Part shown: positions 1 to 64,000 of the stretch, in pieces | Layout: every line of letters begins with the position of its first letter | Position numbering within the stretch: position 1 is the first letter of the stretch | From: Podocnemis expansa | Taxonomy: Eukaryota > Chordata > Testudines > Podocnemididae | Direction: 5' to 3' | NCBI GenBank assembly: GCA_007922195.1 | Contig: ML681981.1 | Location: forward strand, 15,757,940 to 15,821,939 | Length of the DNA: 64,000 nucleotides | Notes under the pieces: model-generated | Database searches by the model: none | Told to the model about the DNA's origin: nothing | Seen by the model: the letters and a program-made list of their open reading frames with translations, nothing else | Program-made: the position numbers and the translations under genes

Positions 1-2418
1 GTTGCTAAGTATCAATTGACCATGCCAGCTTTCAAAGTGGGTGGGCCCTGGCTTGGGGCCATCCTTGGATTTGCAGTAAAGGCAGTTGGCCCATCCCACC
101 CTTTATCTGCTCAGTTGGAGGAACAAGCAGAGCAAGGACAGCAGTGCAGGTCAACAGGCCCTGCTTGCAAAATTCTCTAACTCTGGTTGCATGAATTGCA
201 TTTGTACCCCCCAGTGGAGTACACAAAGACCAGCACTCAAAGAAATTAACAGAAGAAGGTTTAAAAAAAAAAAAAAAAACCAAAAACTTCCAGTAATGAA
301 AGTCTTCTCATTGTCTAATTTGCCTTGAAATTTCCAGAAAAAAATCAAGAGCAAAATTTCAGGTATGCCCATATATTTTTGGCAAAGTTGTATGGATGAA
401 CTTTATCTAGCATTTTTCCATAATTGCATGTGAAGCCTCTAACTATTATTTAAGAAAGCATAGAAGGCCTATAGTGCCTGCTCACAGGTCACTGATTGTT
501 AAATCATTCATTGTAGAGTATGTAGATTTTAAATCTTAAAATCTTTAGTTATTTTCTATATAACCCTACTATTGTCCTCCCAAAGGAACAAAAGTTACAA
601 GGTTATGAAAGTCAAAAAACCCACTTAATAGTGGCTTACCCTTAATAAACTACCATTGAGAAATACGCTTACGTAGAATTGCAAGTTATACAAGTATGCA
701 CAAACAGAATTAAAAACCAAACAATACAGAGCTAATCTAACACCTGCCCACTATCTTCTCTTACTAATGTGGTATTTTAAGCTCTGTGAATGTTTGAACA
801 TCTTACTGAACAGATCAACTTACCTTTCAAACACCTGTAGCTGTTTTCTCCCCTAAAAACATTAATAACTAAACAAAACTCAAAAACAGATCTTTCCTGT
901 GTACATATAGGTGATCAAATGAAAGTCCTCTGCTTATGAAACCATAAACCTTTGTATGGTAATGATAGTGTGACTATTTCTTTAACTAAAGCTCTTCATG
1001 TTATGTAACAGACTGATCAGTTGAACCTCTGATTTCTTCAAGCTTGTTAAATCCAGTTACCAATTGCTTCTCTTGGAAAGAAACAGGGCCTGTTCTTAAC
1101 AGTGTGTTGCCAACTATGGGGTGAGTTATCTCCATAATTACTAAGAAAGCAGGTGACATTGGATAGGAAGCTATATCATCTTGCACATCTAGTTATATTC
1201 AGTTTTGACCTTGTTCACAAAACTTATTTTGTTTTGCTACATAACCAAAGTGAGATTTGAAATTGGTGCATCTCTGAGCAGGACTGGATAAAACTGGCTC
1301 ACAGCTGAGCACTAGCAGTTTTACTTTCCATCTCCAGAAAGCATTCCTCTGTTACATTTCTGCAGTGGAACTAGGCAACAGGTTACTAAAACTGGTTGCC
1401 ATGGTGACCAGAAATATACTTTTTTCAAGGCCTGCTATACAGTGGCCCATAAACATTTACCAACAAACTACTGAAGAAGAGAGCACTTCGTATATTCAAC
1501 TCCACATTAGTCAGTCAAATATAGACTTGACATGCGGATGGACATCGGAAACCAGATCCCACCTTAAATTAAAATATGGAAGGTTCTTAAAAATACTCCA
1601 ATGAACAGTTTTTCTAAATAGAGGTAAAAGCAGTTGCTTCAGTCATCAAAAGCAGTTGAGTCCTACAAGATATGTCAAATTTGGTTGAAATTCACATTTA
1701 AGAAACCAGGGGACAGATCACTTTTAACTGCATCAATTTGTTTCACAAGATGTAGAAGTACAAAAATCATATTTTTAAAACACTGAAGTTTGGTTTTCTG
1801 TTAATGGTTAGTGAAGCAGCTTAATGACCAAAACTGCTTGATAGCCTTGACAAAGCCTGAAAGCACCTAATGTGCAATACTCGCTCAATAATGCAGGACA
1901 ACAACTTTTTAAATATGCATTTTTTTTTCCCTAAGACTAAGGGCTTGATTCACAGCCCAACTAAAATCCCCGGTAACCCTCCTTTCTACTCACTTCAACT
2001 GCCTTTGTATAGGCCCTAAATCTCACTGACCAAGGGAAAAAGTCACATTATCCCAATTAGCATATGACACAATCCCTGGCGTTTCAGACATACTGTGAAG
2101 TAGCTCATCAAGAGCGCCTAAATAACCAAAACTAAACATAAACACTCACAAAAAACCCACATAACTCTTATTCTGGATCTTTTTTTAAACTCATGGAACA
2201 AATTTTCTGCAGCTTTTGGAATAGGAAGCTACTGTATGCTAACTTGTGTTACTTTAGTAAGTGTAAGTCTTTTGAAGCCACCAGATTTAAATCAAACTGT
2301 TAAAAGAAAACTAAACTTCTGACTTGCATGCATAGCATTTAAAAATAAAGCCCAACAACCAAAATTATGTAGTATTTTGATGTTCTGTTTAAAAATGTTA
2401 TATACGTATTGACTAGGG

Positions 2419-2598
2419 CAGTGGTCCTCAACCTTCAGCAGGTTGCGACATGCCTGGCAGCATGCACAACTCTAGAGGACACACCAGTACACCCCACCAA
2501 ACCAAATCCACTCTTTTCTCCCCCCAGTTATCTTCAACACAATTAAAACTGTGTGGCAGCACAGTAATGTGTGCTGATGCAGTGGTTGAGAATTGCTG
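2419..2598. mobile_element. old hAT-like MITE
   Basis: The segment opens with CAGTGGTCCTCAACC and closes with GGTTGAGAATTGCTG, an imperfect terminal inverted repeat of the CAG...CTG type used by hAT transposons. It is 180 bp long and non-coding. The 8 bases before it (GACTAGGG) are not repeated after it, so the duplication has decayed or the edge is slightly different. Family assignment is inference from the terminal motif. Confidence 0.45.
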
Positions 2599-3224
2599 GG
2601 AACACAAATTTTTATCAGGAAGACTTTTCAAGGGATTTATTACATGTCATATTAAGAAGCAGCAATGAAAGTACTTTACTTTTAAGTTGTGCTAAGATTC
2701 AAGAATGGGAAAGAATTTTTAAACTAGACTTTTTTTGCTCACATTATTTCAAAATAAAAACAACAGTATTCATTATGGTTAACGCTGCATCCAGTCTAAT
2801 ACCTGTTTGGTCACTTACAGTTTAAGAAAACTAGTTCTACCATTTCCTGTTATCTTTTTTAATAGCAGGAAAATGTGTGTACGTTGGCAGTGGCTGGGGG
2901 AGATTTCACAGTTATTTAGAAGACTTTCACTTTTTTATTGAATAGCTCTAGAACCAAAGCGCCAGAACAGCTGGCTGTAAAGCTGAATTCTGAAAGACAA
3001 AACCTTTGTTGAGAAGAAATAGCTTTAACTGTTCCAATGAAAACTTACTTCACTGAAGGGTCTTATAAGGAAAAGGACTGAAGGGGGATAACTTTGTTAC
3101 TAAAAGCACTGCTTTAGTTGGTGCACATTTTATAATTTGAATGAGGAATGAGAGTCAGGCTCCAGTCACATCTTGTGAGGTGACAACATTTACTGCAATT
3201 TTGTTAGCTTTTGTTTAAGAGTGC

Positions 3225-3290
3225 AGAAGACTGGACTTGATGACCTCTCATGGTTCCTCCAGTTTTTGAATCTATGACTATAGATTCATC
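3225..3290 (+). repeat. CR1-like LINE 3' tail fragment
   Basis: The stretch reads like the end of CR1/L3-type LINEs: a 'gactggacttgatgacctct' core, then a 'ttgaatctatgact' tail close to the ATTCTATGATTCT octamer-type end of CR1. Only the 3' terminus survives, as is normal for 5'-truncated LINE copies. Confidence 0.5.
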
Positions 3291-4725
3291 GGCCTTCCCA
3301 GGGAGCGAAATGTCACATAACCAGGAAAATGAGAGTTTAATACAATGAAATCAAAAAGACAATTTGGTGCGGATTTTGTTTCTTCAGGTGTTTGGTTTTA
3401 CCGGAGAAGGACTGTTACAAAGGATGTGCAAGGTCCGGAGGCAAGCCACTGCCTGCGTAAATGGAGATTTACTTATCCACACCCATCCCCAACTGTATGC
3501 ATTAAACCTAATAAGGCAGAAAACACTGCATGCTATGTTCATTCCACTATTTGTTTTCATAATATGTTGTACTTTTTACACAGTAAGGTAAGCATATGTG
3601 CTTTCAATATAAGTCTGCCATACAACCTCCAAGTCTAATAGAAAGATTTCTGAAACAACTACACTAATTTTCTTGGGAAATAATACAAAAAAATTAGGAT
3701 ACTCTCAAACTATTGAACACTTAATCATTTTAGCCAAAGTACAGTATATTCATACTTCATAAACCAAAAACTTGCAATAGTTTTCTCGTTTACATTTTAT
3801 AGAAGCAAAGACCAGAAAGTTGCTTCTGTCCTCTTTCAATAAGTGTAAATACCTCTAGGACCTTTGGATTGACAGCATTTGAGCTCTCTCTACCGGTTGC
3901 ATCGATCAGATACAAAACTAATTCATTCAAGTCTCACCCTACGTAAACCAAACAAAATGAGCTGATTCTACTAAAGAAAGTGAGTAGCATGACATTTTCA
4001 TCCTGTATCTAATTTCATATTTGTTTCACGTTGCGCAAGTTATTTTTCTACTTCTAAAAATCAACCTGTGATGCAGCTAGGCTTTACAAACATTTCAGAT
4101 CTTCTCTGTTGTATAATAGCCCAGAACAGCACAGTAAGACGCTGAGGGAGATGGTCCCAGAGTATAAAATGCATATTCTCAAAAATCAAATCCTCTTTAA
4201 AAAGTCACAATCAACGTATATACATATAAATCCTGAAATTCATCTGTATGTAGTACTCTCATTAAAAGTCAGAATTCTCACACAGCTTTTGACAAGGGAT
4301 ATGAAGACTGGGATACAGTTTAAACTTTGACTATCCCCATGCCTTTACTTAAAACACTACATCCATATATTATAGAATCATAGAGTTGGAAGGGACCTCA
4401 TAGGTCATCTAGTTCAACCCCCTGCCAGAGGCAGGACCACTCCCACTAAACCATCCCAATCATGGTTTTGTCCAGCCGGGCCTTAAACACCTCAAAAGAT
4501 GGAGAGTCCACCACCTCCCTAGGCAGCTCATTCCAAGGCTTCACCACTCACCTAGTAAAAAAGCTTTTTTCTAATATCCAGCCTCAACCTCCCTAACTGT
4601 AACTTGAGACCACTGCTCCTCGTTCTGTCCTCCGTTACTACCAAGAACAGTCGAGCTCCATCTTCCTTAGAGCATCCCTTCAAGTAGCTGAAGGTTGCTA
4701 TCAAATCCCCCCTCAATCTTCTCTT

Positions 4726-7190
4726 CTACAGACTAAATAAGCCTAATGCTTTCAGTCTTTCCTCATAGGGTTTGTGCTCCAGCCCATTAATCATTTTGGT
4801 TGCCCTCCGCCGGACTCTCTCTAGCATGTCCCTGTCCTTTTTGTAGTGGGGAACCCAAAACTGAACACAGTATTCTAGGTGTGGCCTCACAAGTGCAGAA
4901 TAGAGGGGAATGATCACATCCCTTGATCTGCTGGTAACAGTTCTTTTGATGCAGCCCAGTATGCCATTGGCCTTTTTGGCAGCAAGAGCACACTGCTGAC
5001 TCATATCCAGCTTCCCATCCACCAGGACCCCCAGGTCCTTTTCTACACTGCTGCTACTTACCTGAATATTCCCCAGCCTGTAGCAGTGCATGGGGTTTTT
5101 CTGTCCCACGTGCAGGATTTTACACTTGTCCTTATTGAAGCTCATAAGATTTCTATTGGCCCACTGTTCCAATTTATCTAGGTCTCCCTGAATCCTGTCC
5201 TTGCCCTCCAACGTGTCTACTGTTCCCCCCAGCTTGGTGTCATCCGTGAACTTACTGAGAATGCAGTCTATTCCATCATCCAGACCATTGATGAAAATGT
5301 TGAACAGAACCAGCCCCAGGACTGACCCCTGGGGCACACCATTCGTGACTGGTTGCCAGCTAGACGTGGAGCCATTGATTCCTAAACGCTGAAACCGTTG
5401 ATCTAGCCAGTTTTCTATCCACCCTATAGTCCACCTATCCAATCCATTCTTCCTTAATTTGCCAATGAGAATGCTGTGGGAAACTGTTTCAAAAGCCTTG
5501 GTAAAATCAAGGTATATCACATCAATGGTTCTTCCTGCATCCAGAAAACCAGTCATCTGATCATAGAAGGAAATGAGATTGGTCAGGCATGATTTACCCT
5601 TGGTAAATCTATGCTGACTGTTCCTGATCACTTTATTTTCCTCTAAATGTTTGAGGATGGATTCTTTGAGAACCTGCTCCATAATTTTTCCAGGGATTGA
5701 GGTGAGGCTGACTGGTCTGTGATTCCCTGGATCCTCCTTTTTCTCTTTCTTGAAAATAGGCACTACCTTTGCTTTTTTCCAATCCTCTGGCACCTCCCCC
5801 ATTCTCCATGAGTTTTGAAAGATAACAGCCAGCGGTGCTGCTATCTCATCAGCCAATTCCCTTAGCACCCTTGGATGCAGTTTGTCCGGCCCCATGGACT
5901 TGTGCACATCCAGCTTCTTTAAGCAGTCCCTAACCTGACCTTCTGTCACCAAGGGCCTCTTTTCTTCTCTCCCATTTGCCACTCCCATAGTAGTGGGCTG
6001 GGAGCTGACCCTGCCTGTGAAAACTGAAGCAAAAAAAGCATTGAGCACTTCAGCTTTTCCCTCATCCTCTGTCACGAGGATGCCTGCCCCATTCAGCAAG
6101 GGACCTACACCATCCCTGATCCTCTTCTTGTTATTAACATACTTGTGGAACCCCTTCTTATTATCCTTTACATCCCTCGCTAGCCGCAACTCCATTTGTC
6201 CTTTAGCCTTTCTGATTTTATCCCTGCGGTCCCTAGCAATATCTTTATACGCCTCCTTGGTCATCTGACCAAGCTTCCACTTCCTGTAAGCTTCCTTTTT
6301 ATGTTTAAGCTCAGAGCAGAGTTCTCGGCTAAGCCATTCTGGCTGCCTCACATGTTTGTTCTTTCTCCTAATTGAAATGGCAACTTCCTGTGCCCTTAGC
6401 AGGGTTTCTTTAAAACATAACCAGCTCTCTTGGACGCCTTTCCCCTTCAGATTAGCTTCCCAAGGGATCCTGCCCATCAGTTCCCTGAGGGAGCCAAAAT
6501 CTGCTTTTTTGAAGTCCAGCGTTTTTGTTTTGCTTCTTTCCTTCCTTCCTTTAATCAGCATCCTGAACTCAACCATGTCATGGTCACTACTGCCTAGCTT
6601 GCCATTTACCTGTACCCCCCTGATCAACCCTTCCCTGTTTGTGAGCAGTAGGTCGAGAGGTGCAAGGCCCCTAGTTGGTTTCTCTAGCATTTGTACTAGA
6701 AAGTTGTCCCCAACACTCTCTCAAAATTTCCTGGATTGCCCAAGCACTGCTGTATTGGCCTCCCAGCAGATGTCAGGGTAATTGAAGTCCCTTCTCAGCA
6801 CCAGGGCCTGTGATCTAGAAGCTTCCACTAGTTGTCCATAGAACACCTCATCCACCTCCTGCTTCTGGTCTGGTGGTCTAGAGCAGACACACGCCACAAC
6901 ATCCCCCTTGTTGCTTTCCCCTCTCAATGTAACCCACAGACTTTCTACTGGCACGCTTCCACTTCCATAATGGAGCTCTGAGCAGTCATGGAGCTCTTTT
7001 ACATATAGTGCTACTCCTCCCCCTCTTCCTTCCTGCCTGTCTTTCCTGAACAGTTTATACCCATCCATGGCAGAGCTCCAGTCGTGCAGACTATCCCACC
7101 ACGTCTCCGTTACTCCTATGGTGATATTGTCTGCGCTAGTATTACCAATTCTTCTGGCTTATTTCCCAGGCTCCTTGCATTAGTGTATAG
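4726..7190 (-). pseudogene. CR1 ORF2: AP endonuclease + reverse transcriptase, broken
   Basis: Target-primed reverse transcription enzyme of CR1. The N-terminal AP-like endonuclease starts near LYTNARSLGNK (about 7190) and includes MDGYKLFRKDRQ, RDFNYPDICW and SDHDMVEF, where N/D and SDH are catalytic. The reverse transcriptase follows, with [13 protein letters not shown] (first Asp) and the active-site box [10 protein letters not shown] (usual form FADD). The last 654 codons (6690-4726) are open. Defects: one in-frame stop just after LGQSRKF near 6721, where copy 2 has Leu, and a short deletion/frameshift around 7100-7140 that removes the ITETWW catalytic Glu region present in copy 2. The enzyme would not be functional as read. 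Confidence 0.92.
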
Positions 7191-7481
7191 GCACCTAAGA
7201 TACCTGGCCGATTGCCCTACTTTGTCATGTTGATTTCCAATTCTATTACATAAACCTCCTTGCATTTTTTCTTGGAGTTCTCCTCTCCCACTCTCCTCAC
7301 GTATTGGGGCTTCAGTAGAACACTTAAGACATTTATTTGATTTCTGCCCCCCCCATGTTCCAACTACCTTCTCTTTTATTCCTGATGCTACAGTCCTAGC
7401 ACTCCTCAAGTTCCATCCCTTCCCTCAGATCACCCACATTGTCACTTACCTGTGGGCTTTGATCTCCTTCCCCCGTTGAAC

Positions 7482-8042
7482 CTAGTTTAAAGCCCTTCTC
7501 ACTAGGTCAGCCAGTCTGTGCCCAAATATGCTCTTCCCCTTCCTGGACAGGTGAAGGCCATCTCTGCGTATCAATCCTCTGTCCTGAAACAGGACTCCAT
7601 GGTCTAGGAAGCCAAATCCCTCCTGACCACACCATCTTTGCAGCCAGGCATTCACCTCTAGGATGTATCTGTCTCTCCTCAGGCCTCTATCCTTGACTGG
7701 AAGGATCGAGAAGACCACCACCTGCACTCCAAACTCCTTCACCCTCACTCCCAGAGCCCTGAAGTCACCTTTGATCTGCTGAGGATCACCTCTCGCAGTA
7801 TCATTGGTACCCACCAATGGGATAAGAAGCATGGGGTAGTAGTCTGAGGGGTGGATGATTTTTGACAATCCTTCCATTACATCTCGGATACGGGCACCCG
7901 GTAGGCAGCATACCTCTCTAGAGGCCTTGTCAGGGTGACAGATGGGTGCCTCCATTCCTCTCAGGAGTGAGTCCCCAATCACCACAACCCTACGGTATTT
8001 AAGATTAAGTGTACCCCCAAAAGATTGAGTGAAACTTAACAC
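7482..8042 (-). pseudogene. CR1 ORF1 C-terminal part: SGNH/GDSL esterase domain
   Basis: 186 codons, open to the stop. It has the SGNH-hydrolase landmarks in order: VVVIGDSLLRGME (block I, nucleophile Ser in GDS), LVGTND (block III Asn) and DGLHLS (block V Asp/His). Esterase ORF1 proteins are known from CR1 and L2 clade LINEs, where they are thought to act in RNP or membrane association. The N-terminal part of ORF1 is missing because the element is 5'-truncated, so the first Met is not a real start. It ends about 300 bases before ORF2 begins. Confidence 0.85.
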
Positions 8043-8049
8043 TGCCTTT

Positions 8050-10680
8050 TAAAAAAAAAAAAAAAATCTAATTCTTTCATTTCTCCCCCAAGCTTTTTTT
8101 GGCTACATGAAACAAGTTATTAGTTTAATAATACTCGTCTCCTGACAGCAGTAAGATTTTTTTTACGTAATGTTAAATAAATATTTATTTGAAATAAAAC
8201 TATTATTTAATATTGAATATATAGTGTTTTGCGATGCTTTCCACTGTACAAGTATGGGCATCACACATTATTTGAATTCCAGTTCATTTTCATCTTTACT
8301 AGGGAAACCTTCCAAAAAGGAAACTGAAAATACATTATAGCAAGGAAGAGCTAAGACAGATATTTGTAGGGCAAAATGCTGTTTTTATTTGGAGTGCCTC
8401 ACAGTCACCTTTAAGCAAGACTGCTAAATGAAGCAACATCCTGTCATTTTAGTACCTTTGTAAAATATGTTCAGCTCATTGGTTTTAATTCAAGTAAAAG
8501 GTAAACAAATTAGCTACCTAAGCTGTTCTGATCACAGTCCTAGCAGTACACAGGAGTGAGGAAAGCAGTAATTGCCTGCTTAGGGTGTACCTTGACCAAG
8601 CTGTGAACTTTCTTCATGTAATGTTGAATTAAAGGGAGTAGTAACTAAAATGTATCATGTGACCTCCTCATGCACCGGAACTCTGGCAGTCTTTATATCT
8701 TACTCTGTTGCTAAAAAGTGTCAAAAGGTAGTCAACTGCATTCGGTTATAGGTGTCATACGCACAGTCTTTCTTTGGAGGTGCACATTCTCTACATGTTT
8801 ATTCCCTCCTGTTCATTTCATCTTTTAGTTTTAAACTAAATGGATCAAATACTGTGGCCCTTTTGCTGAGTGGAAGCACAGTTTGGCACCCTACAGGTGA
8901 ATTTCCCATTTGCAGCTGAAAGCGGTGACATGAAGTCAGGCAGTTTCTTGGTGTGATTACTTTACAGCTGTACTTAAGGCCTATTTCCTTGAACAAAGTG
9001 CATTTCAACCTCCTCTGTTCTCTAGAAACCTCAGATCCAGCACCACTGCCTTGTTCAAAGTAGCTGCCACTGGGCCTGTCCTTTTCTCCAGGAGTCTCTC
9101 AAATCTCAGACACAACCATCTGCTTAAACACCTTGTGCATTTATTCCTCTTTTTGCTTCTGATTTTTTTTTTTATTTGGGAATGTGTCTATGGTACCTAC
9201 TTGTCCTGCATGCTCTAGAAAAGGTGATTAGGCTATCAGCCTTTTTTTTCCCCACACAGCAGCTGTGCAACACCACGGAAGCTGAGAAATCTCTGACAGC
9301 TCTCAAAAGGATCCTTTAGCCCATGCAATATCCCAAATGACGCTCTCAATGCAGTTACTACACGTAATCCCTAATGCATCCTATAGCTTATTTCAACACC
9401 CAGGATGAAACATCAGTAATCTCTAATGTGCAAGCCATGAGCACCACATCTCTGCGATAAAAATACAGCTAAAAGCCATATACAAAGCAGACATACAAAA
9501 GCCAGACTAAATGACAGATACTTAATGTCCTCAATTCATAAAAAGAACATAAGAATGGCCAAACTCGATCAGACCAATGGTCAAATAGAGCATGAATAAT
9601 AGAGTGTATTCTACATCTGCACTGAATTCTGTGTAATCAAATGCAGCTTAAAGCAGAAAGCCACTATCACAGAAAAAACTTAGATAAGATAGAAAAGAAG
9701 CTGCTGATGTACATATGAAAAGATAAGAAAAGTGCATTTTCAGAAGCCTCATTATTCTCCTGCAGAGGTTCTGAATCCTTGATGCACCGCAATACATTGG
9801 GGAGCTCACCTAGCCATACACTTGGCTCCACCCCCACTGATCAAAAAAAATATGGAGCCAAGTTTCGGCATCAACAAAAGCTACTGAAGTCTTCACCGTC
9901 TCTGAAAGCCTCCCTCCACTGACACTCCCCAGGGCCACAGGGAGATTCAGCAGTACAAAGCCTCCCTTCTCCAGGACTTCTCAGCACCTGATACAGGTAA
10001 GTCCCAATGGAGTTCAGCTGCTGACAGAAAAAAATCCCCGCTTGCTAGAAAGGTTCTTTTGGTGGTGGTGGGGAGGAGGAGTTCCTTTTGGCAGGAGGTG
10101 GTCTCCACAAGACATGCTCGCTGCTGTGCTGTGACACAGTAAAGTGCTAAGGGTATGTCTATGCTGACGCAGGCAAAATCGCTGCTGCTATCGTGATCTG
10201 CTGGGCGCAATTCAGCAGCGAGTATGAACTCGCTGAATCATTCCAGAAATCACTTCAGCAACTCCAGCCCCGGAACTGGATTTGCTGAAAATTGACCACA
10301 AGCCATTTGCAGTCAGCTTCCCCTAGTGTGTTTTGTCAGCTTAGAAAGTCATCGGCAGATACTCAAGGTATTTTATGTGCCTTAAGTATCTGCCACCGAT
10401 AATTCTAGTAAGTATAGGCTAGGATTCAGAACTAGAGCCCTGCAAATCCACGGGTATCCAATGCAGATCCACGGGTATCCGCATCTGCTGGTGTGGATAA
10501 CTGCAGAGCCATTGCTGCGGATCAACTCACGGATGCAGCTTCTATTGTTACCTTATCGCAGTGGGATCCATTGCGGAAGCTGCTGCACAGGGGAAGCAGG
10601 AAGCGCTCTGGCCAATCCTAGATTGTGATCTGCCAGCCAATCAGAGTCTCAAGGTGGGACTTGGAGACTCACTGCTGGCC
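8050..10680. other. AT-rich non-coding DNA between CR1 copy and gap
   Basis: No exon or ORF with a recognisable domain. About 9538-9595 matches a common reptilian interspersed repeat ('gaacataagaatggcc...cagaccaatggtc'). Near 10148 a 'gggtatgtctatgctgac' start looks like the end of an unclassified DNA transposon. Around 10440-10560 there is a short 'gcagatccacgggtatcc' direct repeat. The stretch runs into the 400-N gap. Confidence 0.5.
9538..9600 (+). repeat. interspersed reptile repeat fragment
   Basis: Contains the motif 'aagaacataagaatggcc' followed by 'cagaccaatggtc', which I recognise as a dispersed element common in turtle and crocodilian sequence. Only about 60 bp remain and I cannot assign it to a named family with certainty. 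Confidence 0.45.
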
Positions 10681-11080
10681 NNNNNNNNNNNNNNNNNNNN
10701 NNNNNNNNNNNNNNNNNNNNNNNNNNNNNNNNNNNNNNNNNNNNNNNNNNNNNNNNNNNNNNNNNNNNNNNNNNNNNNNNNNNNNNNNNNNNNNNNNNNN
10801 NNNNNNNNNNNNNNNNNNNNNNNNNNNNNNNNNNNNNNNNNNNNNNNNNNNNNNNNNNNNNNNNNNNNNNNNNNNNNNNNNNNNNNNNNNNNNNNNNNNN
10901 NNNNNNNNNNNNNNNNNNNNNNNNNNNNNNNNNNNNNNNNNNNNNNNNNNNNNNNNNNNNNNNNNNNNNNNNNNNNNNNNNNNNNNNNNNNNNNNNNNNN
11001 NNNNNNNNNNNNNNNNNNNNNNNNNNNNNNNNNNNNNNNNNNNNNNNNNNNNNNNNNNNNNNNNNNNNNNNNNNNNNNNN
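10681..11080. other. assembly gap (400 N)
   Basis: A run of 400 N. The round length suggests an estimated or placeholder size. Predicted ORFs across it are artefacts. The missing last exon of MINPP1 or the 3' part of CR1 copy 2 could lie inside. Confidence 0.99.
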
Positions 11081-11107
11081 CTGAGGGGTCACTAAACGAG
11101 TAGGTCA

Positions 11108-11842
11108 CTAAGTGAGGACTAGCTGTACTATATTTGCTTTTTTCCAATCCTCTGGCACCTCCCCCGTTCTCCATGAGTTTTGAAACATAATGGACAGTGG
11201 TGCTGCTATCTCATCGGCCAATTCCCTTAGCACCCTTGGATGCAGTTCATCCAGCTCCATGGACTTGTGCACATCCAGCTTCTTTAAGCGGTCCCTAACC
11301 TGACCTTCCGTCAACAAGGGCCTCTCTTCTTCTCTCCAATCTGCCATACCCATGGTAGTGGGCTGGGAGCTGACCCTGCCTGTGAAAACTGAAGCAAAAA
11401 AAGCATTGAGCACTTCAGCTTTTCCCTCATCCTCTGTCACGAGGATGCCTGCCCCATTCAGCAAGGGACCTACACCATCCCTGATCCTCTTCTTGTTATT
11501 AACATACTTGTGGAACCCCTTCTTATTATCCCTTACATCCCTCGCTAGCTGCAACTCCATTTGTCCTTTGGCCTTTCTGATTTTATCCCTGCAGTCCTGA
11601 GCAATGTCTTTATATGCCTCCTTAGTCATCTGACCAAGCTTCCACTTCCTGTAAGCTTCCTTTTTATGTTTAAGCTCAGAGCAGAGTTCTTGGCTGAGCC
11701 ATTCTGGCTGCCTCACATGTTTGTTCTTTCTCCTAATTGAAATGGCAACTTCCTGTGCCCTTAGCAGGGTTTCTTTAAAATATAACCAACTCTCTTGGAC
11801 GCCTTTCCCCTCCAGATTAACTTCCCAAGGGATCCTGCCCAT
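11108..11842 (-). pseudogene. CR1 ORF2 N-terminal RT segment (copy 2), truncated
   Basis: 244 codons continuing the endonuclease ORF after a frameshift. Contains the conserved linker [13 protein letters not shown], the [14 protein letters not shown] region and [17 protein letters not shown], the start of the RT fingers. The catalytic boxes are absent because the copy is cut near 11130; the last residues before the stop are unrelated sequence. Confidence 0.85.
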
Positions 11843-12537
11843 CAGTTCCCTGAGGGAGCCAAAATCTGCTTTTTTGAAGTCCAGGGTTTGTGTTTTGCTT
11901 CTTTCCTTCCTTTAATCAGGATCCTGAACTCAACCATGTCATGGTCACTACTGCCTAGCTTGCCATTCACCTGTACCTCCCTGATCAACTCTTCCCTGTT
12001 TGTGAGCAGCAGGTTAAGAGGTGCAAGACCCCTAGTTGGTTTCTCTAGCATTTGTACTAGAAAGCTGTCCCCAACACTCTCTAAAAACTTCCTGGATTGC
12101 CCAAGCACTGCTGTATTGGCCTCCCAGCAGATGTCAGGGTAATTGAAGTCCCCTCTGAGCACCAGGGCCTGTGATCTACAAGCTGCCGCTAGTTGTCCAT
12201 AGAACACCTCATCTGCCTCCTGCTTCTGGTCTGGTGGTCTAGAGCAGACCCCCACCACAACATCCCCCTTGTTGCTTTCCCCTCTCAATGTAACCCACAG
12301 ACTTTCTACTGGCACGCTTCCACTTCCATAATGGAGCTCTGAGCAGTCACAGAGCTCTTTGACATATAGTGCTACTCCTCCCCCTCTTCTTCCCTGCCTG
12401 TCTTTCCTGAACAGTTTATACCCATCCATGGCAGAGCTCCAGTCGTGCACACTATCCCACCACGTCTCTGTTATTCCAATGATATCATAGTTCCTAGTCT
12501 GCGCTACTACTACCAATTCTTCCTGCTTATTTCCCAA
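11130..12537 (-). mobile_element. CR1 LINE, copy 2, missing its 3' end
   Basis: Closely related to copy 1, same strand. It keeps the endonuclease and the first part of the reverse transcriptase, then stops abruptly near 11130 in the middle of the RT. Upstream it ends near 12537, where homology to copy 1 fades. LINE copies are normally 5'-truncated, so the absent 3' half points to a later deletion, or to sequence lost in the adjacent N gap. Confidence 0.9.
11842..12537 (-). pseudogene. CR1 ORF2 endonuclease domain (copy 2)
   Basis: 231 codons of AP-like endonuclease with all catalytic blocks visible: ITETWWDS (Glu), RGDFNYPDICW (Asp/Asn) and SSDHDMVEF (Asp/His). This copy supplies the segment deleted in copy 1. 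It ends in a frameshift at GRKEAKHK, where copy 1 has GRKERSKTK; the RT continues in another frame from 11842 downward. The start shown (MGNKQEE) is internal to the domain. Confidence 0.9.
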
Positions 12538-15500
12538 GGTTCCCTTGGTTATTAAACCAAGGTTTCTCCTTCAGCTTAGCTTTTTGTCCTCCAGGACTTT
12601 GTCTGTTCCCTGGTTTCTTTTGCCTTAATGGGATATTCCAATTTAAGATATTCTGGTTGGAACAAAAGATACACCTAGGAAATTGCTTCTTAATACACAT
12701 GCAGAAGTCATATCTGACACTTGTGAGAAGAGCCCTGTAATGATGTACCCTCAAACTGCTATCTTATTACATATCAGAGGTAGTACTCTAGTTACATTTG
12801 TACGACATTTTGAAAGCAGAACAAGTGCCACATCTTAATTTACATTCAAAATTTACTAGTTGATGTGCTGGTCCATGCTTGCTAAAAAGAGTAAAGTAAA
12901 AATGACATATCTTGCATAAGGTGCACATGCTATCCTATGTCAAGAAGAACCTCAATTAAAATGAGAAGGATGAGCTTAAGGCTCACATGCAACAGGTATT
13001 TCTCAATAGGCATTTTTTTATTCAAAGATTTCTGAATGAAGAAATGACAAAGCATGACTAGACAGGCTACCTATAAACCACAGTTTTTCTGCATATACAC
13101 AAACCATTGCAGTGGTGTGACTTAACTAAGTTGAAACATCCAGCTTGCTAAAGTTATTATCTGGCTCTCATGACAGATCTAGATGCTGCAAAAGAACATT
13201 TTCAAAGCTGAAACTCCTATAACTGTGGAAAAAAACCTTCCAAAAGTATCTATTCTCCATTCTGCAAAAGACGCTTTCCTGATTGCTGTCTGACAGCTAT
13301 CTAGAAGTTTAAGTTGTTTCAGCATATCAGGAAGCATGCAGCAGCTGTGTGTACTCTGTTTTGACATAAGTAAATAATTTCTGGATTTACAAGAACTAGG
13401 TTTCTATATACTTTACCATACAGTAACTTGGGGTTTTGAAAAACTATGCTAGCTTAAAACAGACATCTGCATAACGACTGAGTGCTAACATTCTAAAACT
13501 ATGTTTTAAACCTTTGACTGCACAGTAAACATAAGAAAGGCCAAGGGTTTTAAGTTTCCAGTGAGATACTACAGACTGTTGAGCTATTTTAGTCTAGTTT
13601 CTTTGAGAGGACAAATTACAAAATAAGATTTCCTTGAGTGACAAGCATTCAAGGTAAGAAGCAACAAACCTGATGATACAGCTACATAGTGTAGTCAACC
13701 ATTTGAAATGTTGCAGCAATATTTGCAAGCTAAGTGAAAAGTTAGTTGCAGAAACCATTATTGCAGTTATACAAAAGGAAAAGGTTCTCCTCCCAGATTC
13801 AATGGCAACTAGTCCAGAAAAAAAAAAAAAAAAAAAAAAGGCAAAAGTACAAAATTTAAATACTGCCTAAGACAACATAGACAAGCGGCACAATATAAAA
13901 GTGTGAAACATTTTGGACAAACTAAATATAATTTATCAGCACTTCCCTTATTTTAGCAGAACATCGTACCCCTGCAAACCTTTTCTTTAGAGCTATTTTT
14001 GGACAGTCTCATAATAAAGCAGCCCTCAATGGAATAAAAGAAGTTATGTCGTCACCTAACAAATCTGGTCTCAGAATTTTCAGAAGTCAGTTACAAGACA
14101 GCCTCCAATTTGGCTGAAGAAAGGCATCATCCTACAAACCAGTATGCTTTACATTTTTATGAATGGTTAACTATTGCTCAATATGAGAGATGCCATTTGC
14201 TCACCATTTTGAAGTTGCTATGCCAAAAAGTAAAAAGTAATAGATATAATGTTCACACACATTCTAACATCATTTTACTTGAATCATAGTAGAAAATTTC
14301 ATTGAGTTGTTAAAATTCTCCAAATAGGGCTCAGAAGACATGCTTACCCTAGACTACTTGTGGAAAGATACTCCTTTGAATCTCAGCTCTTCATCTATAA
14401 AATGGGCATCATAAATACTTCCCTAACTCACAGGGGTGAGAACGAGCAGTTAATATTTATGAACTGCTCAGACATGATGGTGGTGGGAGAAGTGCTGGAT
14501 TTAGGCACAAGCCAAGTAAACAATGGCTTGGGGCCTCTAAATATGCCAGAGATAACTAAGAAGATTTGTCATTATTGAAATTGCTTTGGCTTAAATAACC
14601 TTTCATATAAAATCCACCACCAAAATTCTGAACCCTGACCTTCCCATCCCAATCCACGCCTACCCAATCCCATCAACTTCCCTTCCAGGACTGCTGGACT
14701 ACTTGCATCATCCACAGGTTGCCCAACCTCACCTCAGACCTCAAGAGGATACTGAGATAGTTTACTATTTACATTTCCATTACCATTTCTGTTATAATGG
14801 AATACTCATTTTCTCTTTATTCTTTATGGTATGGGGCCTCTGAATCTTGACGTAGTTTAGGGCCTCAGCATGCCTTAATCCTGCAGTGGATGGGAGATAG
14901 CTATCTATTCACTTTTAAGCATTACTGAACTGCTTGATACAATACAAAGAATTAGCTACGTGTTTACTGTTTCAATACCACCATCTTCTGCTCTGGGATG
15001 GAACTACATGCTGTTTTTATTCAAAATCTACTGTAATGTTTTATCATTTAATTACTTAAACAGAAAATGTCCATGAGCTGGGCATGTGCATTCTGACATG
15101 TTTGCTGTACAAACAGCACCCTGTTCATCTAGTTTTCAGTATCTGTAGATAGAAGTACAGATAAAAAAACATTATCACGAATATTTTACAAAATTCTCAG
15201 TGTTTAATAGTTCTTTACTGAACCTAATCCCAAATACAACCCTATTTTCTTGCCAGTGCATAAGAACCAGAGCAAACCCAGCAAGTCTAATTTCATTGTC
15301 TAAAGTGAATAAATTAAAAAAAAAAAAGAAATTAGATGAACATTATTCAAATTAAAAATATAAATAACCTAAAGCACATTAGCAAGTGGAGAGCTTTTTA
15401 AGTCTCAGAATGAATGGGTAAGTTTTAGATCCCTTCTAAAATTGTTTGACTATTTCTCACTTACTTTTGCTTTGATTTTATTGTGTTCTCTGAGCTATGT

Positions 15501-15696
15501 CTTTCCATGGGAACTAGTAATAGAAATCAAGGAGTACACTCAGTGATAGCAATCTGATTAAATAAAAAAACAGATTAAAATCCCAAAAATTTATCAAATA
15601 AAAATAATCAGAAGTCTTTGCTGGCAAAAAGCTCTAAAATGGCTGTTGTAGACAGGCAGCCTTGTTTATATTCCATCTGGTAGAGAAAAACTTGGA

Positions 15697-15774
15697 AGTC
15701 TGTTAGTCTTAAAGTGCCACAAGACTCCTTGGTTTTTTTTGCTGGACTAGATCAACACGGCTATCCCTTTGGAA
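15697..15774 (+). repeat. Penelope-derived 3' tail fragment
   Basis: Runs from 'tctgttagtcttaaagtgcc' through 'caagactccttgg' to 'aacacggctatccctttgga', the terminal sequence shared with the Penelope element at 50106-51042. It is 5'-truncated and lacks the hammerhead-like part. Confidence 0.75.
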
Positions 15775-15893
15775 ATTGCTGAGATGATATGCCTTTATAT
15801 GAAACAGTGAGATCAAACCTCAAAAGCTCCAGTGTTCTGACTTTACATACTGGAAGGAAGAACTATACCCAAGTACCTGAATTGGTCCTGACA

Positions 15894-16021
15894 GTGGTTT
15901 TCAATCTTTTTCATTATTGGACCTCCAAAAAATTGCAAACAGAGGTATGGACCCCTTTGGAAATCAGACATAGTTTGCAAATTCCTAGGGATCTTGTGGA
16001 CCACCAACTGAAAACCACTGG
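15894..16021. mobile_element. hAT-like MITE (about 128 bp)
   Basis: Bounded by CAGTGGTTTTCAA and its inverted match TGAAAACCACTG. Non-coding, consistent with a non-autonomous hAT element. Flanking 8-mers (GGTCCTGA and GTGAATAA) do not match, so the copy is old or the duplication has decayed. Confidence 0.55.
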
Positions 16022-17005
16022 TGAATAAAGACATCTGCAGCAGCATGGGAAGCAAAGCAAACACAGCTAGGAAAGTACACATGAACTTGAACAAACCCAT
16101 CTTTAGGATTAGATAGGAGTTAACAGCACATATTACTGGTGAGGGGCAAGTTAATTCAACCGTATTTTCAGTTTAACAAGGACACTTATTTTTTAAAAAG
16201 TTAATGATTTTAACTTGGCACCTCTGAAAATCATGGTGTTCTTAATGAGCTGGAACAGAGTATCAATACTAAATCAAAAAGATGAATTTCATTCACACTT
16301 CACTGCTGGCTAATCCTTGAACTCAAATGATCCAGTAATCTTAAAGGGGGGGAGAAAAAAAAAAAAAAAAAAAAAGACTTCTGTAAATCCAGAAAACAGG
16401 AATCATCTTAGACTGTGAGCTCCTTGGGGCAATCAGCCTTTAGCAAAATGGGTTTTGGTCCTGATTAGGGGTCCTAGGGATTATGGTAATAAAAACAAAA
16501 TATGAAGAAGTTAATTTCAAGCACTTTTTTTTTTTTAATGAAATCCTTACAAACACAAAAAATAGTGTACTAAACACCATCAGTTCTTCAAAAGTTTTTC
16601 ACTATGGACTATAACTTGCAATGTTCCCCCTCAGTTAAGGAAGTGAATAAAACTTTTTAAAAGGCCACTGAACTATTTGTGAGTAGGAGGAAAGACTAGA
16701 TCTGAAAACAGAAGAGTCCTGCATACCAACGAAATATTTTTGGATGAAGCTCCGTGCACACATATTGCTATGGTTAAACCGGATAAAACACAAATAACTG
16801 ATTGCATTATTACACACAGAAGAATTAGTCTCAAAGGATCCTGGCCAAGCCCAAATGTTGTGTCAATTCTTGAACCGCTATCCAAGTTCTAAGCATTACT
16901 TTTTCAGACCCACTTTTTTAGGATAAACAAATCACTACCAAAATGCTGAAAGTTTGCAGCCAACAGCAGGTTTAAAAAGGAAAAACTTTTTTTTTTCTTT
17001 TTTAC

Positions 17006-17139
17006 CTTTTACTCTCTGCAATGGCTTCCTCCAAGTGTTTGAAGATATCTTGAAATAAAATACAGCTGGAACGACTGTTGATATCATACCCATAGCCTCT
17101 CTTCCAGTACTGCTTTAGGTCATTCAGATATTCCAGTAC
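17006..17139 (-). CDS. MINPP1: MINPP1 exon 4
   Basis: 134 bp coding exon of multiple inositol polyphosphate phosphatase 1. On the minus strand the acceptor is ...cttattttag before GTACTGG and the donor is AGTAAAAG followed by gtaaaa. It encodes [19 protein letters not shown], then [20 protein letters not shown], almost identical to the vertebrate MINPP1 alpha domain. It enters in phase 0 from exon 3 and leaves in phase 2, as expected for a split Arg codon at the junction with exon 5. Exon 5 was not found. The intron between exons 3 and 4 is 8.5 kb. Confidence 0.96.
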
Positions 17140-19185
17140 CTAAAATAAGATTTTAAAACATGTAACAAAAATGAAATATTTATTCTTCTAGATGAAGAAA
17201 CGAACACACACAGCATAGCACTGACAGCTTTTTTAGGAAAATAGGCACGTTTGATCAGTCTGCTTAAAAAATGATATTCCTACTTTTGTGTCAAGTTAAA
17301 AACACACAAACAAAACTAACCACTGATTTCTAATCTTCCAGCATCAGTTTACGACTCCTCCTAGGGTCATATTTGTATCAGCTTTTTATTGTGCAAAAGC
17401 TTTAAGTGGAAGAGTAATTCAATTCTTAAAACTTATATGGCTTTTGTCATTATGTTAACATATTATGCATCATTAATGATCAACTTAAAGATGCTAGTGG
17501 CAAAACCTGACTTGCTAAAGTGAAGCCCACCAGATAACAGAACAAGTGCAGAGCATGCCCAGCTTCCTGGACATCTAAACCAGTGAATCACCATGAGATA
17601 CCCACTTGTCCCCTCTATACCAGTTCCTGAGGCAGAGTTCTGAAGACCCAGGCATTTCTCAAAGGGAGAGCAACACAGCATTATGAACGAATTCAGTTCT
17701 TCTGATGCAAACACTGAGATATTCTACCAACCTACTTGAACCACCAATTGATTTGATGTCCAGGTGGTTTTACATACCTGTTCTCATGCCACTAACCTGA
17801 CTGGCTGCCCTGCCCATCCTCAAAATACCTTTGGGCCTTTCTTCTGGCCCTTCTCCCTACTATTTCCACATCCCTGCTGCTTGTGTATTCATCAGCTCTC
17901 CACTTGCTTCAAAATCAGATCCCAATCTGGCAGCAAACATAACTTTTGAAAAAGATCATCGGACCAAAATCACCAACAATCTAGGCAGAAGGACTTTAAA
18001 CTAGGTTTAAAGGCAGCTGGTTACAAAAGCCCAAAATTAATTATAAACAAGGAATTAACCTTAAGAGGATTAGATGTTTGGAGGAACATGGAAAATTACT
18101 ATAGGATCATAGGAGCAACAGGAAGGAATTGAGAGGGGGAAATCAGCTTGCTCAGGAAAGACAGACGGTGCAAAAATATGTTGTGTTGCATTATACATCA
18201 ACATGTACTTTTTTTCTGAAGTTCAGAAAAAGATGAGGAGCAGACCAATTTTGAGTCTCAGAGTAAATATAAAAGGGGTTAAAACAGGACCCATCATGAT
18301 CGGGGTCTACTGCCAACAACAAAATCAGAATGAAGGGGCAGATGAGGCATTTCTAGAACAAATAAATAATCCAAAACACAAGACCTGGTAGTAATAGGGG
18401 ATTCAGAAGCTACCCAGAAATCCACTGTTCTAGACACTGGAGGAAGTAACCAGGAGGCCAGCCACGTTACATGTGGTTCTGACCAACAGAGAGGAATTGG
18501 TAGTGAATCTGAAGAAGGAAAGCACTGTAGGTCCAAGTCATCATGAAATGATGGATTCATGACTCTAACAGAAGGAAGTAATGGGAGCAACAGAATAAGG
18601 AAAATTAACTTAAAGCAGACTTCAACAAACTCAGAACTGATAGGTAAAAAATGAAAAAATCTAAACAAAAAATATGATAGTTGATAGTGTCTCAAGGAGA
18701 CTACATTAAACTGAAAACTTTCTCAATATGAAAGATAAATAAGAATATTAAGAAGCCAATATGACTCTATTAGGAGTTCTTATAATGACCAGAAAATCGT
18801 AAGGGAATCCTACAAAAAATGTAAATATGGACAAATTCCTAAGGAGAACAAAATAGCACTTGTACATAGGAACAAAATCGGAAAGACTAAGGTACAAAAT
18901 GAGTTACACTGAGCAAGGGACAAAAAAAGGCAAATAAGAGTACAGTAAACATATCAGGAATAAGAGAAAGATGAAAGGAAGCATAGGTCCTCACTCAGCA
19001 GAGGACACCTAATAACTGAGGACATCAAGAAAGATGAAGGGTGTAATGACTATTTTTCTATAGTCTTCACTAAAGAGGTCAGTGGAGACCATGTACTAAA
19101 CACAGGTAATATTAACAACAAAGGGAAAGGAATGCAAATGGAAATCAGGGAAGAACAATTAAAGAATATTTAGTTAAGTTAGATG

Positions 19186-19515
19186 CAGGGGTGTCACTGG
19201 CCCCAAAAACTACTTGGGGCCAGGGCCCCAGTCCTGCACCAGCCCTAGCCCTGATCCATCCCAGTTCCCCCACCAGGGGCAAAGGCCAGATCTGGCTCCT
19301 GCTCTGGGTGCCTGGGTGGGGTTGGGGTCAGGTCCTACCACCACTGGCAGCCCAGCGCCGGGTCCCTGGACAGAGTGAGCTCTGGCCAGGACCAGATCAG
19401 GTTCCTGTCACCACAGCAGCCCAACTTCATGTCCCTGGCCGGCGTCAGGGTTGGATCGGGCTCAGCCCAGGATCGGGAAATCATGCCCCTGTGTCCAGTG
19501 CCAGGGACACCTATG
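19186..19515. mobile_element. GC-rich hAT-type element with 8-bp TSD (CAGGGGYRTCACTG family)
   Basis: 330 bp, GC-rich and non-coding, inserted in the old LINE. It starts CAGGGGTGTCACTGGCC and ends with the inverted GGACACCTATG. It is flanked by a perfect 8-bp duplication GTTAGATG (19178-19185 and 19516-19523). Copies of the same family are at 24930-25093 and 52688-53224. The CAG start and 8-bp TSD are hAT hallmarks. Confidence 0.85.
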
Positions 19516-20561
19516 GTTAGATGTATTCAAGTCAGTGGGGCCTGATGAATTTCATCCTAGCATACTTAAGGAACTACGTGAAGCAATCACAGGCAACAGA
19601 TGATTGCCTGAAAATGCACAGAAAACACAAGAGGTTCAACAAAACTGAAAAAAGGCAAACATATACTTAACTTTGAAAAGGGGAACAAAGCAGCAGCAGA
19701 AATTATAGGTCAGTCAGCCTAATTTCAATATAAACAAAGACATTGGAAAAAAACAAACAAACAGTTTGGAAGCACCTGAAGGGTAATACAGTTATAATGA
19801 ATTGCTAGCAGGCTTTTGACAAATTTAGGTCATGCTAACCCAACCTAACTTCATTCTTGGAGAAGATTATTGATCTAATGGATAGGGAGGAATCTTTAGA
19901 GACAACATATCTTGATTTTAATAAGACTTCTGACACATTCCCATGTGACAGTCTCATAAGTAAACTGGGAAATGTAAATGCTGCACTATTGTCTAGACCA
20001 CCATATTGACAATGCAGTTATCAAAAGGTTCGCTGTCAAACTAGGAGGATGTACCGAGTGAGCTCTCACAGGGTCAGCTCTGGGTCCAGTACTATGTAAT
20101 GTTTTCATTAATTATTTTGGTAACAGAATGGAAAGCATGCTCAAAGTTAAAAGATGACAAGCTGAGAGGTGTTGCAAAGACAGGTTTGGAATTCAAAATG
20201 ACTTGGAAAAATTGGTTTAAATACAAGATCAAATTCAATGAAGACAAGTTCAAACTATTTCTCTTAAAAAAAGAAAACTCAAATACACAACTACAAGTTG
20301 GGGAATACCTGGTCAAGCGGTAGTACTGATGAAAAGCATCTAGGGGTTATAATGGATCACAAATGGAATACAAATCAAAACAGTGATCCAGCTGTGAGCA
20401 AGGGATGTACTAACAATAGTACCCTTTGTAAGGCATGGAAGATGCTGTCCCACTCTACTCAAGAGTGGTGAGGTGTCAGCTGAAGTACCGAGTCCAATTC
20501 TGGGCATCACTGTTCAGGAAAGACAGAACAACTGGAGATAGTCCAGAGGACAGCAACAAAA

Positions 20562-20595
20562 GTGGGGGGGGGGGGGGAAAAAAAAAAAAAAAACC
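20562..20595 (+). repeat. poly-G / poly-A low-complexity run
   Basis: A run of about 14 G followed directly by about 16 A, inside the old LINE. Simple sequence with no coding meaning. Confidence 0.9.
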
Positions 20596-21958
20596 AAAAC
20601 AAAACCCAACAACCAGGAATATTTCGTCTTGAGGGGAAAAAAAACCAGTAACAGTCTTCCAATATGTTAATGGTTGTTATAACAAGGACAATGAAGTGAT
20701 CAACTGTTTTCTACCTCCACTGAAGATAGGATGAGTAGTAATAGGCTTAATCTGCATCAAGGGGAATTTAGGTTAGGCATTAGGAAAAACTCACTAACTA
20801 TAATTGTAGTTAAGATCTGGACTAGATTCCCAAGGGAGTCTGTGAAATCTCCAGACTTGGAGATTTTAAACAGGTTGGACAAACAGCTGTCAGGGATGGT
20901 TTAGATTTACTTGGTTTGGCACAATGCAGAGGGCTGAACTTGAAGACTTTAAGACCCTTTCCAGTCCTACATTTCTATGATTCTGCATGTACATATCTAC
21001 AAGAAACTGCATCCCTCTATACTCAAACCCGTGCTCTCCTCTTCTTAAGTGTACCTTCCTTCATGTGTTACTGCTACCTCTTCCATTGGGTCAAAAGTGA
21101 CATTTCTGAAAAGGACCACTGTGAAACACCTATACACAACAGGTGCAATAAATACACATTATTCCTACACATATATATTACTTTATTCTAAATAGGCTGC
21201 AAGTCACTTAAGTCCTACAATGTGATAATTACAAAGGTGTATCTGTAAGATCATAAGTAGATAAATAAGGGGACAGGCTTCCTCAACTGCACAATGGAAG
21301 AAAAAGACTTGTTCCACATCTGTTCTTCATGGAAAGGTCTCAGTCAAAAGTGGCAAGATTTAGTCTGCACATTACTTTTGATTAAATCCAGTTAAGTGGA
21401 GTCACAAACAAGAAGTAACCTTCCCACTGATACCTTGTACCCACCAGCACTACTTCTATATCCTAAAGGACAAGGACAAAGTCAGTCAAACACATTCTGC
21501 CAATGTTATTGTCCAAGTACTCCTCCAGGAGAGACCAAATTCCAGGGTCCTCAGGAAAAAATGCACAGCTATTTATTGGTGTACTGATGCTTCTAAATTG
21601 CTCTTCATCTTTTTATATATACACATAAGCTCCACAAAGGGGCCTCCTCTCAACTGACCAAAATTTATTTTTCTTAAAGATTCCAAAGACAGCCGATACA
21701 CAGATCTTCAAGGATAATGCATGGCAGATGACTCAGTGATATGCCCATCATCTCTGACCAACTTTTAAAAGTGACAATCACTGAAAGATGTATTTCTGGG
21801 TGGAATTCTTCACCACTGTGTGCACACAGGATTCACGTTCCCCATAAATTTCTTGGTTTCCATGAAGAAAAAGTTACTTCTGATGGAGAAGCAAACGAAA
21901 GCAGCAAGAGGAGTCATGCACACATCCCCAGCAGCACACACGTTTCAGATGCCTAGAG

Positions 21959-22146
21959 CAGAGGTCTCAAACTCAAATCAGCATGAGGGCCACATGAGGA
22001 CTAGTATGTTAGCCCAAAGGCCGCACCACTGAAACCTTTTCATACAACAATAGTGCAAATACTGGTAACAGTAGTATCATTGCAGGCCACAGGAAATAGC
22101 TTTAAGGGCCGCATGTGGCCCATGGGCCTCATGTTTGAGACCCCTG
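21959..22146. mobile_element. hAT MITE, CAGRGGTCTCAAA family, copy A
   Basis: 188 bp, from CAGAGGTCTCAAACTCAAAT to ATGTTTGAGACCCCTG. Perfect 8-bp duplication GCCTAGAG at 21951-21958 and 22147-22154. Non-coding. The same element occurs at 28229-28416 (188 bp, same orientation) and 55273-55482 (inverted). The duplication has central TA, the nnnTAnnn preference reported for Buster-type hAT elements. Confidence 0.93.
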
Positions 22147-24929
22147 GCCTAGAGCATAGATAAATCATGGAGGCGGCTGGGAAGGGAAGGGTGTAGTGAG
22201 GTGGGACTAGGAATTGTAGCCATAACGTAGGTCTGTTTGAAAGCAAATAGGATTCCAAATTGTGGGGTTTTGTGCAGCAAACAAAGGGTTACAGAGAATG
22301 AGGTAGGCTATCCATCCCTGTAAGGCAATATCCTGTGACTTTAAGTTGTAAAACCTTACGGATATAAATACGAGTTAGTAAACTGTCTTGCTAAATTTTG
22401 TTTTTGAAAGCCAAAGGAACATAGAGAATGATGGGTAAGAATTGTTTTATTGAAACCGCAACACATCAAGGACTGAACAACAACACTGTACCATCTTGAG
22501 TAATTTCCCAAGATTGTAAATTCAGGGGTAAAGATCTCCTGCCTCTGTAAAAATTTATGAGATGGTAACGCAGAAAAGAAAGTAGAAACTAGTGTGTCAA
22601 TTTGTGGGGCTGAGGAGTGAATGGGAATAGGGGTTAAAAGTGATGAGGAAGCAAGGAGGGGAGATTTACTGGTTCCCAGATAAAGATCCAGATGGCTGAA
22701 GAACATGAGAAAGATTAACAGTGAGCAAGAGAGGAGACAACACTCAAGGACACAGCCTAATCAGGAACAGAACAGTAAAAGCATCACATTTGTTCTATCT
22801 GTGAGTGATAGATCATCACATCAAACGTGGGAATGATATGACATAGCAGCTTTCATAGACTTGCATGTAGCTTGAGCACCATAAAAAGAGTGAAGAAAAT
22901 GACAGACTTTGGGTTCTTTCTGCAAATTCCAAGAAGCATCATGTCATAACCAACTGGATCCCACTTCGCGCACCTGGCCAATGGTTTGATTCCAGCAATG
23001 CTGAGGCTGATAACTATTTCCCTCCTACAGAACTGTGTGTGTGTAGAATGCTTTTTGGAGCCTTGAATTCACAAGAAATGTGGCATAGTGCCTGAATAAG
23101 ACCTCATTGTTCATTTACAAAGCATAACAGGATACCCCACAGCTGGTGGTTCTTACTCTGTGCCAGGCTCAACTGGTAGTCCCTGCTGGACTGAGCAGGA
23201 TGGGACTACTTCTTCCCCTGCAGCCAGGTCCAGGGTCAGATTTATTCCTGGAAACTTCCCCCAGCTATTGCAGGCAGCTCTGCATGAACACAAATCCCCT
23301 TCCTGTCCGCTAGGGGCAGGGTTCACTGTATGAGGAACTGCTCCCCTGTCCACATGACCCCAGTCATACAGAGCCCCCTGCCAAACCTTACTTCCCACCC
23401 CCCACCAGAACTGCCCCACTACCCCTTTCATGCCCAAATATCCACCCTGGCCGGCACCACCCACTGCACCCAGAGTCCCAGACCATTTCCCACTAAGCCC
23501 CCACACACAAACTCCCACCCTGACATGCCCCAAACAGCTGCCCCCATGCTCCCCCACGACATGCAGATCCCTCCCATGCCCTGACTCTCCCCTCCACCCA
23601 CATCTAGGTTGCCCCATACAGAACCCTCCCACCCACACTTGGATTATCCCCACCAGCATCCTGATGGAGTGAGCCTGAATGCCCCACACTTGTATGGAGG
23701 TGGGGGTGGCAGGGTTTGACATGCATGACTCTGGCCTTCTGATTTACTACCGTACTGAGCCTGATATGGAAGAACAGAGCCCCAAGGTGTTTCTGGGACA
23801 GGCCGAGCCATTGCACTGTGTAAGAGTCAAGTGCAGCCTCACAGCCAAATCCATGTCCCAGTGGTAGGGAACTTTAGGGATCTCTCACCCCCACGAAGCC
23901 AGTGGCCAGAGCTCTAGTCTCCACTGCTATACTGGAGTCTCCACACTAATTAGTGACAAATAAAATATGCAGAATTTTGCTGACCTTTCAAACATTGTAC
24001 GCAGAATTATTTATTTATTTCTCAGAATTATACCAGGAGAAGATATCTAAGTCATCATAGTTGTCTAACAAATCCCCAGGACATTTCTGTCACACACAGA
24101 CATTCATTCCAAGTTACAGCTACCCTTGGGGAATGGATGAAAGCAAATGACCAAAAACTAAGACTAAAAGATAGCTATAAAGTGATCCTCCACTTCAAAA
24201 AAGAGCATTCAATCCCTGTCCTCATGACTTCATTTGGAACACACATCACAGCAGTCTCAAGCAATCAAATGTTACTTCTACATCTTTGCACTGGTGCATC
24301 TGACATTTTGCACCAAAATTTAATGCTGGGAATACTGTCAGCAACCCTTGCTGCATTAACAGAGAAACTGACAGCCATCTTTGCTGCACTCTCAATACTT
24401 CTCCTGCTGGTACCCAAGGAGTGAGAAGGATGATAATGCAACTGGATGGGATGCGGAGGGACAAGAGTGGGACAAAGAACCAAGGCAGGTCTTAGGGGTG
24501 GGTGAGAGGGACAAGCTAGAAGAACTAGAGCAGAAAGGTCTAGCCACCAGGGAACTCAGCTCAGAACTGGGAACAAAATTTATGATTCCCGAGTCTCACC
24601 ATTCTTCTTTCAGCAAGCAGCTGGGAAACCCACTGGTAAAATGTGTCTCATCTCTCTCTAACAGACAGCCCATGTAGACACTCCTACTGCTGCTATCAAT
24701 TACTCCACTAGCTCAAGTAGCAGGTGTCCATGTTGTGGATCTAAGGATTCTTATGCTGATGACCAATCATGTGGGAGTCAATATGATTCAACATGAGGGA
24801 ATTGGTTGCCCCCCCAATTCCCTCTGAAGAAAATGTTACAGCTACCAAGTCAAGCAACAAAAGTAGGTAGGTACCATAATTATGGTTGCCCATACAAAGC
24901 TAATTCTGCTGCTTTGTGTGTAATCACAG

Positions 24930-25093
24930 CAGGGGCATCACTGGCCAGGGACACGTCCCCAGCCGGGGATGCGGGGCCCAGTCACCCACAGCAGCTTCCA
25001 GCCCTGTCCCCGGCCCAGGGGCATGGCCTGCGGACGGGGGGCAGGGCCTGAAGACCGTTCCCCGGATCCCTCCCCAGGGCAGTGACGCCCCTG
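24930..25093. mobile_element. GC-rich hAT-type element with 8-bp TSD, short copy
   Basis: 164 bp, from CAGGGGCATCACTGGCC to CAGTGACGCCCCTG, a clear terminal inverted repeat. Flanked by a perfect AATCACAG duplication (24922-24929 and 25094-25101). It is the shortest of three family members in this window and has a simple GC-rich core. Confidence 0.92.
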
Positions 25094-25651
25094 AATCACA
25101 GTAAGCGTCTTAACTACTTAATAGTACTTTTTCCATAGGACTTATGCAACATTCAGTTTATGGGATTTTTCTATTGAGAAAGTTGTTCCAAGCTGCTGTC
25201 ACTGATTTTGAAGTATTCCCCCCCCCCACACACACACACACAATTTCAAAAGTAAATGATATATGTTCAACTTCAGTTTTCACCTTTTCATTTTGTCCCT
25301 CTTCTTACCCCCTTCCCCCCCAAAAAGACAACCATTGGAGAGGGTTTAACAGGCACAGTGAAGCCTAATAAGACAAAGGAAAAGGGAAAATCACTTCTCT
25401 TCTGGAAGCCTAACTAACTTATCCATTTTTCTGTTACATTATGTTCTAATTCATGCTCAGATTTGCTTTTCATAAGTGTACTAAATCATTTCTATAATAC
25501 TGCAGTATTACATTTGAATGAAGCAATAAACTGAAGTCTCCTTTTTCTCAGAATAGCTGTATAACAAACTTGTTTACATCAATACATAAAATTGAACACA
25601 ACAACAACTTCTCTCACAATTATCATCACACCACATATAAGAAACACCTAC

Positions 25652-25749
25652 CTTAGCATCTTCTTCACTGAAGAGTGAACACCAGGGAGAAGTCACATTT
25701 TTTATAGCTAACTCAAATGAACAGGTGAAAAAAGCAGTTTGAATCAAAT
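25652..25749 (-). CDS. MINPP1: MINPP1 exon 3
   Basis: 98 bp coding exon. The acceptor ...atttcttgcag precedes ATTTGATTC and the donor is GCTAAG followed by gtaggt. The product reads [18 protein letters not shown], then [12 protein letters not shown], which matches the corresponding MINPP1 segment, including the conserved Cys in FFTCSF and PWC. It enters in phase 1, completing an Asp codon begun in exon 2, and leaves in phase 0. Intron 2 is 1310 bp. Confidence 0.96.
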
Positions 25750-27059
25750 CTGCAAGAAATTCAGACAAAAAGTGACAAGTAACAATTAAGTTCATTTGCT
25801 CTCTACAACCCACTCTCACCATCCTCCTCCTATTACAAAGAAGAATATTAACAGTCATATAAAGTAACATCATGTCCAGAGCCCAAACACAATATACAGT
25901 AAGCCTTTCACAGGGCAGCGACAAGTGCGTAACCATCATGTGTTTAGTGATTTACATCTAGTGGTATATTTTATATTATGCAATAGATGATGGTTTCACA
26001 CTGTAAAAAGAAGGCTACATTTACTAGTTATTTGGGCTACTTGATAGCAAGAATAGACACACTATCTTTCTGATTTAAGATAGCATGTCCAACGCAATTT
26101 CTTGAAAGTTTCAGGTAGAGCAAAATCAATCCAACTTACAAAGTTATAGTGCTTTCTCACACACTCTATGAATGACCTCATAGACTTGCAACAAAAAAAA
26201 AAACAAAAAAAACCCTATTGAAAAGATACAGCACATTGCCAACTACTCTAAACATTCTTATTTCAGCAATTACTTGTCCACCTGCAACTTAGTGAAAGGT
26301 AGGAGGCTTCCGTTATTTCTGTAGCAGTAAAGGCAACTCATGCATTTTCTTACAACATCCTAAAATATGAGCATCTATAGAAATAGCATAGATAGAAGAT
26401 GGAATTTAATACAGGTGACTTTCAACGTTGAAAACAAAAAAAATATTTACTGCATTATACTAGATTTACTTTGGACAATGCACTCTGTCTTGTTACAAGA
26501 GAAGAATAATCTATGAAGTGTAGACATTCTGTCTGTACCAAGTTAATATGATACATAGGCTAAATGGGAAAGGTTTTTATACAGTAAGTTCTTTGACTGT
26601 TCACTAAAAATGAATATGGATCACAATACTGTATTTAAGAAATTTTATTTGACACCTGAAGTGGAATAAAACAAGAATTTTTATATGATCTGGTAAACTA
26701 TTTTTATTACTTTTCAGCTATAACTTTTTTCCTCAAAACTTATCTAGCATTTTGGGTTCCTTTGTATCTTTGGTCTTTCTCCCAGAAGGGTTCCTCAATT
26801 AAATTGTTAAAATTGATTCTCTGTAACCTTGTTTTGCAACATTTAAATCAGGGTGCATTATCCCATTTTGGCTTCAATAAATGAATTACTTTTGAAAAGC
26901 TGCTCTTTTCAATTAGTGAAAGAATATGCTTTCCTTGAGAATCTTTCCAAAGGCCTATAAAGAGCATTTTAAACTATTAAGTCTTCATAGCTACCTGAAG
27001 ATCTTAGAAAACAACATTTATGCAAGTTAAAGATTAAAAAAAAAGAATAAGTAAATTAC

Positions 27060-27257
27060 CTGCATTCAAATCATGCACTGGTACACATAAGGTGGCTGCA
27101 ACCTTTTCCAAAACCCTTTTCATCTCAGGACCCTGTTTGAAGGCATCAACTTGATACATAGCTGTAGCATTCTTTTCTACAGAGGTTACAAACTTCTCAC
27201 AATGATCAAAGAACCTCATTAACATGTCATTAATCTCAGTCTCCTCATTCTCAGTGT
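27060..27257 (-). CDS. MINPP1: MINPP1 exon 2
   Basis: 198 bp coding exon. The acceptor is tcctttcag before ACACTGAG; the donor is GAATGCAG followed by gtaatt. It encodes a variable start ([12 protein letters not shown]), then [38 protein letters not shown] and [15 protein letters not shown], part of the histidine-phosphatase alpha domain and strongly conserved across vertebrates. Phase 1 at both ends. Intron 1 is 2696 bp and contains the tandem array and several mobile elements. Confidence 0.96.
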
Positions 27258-27477
27258 CTGAAAGGAAAGATAATGTTTAATGGAAAAAAACCTGTAATAC
27301 ACACAAAAATGTAGCAGATAATTTAAAGAAGTCCCTGCCAGAGTTTACAGAAGTTGGTCTGGGGACTGGAGGCAACCTGTCAGCTATTCTAGTTTTTAAC
27401 AAAAACAAGATGTTAGAAAGATTACAGTTAACCTCTAATTCTATGAGACTAAAGCCCTGTCTGCAACAAAGGAAAAC

Positions 27478-27532
27478 CAGAACTCCTTGCTTCTTTTGCT
27501 GAACTAGACTAACACAACTGCCCCTTTGGAAC
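27478..27532 (+). repeat. Penelope tail fragment with 9-bp TSD
   Basis: 55 bp of the Penelope terminal sequence (ctagactaacac... cccctttgga), 5'-truncated. Flanked by AAGGAAAAC at 27469-27477 and 27533-27541, so it appears to be a complete, very short insertion in MINPP1 intron 1. Confidence 0.75.
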
Positions 27533-27813
27533 AAGGAAAACTATGTAGCTTCAACCGTATTTATTTCAAGCAGGGCTCTAATGCTGTTTTCCATGATAAC
27601 CGTAGAGACTACTGACAACCACGCTAAAAAACTTTTTCCTCTCTACCAACTGCTACAATACTTGTTTTAAAACTGATTTTCTCACAGGTCTTCAGGTGGC
27701 CTCCTTTATGCACTGATGGGTTTTTACTCTCCTCCCTGCTCCACGGGCAGGAGAGGGAATGGGAAGAAAGAGAAGGCCCTATTCCTGCATTCTGCACTCC
27801 ACTTTTGTCTTAG

Positions 27814-28045
27814 TAAAACAAACAAACAAGGAGCCCTGTTGCACTTGAAAGACCAACTGATTTATTTTTTGCATGAGCTTTCATGGGAGAAGATTCCACT
27901 TCATCACTCTGAAGATGGGGGAAGCTGACAAAGTGGGATTTTCTGCCATGAAAGCTCATGCAAAAAATAAGTCAGTTAGTCTTTTAAGTGCCACAGGATG
28001 ACTTGCTTGTTTGACTCAACTAGGGTAATACGTCTACCCCTTAGG
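27814..28045. mobile_element. Penelope-derived palindromic element with 12-bp TSD
   Basis: About 232 bp arranged head to head. The left half is the inverted copy of the right half: 'ttgcacttgaaagaccaact...gcatgagctttcatggg' mirrored by 'cccatgaaagctcatgc...aagtgccacagga' (approximate). The centre falls near 27905-27930. Flanked by CTTTTGTCTTAG at 27802-27813 and 28046-28057. Each arm carries the hammerhead-like segment, decayed here. Confidence 0.8.
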
Positions 28046-28228
28046 CTTTTGTCTTAGGACGACCCTAACCCCACCTCAGTGAGCGTGCTAGGTCAGGGGG
28101 TCAGCAACCCAAAAGATAAGAGCAGCCATTTTTAAAAATTCCTTCAATAACCAACTGTTTTGAGAGCTGCAATGGCATAGCTGCCTGCTGGCGAGAGAAA
28201 CCAAGAACCAGGAGCGGATCCCCTACAG

Positions 28229-28416
28229 CAGGGGTCTCAAACTCAAATCACCATGAGGTCCGCATGAGGACTAGTACGTTAGCCTGAGGGCCTCACCACT
28301 GAAACCCTTCCATACAACAATATTGCAAACATCAGTACCAATAGTGTTGTTGTGAGCCACAAGAAATAGCTTTAGGGGCTGCAGTTGGCCCACAGACTGT
28401 GTGTTTGAGACCTCTG
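28229..28416. mobile_element. hAT MITE, CAGRGGTCTCAAA family, copy B
   Basis: 188 bp, same length and orientation as copy A at 21959. Begins CAGGGGTCTCAAACTCAAAT and ends TGTTTGAGACCTCTG. Perfect 8-bp duplication CCCTACAG (28221-28228 and 28417-28424). Located in MINPP1 intron 1. Confidence 0.93.
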
Positions 28417-28773
28417 CCCTACAGAGTCCCCACCTTGGCAGAGGGGAGCCTGGAGCCTGACATGGCCTTCTTAGGGTCCCCAGGTCGCAGAGGTGGAGCT
28501 AAGCACACCTGCAACTGTGGGCCACATGCGGCTCTGGAGCTGCAGATTGCAGACAGACCTCCGTGCTAGAAGCACCAAAACTACTCCAAGTAAGCTCACA
28601 CCCTATCTGCCGCAGCCAGTCACGCATGCTGAGGCATCTAGCCAGGCCCAGGCAAAGTCTACCTTAGATCTCACCCCCACAGCAGTGGTGTGTGCTGGGC
28701 ATCCAGCCAGGCCAGCTTGGCCCCACCTTCACCTCAAGCCCCGGAGTGTGCTGTTCTAGGGGGACCCAATTTT

Positions 28774-29863
28774 AGGGTCACCGGATACCAAAGCTAGGGA
28801 AGTACAAAAAGGAGAATTGTGGAGGACACATGAAGAAAACATAGTATTAATGTTAAGCGCCAAAGGGGCAGCTGTGTCAGTCTAGTAAAGCAAAAAAAGC
28901 CAGGAGTCTTGTGGCACTTGAAGACTAACAGATTTATTAATTGCATGGGCTTTCCCTGGAGAAAAATCCAACTTTGTCAGACCTCTGATGACGTGGGATT
29001 TTCTCCCATGAAAGCTCATGCGATAAATGGATCGGCTAGTCTTTAAGTACCACAAGACTCTCTGCCCCCCCCCTTTTTTTTTTTTAGTATTAATATCATA
29101 TTCTTCCATTTTTAGAGGGCCTGGAATGCTTCCCCCTAAAAATAAGGTGTTCTGGGGCCTTCCAGCATCCTTTAACCCCTGTAAGCAAAATGCCAGACAA
29201 AATCATGTCTTTTTAAAATGCCTGGAGGGAAGATGTGACGGTAGACATAGGGTTACCAGATACAAAAGCAGGGAAAGGAGGACAGGAAAGTACAAAAAGG
29301 AGGACACATGGAGAAAACGTAGGATTAATGTAATACTCTTCTGTTTTTAGGGGCCCTTGGAAGGCTTCCCTCTAACAATAAGGTGTTCTGGGGTGTTCCA
29401 GCATCCTTGAACCCCTGTGAGGAAAAAGCTGGACAAATCATGTCTTTTTAAAATGCCTGGAGGGAAGCTGTGATGGTAGACATAGGGTTACCAGATACGA
29501 AAACAGGGAAAGGAGAACACATGGAGAAAATGTAGTATTAACGTATTACTCTTCTGTTTTTAGGGGGCCCTGGAAGGCTTCCCCTACAATAGGGTGATAT
29601 GAGGCTTTCCAGCATCCTTGAACCCCTGTAAGGAAAAAGCCAGACAAAATCATGTCTTTTTAAAATGCCTCGAGAGAAGCTGTGACGGCGGACATAGGGT
29701 TACCAGATACTAAAGCAGGGAAAGGAGGACAGGAAAGTACAAAAAGGAGAACAGATGGAGAAAATGCAGGATTAATGTAACACTCTTCTGTTTTTAGGGC
29801 CCCTGGAAGGCTTCCCCTACAGCAGGATGACACGAGGCCTGCCAGCACCCCGAAGCCCTGCAA
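28774..29863. repeat. tandem array of a 212-235 bp unit beside MINPP1 exon 1
   Basis: Four units start with AGGGTTACCAGATA-like sequence at 28774, 29249, 29484 and 29696, giving periods of 235 and 212 bp once the Penelope insertion in unit 1 (28852-29084) is removed. Each unit has 'ggaaagtacaaaaaggag', 'cacatggagaaaa', 'ttctgtttttagg', and ends with 'catgtctttttaaaatgcct'. The last unit ends within about 100 bp of the exon 1 donor. A dispersed single copy with inverted termini lies at 48726-49032, so the array probably grew from a DNA transposon. Confidence 0.88.
28852..29084. mobile_element. Penelope-derived palindromic element nested in the tandem array
   Basis: 233 bp head-to-head palindrome. 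The left arm begins 'gccaaaggggcagctgtgtc', the right arm contains CTGATGA (28985-28991), a GTGGGA/TCCCAT stem and GAAAGCTCATGC. It splits unit 1 of the tandem array and is flanked by TAGTATTAAT (28842-28851 and 29085-29094), so it inserted after the unit existed. Confidence 0.85.
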
Positions 29864-29869
29864 GTGACA

Positions 29870-30740
29870 GGCCAGCCACCATCAGGCCCGCGGGCCGGCG
29901 GCGGCGGCGGCGGCGAGGGGAAAGGAGACTGTGTCCCCCGGCGGCGGGGCTACCTGTGGCGGGCGGCGGGCGGCGCAGGGCGAGCTGCAGGCCGCGGCGG
30001 AAGGCGGCGCCGCTCTCCAGGCAGCGGTGCTTGGAGCTGCTGGCGAAGGCGAAGCGGCGGCCGGGGGCGAGCAGGCCGGGGAAGCGGGCGGCCAGGCGCC
30101 GGGCCAGGCGCTCCATGTCGAGGCGGCCCTTGGGCGCCAGCCGGCCGTCCATGTCGGGCCGGTACCACAGGTCCCAGGCGGCCAGCTGGCGGGCGGCGGG
30201 GCAGGGCGGCTGGCGGGCGCGCAGCAGGCGGTGCAGCTGGCCCAGCCGGCGGATCTGCTTCTCGGTGGGGAAGCGGGTGCCGTGGCGGAGCAGGGCGCGG
30301 AGCTGCAGCGGGGCGCAGGCGGCGGAGGGCGGCAGGAGCCGGGGGTCGGGCGGGCCCAGGGAGAGCGGCTCCTGCAGCAGGTGCGGGTTCACCTCCTCGT
30401 ACCGGGACTTCGTCCCGAAGTAGCCGCTCAGCCGCGGGGCGGCCGGCGCCGCCTCCTGCGCCAGGCAGACGGGCAGCGGCAGCAGCAGCAGGAGCAGCCC
30501 CGCCAGGGGCCGGCGGCGGCGGCGGCTCGCCATGGCGGGGTGGCGGCGGCGGAGGCTCCGGCTCCGGCTCTGCAGCGAGGAGAGGCAGGCGGCGGGGCCG
30601 GGGCGGGAGAGGAGCCGCCCCCGCCTTACGCTCCGCCCCCGCTGCGGCTGCTGCTCCCGCCTTCCGGCCGGCGGCAGGGCCGGGCTGCTCTGTCGTCATT
30701 GCCCGGGACTGGCCCCGTCCTCGCGACGCGTTGTATTAAC
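29870..30740. promoter_or_regulatory. CpG island covering MINPP1 promoter and exon 1
   Basis: Dense CpG and very high GC in a window that is otherwise AT-rich, with several GGGGCGGGGC-like (Sp1-type) boxes at 30590-30640. It spans the end of intron 1, all of exon 1, and about 200 bp upstream of the start codon. No TATA box is evident, which fits a housekeeping gene. The high GC opens long meaningless ORFs in all frames. Confidence 0.85.
29954..30533 (-). CDS. MINPP1: MINPP1 exon 1 (multiple inositol polyphosphate phosphatase 1)
   Basis: First coding exon: 193 codons plus one base. The enzyme dephosphorylates InsP5/InsP6 and 2,3-bisphosphoglycerate, mainly in the ER lumen. The start Met is followed by a basic stretch and a Leu-rich signal peptide ending near VCLAQ (residue 26). 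Then come YFGTKSRYEEVNPHLL and the histidine-acid-phosphatase motif RHGTRFP (residues 83-89), whose His forms the phospho-enzyme. FASSSKHRC near the end is also conserved. The donor is GCCACAG followed by gtagcc. The family's second active-site motif (HAE) belongs to the last exon, not present here. Exon 1 is GC-rich and diverges from mammals between motifs. Confidence 0.97.
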
Positions 30741-30767
30741 CCGGCCTGCTACGGCTGTGTGAGAAAC

Positions 30768-31205
30768 ATTTCCAGAGGGGGAGCTGTGTTAGCCTGCTCC
30801 GGCCAAAAAACCAACCCAGCAATCGGGTAGCACTTGAAGACTAGCAAAAAAAACAAAAACAAAACAAAACAAGGGGTCATGTGGCACTTAAACACTAGCA
30901 AAAACAAAAAAAAATCACAAGGAGTCATGTGGCACTTAAAGACTAGAAAAAACAAAACAAGGAGTCATGTGGCACTTAAAGACTAACAGATTTATTTTTC
31001 ACCTGAGCTTTGGTGGGAGAAAATTCCACCTCGTCAGATGCTTCGAAGATGGAGGAATTTGCAGAATGGAAAGAAAAGAAATGCTTGCATTCTGTATGTT
31101 CACCCATCTTTGAAGCATCTGATGAAGTGGGATTTTCTCCCACGAAAGCTCATGTGAAAAATAAATCTGTTAGTCTTTAAGTGCCACATGACTCCTTGGT
31201 TTTTT
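30768..31205. mobile_element. Penelope-derived palindrome just upstream of MINPP1
   Basis: About 430 bp. The left arm starts 'ttccagagggggagctgtgt' and contains four tandem copies of an 'aaggagtcatgtggcactta' block (near 30824, 30870, 30920 and 30959). Then come the inverted hammerhead-like segment (30996-31040), a 75-bp spacer, and the plus-strand hammerhead-like segment (31115-31155) with 'tctgttagtctttaagtgcc'. It begins about 235 bp upstream of the MINPP1 start codon, close to the transcription start region. Flanking duplications are unclear. Confidence 0.8.
31115..31155 (+). ncRNA. hammerhead-ribozyme-like motif (best copy)
   Basis: Reads GCAT, CTGATGA, one extra A, a stem GTGGGA/TCCCAC with a 5-base loop, GAAA, GC, TC, then ATGT. 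This follows the hammerhead order: helix I, CUGANGA core, helix II, GAAA core, one-pair helix III, UH cleavage site, helix I. Penelope-like elements are known to carry hammerheads with a minimal helix III. The extra A after CTGATGA departs from the consensus and may abolish or weaken activity. Confidence 0.5.
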
Positions 31206-31538
31206 GGTTAGAAATAGGTGCACAGAGTTTCTGCAGGTCACCTGTTCTGCATGTGGCACCGCACGTGCTAGAAACTTTCAGAGCCAGGGGCAGTTTCTGT
31301 AGCTCACAGGCCACCCGTTCTGCATTAGCGCCTCACAGGCCAGAAACACAGATGCAGGGCCGGCACAACCCAGTAAGCCAGCTAAGCATTGCAGGGGGGT
31401 GCCGACGTTTGAGTGGCACCAAAATGGGGATGGTGCTGTTGCGCTCCACTGATGATGTCACTCGTCTGCACTGGCATCACCGCACTGCAGGGGTGCGCCA
31501 GAAACCTGAGTGCCATTCCTGCAGAGATAGGTAACATG

Positions 31539-32050
31539 CAGAGCCGTAACTGAAGAATTTGGCGCCTGGGGCGGGTTCTGATTGTGGGCGTCAGTGGCAT
31601 CTAGCACACAGGGCTCATGCTCGGAGTCCCAGCACTAGTGCCCCGAGTTCCTAGCATGGACCGTGCCTCTCCCAGCCCCATCTCCAGCAAGAGATCCGGG
31701 TCCAGGCCACCTGCCACCAGCAGCTTCCGTTCCTGGTCCTGTCCCTGGCTGGGAATTCAGGCCAGGCCGCCTGTGGCAGTGTCCGCCTCTCCCAGCCCCA
31801 TCCCCGGCTGCTGATCCAGGGCCAGGCCAGTGGCGGCAGGATCAGGCTCACATGCAGAATTGGGGCCGAGGGGCATGGCCTGGGCCCGTGCCCCAGGTCT
31901 TTCCGCAGGGCACTGACGCTCCTGCCCCTTACAATAGCCGGCACCTGGAGTGAGCAGTGAGGAGCATGCCTTTCAATGGAGTGACTTCATGGAGCCATTC
32001 CAGCGCATCCGAAGCAAAACCCCACTTGCACAGCCATAGTTACGGCCCTG
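31539..32050. mobile_element. hAT-like element (about 512 bp)
   Basis: Bounded by CAGAGCCGTAACT and the inverted AGTTACGGCCCTG. The flanks are GTAACATG (31531-31538) and GTAACACA (32051-32058), a probable 8-bp duplication with two changes. The interior is GC-rich, with repeated 'agcccca...ggatccaggtccaggcc'-type blocks (31660-31830) and no transposase. Confidence 0.75.
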
Positions 32051-32059
32051 GTAACACAG

Positions 32060-33687
32060 ACTGCCAGATCCCGCTTTTTAGCACTACACCAGCTGGCTGG
32101 GGTTCCTGCAGGCAGTGGGGAGTGTAGTGAACTATAAAGAGCCTGCCCCAGCTTTTCATAATAACCCTTCTGTCATCCCTGCCCACCCCAGTCATGGGGG
32201 GAGCTGAAAAAAATCAAGAGATTTTAGCAAAACCAGCCAGGACGGTGACTTATTCCACCCCCCCTTTGCATTGCCCCCCCCCCCCCCCAACTTGTGTCTG
32301 ATCCTGTCACATTCAAAATTCAACCAGCCAAAGAGCAGGTAGCCTCATTAGCTGCTTGGGAAAGGATGTTACTTATCCTCACCATCATCATCCCTGGCAC
32401 TACCAGGCTCCCTCCTTTTCCCTCCAGCACCTCCAGTTTGTGCTGCTGTCCCATTCTTCATGGTATCATCTTGTGTGTTTTGTGCTCTTTTACCTACCAA
32501 AAAGTCTGCCCAGGGCATCTCTTAGCCGCTTGTCTTTTGTCAGGACCTCCTCTGGACCCGGAAACTAGTGTCAGAGACCAAGTTCATAGTGGCCACTAAA
32601 AGGGAGGACCTCTTTGTGAAACCCCTGCTAGAAAGCCTACTGGTGCTGGAGGTGCAGTTGTTGGAGTCCCAGTTGCTGCATCAGAGGATGATTCTGGCTT
32701 GTGTCACTGAAGTCAGAGAGCTCCTGGACTATAGCCTGACAGATTTGGTATTTAGCCAGTGCTTGGGGTTAGCTACTTTATGATTTCACCACGTGTTACA
32801 GGAGATGAGGACAGCAGGCCTGGCAGTAGAGTGCTTCCTGTACCCCCTCATCCTGGCCTTCTGGAGCTCATTGCTAGGCCTCTGCCTCACAAGCCTTTCT
32901 GGCCACACCCAACACCGCCTGAATCAGATGAATGTCATCCAGCCAGTCCAAACTGCACCTAGACAACATTTGTAATACAGACTCATGCTGCATGCCATCC
33001 ACTTCCTTGCCATCATGTCCTATTCTGACTTCAAGTTGGCATGATGTGCGGAAATCATGGACCTCTGAGCGGGTAGTCTTTATTTTGGTTCCCTGGCCAT
33101 TGGGAATGTTAGCTGGCAGCTCGCTTATAGAGTCATGAACACAGGTCTGCGCTTGGTGCTATTCAAGGAATCCTGAGACCTGCCCAGTCTGTAGCAAGAG
33201 AGAGGCCCTGGCACACAGCTGTGTACAGTGTCAGATTGCGGCCCTTCTTCCAGCAACTCCAGAGCCACAGAATAAGGTTCATTTATACTCTCACACCCTA
33301 AGTGTAGTTTCACAAAGCCATGAGACCTTCTCAACCTCCTCCTGGCACTAGCTAAGCTGGACATTCACAAAACCAGCAGGAAGAATCTGGAGGTTGTGGG
33401 GACTGGGGCTTTGCAAGTGCGGGGCCTAGTTTTGGTTCCTCATCCAATCACACCTTTAGAGGCTGTTTCTGTAGTCAGTGTCCACTGATTCCTTAGACAA
33501 CTTTGAGAAACAGTGTGCACTGTCCAGGATTCTCTGTTCAATGTCACCTTCTGGATCCTGATTTTTAAACTTTGACCCTCACTCCTGTCCCTGTTATCTC
33601 ATTTGTTGTCCCAAGAAGTCATTTAGGTTCAGTGATTCCTCCCCCAGGGTGGAGGGAACAGGCGTTTAACTTTAGGTGGGTCTAGGC
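32060..33687. other. non-coding DNA upstream of MINPP1
   Basis: No recognisable gene. A C-rich run at 32258-32290 is followed by sequence of moderate GC (32300-33400) with several short ORFs on the plus strand (for example 32568-32783) that have no domain I know and several alternative frames. It could be a decayed gene-like or retroelement segment, but I cannot support a call. Confidence 0.4.
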
Positions 33688-33878
33688 TAGTGGTTCCCGA
33701 CGTTTTCTCTGCTGTGGCACACCTTGCTACCTTTAATTAATTTGAGGTACACCACCATAAAGTTTCCAAATGAACTCATGAATATTCATGAGCCAATCCA
33801 GAACTCTTTGAGCAGTTTTTCAAAAAACTCCATGGCACATCTGCTCAGACCTGATGGCACACTGGTTGGAAAAAACTG
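33688..33878. mobile_element. hAT MITE with perfect 8-bp TSD
   Basis: 191 bp, from TAGTGGTTCCCGACG to TTGGAAAAAACTG. Perfect duplication GTCTAGGC at 33680-33687 and 33879-33886, again with central TA. The interior is AT-rich and non-coding; 'tggcacac' occurs near both ends as part of the subterminal inverted repeat. Confidence 0.88.
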
Positions 33879-34559
33879 GTCTAGGCTCACTGTTTCCCAG
33901 ACACCACAATAGGTACTTACTTTCTGCCTCCATTTCCCCCTTCTTCTCACAGTCTTCTACCCCACCCATTTTGTCTTTAGGCACCCCCTTGTTCTGGTGC
34001 CTCAGCTCAGTCAGCCACTAGCCTTTTTTCAGTCTGTTCCTGTTCTCCACAGTCCCATGCATGGCTCTCAGTAGCTATGCTATCCTCAGGCCAGAGCACT
34101 TCAGAGTTAAAGAAATTTTCCACAATGCAGGTGTGACAAACTATACCCCTGTGTCCACATCCTACACAGTATTATACTAATCTTTGTAGAACCCTTGTAA
34201 GATATCATTTGAAAACTCATAATTTGCTGGTCAATGTTGTTTTGATACAACGTTGATGCTCAGTTTATATGAAGTTATAAGATTCCCCCGTATGATGTTA
34301 TTAACACATTCCAGACTCTGTAGTCCTGCCCAAACAGAAGTTGGCAAACAGGTCTGTCCTAAAAAAAGGAATGTGTGCACTGCTTAATTAGCATCTGTGC
34401 TGAAATAGAGTAATTAAGCAGGGTGGGCAATAAAAAACATTCAAATGAGTGAGAAAAAGCCAGCAGGAAACTTCCTTCTCCTTCCTAATGCCCAGCTGAA
34501 AATGTGTTCCAGGAAAGGAACTGAATGTGGGGCAGGTGGCCAGGGATCAGGCTCACCTG

Positions 34560-35410
34560 GGCCTGTTGTCAGGCCAGTGGTTAGGCTGGAGGGGGTGGGG
34601 GGGTGCCTAGGGATCCAGGACTCTCCCTGGGCCCCAAGTCACATTGGGCTAGTGGGGGGCAGGTAGATCTGGGATCATGCCCCTCTAGGCTCCAGGTCAT
34701 GCTGCTGGCCAGGCAAGAGGATGGCAGGCAGGCCAGGCCCAGGACTGACCCGCCCCATCCCCCCCATCCCCCCAGGTGGCAAGGCTGGAGGGCAAGCTGG
34801 GCCAAGGTTCCCCCAAGCCCAGGCTGTGAGGCCAAGGGGCAGGCTGGTCCAGGAGTCGTCTCCACCTAGCCCAGGCCGCAAGGCTGGGGGGGCCAGCAGG
34901 CAGGCTGGGCCATGCGTCGCCTCCCCCAAGCCCAGGTGGTGAGGCTGGGTGGGCAGGCCAGGGCAGGTGTCTTCCCCCCCATAAGCCCAGGCAATGAGGC
35001 TGGGGGGAGACTTGGCCAGTGGTCAAACCCAGGTGGCGAGGCTGGGGAGCCAGCAGGCAGGCTGGGCCATTGATCATTTCCCCTAAGCCCAGGTGGTAAG
35101 GGCAGGGCCAGGGTTACCCCCTCCTCCCCAATGCTTAGGTGGTGAGCCCCAGGGGCCAGACCCGAGCAGTGGTCATTCCTGTCTAAAGCCAAAGTGGCAG
35201 GGCTGGGGGGGCCCATGGGCCTGGGGTTGTCCACCACAAACCCAGGCAGCAAGGGAAGGGGTCAGGCTGAGCCAGGCATGATCCACACTCGACTCCACCC
35301 CAAGCCCAGGTGGTGATACCAGCAGGCCAATGGGCAGGTCTGGCTGTGATTCCCTCCACATAGCTCAGGGACAAGGCTGAGGGGCAGCAGGCAGGCCTGG
35401 CCAGGGATCC
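34560..35410. repeat. degenerate GC-rich minisatellite
   Basis: Repeated 'aagcccaggtggtgaggctg' motif at 34817, 34869, 34930, 34985, 35024, 35087, 35133, 35188, 35240 and 35304, giving a unit of about 40-65 bp with much variation. GC-rich and G-strand biased. All ORFs across it (both strands) are products of the repeat and not genes. Confidence 0.85.
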
Positions 35411-36919
35411 TGTGTGATCTTTGATCACCAGCCATTTACAGACACCTGTAAGCTGGGACCAGGCCGGAGCCTTTTTAAATTTCCTGCCCTGCAGCATGCC
35501 CAGGCATTTGGCCTAGGGCAGGAACAGCATGGGAAATTGTAGATGCTGTGCTGCCTTCCCTGGTGCCTGCCACCCAGCTGTACTTCTCCCCTTATTCTCC
35601 TGACACCCCACTCTATCCTCCCTTGCTCCCCATTCTTTTGCTGCCACTCAGAAGGGGAAGGCAAGCATCACAGCAAAGTTCGTGAGAGGGGTGGGATCTA
35701 TTTAAAAATCTTGGGAACCACAGTGGTAGATGTGTCTGGTATGGGTTAGCAGGGTGGCATCTCACAACTGGGCACGGAGCCATCTGCCTACTGTGTACCC
35801 AAATGCCATCAACTTCCCTAGTGCCTGGGGAACCTATGCAAGTAGGCTGGAAGTCCCAGGGACAGTATGATCCATCACCCTCCCTCCTATTCCTTTTTGC
35901 AGATCTTCTTGGCTGGTGATATTCAGCAACAGGAACCTGGAGGGGTTAGGGAATGATTTGCCCTGTCAGACACTCCCCTGGGCCAGCTGCCCCCGCCCCC
36001 CCAGTACTGGGGGGGAGGTGGGGGCCCCAAACAGGGTGCTTCGCCCAGGGCCCCGCACCCCGCTAGGGATGGCCCTGCCAAGAACATCCCAGGATGTTTA
36101 GAGTGTGGGAACAAGCCAGAAGGAATGTTATAGAACGCATGCAGTATGGAAATTTTCTGTAATGTCTGGAGAATTACAAAATATGGGAATGTTCATGACC
36201 TCTTTTCTCAATCAATGAGATTTCCTGTTTCTCTGTAAAAAAAATCACAGAAATTTGGTTGTCATAAAAACTCATCAGCCAAAAGTATAATTGGTGCTTT
36301 TATTTCAGCCCCAGGAGCAGAGTTTATCTTGAGTTGCTGATTGCAGTTGCATGGCTTTCTTTGCAACACCAGAGCCAACATACTGAACAGTTGTTGGAAT
36401 TATTAATATTTTAGAACAAATAACACAGGGATATTATAAAATGTAACCATAAATTCTTAAGTTCAAAAGTCAAATTCTATTTCACACAATTGCTCTCATC
36501 CTGCCTAACAACAAAAGAATGAACAGTCATCATACCAACTCAGTAAACAAGCATGTGATCATAAGTAATAAGCATGTGCTCAGTGTACTTACAAATAGGT
36601 CAAGTCTAGGGGAAACCATCTCACCTTGGCATTCTGTCTCCACCTTGGTCAGCCAGGATGTGACTAAGACTTCTCAACTTCAAAGCTCTTTTTATATCAT
36701 TCAGCAAATAAGTTATGGCCAATTACTACTTTTGTCAACAATCTGAGCAGTTCACTCTTATTTCCGGTTTTAATTCAGATAATATTTACAGTCTCATTTT
36801 TCCCCCCCCCAGACTTCTTTTTCATGTTGACCAATAGTTTTTGTTACACCTGGATTCACCTAGGCCTTATTCTTTAAAATATGAATTGTAGGAGTAGTGG
36901 GAAAATTGATGTTGGCTTC

Positions 36920-37075
36920 TAACAAAAGAGTCCTGTAGCACTTAAAGAGTAACAGATTTATTTTTGCATGAGCTTTTGTGAGAGAAAATCCCACTTTGTT
37001 AGATGCTTTGAAGATGAGGGAACTTACAGAATGGAAAGATGACAAATGCAAGGGAGTGTAAAACATGGGACCAGG
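36920..37075 (-). repeat. Penelope-derived fragment, inverted
   Basis: Contains 'gtagcacttaaagagtaaca', 'tgcatgagcttttgtgagag' and 'cactttgttagatgctttga', the reverse complement of the Penelope terminal region, including its hammerhead-like segment (decayed). No plus-strand arm is present, so this copy is not palindromic. Confidence 0.75.
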
Positions 37076-37230
37076 TCATACAGTAACAGCAAATCAGAGC
37101 AATTCTTACTCTTTCTTTTATTTAAAAACACTTGCAGTTACCTCTGTCAGAGTCCTTTTTAAAATCTTCCCCTGATCTCATCAGTTATTCTTTGACCAAC
37201 ATATTCTCCATAATACTTTTATTTATAGAG

Positions 37231-37836
37231 CAGGCATGGCCAAACTGCGCATGCGGCTCTTGAATGAAAAATTGTGGCTCCTGGAAGAATGTCAGTAAAT
37301 CAATTTAGGGAAGCAGCCCCAGCTTAGGAGTTTTAAATCTCCCTCTCTGAGCATGCTCGGGGGGGGGGGACCCCCAGCCTGTGCCTAGCTGCTAGAGTGG
37401 CCAGGTAAGGGGGCTCGGGGGGGTGGATGTCAGGTTGGGGGAGCCAGCATCAGCGCTTGGGGGTTTGTGAGGGGGTCAGGGACAGCAGGGAGAAGCAGCA
37501 TCATGACTGGGGATGGCAGGGAGAAGCAGTGGCGTGGTCGAGATTTTTAAAAACAAAACCTCACCACTAGCCTGCAGTCTTCTACATCAAGTGACAGCTA
37601 AATTTTTACTGTATAGGCCTAGTTTTCATGGTTACCTTAAGTAATTATTAGAATCTGACATTGGTAGGATCAATATTTGCCCTCTTTTTATGATAAAATT
37701 AAAGTGAGCAATGAATTTTAAACTTTGTAATTTTGGAGTAGGTAAAAGTATATGGCTATATGCTTCAGTGTGGCTCTTGAAGGTTATAATAATCAGCCTG
37801 TGTGGCTCTTGAGTTCCATAACTTTGGCCATGCCTG
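37231..37836. mobile_element. hAT-type element, 606 bp, with 8-bp TSD
   Basis: Terminal inverted repeats CAGGCATGGCCAAA and TTTGGCCATGCCTG are perfect over 14 bp. The flanks are TTATAGAG (37223-37230) and TTGTAGAG (37837-37844), 7 of 8 identical with central TA. 'gcggctcttga' type blocks recur near both ends. No transposase ORF, so it is non-autonomous. Confidence 0.88.
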
Positions 37837-38059
37837 TTGTAGAGTAACTTTCAAGGTCTTCATTATACTTGCTAACCAGCCATTTTTCTTTACAACACAT
37901 TTCCTTAATCAAATATAGGGGGACTAACTTTTTTTTTGAAATTTATTCTACAGTTATGTTAAAAGTAAACTGAAAACAAACAATAATATTTACTTTAGAT
38001 ATTCTAAATGCTCTATTTCTCTCTCTTGTTATGGACTCTGAATATCTTGAATATTGGTG

Positions 38060-38160
38060 ACAAATTCCAAAGTAGTAGCCGTGTTAGTCTAGTTCAGTAA
38101 AACAAACAAGGAGTCTGGTGGCACTAAAATTCATTTATGCCACCAGACTGGTGCTTTGTT
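38060..38160. mobile_element. minimal Penelope-derived foldback with 13-bp TSD
   Basis: 101 bp. The left part reads 'tagccgtgttagtctagttc' then 'aaacaaggagtctggtggca'; after a 14-base spacer comes the inverted 'tgccaccagactggtgcttt'. Flanked by TTGAATATTGGTG at 38047-38059 and 38161-38173, a clean duplication. The hammerhead-like part has been lost and only outer arms remain. Confidence 0.85.
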
Positions 38161-38988
38161 TTGAATATTGGTGCTATGCAAGACTACAGCCTGAACAGCA
38201 ACTCTGTCTTCAGTCCCACTGGTACACTCTAATCTGGAAGGGCATCCTCAGCAGCACATGGAAGTCTACTAATTTCAGCTGAATAAGCCAGGTCATAGAG
38301 CCACGCCAATCAATATTCCAGTAGGTCAATTGCATGAAGGCAAAGCATCAGCTCAGATTGCAAGTTTGCATGGCATCATTTTAGTCAGATGTTTTAGAGA
38401 TGCCACGATACTCTTCTGACAAAGGCAGGGTTTTGAGGACTAACTATTTTACCATTATAAAACTTTAAAAAGCCATATTTTCTATATAATGCATTTTTAA
38501 AGGGAAAAGATCTTCTGTTTGGGGTTTTGTTTGGCAATTCCTTTAAATGGATCTCCAAGAACAATCTGGGGCAGAATTTTACCTGCACAAGTTCTACCAG
38601 CAGACTCCTTATAAAAAAGTTATCCATCCTGTCCTACCAGCCACCCAACAGCTTTCTTTGGACAGATCTGGGGGCAGCAAACAGACTCAACCTCCTGTGT
38701 TTTATAGGCAACACAAACACTAGTGAAGATAAAGAAACAAGGAGATCTGAAGGAATCAGTAACATGAGCAAGAAATAATTAATAATAGTAAAAATGAGTG
38801 AGCCCTGAAAATATACAAATGAATCTGTCTAGGTATAGTAACTGGAATCATGACTACTTCATGGGAAACCAAATCTGACAAAGTAGAAATAATGAAAAAT
38901 ATAAATGATGTTACTTTGCAAGGTGAGATGATCACAAACTCCCTACAGAGGAATGAAAGACTCTAGGTAGGAGACCCATACAGGTTAC

Positions 38989-39149
38989 AGTAAAACAAAG
39001 AAGGAGTCCCATGTCACTTTTAAAGACTAACAAATCTGTCAAATTAAATAAATTTCTTAAATTTATTTTTTAGTCTTTAAAAATGCCACAGGACTTGTTT
39101 ACTTTGCTGAACTAGACTGACATGACTACCTCTCTGGAACTTGTTATTG
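38989..39149. mobile_element. Penelope-derived palindrome with 8-bp TSD
   Basis: Left arm 'agaaggagtcccatgtcact', right arm 'tgccacaggacttgttta' and terminal 'ctagactgacatgactacct'. The arms meet in an AT-rich centre (39035-39075) without the hammerhead-like segment. CAGGTTAC occurs at 38981-38988 and 39150-39157. Confidence 0.7.
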
Positions 39150-39820
39150 CAGGTTACGGATCCCAGCCATGGCACATCCAAGCTAACATGGCACAAAGCC
39201 ATACTGCAGAAAGCAGTGCTGTTGTATAGGCAGTTCTGGAAATGCAAGAACAAAAGGAGATAGCCCATGGCAAGCCCTGTTTACAGAACTAATGCTGCTC
39301 GTTGATTACAAGGCAAAAATATAGCTGATTGCAAAAAAAGACAAAAACAAAAATCCACATGTTGATGAGCTAAGAAGAATAGGGCAATCTTCCCATTGCT
39401 GAGCAGGACTCCAACTCACAGCTGGTTTGCTACCTGTGTGACAGAGACAAGCCTGATGGCTACAGGAGGGTGCTCATGTTTGAATAGCGGGTTTTGCCTC
39501 ACCACAGGTAAAACTCCTCCCAGAGCCTAAGGGAAGGAAGCACTGGGCCCAGGTCCAACTAATTACGGGGGACAACTAATGAAAGAACAGGGACAGGTGT
39601 GAGGGTCACAGGTTTAAATGAGGTATGTGGAAGGGGACACCGAGCAGAGAACCCTGGACAGCACCCACTGCTCCCGAAAGTTGTCAAGGGAGCCAGTGGA
39701 TTCTACCTGGAGACATGATCAAACAAGGGACCAGAAATAGGCCCCACAGTCAGAGATCTCTATCTGCCATCCTCCTCTCCCTGGTCTTATAGATGGCTGA
39801 GGGGCAGGGACAGGGCAGGA

Positions 39821-39990
39821 ACCCAAACAAACACTGAAGGGGCAGGACAGGGCAGGAAACCCAAACAAAACACTCTGAGCCTGGCGTGGAGCAGGGAACC
39901 CAAACAAATAATGAAGGGTTGGGGTGGGGCAGGGAGCCCAAACAAGCTAACACTTAGGGACTAGAGCAGGGCACAAGGACCAAACAAACT
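39821..39990. repeat. minisatellite, 38-42 bp unit, five copies
   Basis: 'acccaaacaaa' recurs at 39821, 39859, 39898, 39936 and 39978, each preceded by 'gggcaggga'. The regular spacing shows a short tandem array. ORFs on the minus strand across it are repeat artefacts. Confidence 0.8.
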
Positions 39991-40485
39991 CTAAAGAGGC
40001 TAAGGGGAAAGTAGGCAAAGGGGAAAACAAATTAAGCAAACAAAGGGCAGGTGGGGCAGGCTGCAATGGGACCAGTGGTGTGGGGAGTGGAGAGGAGGCT
40101 GCTCTGAATGAGTTGGGGGGCAATACAGAGCATGTGGAAGCCCTCTGGCCAAAGCAGTTTGGGAAGGGAGGAAAAATCCAAGTATGAGAGGGAAAGGGTG
40201 TGCACCTAGGTGGGGAAACAATCCTTGCTGCCACAACAGTCCCAAGGGAGCAAACTGCAGGCATGCAGGCAAGAAGATAAAGCATGTCGTGGCAGAGGAG
40301 TGGTAGAGGGGTGGTGAGGCAATGGTGGCAGTGCTGGTGGTGGAGTTGAGAATAGATGGACCAAGGGGGAGGGCTCTAGACCATTCCTCCCTCTCCCCTC
40401 AACAGCAACACAAATTGCTACACTACGGCTATGTTCACACACCGTTTTGTTATTTCGAAACAAGTTATTTCGATATAACTTGTTT

Positions 40486-40495
40486 NNNNNNNNNN
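40486..40495. other. assembly gap (10 N)
   Basis: Ten N just downstream of the Myb exon in the Harbinger derivative. It lies in a TTTCGAAA-type palindromic end region; a hairpin could have caused the break. Confidence 0.99.
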
Positions 40496-40570
40496 TGGCC
40501 TCCACCCGTCCCGGGACCTGCTGGACAGGCCCAGCCCTGTGTGCCCCCGTGTGGGGGGGGGTGTACTTAC

Positions 40571-41161
40571 CCACGGGGGCTCCAGAGGTCCGCCGAGCTG
40601 TCCCGGGGTCTGACTCGGAGCCTGGGGCGGTGGTGGGCCCCTGCTCCTCAGTGCTGCTGCCCGCCTCCATGGGCCTGAACAGCTCCGGGGTCGTGGGGCT
40701 GGCCTCCGCCCCTGATGGTGGCGCGGCTGGTGGTCCCCCGACGGAGACGTCAGAGGTGGCTGCCTCCAGGCCTGATGAGGGGCTCTGATGCCCCCCAGAG
40801 GTGTCGACGGATGTGGCGGGGGCACCGCTGGGCTGTGTGCCCAGGAATTCATCCAGGGCCTCTTAAAATGCGCACGTGGCCTGGCTGCCAGGCCCCTCCA
40901 GTGCTCGCGCATCCCGGGTGTGGGCATACTCCTGGCGGAGCGTCTTTATTTTGCTCCGCACCTGTTCGGTCGTTCGGAGGTGCCCTCTTGGGACATTGCA
41001 TCCGCGATGTCATGTTATATGTCACGGTTCCGGTGGCTGGCCTGGAACCTTTCCAGTATGTCTGGCTGCCGCCAGATGCCCAGGAGGCAGGTCACATCCT
41101 CCTGCGTCCACACAGGCGCCCTCCGGCGTCCTGTAGCTGAGGGACCTGGCTGCTGGGCCAT
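40571..41161 (-). pseudogene. Harbinger Myb/SANT-like protein, exon 1, broken
   Basis: Second protein of PIF/Harbinger elements, a DNA-binding partner that brings the transposase to the element ends and the nucleus. From Met at 41161: MAQQPGPSATGRRRAPVWTQ, then EDVTCLLGIW (trihelix/SANT tryptophans), then RFQASHRNRDI. There is a TAA after NRDI, where the full element has Tyr, and a 1-base frameshift within about 15 codons; TTEQVRSKIKTLRQEYAHTR continues in the other frame. The exon ends at a strong donor (GTGG followed by gtaagt, 40565-40571). The second exon is absent. Confidence 0.8.
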
Positions 41162-41989
41162 GGCTGCCTGTTAGCTCCCTCCCTGCCACGCAGCCTAACA
41201 GGCACGCCCTGGCAGGAAGTTCCCCCAGGGTGCTGTGCACCCTGGGAGGAAGGTCAGCCGGTTATTTCGAAACAACGGTTGTTTTGAAATAACACGGCCA
41301 CTACAACGGTTGTTTCGAAACGGCATGTCCCATTGGCGTTATTTCGAAACAACCGTTTCGGGACAATGCCGTTTCGAAATGTAACGAGGTTTAGGTTGTT
41401 TCGCAAGGACCATGGCCATTTCGAAAGAAGCGGTTTGCTTCTTTCGAAATGGCCGTGCGTCGTGTGGCCATGGCACTCCTTATTTCGAAACAACCTCTGT
41501 TGTTTCGAAATAAGGGGTGTGTGTGGACATACCCTACCAGAAGAACAGAGATGGCACAATCATTCTCAGTTCAGAAACAAACCATCCTTCCACAGCTCCT
41601 GGTGTTAACTTGAGAGCTCCCACAGCAGCAACAGCAAAAGAAGTCCTTGTTCTCCTCTTTGCTGGCAATGAAAGACAGCAAGCTCCAAGACTGGCAACAG
41701 CAAAATCCAGCTCTCTACAAAGCTCCTCTGCAAGTGGCAGTAGTAGCAGTGGGACCTCATACTCACTCCCTTCTTCCCCACGGAGCAGGAGAGAGAAGGA
41801 AGACAGGCCAACAAGGTCTTCATCCAGCAATATCTACAGCGCAGCAGAACCTTCATGAGAATGAGGAGAGGGTGGAGAACAGATAGATCAGCTCCATGGT
41901 CAGCAAAGCCCTGTTTTCTGAGTAACCAGGGCAGTTAGAGTAATTAAGCACGGTAGATAAATTCCTCCTGTTTCAGTCAGGGAGGGAGA

Positions 41990-41990
41990 G

Positions 41991-42046
<56 letters not shown>

Positions 42047-42067
42047 CAGAGACAGAGGTGTGTGTGT
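41990..42067 (+). repeat. compound microsatellite (GT)n(GA)n(GACAGA)n
   Basis: A run of GT dinucleotides, then GA, then repeated 'gacaga', closed by a short GT run. Simple sequence, expected to be length-polymorphic. Confidence 0.95.
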
Positions 42068-42860
42068 TCCAAGCACAAGAAAGCCAGACAGTTTACCAAC
42101 AGCTGTTGCTACCAGCACCTAGGAGGTACAGGTTCCCAGGGCAAGCTTGCCCAGAGAGACCTTAGGACCCCAAGCCCATCAGCCCCAGGGCAGAAGGAAT
42201 CAGGGGAACTATAACTGTGGGAGTTTAGAGGTGGGGAAGCTGTGCCTCAGATCGGAAGAGCCAAGACCTGAAATGCAGGACTCCTGGTGTCTGAGTGCAC
42301 CCTGTTTGTCAAGCCTGTTATGTAAATGCTGCGAAAACAAATCAGAAGTACGGTCAATTTAATAAAATCATTTCTACGTTTCAGATCCCAATGCATCCAG
42401 CCATTTATGCACTTCATTAATTTTAATTTCACAAGTGCTTCACTTGAAGCCCTGGATTTGCATATGCACAGAAATCTTGCACTTTCTCTCTTTTTCTCAC
42501 TGTATATGCACACCACCAGAAAAAACACTTGATTATGTCCACCTTGCCACATAAGCCAAATGGCCCTGGGGATTGTACCTAGTCTCCTGTCTGTAGAATT
42601 GATAGAAATCTCCACTCTGCCTCTATCTTCTAGCTCCTCACATAGCTCTGAGTTACAGGTCCTTGCACAATATCAATTGTTCACTTTTTTGGTCTTATAT
42701 TATAAACTGCAGCTCAGACTTTTTTTGAAGTAGTATTTATTTACTGTCTTAATGATCTTTATGTTCTTTAGTCTAGGAGTTTTTAAATATTGATTCTCTT
42801 CCCCAGATGTTGGAGAAAGGTTTTGGACAATCTCTCTTTTTATTTTTTTCTTGTCTCTCA

Positions 42861-44092
42861 GGCTATGTCCACGCACAAGTCATAAAATTGATTTAACTGA
42901 AATCTATTTAAGTTAAATCAATATAAAAATCATTAAATCAATTTAATTTAAATTGATTTAACAGGTCCAAACCAAAAACCTGAAATCAAGCTAGTATGTC
43001 TGGGGACAGGAACTGCTAGTTTGATTCAGGAGAGGGGCACCATGGGAGGTGTTGCAACATGGCCCCCTGGCAGGGCCATGTTGCCACCCGCTCCCCTCTC
43101 TGGGTCTCCCCAGGACAGACAGTATCATGGGAAAAAAAGCCCCCACTGGCTCTGGGCTCCTGGAGTCCAGCAGGGGAATGGACATCCCTCCAGACTGGCT
43201 GAAGCCTTGCAGCTCAGCCAGCCATGGGGAAAAGAGGACCCCACATGCCCAGCTTTCCCTGCTGTAACCGGGCATTGGGGGCAGGGATCCCTGTGTGCCT
43301 GGCTTTCCCCACACTACCTGGTCAGTGGAGGAAGGGAGCCCAGTGTGCCTGGCTTCCCCTCTTGCTAGCTGGGTGGTGGGGGAGGGATCCCTGCATGCCC
43401 AGCTTTCCCTGCGCTAGCCGGGCAGCAGAGGCAGGGAGCCCCGTGCACCTAGCTTCCTTCCCTGCTAGCCAGGCGGCACCCCAGCTAGCCGCTCCACCCC
43501 ATGCAGGCTAGCAGGGGGAGAAGCTGGGCTCATAGGGCTCCCTTCCCCAGCTGCCTGGCTAGCATGGGGGGAAGCCGGGTGCATGGGGATCCATGTCCCT
43601 GCCTCCCGGCTAGCACCGTGAGTGGGGCACGGGGTGTTCCCCCCCATAACCCCCCCAGGGTGCTGGGAACTGGGCTGGGTGCTTTGCCTCACCAACCAGC
43701 CAACCAGCACCAGCTGGGGGTGGGGGGGTTGACCCTCCCTGTACCTCCCCTCCCTCCCTGACCAGGGTCCTGATCCCCACACTGGCCAGGGTGCTGATTG
43801 GGGGATTCCTTCCAGGGTGCCATGCACCCTGGGAGGAAGGAGGTCAGACCCCTTATATTGATATATTTTTATATCGATATAACAGGTCCACACAGTGTTA
43901 TATCAAAATGACAATTTGATACAACCCTCATCTCAATATAATACTAGGTTTTTTTATATCAAAGTTATTTTCCTTATTTCAAAATAAGGGAGCTTCTTAC
44001 TTCGAAATAAGTAAACATCATGTGGGCCTAAATTATTTTAAATCGAAATAATCAGCATGATTTCCATTTAAAACCTGTGTGTGGGCATGCCC
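42861..44092. mobile_element. PIF/Harbinger deletion derivative with internal minisatellite
   Basis: 1232 bp. Starts GGCTATGTCCACGCAC and ends with the inverted GTGTGTGGGCATGCCC; the flanks are TCA and TAA. The left part shares 'atgggaggtgttgcaacatgg' with the left end of the autonomous element (45592 onward). The right part shares 'caccctgggaggaagg' and 'ggtcaga' with the region upstream of the Myb gene. Between them both genes are gone and a 50-bp minisatellite has expanded. TTTCGAAA boxes are partly replaced by ATCGATAT-type boxes. Confidence 0.8.
43230..43490. repeat. 50-bp minisatellite inside Harbinger derivative
   Basis: GGGATCC/GGGAGCC markers occur at 43284, 43334, 43384 and 43434, an exact 50-bp period, with 'ctggctttccc...ctagccgggc' between. 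From about 43530 to 43620 related units appear in inverted orientation, making a long inverted repeat around 43500. Confidence 0.85.
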
Positions 44093-45439
44093 TAAGTGAT
44101 GCATCCCCAATTCTTTAAATTGTTATTACTTCTTGTTTCTATCTTCTGTATCTACTTCTTCCCCTTTCTCTGGAAGTGAATGACATATAGTCTTTTAATG
44201 CATGGTGACATAGGTGGGGTTGCTCCATAACATCTGGGCTGCATCCAGCACAGCAAGGACTCTGCTTTGGTTTGTTTCGAGCAGTTTGTTCCAACCAGGT
44301 CAGCCAAGGCCATAAGTTTAACCTCAGTTTTTAAACAGTTAAATAATCCATTCAGAATTTGACTGGCTGTGTCCGTAAAGAAAAACTGAATTGCAGCACT
44401 TGAAGCCAAGGACTTGACTTGTCCCCATCGGTTCTGGGCTTGCAGAGCTCTCCTCAGTCCTGAAGAGACCACACAGAAGCTTTCATAACTGTCTCATGTG
44501 CTTTCAGTTGGCTAAGCTGTCCTCTTGACCCTTCTAGGCCTTTGGGGAGGGGACTAAGTTGTGTAGGTAGCTGAGCTTCAGTGAATTTTCCTGAAAGGTG
44601 GGAGTCATGGGGTGGGACAGCCATATGGAAACACCAGTGCCTGCATTATGCCCCCTTAGTGGAAGTGGCAACAGGAGAGCCACTGATATTGCTACAGAAC
44701 ACTTGCTGATGAACTCCTAAACCCCCAGAACATTCCTTGGTAAGGTAGTATTTAAATAACAGAGCCAAGGGCTCTGTGCACCTTCCTGAACTGTTCCAGT
44801 TAGGGTTAAGTGATCCTTGGGTCATAGCATCCAGATACTTGGCATGCAAGTGCTGAATGTTTGTGAAAGTTTGAGAAATTCAATAGGCAGCATGCATGCT
44901 ATGTGCTGGGATGACACTGCTCAGTCCTGTAAAAGAGCCAGCAGAGGTGTTTTTCTAACACTAGAACACAGAATTTGGTGAACCAGCACCTTGCAATCAC
45001 AAGACATAGTGCTGAGAATCCAAGGACAGAAGTCTCAGTTAACCTAGAGACAGCTTAGGCTATAAAGCTGGCAAATTCAAAGACAGAAAAGGGCAATGGG
45101 ATATGAAGGGTCAGTTGCTATGCACACAGCAAAGACCACGGTCCCTATTACCCATACATCTTCTCAGCATTCAGGTGTACGGAATAATCATCACTGAAAA
45201 GCACAGAAAGATTAAGATACACGACTGCCCACTTGTTAGATTTTCCAACTAACACTTCAGTGCTTTCTGCCTTGCCACTCCACATGGTTGGGAGGCACTT
45301 CCCATGAACACCTACAAAGCTACTTCATCATCCACCTTCTAATCTCTCCTTGGAGCTCGCTACGACAATGGCTACAAAAAACTTGATGATGGTTAGGCTA
45401 CTAAGCCCACTCCTATCTATCTTACCAGATGCTATCTTA
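44093..45439. other. non-coding DNA between two Harbinger elements
   Basis: Unique-looking sequence of moderate GC. The longest ORF (minus, 44152-44472, 106 codons) has no known domain and no supporting context. Nothing else is identifiable. Confidence 0.5.
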
Positions 45440-45650
45440 GGCTACGTCCACACACAGGGCATTGTTTCGAAATAAGTTATTTCGAAACAAGTCATTTCAA
45501 AATAAAGCCCTTATTTCAAAATGACTTAATTCAAAATAACCAAAAACCAAACTGAAATAAGGGAAAAGCGGGAATAGAAATAGCATGTTCTCCATGGGAG
45601 GTGTGGCAACATGGCCGCCTTCCTGGGCCATGTCGGTGGCCGTGTTGCCA

Positions 45651-45666
45651 GCCAATCCTATAAAAG
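45651..45666 (+). promoter_or_regulatory. CCAAT and TATA boxes of the Harbinger transposase
   Basis: CCAAT (45652-45656) and TATAAAAG (45659-45666) lie about 60 bp before the transposase ATG at 45726. The placement suggests the element carries its own pol II promoter, with a short leader. Inferred from motif and spacing only. Confidence 0.55.
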
Positions 45667-45725
45667 CTGGCCCCAACCTCACTTCCCTGTCCATTCTGGC
45701 TAGCAGGACTCTGCAAGTGACAGAC

Positions 45726-47039
45726 ATGGACACTGCCCAGCTGCCCAGCCAGCGCCATGCAACACAGAAACCCTCTGCCCGACTGCAGAGTGTCCTGCAG
45801 ATGTGGGACACTCTGCTTGCAGAGTGTCCCACGTGGTGCCCAGCCTGTGCGCAAGGCTGTCATCCAGCTGGGCTGCAGAGCAGAGCTACTGCCCCTGCCC
45901 CCCTCTGTGCCTCGCCAGGTCTGGTCCCAGGAGACTGGTGGGAGCGGGTAGTGCTGTAAACCTGGGGGGATGACCAGTGGAGGAGGAACTTCCGGATGAC
46001 TAGGGCCAGCTTCAACCTCCTGGTCGTAGAACTCGCCCTGCTGCTGCGCCAAAGGGACACCACCATGAGGCCTGCGATCCCTGTCAACAAAAGAGTGGCC
46101 ATCGCCCTGTGGAAGATGGCCACTCCGGAGTCACACAGGTCTGTGGCGCACCTCTTTGGCATCGGGGGGTCCACCACCGGCAACATTCTCGTGGAGGTCA
46201 CCAGGGCCATCAACTGGATCCTGCTGCAACGTCTGGTCACACAAGGGGAGCGACAGGAGACCATTCCAGGCATGGTCACACTGGGCTTTTCCAGTTGTGC
46301 GGGGATCCTGGACACCACGCACATCCCCATTCGAGCCCCAGAGCACAGAGCCAGAGAGTACTGAAACCACAAGGGGTACCATTCCATCATCTTGCAGGCC
46401 CTTGTGGACCACTGGGGCCTTTTCCAAAACTGTTATGTGGGATGGCCAGGGAGGGCCCATGATGCCCGGGTCCTCCGTAACTCTGCCCTGTACTGGGACG
46501 TGGAGGCGGGCACCTTCTTCCCCCTGCATAACATCAATGTTGGGGGAATGGAGGTTCCTGTCCTTATTGTGGCAGACGCAGCCTATCCCCTGCACTCATG
46601 GCTCATGCGGCTGTATGCAGGGCCCCTTGATCCCCGACGGCAGATCTTCAACTGCCGCCTGAGCCGCTGCCGCCAGGTGGTCGAGCGGGCATTTGGCCGC
46701 CTCAAGGCACGTGGGAGGTACCTCCTTACACACCTCCACCTTGCGGAGAGGACAATGCCACAGCTGGTCAGTGCATGCGTGGCCCTGCACAACTTCTGCG
46801 AGCAGTGGGGTGAGCCCATTTCAGCTACCTGGGAAGCTGAGGCACAACTCCTCGCCAGAGGAGGAACCCAGACCTGTGCCCCCACGGGAGCAGCCATCCC
46901 AGAGAGCCATGACAATGCGGGATGCACTGATGACCACCTTAACCCTGGAGGAACTCTGAGGGCCAGGCCTGCCCTGCCCCACACCACCTTCTCCCCCATT
47001 CACTCACAGCCAGCCCCCACCCATCCACCTGCACTGTGA
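45726..47039 (+). pseudogene. PIF/Harbinger DDE transposase with two nonsense codons
   Basis: Cut-and-paste transposase, 437 codons in one frame from the ATG at 45726 to a TGA, with no frameshift. An N-terminal helical/HTH region (VNKRVAIALWKMATPESHRS, then VAHLFGIGGSTTGNIL) precedes the DDE nuclease: Asp in GILDTTHIPI (codon 196), Asp in VADAAYPLHSWL (codon 284) and Glu in VVERAFGRLKARGRYL (codon 320). The C-terminus has VALHNFCEQ as in HARBI1-like proteins. Two in-frame stops, codon 78 (TAA, 45957) and codon 213 (TGA, 46362, just after RAREY), inactivate it. Otherwise it is well preserved, indicating a fairly recent element. Confidence 0.93.
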
Positions 47040-47099
47040 ACTACCCCCAGTAAAACCACTCAAAACCAAGAATAAGTTTCAAACATTTATTAACAAAAC

Positions 47100-47340
47100 G
47101 GGTTGGGGCAGGGAAGGGCTGGGGAGGGTTACGGGATGGGGCAATGTGGGGGTGGTCTGGGGGGGCCAGCAACTTGGAAGGGGGAGGGGGAGTTCGGGGG
47201 GGGCCAGCAACTTGGAAGGGGGAGATAGATTGGTGGGAGGGAGAGTTCGGGGGGGCCAGCAAAGTGGGAGGTGGAGTTCGGGGGGGCCAGCAACTTGGAA
47301 AGTGGAGCTAGATTGGGGGGACGGGTGGGGGAATCTGGGT
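47100..47340. repeat. short G-rich tandem repeat between the convergent genes
   Basis: 'gggccagcaacttggaa' recurs four times (near 47164, 47203, 47261 with a variant, and 47288), with 'gagttcggggg' between copies. It sits between the transposase stop and the Myb stop. AATAAA on the minus strand (47086-47091) may be the Myb poly-A signal, overlapping the transposase 3' end. Confidence 0.75.
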
Positions 47341-47353
47341 GGCAGGGGAGAAG

Positions 47354-48594
47354 TTAGGCAGGGCCTGTGTGTGGGTCCGGGGGTGGTGGTGTCAGAGGCG
47401 GCTTTTGGGGTAAGCGAAGTAGGCGGTGGCCTAGGGCCCCGAGCTGTAAGGGGGCCCCATAGCAGCCGCCTGCTTTACTCAGCCCTGCGCTGGCGGGGCA
47501 GTGGGGAAGCGGAGGGCAGCAGGGAAGCAGAGGGTGGCGGACAACCAGGTCCAAAAGCTTTGCCGCCCGCCTCCCAGACCAGCCTCTCTCCAGTAGGGGC
47601 AGAGAAGCGCTCCCCGCCCTACTCCCAGCCGGACGCACATCCCCAGGGAGAGGGAGGAGACCGGCCGGCGCAGCGCTGCGGCTTGCTGGGAATGGGGCCT
47701 CCTGGAGCGGCCCGCTCTGAAGAGTTCTGGCCACTTCCAGTCCTGGGGTAGCCGGGGCAAAGTGGCCTGAAATCTTCGGAGTGCACTGCTCCAGGGGACC
47801 CCGCTCCCGGCAAGCCGCAGCACCACGCCAGCTGCTCTCTTCCCTCCCCCTGGGGACGTGCGGCCAGCTGGGAGTAGGCAGGGAGCGCTGCTCCACCCCT
47901 GCTGGAGACAGGCTGATCTGGCAGGCAGGCAGCAAAGCTTTTGGACCTGGTGGTGCACAGCCCCCCGCTCCGTCCCCGTGGGAGTTGGGACTGTGGGGGG
48001 AGCAGCTAGGGTGGCAGTGGGGGCCCAGAGCTCCGGTGAGGGTGGCATCGGGGGTTGATAGGGGGCCCCATAAAGGGCCTTCGCCTAGGGCCCCCAATTC
48101 CCTAAGGCCGCCTCTGGGTGGTGTTCCCTGCCCCTGCCCACAGCCGCTCCTGGGAGGGCCAGGCATTAAACTCCCTGCAGCTGCTGGGGGGGCTGTCTGC
48201 TCCACCAGCTGGCGGAGGCTGGTGATAATCGCCTCCACTACAGTGGGCAGATGGTCACAGAGGCGCTCGATGGCCTGCACCTCGCACACGCTGGACTGTG
48301 TCTGGAGCTTGCTGGCCTGCGCATGGCGCTTGATGGCCTGTGCCTGGCGCTCCAGGGCGGCAACCACCCGGTCATCTGCCGCTGACGCCTGCTGCAGCAG
48401 GTGGAAGGCTGAGTCCTGCCGCCTGGCTTGTTCCTGCCACCAGGCCTGGGTGGACACCTCAGTCCTCTCCCCCAGCTCCTTGAGGCTCTCCAGGAGCTTG
48501 GCTCGCATCAGGGGGGCCCTCCTCCTCCGCCATGCTGGCGTCAGGCTGAGGCATCGGGCAGGTGGTGGTGGATGGCGAGCGGCTGAGTGACCTG
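47354..48594 (-). pseudogene. Harbinger Myb protein, exon 2 (coiled-coil), with hAT insertion
   Basis: The acceptor ...tgcttccctccag at 48595 gives a frame that fits the exon 1 donor. It encodes a basic RRRRAPLMRAKLLESL segment, then a long helical, heptad-like stretch: RQDSAFHLLQQASAADDRVV, ALERQAQAIKRHAQASKLQ and IERLCDHLPTVVEAIITSL. This is typical of the C-terminal dimerisation part of Harbinger Myb proteins. The hAT element at 47393-48116 follows, then a short original tail ending PPDPHTGPA. Without the insertion the spliced product would be about 370 residues. Confidence 0.75.
47393..48116. mobile_element. hAT-type element, 724 bp, inserted in the Harbinger Myb gene
   Basis: Starts CAGAGGCGGCTTTTGG and ends with the inverted CTAAGGCCGCCTCTG. 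Perfect 8-bp duplication GGTGGTGT (47385-47392 and 48117-48124). 'ggcctagggcccc' and its inverse 'gggccttcgcctagggcccc' lie just inside the ends. No transposase. The insertion plus duplication adds 732 bp, a multiple of three, and has no stop in the Myb reading frame. Confidence 0.93.
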
Positions 48595-48725
48595 CTGGAG
48601 GGAAGCAGAAAACACAGTTGGCCCTTGCTGCCTGCTGGTCTTGTCTGTGTGCTGCCTGTCTGCAGCACACACCTCTGCCCTGACTGTCAGCAGGACTTAG
48701 GATCCCATGAGACATTGCCCTGGGG

Positions 48726-49032
48726 TAGGGCTACCAGATCCCAAAGCCTCAAAAGGAGGCCAGGAAAGTACAAAAAGGAGAACATTGGAGGACACATGGG
48801 AGAAAATGTATATGGCTGTGATATTCTTAGGTGGTTAGGGGGCCCTGGAACACTTTCCTGTACAAATAAGTATTCTACAGCATTCCAGGATCCTTCAACC
48901 CTTACAGTAAAAAGCCTGACAAAATCCTGTATTTTAAACTGCCTGCCAGATAGAGAATGTGAGGATCAGAAGAAGAACAGGACAGTAAAGAGGGGACCAT
49001 GTTCTCCTTTTGCCTGACATCTGGCAACCGTA
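48726..49032. mobile_element. DNA transposon copy related to the MINPP1 tandem array
   Basis: 307 bp in the Myb intron. Begins TAGGGCTACCAGATCCC and ends with the inverted GACATCTGGCAACCGTA; CCCTGG occurs just outside both ends. Its interior ('ggaaagtacaaaaaggagaa', 'cacatgggagaaaa', 'ggatccttcaaccc') matches the 212-235 bp units at 28774-29863. It provides the termini that the array lacks. Confidence 0.75.
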
Positions 49033-49381
49033 CCCTGGAGGCACACATGCTAGTGGTGCCCACAAGGGTGAGCTGGACTCAGCCATGCCTTGCTCTAGGC
49101 GGTCTCCCAAGGCCACTTGCCAGTGGCAAGACCTGCATGCTCTCCACCCCGCCCAAGATGTGGCTGCATCTTTGACACCCAGCCCCTGTTAACCACCCCA
49201 GGCACATAGGGGCCTGTGACCTTGGTACCACCTGTCTCTCAGGGACCTGTGGTCATGGGAGGGCCTCTGCACCTGCCGACCCTGTGCCCTACCTGCCCCA
49301 GTGCCCGGCCCTGTACCCCCTCACTGCCCGTGACCTGGACAGGCCCAGCCCTGCGTGCTTCTGCGGGAGGGGAATACTCAC

Positions 49382-49985
49382 CCACAGGGGCTCCAGAAGT
49401 CTGGCGCAATGTCCCGGGGTCTGTCTCAGAGTCGGCAGGGGCCAGGATGGTGTCAGGCCCCCTGCTCCTTGGTGCTGCTCTCTGCCTCGGGGCCAGGGAA
49501 CAGCTCTGGGGTCCTGCGGGCAGCCTCCGCCGCTGATGGTGGTGCGGCAGGGGGTCCTCAATGGAGACATCCGACCCCTTCTCCGCATCCTCCAGGCCAG
49601 AGGATGGGCTCTGGCGCATCCCTGTATCCACGGCCTTGGCAGGGAGACCACTGGGTTCCGGCCCCAGGAATGCATGGAGCTCCTCATAATAGGGGCAGGT
49701 AGCAGTGCTACCTGCCCCCTGGAGCCCCTGGGCCTTGCAGGTCCTGGCATGGTCCTGCCTGAGACCCTTGATTTTACTGCGGACCTGCTCAGTTGTCCAC
49801 TTGTGCCCTTGGTCGGACATCGCTGCAGCAATGTCCGCATAAATGTCTCGGTTCCGGTGGCTAGCCCGGAACCGGGACATGATGTCCTCCCTGCGTCAAA
49901 TGCTGAGGAGGCAGTGGACCTCCTCAGGTGTCCAGATCGGGGCATGGCGTCGGCCTGCTGCAGCGTTGCTGCCATGTGCTGCCAT
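49382..49985 (-). pseudogene. Harbinger Myb/SANT-like protein, exon 1, one nonsense codon
   Basis: From Met at 49985: MAAHGSNAAAGRRHAPIWTP, then EEVHCLLSI, then a TGA (codon 30) where the related copy at 40571-41161 has Trp, then RREDIMSRFRASHRNRDIYADIAAAMSDQG and WTTEQVRSKIKGLRQDHART. This is the trihelix-type Myb/SANT DNA-binding domain of PIF/Harbinger. An acidic/proline-rich linker follows to the donor GTGG followed by gtgagt (49376-49382). It leaves in phase 1, which matches the exon 2 acceptor at 48594. The intron is 787 bp. One stop codon is the only obvious defect. Confidence 0.82.
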
Positions 49986-50105
49986 GCTTTGGAGGGCTTG
50001 TGGCCACGCTGGCAGGCATGCCCAGGCAGGGACTTCCTGTTTCCCCTGGGTGCTGTGCACCCCGGGAAGAAGGTCAGACTGTTATTTCGAAACAACGCTT
50101 GTGTT

Positions 50106-51042
50106 GTTATGGGGAAGGCTAATTAGCAAAAACAGAACACCACTGGTCATCACCTCCAGTCCCCAGCTTACCATAAATCTCTCCAACACATCATCAAAGA
50201 TCTACAACCTGTCCTAGAAGATGATTCCACACACTCTCAAGCGTTGGGAGACAGGCCTATCCTTGCTTACAGACAGCCCCCAGCCTGAAGCAAATACTCA
50301 CCAGCTACCTAACACCATACAACAAGAACACTCATCCAGGAACCTATCCCCGCAACAAACCCTGTTGCCAACTCCGCTCGCACATCGACTCCGGTGGTTC
50401 CAGCACAGGTCCCAACCAAATCAGCCACAACATCAGGGACTCTTTTACCTGCACGTTCACTAATCTGGTATATGCCATCATCTGCCAGCAATGCCCCTCT
50501 GCCATGTACATTGGCCAAACCAGACTGTCCTTATTGAAAAGGATAAAGGGACACAAAACAGACATCAAAAATGGCAAGATCCATAAACCAGTAGGAGAAC
50601 ACTTCAATCTCCATGGACACTAAGTAGCAGACTTGACAGTTGCCATACTTCAACAAAAAAACTTCAGAAACAGATTTCAGTGTGAAGCTGCAGAGTTGGA
50701 GCTAATCTGCCGGTTTGACACAATCAGATTGGGTCTGAGTAGGGACTTGGAATGGCTAACACATTACAAAAAGTGATTGATCTGTTCACACATTCTTTCC
50801 CTTTGATCAACTGGTATGAAAGGACCCCATCTGCTCTCTGAACTGACTTTGCTAACACTTGCCCTCCTGCACCCTGGCACGCGTATATATACCTCTCAAT
50901 GGTAGTTTTCAGTTTATGCATCTGATGAAGTGGGTTGGAGCCCACAAAAGCTTATTCCCGAAGATCTCTGTTAGTTTATAAGGTGCCACAGGACTCTCGT
51001 TGTTTTTGCTATACACAGACTAACACAGCTACCGCTCTGGAA
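50106..51042 (+). mobile_element. Penelope-like (Neptune-type) element, 5'-truncated
   Basis: Plus-strand fragment with the C-terminal end of the Penelope polyprotein, a GIY-YIG domain and the terminal repeat region. It begins where the Harbinger right end is lost. The 3' part holds a hammerhead-like segment at 50928-50950 and the tail 'gttagtttataaggtgccac' to 'aacacagctaccgctctgga' near 51040, the same tail seen in the short repeats elsewhere in this window. Confidence 0.85.
50190..50776 (+). pseudogene. Penelope polyprotein C-terminus: RT end + GIY-YIG endonuclease
   Basis: Upstream part, split by frameshifts: DRPILAYRQPPSLKQIL, then YPRNKPCCQLRSHIDSGGSS, the conserved region after the Penelope reverse transcriptase with its Cys-rich linker. 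From 50456 one frame reads FTNLVYAIICQQCPSAMYIG, QTRLSLLKRIKGH, PVGEHFNLHGH: the GIY-YIG signature (YAI...MYIG), the catalytic Arg and the Glu in EHFN. A TAA follows NLHGH; the frame then continues (VADLTVAILQ...) to a TGA at 50774. Not functional. Confidence 0.85.
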
Positions 51043-52679
51043 ATTGTAGTGTATCCCATTCTTTTGTTGATAAAAACTGACTTTTGTCTACAAAACTGTG
51101 TCGTGTAGACAGAGCCTTACATGCAGAATGAAAGGCTCTCATCTTTATTGCCTCCTCTTATATTCCCCATAATCCATTCTCTGTACCTCAATCGTTCTGC
51201 TTCCCCCTTGTCTCCCCTGCTAATTTATTCTCAGGTGTGCATATCCTGCCGCCTATGTACATGAATGGCCTCCCCTCCCACACTGCCCCATTAACTTAAT
51301 ACTTACCTTGTATGTGGATTGACAGATATGTGAATAAACACCCTTTTTTGGGCAGAAAACAATTGGTCAACTCTGTCTTGATGCAGACTTTAGGAACATA
51401 ACATATCTTTGGTATAAGTAACTCCTTATAGAGTATTTGTATATATTTTTCATAATGACATGAATGACCAATGTGACAAGGTTTGTATTTAAAGACCTTG
51501 GGTCACTGCGATGAACCAGAATGTAAATATCAGTATATTGTTGTAACTCTGTTGCCAGATGGCATTGACCTTTTCTGAGTGTTACACAAGGAAAACCAAG
51601 AGCTTTCCTAAACAGCATCTCCCATCTAGATTAAACTATATTCTAGATACCTTGGATTTCATCCAGATCTCAGACATGATTAGCCATTAAAAAATCTGAG
51701 ACTGCACTACTTGGACCAGACAGAAAAAGAAGTGTGGGGTTGTATGTTCAGCCTTTATATCTGCAACAGCAGCCTCCCATATTCAATGAACAGGAGATGT
51801 GATCCACTAGAAATCTGCAATATTTCACAAAAGTGGAGAGAGTAATTAGCCAGTGTGATGTTGTCTGGATTTAGGAGATCATTTATGATTATTTTTCATA
51901 TTAACAATATTTCATATTTGCAATAATCTATATGTGATATGCCCCATTATGTACCAATAGAAAGGTTGTAACCTGCTAGGAATGATTGTATGGTTTATAG
52001 TGTAGAAATTTTTGTTGTATTACAAGTTAGGAATATGTTTGTTATATCTGTATCTCAACCTGTGTAATTCTGGAAGACACCACAGACAGCATGTCTGCAA
52101 CTATTGTCTCCTTAATGGCCCATTAAGGGAACTCACAGGGATAGTGGGCCCAGGGAGAAACCTGCTCAGTGAGTCACCCAGACCGACCATGTGACTCAAC
52201 TCCATTTTGTTTGCAAAAACTCCACACAGTTCTTAAGGAATGTCAGAAGTGATAAAAAGCAGCAGCCCCAGCTCCATTTTGTCTTCAGTCTCCAACCAAC
52301 ACCAATCTCTTGATCTATTGCTCTGTGACTGGACAAAGGACTGAGGCCCACTGAGGTGCTGGGTGTCTACCAGAGGAACTAAACAAGTCTGAAAACTCCA
52401 AATTCTTCCAAGGACTTGCTTTATATGGGTGCTCAATCATTTGTATGTATGTAATTCACTGTGACCCTTTAACATCTCTCATATTTTGTTTCTTTTCTTT
52501 TTAAATTCAATCTTAAGTTTTAGTTACTGAAGAACTGGCTGGCAGTGTGCTACTTTGGGTAAGATCCAAAGCTATATTGTTCTATATAATGTGGCTGGCC
52601 CTTTGGGGTGAGAAGATATTCTTTAAGAGACCATGTGACTAGGTAGGAGCCAGAGGAACTGAAGAGTGATAAAGGCAGT
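51043..52679. repeat. unclassified old dispersed repeat, possibly LTR-related
   Basis: AT-rich, no ORF with a known domain. 'gtgtcgtgtagacagagcc' (51098-51116) looks like the end of a Harbinger-type MITE whose left end is missing. 51890-52660 has features I associate with a dispersed reptile repeat ('cagcatgtctgcaactattg', 'gtgactcaactccattttgt', 'gaactggctggcagtgtgct'). It may be an old LTR fragment, but I see no paired LTRs or coding region. Confidence 0.35.
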
Positions 52680-52687
52680 GGTTAAAG

Positions 52688-53224
52688 CAGGGGCATCACT
52701 GCCTCAGGGAAGCACCTGGGCACCGGCCCGGGTCACCGGCCCAGGCCATGCCCCCTGCCATTCCCCTTGGTTGCAGGCCACGCCCCCGGCTGGGGATGGG
52801 GCCAGGAGCAGCCGTGAGCAGCTGAGCCCCTGATTCCTGGCTAGGGACGGGGGGCTAAGAGCGGCCTATGCAGCCACGGGCGGCTGAGCCTCAGATCCCT
52901 GGCTGGGGACGGGGCCAGAAGCAGCGTCCATGGCCATGGGCGGCTGGGCCCTTGATCCCCAGCTAGGGACGGGGCCAGGAGCAGCCTTCACGGCCGTGGG
53001 TGGCTGAGCCCCAGATCCCCAGCAAGGGGACAGGGATGCCACGGGCAGCTGAGCCCCGGATCCCCGGCCAGGGATGGGGCTGCCTTGGCCTCAGGCAGCT
53101 GGGCCCCAGATCTCCAGGCCAATCGGGCCAGAGACCAGGTGAGGTGGGGCCCCACCAGACTCAGGGCACTGGTGCTGGGATTCGGGGCACGTGCCCCATG
53201 TGCCCAGCACCAGTGACATCCCTG
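52688..53224. mobile_element. GC-rich hAT-type element with expanded core and 8-bp TSD
   Basis: 537 bp, from CAGGGGCATCACTGCC to CAGTGACATCCCTG. Perfect GGTTAAAG duplication (52680-52687 and 53225-53232). The core is a minisatellite of about 50-65 bp units ('ggctggggacggggcca' at about 52789, 52838, 52902 and 52961). The 164-bp relative at 24930 lacks this expansion. Confidence 0.9.
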
Positions 53225-53239
53225 GGTTAAAGTATAATT

Positions 53240-54560
53240 TGATGGGCCCTGGACCCCCTTCACATTTTCTGGGCCCCCCTCATGCATATGTGGGCCCCGG
53301 CACAGGTAGGATGAGGGGACGGGACATGGAGGGAGGGATAAGGAGGAATGGAGCAGGGGCAGGAGATGGGGGCAATGCAGGGGAGCACTAGAGGCAGAAG
53401 GTGGGGTGAGAAATGGGGATAGGAGGTGGGGCAGAGAAGGGGTGGGTGGGGGTAGGAGGTGGGGGCTGGGACTGGGGCAGGAGTGTTGCTGGTGCCAGGC
53501 TTACAGGGCTCAAGTCCTGAGTCCCAGTATCCAAGCCCCCGGTCCCCTGCCGGGCTGCCTGAGGTGGCAGCACACTCACACGGCTCGAACCCTGAGTCCC
53601 AGCACGCCAAGCCCTGGGTCTTTTTCTGGGCCAGCGGCACTTCTGGGCAGGAGGTAGGGTGGTGAAGGTGAGCAGGGGTAGAAGATGGGGGCAGGGAAGG
53701 GGTAGGTGGAGGCAGAAAGTGAGTGGCTGGGGGTAGGAGATGGGGGCAGAGAAGGGCTGGAGCAGGGGAGCTGGGGGACTGGGCAGGGGGACTGGGGCTA
53801 TACTCGAAGGGGACATGGGGATACGGCACTGGTGGAGGGTTCTTGGGAGGTGAAGGAGCTAACTTCCCTGTAAATTCCAACATCCTCCTCAATTTCAGTT
53901 CCTGGGGACAACACTGCTCTGAGCTCTGCCTCCACCTGCAGCTCCTGGCCCTGCTGCTCTCTGCCCAGCCTGGGCCGTTTGCCTGGCCAGCGCCCCTCTG
54001 CGGCCACTGGGAGCTTGGGAACCCTGATCAGGGCGGGCCCAGCACAAGAGAGACAGCCCCGCTGCTCCCCATGCCAACTCCGTCCCCAGCCCACCTCACC
54101 ACCCCACTGTCTACAGAGCCGGAGCAGCCCTGGCACTGTGCTCCTGGCTCCGGGCCTGGCCATGGGTGGCTGCTGCAGGCCTGGCTCTCACTCCTCCTCT
54201 GGGTCTGGCCTGCCCCCCCCCCGAGACCCTTTACCTGGCTGCCAGAGTGGCCACACTGCAGGCTGTTCCTCCTGCTCTGAGCACATGATTTCTAAAGCTC
54301 CCAGCCTGGGGGAAGCTCCCTGCTGTCTGGAAGACTGTCTTCCGGCTGGGTAGGGGCTGCAGCTGCCACACAAGGAGCATTGGTGCCAGGCTGGCTGGGA
54401 GCCAAGAGAGCGGAAAGTAAGGGGGAACGCACTGAAATGCTGCATTCCACCCCATTACTCTATTTTTAGGGGCCCCAGGACAGGGTTCTGGTGCATTCCC
54501 CCTTACTTTAACCCCCGGATAAAGGGTGATGTTTTTAGAGGCGTGACTATGCTGGGGCCA
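53240..54560. other. GC-rich, repeat-dense non-coding DNA
   Basis: Purine-strand G-rich sequence (53290-53780), then C-rich sequence. 'gagtcccag...ccaagccc' blocks recur at about 53518 and 53594. ORFs on both strands are composition artefacts with no domain. No CpG-island promoter with a recognisable exon was found. Confidence 0.5.
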
Positions 54561-55060
54561 GCAGGGAATGGGTCCTGGATCTCTGGCTGGCAACCCAACT
54601 GGAAGGGGCCCAATCCGGCTCCAGGCCACTTCCACCGAGCAGCGGAGGCTCAGAGACAGCTCCAGTCGCTTGTAAGAAGCTGCAAGAACCATCTCCCTCT
54701 TCAAGCTTCCTGAAAGAGGCTCGAAGCTGGAGATGGTCTGTGCCACTTTTCACAAGCAGCAGGAGCCGTCTCCAAACACCAGCCACATGGAGACGGCTCC
54801 TGCTGCTTGCCAGCAGTAGCAGGGGCTTGATCCGGTTTTGAGCCTCCTCCCGGAGGCTGGAAGAGGGAGACAGTTCCTGTGGTTTCTCACAAGCAGCTGG
54901 AGCCATCTCTGAACAGCTATCATTTGGAGATGGCTCCTGCTGCTTGTGAAAAGTGGCATGGACTGCCTCCAGCTCTGAGCCTCTTGCAGGAGTCTTGAAG
55001 CTGGATCAGGCCCCTGCTGCTGCCAGTAAGCAGCAGCGTCAGTGGCTGGATTGGGCCATG
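54560..55060. repeat. cluster of inverted 'agcagcaggagccgtctcc' repeats
   Basis: A perfect 21-bp inverted repeat pairs 54753-54773 with 54789-54809 (15-bp loop). A longer one pairs 54741-54776 with 54923-54958, 35 of 36 bases. Further partial units ('agctggagatgg', 'gcctcttgcagg') occur in both orientations, so it is an array of units in mixed orientation. Confidence 0.85.
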
Positions 55061-55272
55061 GAGCCAGATTGGGGCTGGGGGGCGGGGGCGGGGGCGGTTT
55101 AAGTGCCACTCATCAGTGTTTGGAGAGTTTGGCTCTCAGTTTTGCAGTCTTCTCTGATTTTTGCATGTTCAGGAGGTTATCCCAGAAGGCCTGGGTCACA
55201 GCTGGAATGACCTGCTGGTCTTTCTCAGGGAAGGATGTGGGTGCATTTCTTTCTAGCACAGTTAGTCTACAG

Positions 55273-55482
55273 CAGGGGTCTCAAACACGTGGCCCATAGG
55301 TCCCGTGTGGCCCCTAAATCTATTTCCTGTGGCCCACAATGACACCATTGTTATCAATATTTGCAATATTGTTGTATGAAAAGGTTTCAGTGGTGCGGGT
55401 CTCGGGCTAATGTAATAGCCTTCATGCGGCCCTGTACTAGTCCTCATGCGGCCCTTGTGGTGATTTGAGTTTGAGACCCCTG
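55273..55482. mobile_element. hAT MITE, CAGRGGTCTCAAA family, copy C (inverted)
   Basis: 210 bp, from CAGGGGTCTCAAACACG to GAGTTTGAGACCCCTG, in the opposite orientation to copies A and B. Perfect 8-bp duplication GTCTACAG (55265-55272 and 55483-55490), central TA again. Confidence 0.93.
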
Positions 55483-55490
55483 GTCTACAG

Positions 55491-58400
55491 TAATGTCAGC
55501 AATAACCCAGGGCCACAGTATCCAAAAGAGTTGACACAGGTGGTAAGTAAATCTTTTAGTCATCCAATGAGAAAGGCTAATAACTGAGTGGCTCAGATGA
55601 CTGCTTCACCATTTCATCCCCAGGTGTGATCACATGCAGTATGCTGCTAAGGTGGCTCATGAAGTTTGCAAGATCACTGCGTGTGTCATTAATAGATGAA
55701 TAATTTGGATTACGTTGTCTGTAAAACCACACTGTTATCATTCATAATCCTTAAATGACTTGAGGGGGAACTGAACACCTCTCCTATTAGACTTGACAGA
55801 AGAAGTAGGCTTAAATTAAACTCCTGTTGAAAATGCTGGGAAAAGTTACCAACTAACAATCAAGAGCCCTACTAAAGCAGTAGTAATTGAAGTGTGATGG
55901 GGTACTGGAGAGAAGAGGGAGTTCTCAGCCAGGAATCTGCCACAAGGTGGCTTTGTGTACTCTGCATTGGGTTTGCCTTAAGTATTGCCAGCATTGCTGA
56001 ATGCTCCAGAACTGGGGTGGAGAAATGAGGCTGGAGTGTGGTTGCTGCATTACCTCCTGTGCAACCGGGCAGGGTGTCCAGAACGTCACTGACAGCATGA
56101 CCCAACTTCTCGAAAGACTTTGTAAGGACCAGTAGCAAGCATAATCCCTATAGTAAGCTGAGAAGCATAGGGGGAAACTGATCTCTGTGGAACTGCCTCT
56201 TTATGCCTGTGTTGCAGCTTCAAGTCAACAGTAAGGTTTCCATGGGGCATACTTCCAGCACAATGGTGGCCCAGCAAAGTACCACTCCAGCTACACCTGT
56301 GTGAGGTTTCCTGTGTAGTCGTTGTAGACAGTGAAAATTCTGGGACTGGCATAATTAAACCACCTCCAACAAGCAGTGGTAGCTATGTTTGTGGGAGAGC
56401 ATCTCACACTGACATAACACAGTCCACGTCAGTGCTTTTGTCAGTGAACTTTGTCAGTCAGGGGTGTGGGTTTCCCCCTCCCTGGCACTCTGGACAGACA
56501 AGTTTTAAAAATAAAAGTACTTGTAGATAAAGCCTTACATAGATCCATGCAGGGGCCTTTGGTACCAAATGTGTGGCTAAACTGCTATTATTCTGAGCTG
56601 TAATTCAGAGTAGCCTTGAGAATGCACAGACAGCAATGAATCCCTCCCCAATTGTGCTTGTGCCTTCCCTTGGAAAGTGATATACACTCTACCACAGACT
56701 TGCCTTCAGTCACCATGATCTACTCCAGAATTAGTTAAGACAGGGTTAATTTCTGAAGTAGCTAAATCCCTGTCAGCGATGATGTCCACTGATTCAATCT
56801 ATCTTTTCCACTTTGAAACCTATTCCATAATATTTGGTATCATTTACTGTACTTTCCTTTATGTATTACATTCTTTAGCCTTTCAATTACCATCTGTACT
56901 CGTGGATGCATTAAACAGTAATCTCAAATCTAGATCTTGGTTTTATCACACTGGAACTAGTAATGCTTTTAAACTTATTCAATTCACACTTTGTTCTCAA
57001 AGATTTGACTACTTGTTTCTTTCTACTCTTGGTATTCCATTTTCCAGTTTTCACTGATTAATGGTTCTATTAATCTTATCTCTGGGCTGTCAGAGACGAC
57101 TCATTTTTAACATTTCTGATGATCCTTTCCTAACTTCTTAATCTCAATCTAATTTACCACTGAGGTATGGTCTGCATCTAAAACTCAAAGCTGCCTAAAT
57201 AAATTGCAGTGTGTCTATTTATTTGTGCATGTATGTGCAACCCTTCTGCCAGGCAAAGATGGCAGCAGCAAAGGGCTGGATTCTATATCTAGATGATCCC
57301 AAACAAAGTTAGAACACTAACTGACTTGAGCCCCCATGCAGTCTCCTGAGAAACCATGCACTATTCCCAGAAAGCCCGAGAGTAGTAACACATCCTTCCT
57401 TGCAAGTGTTGAGTCTGAATGTAGTATATAAAACTTTTAGTAGTAACATAAAAAAAATAAACAGAAGCAATATCAAAACCAACACTGGTTTGGAGAATGA
57501 GTGGAGGGCAGGATTCCTGCAAAACCTAATAAATAGAACTCACTCCACCCCAGTCTCTGTAGAGTGTGTCCCTCTTTTAATTACCCCATAATGACCATCA
57601 TAGTGGCCATCATGGTTTAGTGACTCTCTCTGAAAAATAGGTGGGGGCTTCAGCCCTCCCCTCAGGTTGTCTTCTGCCATCTCTGCATCCATCCATCCAG
57701 GCAGGCAGGCAGGCAGAGCTCCAAGTAGTTCAGGCAGGGAATTTATCAGAAATTAGTTCTGGCAGGCAGTTTAAGAGAAATTGCAGTTCTGTGGCTTCAT
57801 CATTATCTTGCTTTGTGTAATAGTTTAGCCTAAGTATGTCTTCTTACTATGTAAAAATTTACTTTTGAGACATTTGGAAAGTATGTCTTATTTACAGTAG
57901 CTCGTCATTCACTTTAAAATTCAATTGCATTCTTTTTTAGCACAGAAAATGTCTAATCACACAGATAATACATTTTCCTATCATATAATATCTTGGAATT
58001 AATTGTCCTGTCCTGCTGGAGCAAGAACAAAAATATCATTAACTGAATCAGGCTAAGTATGACACTTCCCCATGAAACTTTCATTTAAAGAGTATCTATT
58101 TTGGGGAAATCATGAGATTGGAACAAGCCAAAAATAGAAAATGGGAGTAAGAGAAGGTATAGTACATCTATAAAATATTGCGTCTCCATTGGTATTAGCT
58201 TCTATTATAACGTTCTCTGTTAGCTTCCATAAAACTTTGGCCTGAAAGTTTCTTGATGAACTCTGAAGGCAAAGCAAAATGTCTGTGCAAAATATGAAGC
58301 TAATTTATCAAACAGTTTGGAATTATAAGTCACTAGTCCTAGAGTAACCAAAATTTTGATACATGCCTAACATTCATCACCTTCTAACTCAAAATGACCT

Positions 58401-60880
58401 TCAAATTTCACATGCCATTAAACACCATTGAAAATCATGCATGGGTTACTTAAAAGTCAATTGATTGTACTTAAGCAAAGATATTGATTCTCTTCTTTTT
58501 CAATAATTTTGAAGTCAGTAATGTTCCTTTTGATGTTAGTGGTAGATTTTTGCCATTGATTTTAAGTGGAATAGGATTGATGACTTAAGATACTTGTGAG
58601 CATGTTGCCTTCTATTGGCTGACTGCAATTTAGAAATAATGTAAGGGTCCTTCTGTATGTGATGACTAACAGAAATCTACATGGGGCTCATGCACCAAGG
58701 CTCCCTCTGCCTGTGTGTTTATTTCCTTATGGTGCCATTATAAGGCTGATTAAAAGATACCTTATGGTTCTAAAAATGGGAAGGGGGCAAAAATCCTTAC
58801 ATTTTAAAAAATGGGGTCTGAATGCTTTGAATGCAGTGAGTGGGGTTTGAATTGACCTCCCTTTTGGTAATTTTGTGATATGGTTTTGTGTCAGCTTATT
58901 TGCCCTAATTAAACTACACCATTTGAAACATATGTAGACCATGACATAGGCACATGCAGGGTGAAGTATGTTGCAGTGCTGGCAGAAGCAAGATGCCCAG
59001 AGAGACTTGAGTGATTTCAGCCAGCCTAAGTGCATTAGTAAGGCTAGTTAGTACTACTTCTAGGCTTACTGAATCCTACCACTAGCTATTTAAGCGCCTT
59101 AGGGCACAAGTGGCAGTTTTGAAAGGCAGGAATTTTAATATATTTCAGAAGTTACCTTCTTGTCAAGGTCAAATGAGGGCAAAATTCATGGTGATATAAT
59201 ATGTTAATTCTCATCTTTCAAACTAATCAAGGCTCCTCCAGAAGTATAAAACTCTAGGTTGTATTGAAATTCCCCTTTTTCCTACATTCTTCATGATCTT
59301 GGGTGAATTAACAGAGTTTCATTTTCCAGATGGTGAAACAAGGAACAGTTGAAGTGATTTGCTGACAAGATTGTGATAGTACTTGAAAAGGAAATATGAC
59401 ACCCTGCGGACTAGACTATAATGGCTTTTATAAAACTTTTAGGTCTCTATACTTGATTAGGGCAATGATAGAAAGGGGTAATATGGTTAACCAGCTTTGA
59501 AGTACTTAAAGATTGACGTATGTGACACTGAGCCATGTTCTTGAGATGAGCTAAGACACAAAAAAACCCTCAGTGACTCAGCTGTTAGGAACCATGATCT
59601 AGTAGGTTAGGGATTGACAGTAGACACATGAGATCAGATGATGTGGTGGGACCGAGGTGTCCTTGAACTTCATGCCACTGAAAAAATATAATTACATACA
59701 TGAAATGTGTTTTGAAATGTAAAAACAGAGCTAATAAACACATTTCCAGTTGTAAATGGAAACTGTTTATTGTCCACAAATGCAGCAGTGTGACAATCAT
59801 TGTTAGATTTCCCCTTTTCATAGCTCAAAAAAAGGAAGATTGATAATATTTTTATAAGTAGATAATCTTGCTGTCTCAGTATATTTTTGCCTTCCATTTT
59901 TTATATATAATTGGTTCTGGCACTATAATCACAAACATTATCAGAGTGAGCAAGAAATGTTCTTGTGATTGATCAGCACAGACCATGAATTTTTGTTGTT
60001 TCTCTTAATAACAAAATATTCTCAAGATCTACAGCTATTTGTTGTTATATGACTCTTAACAGGGTGTTTGTGACTTATTTTAACAGAATATCTTTCATTT
60101 TGTAAAAAAGATCTCCTAAATACTCCTATTCATGGTAACGTGGACCATCAGACAGGCCAACCAGGGCCGGCCCAAGGTTTTTTGGTGACCTAAGTGAACT
60201 ATGATTTTGGCACCCCCCCTTTCCCAGTGACTGGCCAACACTGGACTACTGAGAATGACTAAACTGCAAGACCCCTACCACCCAAACAGCAAAACCAGGC
60301 AGCATTTTTATGAAGCTCTGCTGTGACACATTTTAATTATTCACATACACAGCTGTGATCTACAGCAGGGACATGGCTACACACAGGAAAAGATTCAGGA
60401 TGCAGCCCTCCCAACCCACTCTCCTCAGGGCCAGGACCCCCCTTACTCCAAGCCCATGCACAGCATAAAGTGCAGATCCACCAAGCACACTCTCCCTCTG
60501 TGCTACCTACCATGGGGCCAGCCAGACCCACCCACTGCCTCTGACTCAGGAAAGAAGCCAATGAACCTGGCTCAGAGGGGTAAGTAGCATCCACCCACGC
60601 TGAGCAGATGGAGCCAGCAGCAGCAGGACAACCTGCACAATTTCACAATAGTGGCTCAAAGTGTGCATTCTCCCCTTCCCTTTACTTCCAAGCACAGCGT
60701 GGGTGCAAACCCTGATCCACCAATATCGTAATCCTCATGTCACTATCTCAGCTCTTTGGTGGGTCTCCAGATTAATCCCCACCTCTTCAACTCACAAATA
60801 CACCTCTGCCAGTCTGCCCCCTACTACCTCAACCATTAAACCATGCAATATAACTAAAGCTAACATGGTGAGTACTCCTA
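55491..60880. other. AT-rich non-coding DNA
   Basis: No exon, RNA gene or domain-bearing ORF. Small items: a (GGCA)n run near 57699-57716, 'agggccggcccaaggtt' at about 60163, which resembles the start of another hAT-type element without a matching end, and poly-A/T tracts. Confidence 0.55.
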
Positions 60881-61670
60881 TGGTGTGTTCACACAGGCTT
60901 CTTATCTCGAAACAACAGAGGATGTTTCGAAATAAGAAACAGCATGTCCATACGACGTACTCCCATTTTGAAACAAGGGGCTCCCTTGTTTCGAAATGGG
61001 AGCCATGTTTCAAAACGGCTTAAACCTCCTTCCGTTTCGAAACATGGTTGTTTTGAAAACAGTGGTTTCAAAACGACCCTGTGGGGACATGTTGTTTCGG
61101 AACAAACTGTTCCGAAACAACATTTGACCTTCCTCTCAGGGTGCTTAGCAGGTGACCTTCCTCCCAGGGTGCTGAGGGGTGTCCCCTGTCCGGCAGAGGG
61201 GGACTGCAGACCCCCGCGGGGTGAGCCGCAGGCGGCAGGCAGGCTCATCCCACAGGGGTCTGCAGGGGGACCGCAGATCCTGGCGGGGTGAAGCTGAGCC
61301 AGGCGCCTCACCCTGCTGGCTTTTTGCCGGCGGGGTGGAGCGCCTGGCTCCACTTCACCCGGCTGGGGTCTGCAGTCCCCTGCAGAACTCAGCGGGTGAA
61401 GAGCCCGGCTGCGCTCACCCCACCTGGGTCTGCAGCCCTCTGCAGACCCCTGGGGGGGGGAGCCACCGGCTCCTCTCACCCCGCAAGGGTCTGCAGCCCC
61501 CCCGAAGTGAAATAGCATGTCCACACTGTGGACATGCTATTTCATTTCCCTTATTTCGAAGATACTTTTTTGTCTTTCGAAATAAGGTGTTTCGAAATAA
61601 CACATTATTTTGAAACGGCTTGTTTCAAAACGGCTTGTTTCGAAACAAGCACTTGTGTGTGAACATAGCC
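60881..61670. mobile_element. PIF/Harbinger deletion derivative with 60-bp minisatellite
   Basis: 790 bp. Left end TGGTGTGTTCACACAGG, right end the inverted GTGTGTGAACATAGCC. TTTCGAAA-type boxes fill both ends. 'tgaccttcctcccagggtgc' (61151-61170) is the reverse complement of the subterminal block of the other three copies. The core (61180-61500) is a GC-rich minisatellite with 'gggtctgcag' at 61366, 61426 and 61487 and inverted units to the left. No gene remains. Flanking 3-mers do not match clearly. Confidence 0.8.
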
Positions 61671-64000
61671 TTGGAGTGTATGCGGGTAATTCGCAGGGAG
61701 AAACAGTTAAGGTTACCTGGATGTGTGTACTTTAACTCTGTATTTCTGTTTTTTTGAAATCTGAATTTCATCGAACTCAATGTTCTGGAAGGTTACAAGC
61801 TGACATGGAAAACCATAACCCTGTACTAATGTCTTTTTTTTCCCCCATTTCATTAGGATGTAATGTAGAAAGCATGGGCATGCTGTTCCCTGTATCTTTT
61901 GACTAGCCTTAAAATTCCTTGGACTAAATTTGCACTTGGTATAACTCCACTGAATGGAGTTAGTTACATCAGTGATTAATTTGGAGCTGTAGGTTTATAT
62001 GGGTTGGGTTAGAAGAGGAGGTGGGGAGTTGTGGGTTTTTAAGATCAGTTCCAAAAGGGTAGCCGTGTTAGTCTAGTACAACAAAACAAACAAGGAGTCT
62101 GGAGGCACTTTTGAAAACTAACACATTTATTTATTACATGAGTTTTTGTGGGAGAGTGTTTGACGAAGTGGCATTCTCTCTCACAAAACGCTCATGAGCT
62201 AAATATAAATAAATTTGTTAGTCTTTAACAGGGCCACCAGACTCCCTGTTAGATCAGTTTGAGCCAGTTCCTGTAGGTGGTGCGAGAGAGCATAAAAATA
62301 ATACTGACTTGTTATGTTCTCTTTGACTAAGGCTTAATTTAAGCAAACATGTATTCATCAGCTCTGGATTTCTGTCCTAACAGATGTGCACATGCAAAAG
62401 CCAAATATCAGCCACAATTACTTTTCCCTTGTCCTTCAGCTAAAGCAAAAGTCACCTATGTCTTCCTTTTTTTTAGTGATACTACGGTTCCTTTTGTTTC
62501 AAGGTTTCTTTCTCACTTTTTCTTGTCACGACTTCTGTGAACTACCATGTTTCAGATGCAGTACCAATTATTTGCATAGCAGTTTTTATAGTTGCTTCCT
62601 TTTGTATCCACATACACTTCAATTTCACTCCTGCATACTGTTTTCAAGACAAGTATTTTGGGAAAGTTATTACTACTAATGTCCTTAATGTGTCATTGTC
62701 TTCTTATGACAGCTGATAACTGATCAAAAGAAGATATTCCTTATGTACATCTTTACCGCTTAGTGATTGCTTGCCAAAATACAGTTTGATTTTTCTCCCT
62801 GAAATTCTATTTATTTCCCCATAAATTCTATTCTTTATATGATAGACTTTTTTCTTACCTATATTAGTTTTTGCAACCGATAGGTGCTTTTCTGCTCTTT
62901 ATCATATGTGTGCAGATTGCACACATCAAGTATTTTGTAGATAATCTACATGGTAATATAGTATAAAAGTGCTCTAGGAGTTTATCTTCACTGCAGAATT
63001 AGCCCAGATGATAGGCACCTGGGCTGGGTCTAGTGCTTGGGTTAACCTAGCCTCACTTTGAGCACCTCCACTCTATAGCCATCACTTCTTTACTGTGCCC
63101 TCACTGTTAATGCCTTCACCCATGTGTGTTTAGGGGCATATCTCATGTTTTTTTGTGGTGATATGCTCTATTTTCTCCCAGCTACTTGTGAGAGAACTTG
63201 TCCATAGTTTGATAGGGAGAGGACTGTGGGCAGGCACTGAAGGACTAGTAGAGCTAGAGAGATTGGCCTGTGTCCTCATAGCAAAGTAGAGAAGCTCCAG
63301 CACAAGTTAAAGGGGAGTCCAGATTCTAACTTATATCCCCAACCAGGTACGCTATACTGTGTACTTAAGACATACGATGCTTGGTTGCATGCGCTGTGTA
63401 CTAAGATGAACTTGGAGGCAAGTCCTATTGGTGTTCCAGGTAAAGCAGGGTAGAAATGTCTAAAACAATACATTTTGGGTTTCTTAATTTATCCTGAAAA
63501 GTGGCCTTTATAAAAAAAAATGAATTTTTGTGAAAAACTGCTGAAAACTTTTACCAAAATGACTATTGAATTTTTTTTTCATTAAATGAAAACCAAGTTT
63601 AAAAAAAATCAATAACTGTTTCAGTGCTGCTTGTAAATGATTTTATCTTTTGACATGCTCCAGTTCTAATTACTAGGCTTAACTGTCTCCCCATAAACAC
63701 ACATTTCAGGTCACTAATACGATTCAGATACTATGGCTGGCAGAAAACTGAAGGTTCAAGTAGTCTAGGAAGAGCTACTTGAACAATTACAAATAAAATC
63801 AATCCAACAATTCCTATGTCAGTCTTAGGGGCAGTTCTGCATAAGAATGTGCAAATAACTTGTGGTTTTGGTTTGCTGGCAGTTCTTGAGGTGAGGAAAA
63901 TGTTTCAGGTCTAAAACCAGTTTGGGACAAAAAATTGTGCCCAGCTATATGTAGTTCAAATACAGGGATATAAAATTAACAATGGCAGTAGTCTCTATTC
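61671..64000. other. AT-rich non-coding DNA, right flank
   Basis: Apart from the Penelope-derived palindrome at 62051-62250 I see no feature. Short ORFs (for example 62386-62679) have no domain. Confidence 0.55.
62051..62250. mobile_element. Penelope-derived palindromic element with 9-bp TSD
   Basis: 200 bp. Left arm 'ccaaaagggtagccgtgtta' and 'aaggagtctggaggcact', centre near 62155, right arm 'ctctcacaaaacgctcatga', 'tttgttagtctttaa' and 'ccaccagactccctgtt'. Flanked by AGATCAGTT at 62042-62050 and 62251-62259. The hammerhead-like core is decayed (GACGAAGTGG in place of CTGATGAAGTGG). Confidence 0.85.

What the first reader, a model, noticed from the sequence alone, without database searches (positions are those of the whole stretch)
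27814..28045. Penelope-derived palindromes that move as units, each arm carrying a hammerhead-like segment
At least five places (27814-28045, 28852-29084, 30768-31205, 38989-39149, 62051-62250) hold the terminal region of a Penelope element in head-to-head orientation. Three are flanked by clear 9-12 bp target duplications and 38989-39149 by an 8-bp one, so the palindrome itself was inserted rather than formed by two insertions. Penelope elements are known to have inverted or tandem terminal repeats and hammerheads. A short, mobile, non-autonomous palindrome built only from the terminal unit would be a distinct class of parasite, and its RNA would be self-complementary with two ribozyme-like arms.
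Basis: partly seen in the sequence, partly recalled or inferred. Interest (0 to 1): 0.75.

Follow-up and report, generated by a model that had tools for sequence, protein, structure and literature searches.

The report
Two-armed Penelope insertions, newly made
The palindromes are insertions of a Penelope-type jumping gene whose two halves point outwards, most likely each made afresh from a normal copy rather than by a new self-copying palindromic parasite, and they seem to record how such elements start DNA synthesis from both sides of the cut.

Summary
The palindromes are real, and a sixth lies at 38060-38160. Five of the six have 8-13 bp target duplications; copy B interrupts a repeat whose uninterrupted paralogues show the empty site. 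The family is Penelope-like: a genome relative of the unit (L065) continues from a GIY-YIG endonuclease ORF (28.7 bits, cut-off 22.6).

The "mobile palindromic parasite" reading is not supported. Among 47 centres examined one exact coincidence was found (L044/L100), and those two carry different both-arm variants. L098 and L101 share four private variants but not the centre. Arms within a locus resemble each other more than arms of other loci (0.844 against 0.773; 0 of 20,000 permutations), and there is no arm-specific lineage.

Most pairs have one long end and one about 34 nt shorter (24 of 27; 17 of 18 in random sample plus window); single insertions use either end. An Anolis Penelope enzyme has two adjacent reverse-transcription start sites and extends both target strands (PMC11167929). 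I therefore read these as de novo products of both-strand target priming. Fold-back self-priming is the main rival.

A partial hammerhead core lies in 7 of 12 arms of A-F and is intact in 2; Rfam finds no hammerhead.

The parts
27814..28045 (+). Palindrome A: short arm left, long arm right (long 3' end at 28045); TSD CTTTTGTCTTAG at 27802-27813 and 28046-28057
28860..29062 (-). Palindrome B: long end left, short end right, then a C/T tract; TSD TAGTATTAAT 28842-28851 and 29085-29094; empty site in paralogues 29248-29459, 29512-29670, 29731-29817, 48759-48945
30769..31209 (-). Palindrome C: long end left, with the arm's outer piece repeated several times in tandem; short end right; no convincing TSD
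38060..38160 (-).
38989..39149 (+). Palindrome D: short arms that stop before the hammerhead-like segment, 10-nt extension after the long end; TSD CAGGTTAC 38981-38988 and 39150-39157
62051..62250 (-). Palindrome E; TSD AGATCAGTT 62042-62050 and 62251-62259
50128..51042 (+). Single Penelope copy of a related subfamily: degenerate GIY-YIG ORF (50225-50620, below Pfam cut-off) followed by the same terminal unit and long end
36921..37108 (-). Single copy, 5'-truncated, ending at the short start site
15696..15774 (+). Single copy, long end
27478..27531 (+). Single tail-only copy, long end, flanked by AACAAAGGAAAAC / AACAAGGAAAAC (read by eye)
31119..31147 (+). Hammerhead-like core CTGATGA...GAAA in one arm of C; extra A before stem II

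Best explanation
These are insertions of an endonuclease-bearing Penelope-like retroelement. The endonuclease makes a staggered cut. Both target strands then prime reverse transcription on ordinary, non-palindromic Penelope RNA, one at the outer start site (ref 199) and the other at a start site about 34 nt upstream (ref about 165). The two cDNAs stop early and are joined head to head, and repair of the stagger leaves an 8-13 bp duplication. Shown here: the duplications, one long and one short end, arms from one source, varied centres, and linkage to a GIY-YIG ORF. Strongly suggested: formation anew each time. Inferred: that both strands prime, that a dimer or a single RNA makes the two sites differ, and how the ends are joined.
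For: TSD of 8 bp or more in 17 of 25 pairs against 10 of 600 mispaired flanks. Ends long+short in 24 of 27 pairs and 17 of 18 in random sample plus window, above the 50% ceiling for independent choice (P 2.5e-5 and 7.3e-5). Single copies use either end, 9 long and 7 short in random sample plus window (my reading). Arms need not overlap: L087b long arm 170..199 against short arm 107..165; L074 long arm only about 15 nt. Centres vary; L098 and L101 share four private variants but not the centre, and so do L044 and L097 for one variant. Arms of one locus are alike. The RNA-sense strand continues from a GIY-YIG ORF. 5'-truncation ladder. The Anolis Penelope enzyme cleaves and extends both strands from two adjacent internal start sites that match an optional 30-40 bp tail (PMC11167929).
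Against: No direct proof of two primers. Inner ends of the two arms correlate over all 27 pairs (Spearman 0.69) but not in the random sample alone (0.16, n 12); if real, the coupling fits fold-back or a shared RNA end better than independent templates. Two same-sense cDNAs cannot anneal directly, so end joining must be assumed. Eight of 25 pairs lack a TSD of 8 bp. L044 and L100 share one centre exactly, and L107 and L108 to within 2 nt, which needs junction hotspots if formation is always anew. Two loci left out of the count (L068, L071) have two long ends.
Confidence: 0.63

Rival explanations
1. Fold-back self-priming: one cDNA starts at the target, its 3' end folds back and copies itself, giving the second arm; a form of this (self-priming on an antisense template) was proposed for bdelloid Penelope elements.
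For: Inner ends agree within a median of 16 nt over 27 pairs; several centres are near-symmetric (B, L069, L072). Proposed in PMC3846280.
Against: In 13 of 24 long+short pairs, 11 of them by more than 10 nt, the short-ended arm extends further inward than the long arm, so it was not copied from that arm. Arms that do not overlap occur (L087b, L074). It does not by itself explain why the second arm stops about 34 nt before the first start, at an end that single insertions also use. No coupling in the random sample (r 0.16).
Confidence: 0.25
2. A mobile, non-autonomous palindromic family copied as a unit.
For: Palindromes are numerous and have target duplications; 30 places besides the query match the L044 palindrome on both strands (my count). 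L044 and L100 have the same junction letters; L107 and L108 nearly so.
Against: L044 and L100 differ in a variant that L044 carries in both arms, and are only the 31st most alike of 55 pairs in their set; L107 and L108 likewise carry different both-arm variants. The other fetched centres differ in letters. Long/long arm identity across loci 0.782, short/short 0.777, long/short 0.773: no arm lineages. L098 and L101 share a source but not a centre.
Confidence: 0.06
3. Longer elements with inverted ends (known from other Penelopes) that lost their middles after insertion.
For: Pairs with wider spacing exist (L050, L055).
Against: Centres carry few extra letters, 0-8 in 19 of 25; pairs are about half of all events in the random sample, so deletion would have to be very common.
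Confidence: 0.05
4. Two separate insertions next to each other.
For: L086 holds two neighbouring single copies, each with its own short direct repeat (by eye).
Against: One TSD flanks the whole pair in 17 of 25; paralogous empty sites lack both arms (B, L089); one long plus one short end is the rule.
Confidence: 0.01

Closest known systems
Penelope families of the rotifer Adineta vaga (Pen2a_Av and others, PMC3846280)
   Same: Insert bounded by head-to-head pLTRs, a 31-bp tail on one of them, the inverted pLTR 37 bp shorter, TSDs of 8-10 bp
   Different: The inserts described in the passages I read hold ORF, truncated ORF or captured DNA between the pLTRs; here many inserts are only the terminal region, some about 100 bp
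Poseidon/PAc of Anolis carolinensis (PMC11167929)
   Same: GIY-YIG element; two adjacent start sites giving an optional tail; a hammerhead described by stems I and II; both strands cleaved and extended in vitro
   Different: In its main text the word 'inverted' occurs only for a blocked primer end, so inverted insertions are not discussed there under that word; how the unit here lies relative to the ORF start was not tested
LINE-1 twin priming (recalled, no call)
   Same: Two primers, inverted 5' part, single TSD
   Different: In twin priming the second primer lands elsewhere in the RNA; here both arms begin at the same pair of start sites

Membership tests
EN-containing Penelope-like elements | GIY-YIG endonuclease ORF linked to the terminal unit | tested here: met
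   L065:670-1362 PF01541 E 1.6e-6, 28.7 bits, cut-off 22.6, same strand directly upstream of the arm; window copy 50225-50620 only 19.7 bits, below cut-off
EN-containing Penelope-like elements | Telomerase-like reverse transcriptase domain | not tested
   No copy was searched for it further upstream
EN-containing Penelope-like elements | Short TSDs and 5' truncation | tested here: met
EN-containing Penelope-like elements | Inverted pLTRs with a 30-40 bp tail on one | tested here: met
   24 of 27 pairs long+short, about 34 nt apart
Hammerhead ribozyme | CUGANGA and GAAA core with stem II | tested here: inconclusive
   Consensus has both, but with an extra A before stem II; 31 of 67 spanning pieces keep both motifs, copy C counted twice through L043
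Hammerhead ribozyme | Match to Rfam hammerhead models | tested here: not met
   No hammerhead hit: whole window at gathering score; 27500-31400, 50700-51200, and L061, L072, L044 at E up to 5
Mobile palindromic family | Copies at different sites share one centre and its variants | tested here: not met
   One exact junction coincidence among 47 centres, with different both-arm variants

The most novel reading that the evidence does not exclude
Each inverted Penelope insertion records one concerted reaction in which two enzyme subunits prime opposite target strands on one RNA and, because only one can occupy each start site, almost always leave one long and one short end. That would make Penelope integration mechanistically distinct from both LINE and LTR integration, and readable from genomes.
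Probability: 0.3. Interest if true: 0.6.

Novelty: new member of a known kind. Interest (0 to 1): 0.38.

Why it matters
How Penelope elements integrate is largely unknown; one 2024 enzyme study was found here. Head-to-head insertions are about half of the copies in the random sample of this genome (12 of 25 events in 200 kb of one contig, my count), so they are a large natural record of the reaction. They support priming on both strands and add a rule, one long and one short end, that a purified enzyme could test directly. They also warn annotators that these palindromes can mimic MITEs and microRNA hairpins.

Tried and rejected
Prokaryote, viral and phage collections: no match in phages; pattern hits in the others are taken as chance (best E 0.001). 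Protein search with the GIY-YIG fragment: no homologue at 1e-3; no solved structure by sequence. Hammerhead pattern in the window: 3 matches, 1.12 expected, 9 of 100 shuffles reach 3, so no weight. One arm folded alone does not beat shuffles, z +0.91. Rfam microRNA, Phe_leader and similar hits below gathering score are taken as hairpin look-alikes. The fold and stem I search at the end of the script looked for a string absent from the consensus and gave nothing usable. Strong coupling of inner ends (Spearman 0.81, 25 pairs) weakened after I looked for hidden short arms: 0.69 over 27, 0.16 in the random sample; I do not rely on it. The long+short rule was not counted because the query itself is long+short. 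My first reading, that all centres differ, was wrong: L100 was aligned in the wrong orientation, made on re-checking, show the L044/L100 coincidence. I lowered the best explanation from 0.65 to 0.63 and raised the mobile-unit rival from 0.04 to 0.06 for it.

Rows dropped before counts: L043 (the window's own C), L050 and L055 (arms far apart), L068 and L071 (both ends long; arms spaced or nested), L082 (nested; but not 88), L086 (two singles). L073, L074 and L058 were added for after and are not in the TSD test; L073 and L074 rest partly on reading flanks by eye, since their scores (12, 14) lie below the 99% null (23), as does L087b (20). End classes were set by me; L079 was called long despite a damaged tail. 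Some pair boundaries (L044, L079) were set after looking at the sequence. In the count of 25 random events nested L082 and one piece cut by the edge of L079 were left out; the 9 to 7 count of singles leaves out a 27-nt piece in L080 and a weak hit at 19750. In one search the L092 hit is its own flank and the L043 hits repeat the window.

Full report
What is there. The window lies in an unnamed 2.39 Gb genome. Six compact head-to-head repeats share one terminal unit: A 27814-28045, B 28860-29062, C 30769-31209, D 38989-39149, E 62051-62250 and F 38060-38160. Single copies lie at 15696-15774, 27478-27531, 36921-37108 and 50128-51042. Exact target duplications: A 12, B 10, D 8, E 9, F 13; C none. 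Copy B interrupts a repeat present uninterrupted at 29248-29459, 29512-29670, 29731-29817 and 48759-48945, and twice in L084. L089 likewise has uninterrupted paralogues at window 28097-28148 and in L088. These are the two palindromes with such sites among the 17 tried.

What family. In genome copies of the same unit the RNA-sense strand continues upstream with a ladder of 5' truncations into an ORF. In L065 this ORF matches GIY-YIG, PF01541, 28.7 bits against a cut-off of 22.6, E 1.6e-6. The window's own copy at 50225-50620 scores 19.7 bits, below the cut-off. The resemblance of the ORF to Penelope proteins beyond this domain is recalled, not tested; no reverse transcriptase domain was looked for.

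How the copies are built. I collected 30 loci by similarity and 20 evenly spaced 10-kb stretches of one contig, C1, as a random sample. On a 199-nt reference the 3' ends fall mostly at about 199 (long) or about 150-170 (short). Of 27 head-to-head pairs, 24 have one long and one short end and 3 have two short ends; in random sample plus window it is 17 of 18. Two further loci with both ends long (L068, L071) and two with widely spaced long and short arms (L050, L055) were left out as not compact or nested. In random sample plus window single copies end long 9 times and short 7 times (my reading), so independent choice would give at most half long+short; P is 2.5e-5 and 7.3e-5. Pairs are 12 of 25 events in the random sample (my count, with the omissions listed under Tried and rejected). 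TSDs of 8 bp or more flank 17 of 25 pairs against 10 of 600 mispaired flanks; of 10 bp or more, 13 of 25 against 0 of 600.

Made anew, most likely. In the 27 pairs inner ends range from ref about -380 to 185 and no two loci have the same pair of inner ends, though L069 and L083 lie within 3 nt with different filler. As a harder test I took the best genome matches to two whole palindromes, L044 and A, and read 10 centres of each: 10 of 30 L044-like places (my count) and 10 of 39 A-like places. One of the 20, L100, has the same junction letters as L044, and L107 and L108 agree to within 2 nt; the others differ in letters, some by only a few. But L044 carries in both arms a variant (GCATTTGTTAG) that L100 lacks and that L097, with a different centre, also carries in both arms; L044 and L100 are only the 31st most alike of 55 pairs; L107 and L108 carry different both-arm variants. 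The L044/L100 junction lies where the two arms share three letters, by my reading, so a recurrent junction is plausible. L098 and L101 share four private variants that the other eight and L044 lack, yet their centres differ and each holds element letters that the other lacks. Arms of one locus are 84.4% alike, arms of different loci 77.3%, with 0 of 20,000 permutations reaching the observed value; long/long is 78.2% and short/short 77.7% (21 pairs). In the window alone the true pairing of A-E was best of 120, and that of A-F was reached by 23 of 720.

Mechanism. Frangieh et al. 2024 (PMC11167929; I read parts 1 and 2 of 4 and searched passages) report that an Anolis Penelope protein cleaves and extends both target strands, starts reverse transcription at two adjacent internal sites that account for an optional 30-40 bp genomic tail, and is predicted to dimerise. 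Head-to-head insertions with one long and one short end and a single TSD follow if both strands prime. That is my reading, at 0.63. The fold-back alternative, in the form of self-priming on an antisense template, was proposed for Adineta vaga Penelopes (PMC3846280; passages and Discussion read). Against simple fold-back: the short-ended arm reaches further inward in 13 of 24 long+short pairs, and arms without overlap exist (L087b, L074). For it: inner ends agree over all 27 pairs (Spearman 0.69), though not in the random sample (0.16, n 12).

Hammerhead. The consensus of 111 aligned pieces has, by my reading, GCAT-CTGACGA-A-GTGGGA-TTTTC-TCCCAC-GAAA-GC-TC-ATGC. That is a core with stem II, a possible 4-bp stem I, no stem III and one extra A before stem II. 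Of 67 pieces spanning it, 31 keep CTGANGA and GAAA (copy C is counted twice through L043). Rfam reports no hammerhead in the stretches scanned, and one arm folded alone is no better than shuffles. The Anolis hammerhead is likewise described by stems I and II and needs protein, so loss of function is not proven. In a palindromic RNA the arms pair with each other, which should hinder a hammerhead in either arm.

Novelty. Inverted pLTRs, the one-sided tail and the TSDs are in print for Penelopes (also PMC8969392 passages). In nine literature searches, of which I saw listings and the passages named above, I saw no description of terminal-only palindromes at this frequency in a vertebrate; most subscription journals are not held. 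I file this as a new member of a known kind whose value is mechanistic.

Noticed in passing
29820-30695 (-): GC-rich frame with a histidine acid phosphatase domain (PF00328, 40.9 bits); by recall the first exon of MINPP1, which would make the host a vertebrate.
   Followed up: partly
28780-29860 and 48759-48945: Tandem or dispersed host repeat of about 200-240 bp that supplies the empty sites for palindrome B; also in L084.
   Followed up: partly
47526-47969, 54650-55036, 43335-43621, 61198-61507: Other long inverted repeats (71-89% complementary) that did not match this unit; possibly DNA transposons.
   Followed up: no
30807-30961: In palindrome C the outer piece of the long arm is repeated about four times (40-54 nt spacing), as if reverse transcription restarted or slipped near the short start site.
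   Followed up: no
49289-50122 (-): 277-codon open frame next to the single Penelope copy; no Pfam match.
   Followed up: partly
29063-29084: C/T homopolymer tract between the short end of palindrome B and its target duplication.
   Followed up: no
L044 centre (near 1697); L093, L094, L096, L097, L100: Six of the 11 L044-set centres have one arm ending at ref -28 to -31, beside a possible small hairpin GGTTTGAACC in the RNA; a possible reverse-transcription pause site.
   Followed up: no
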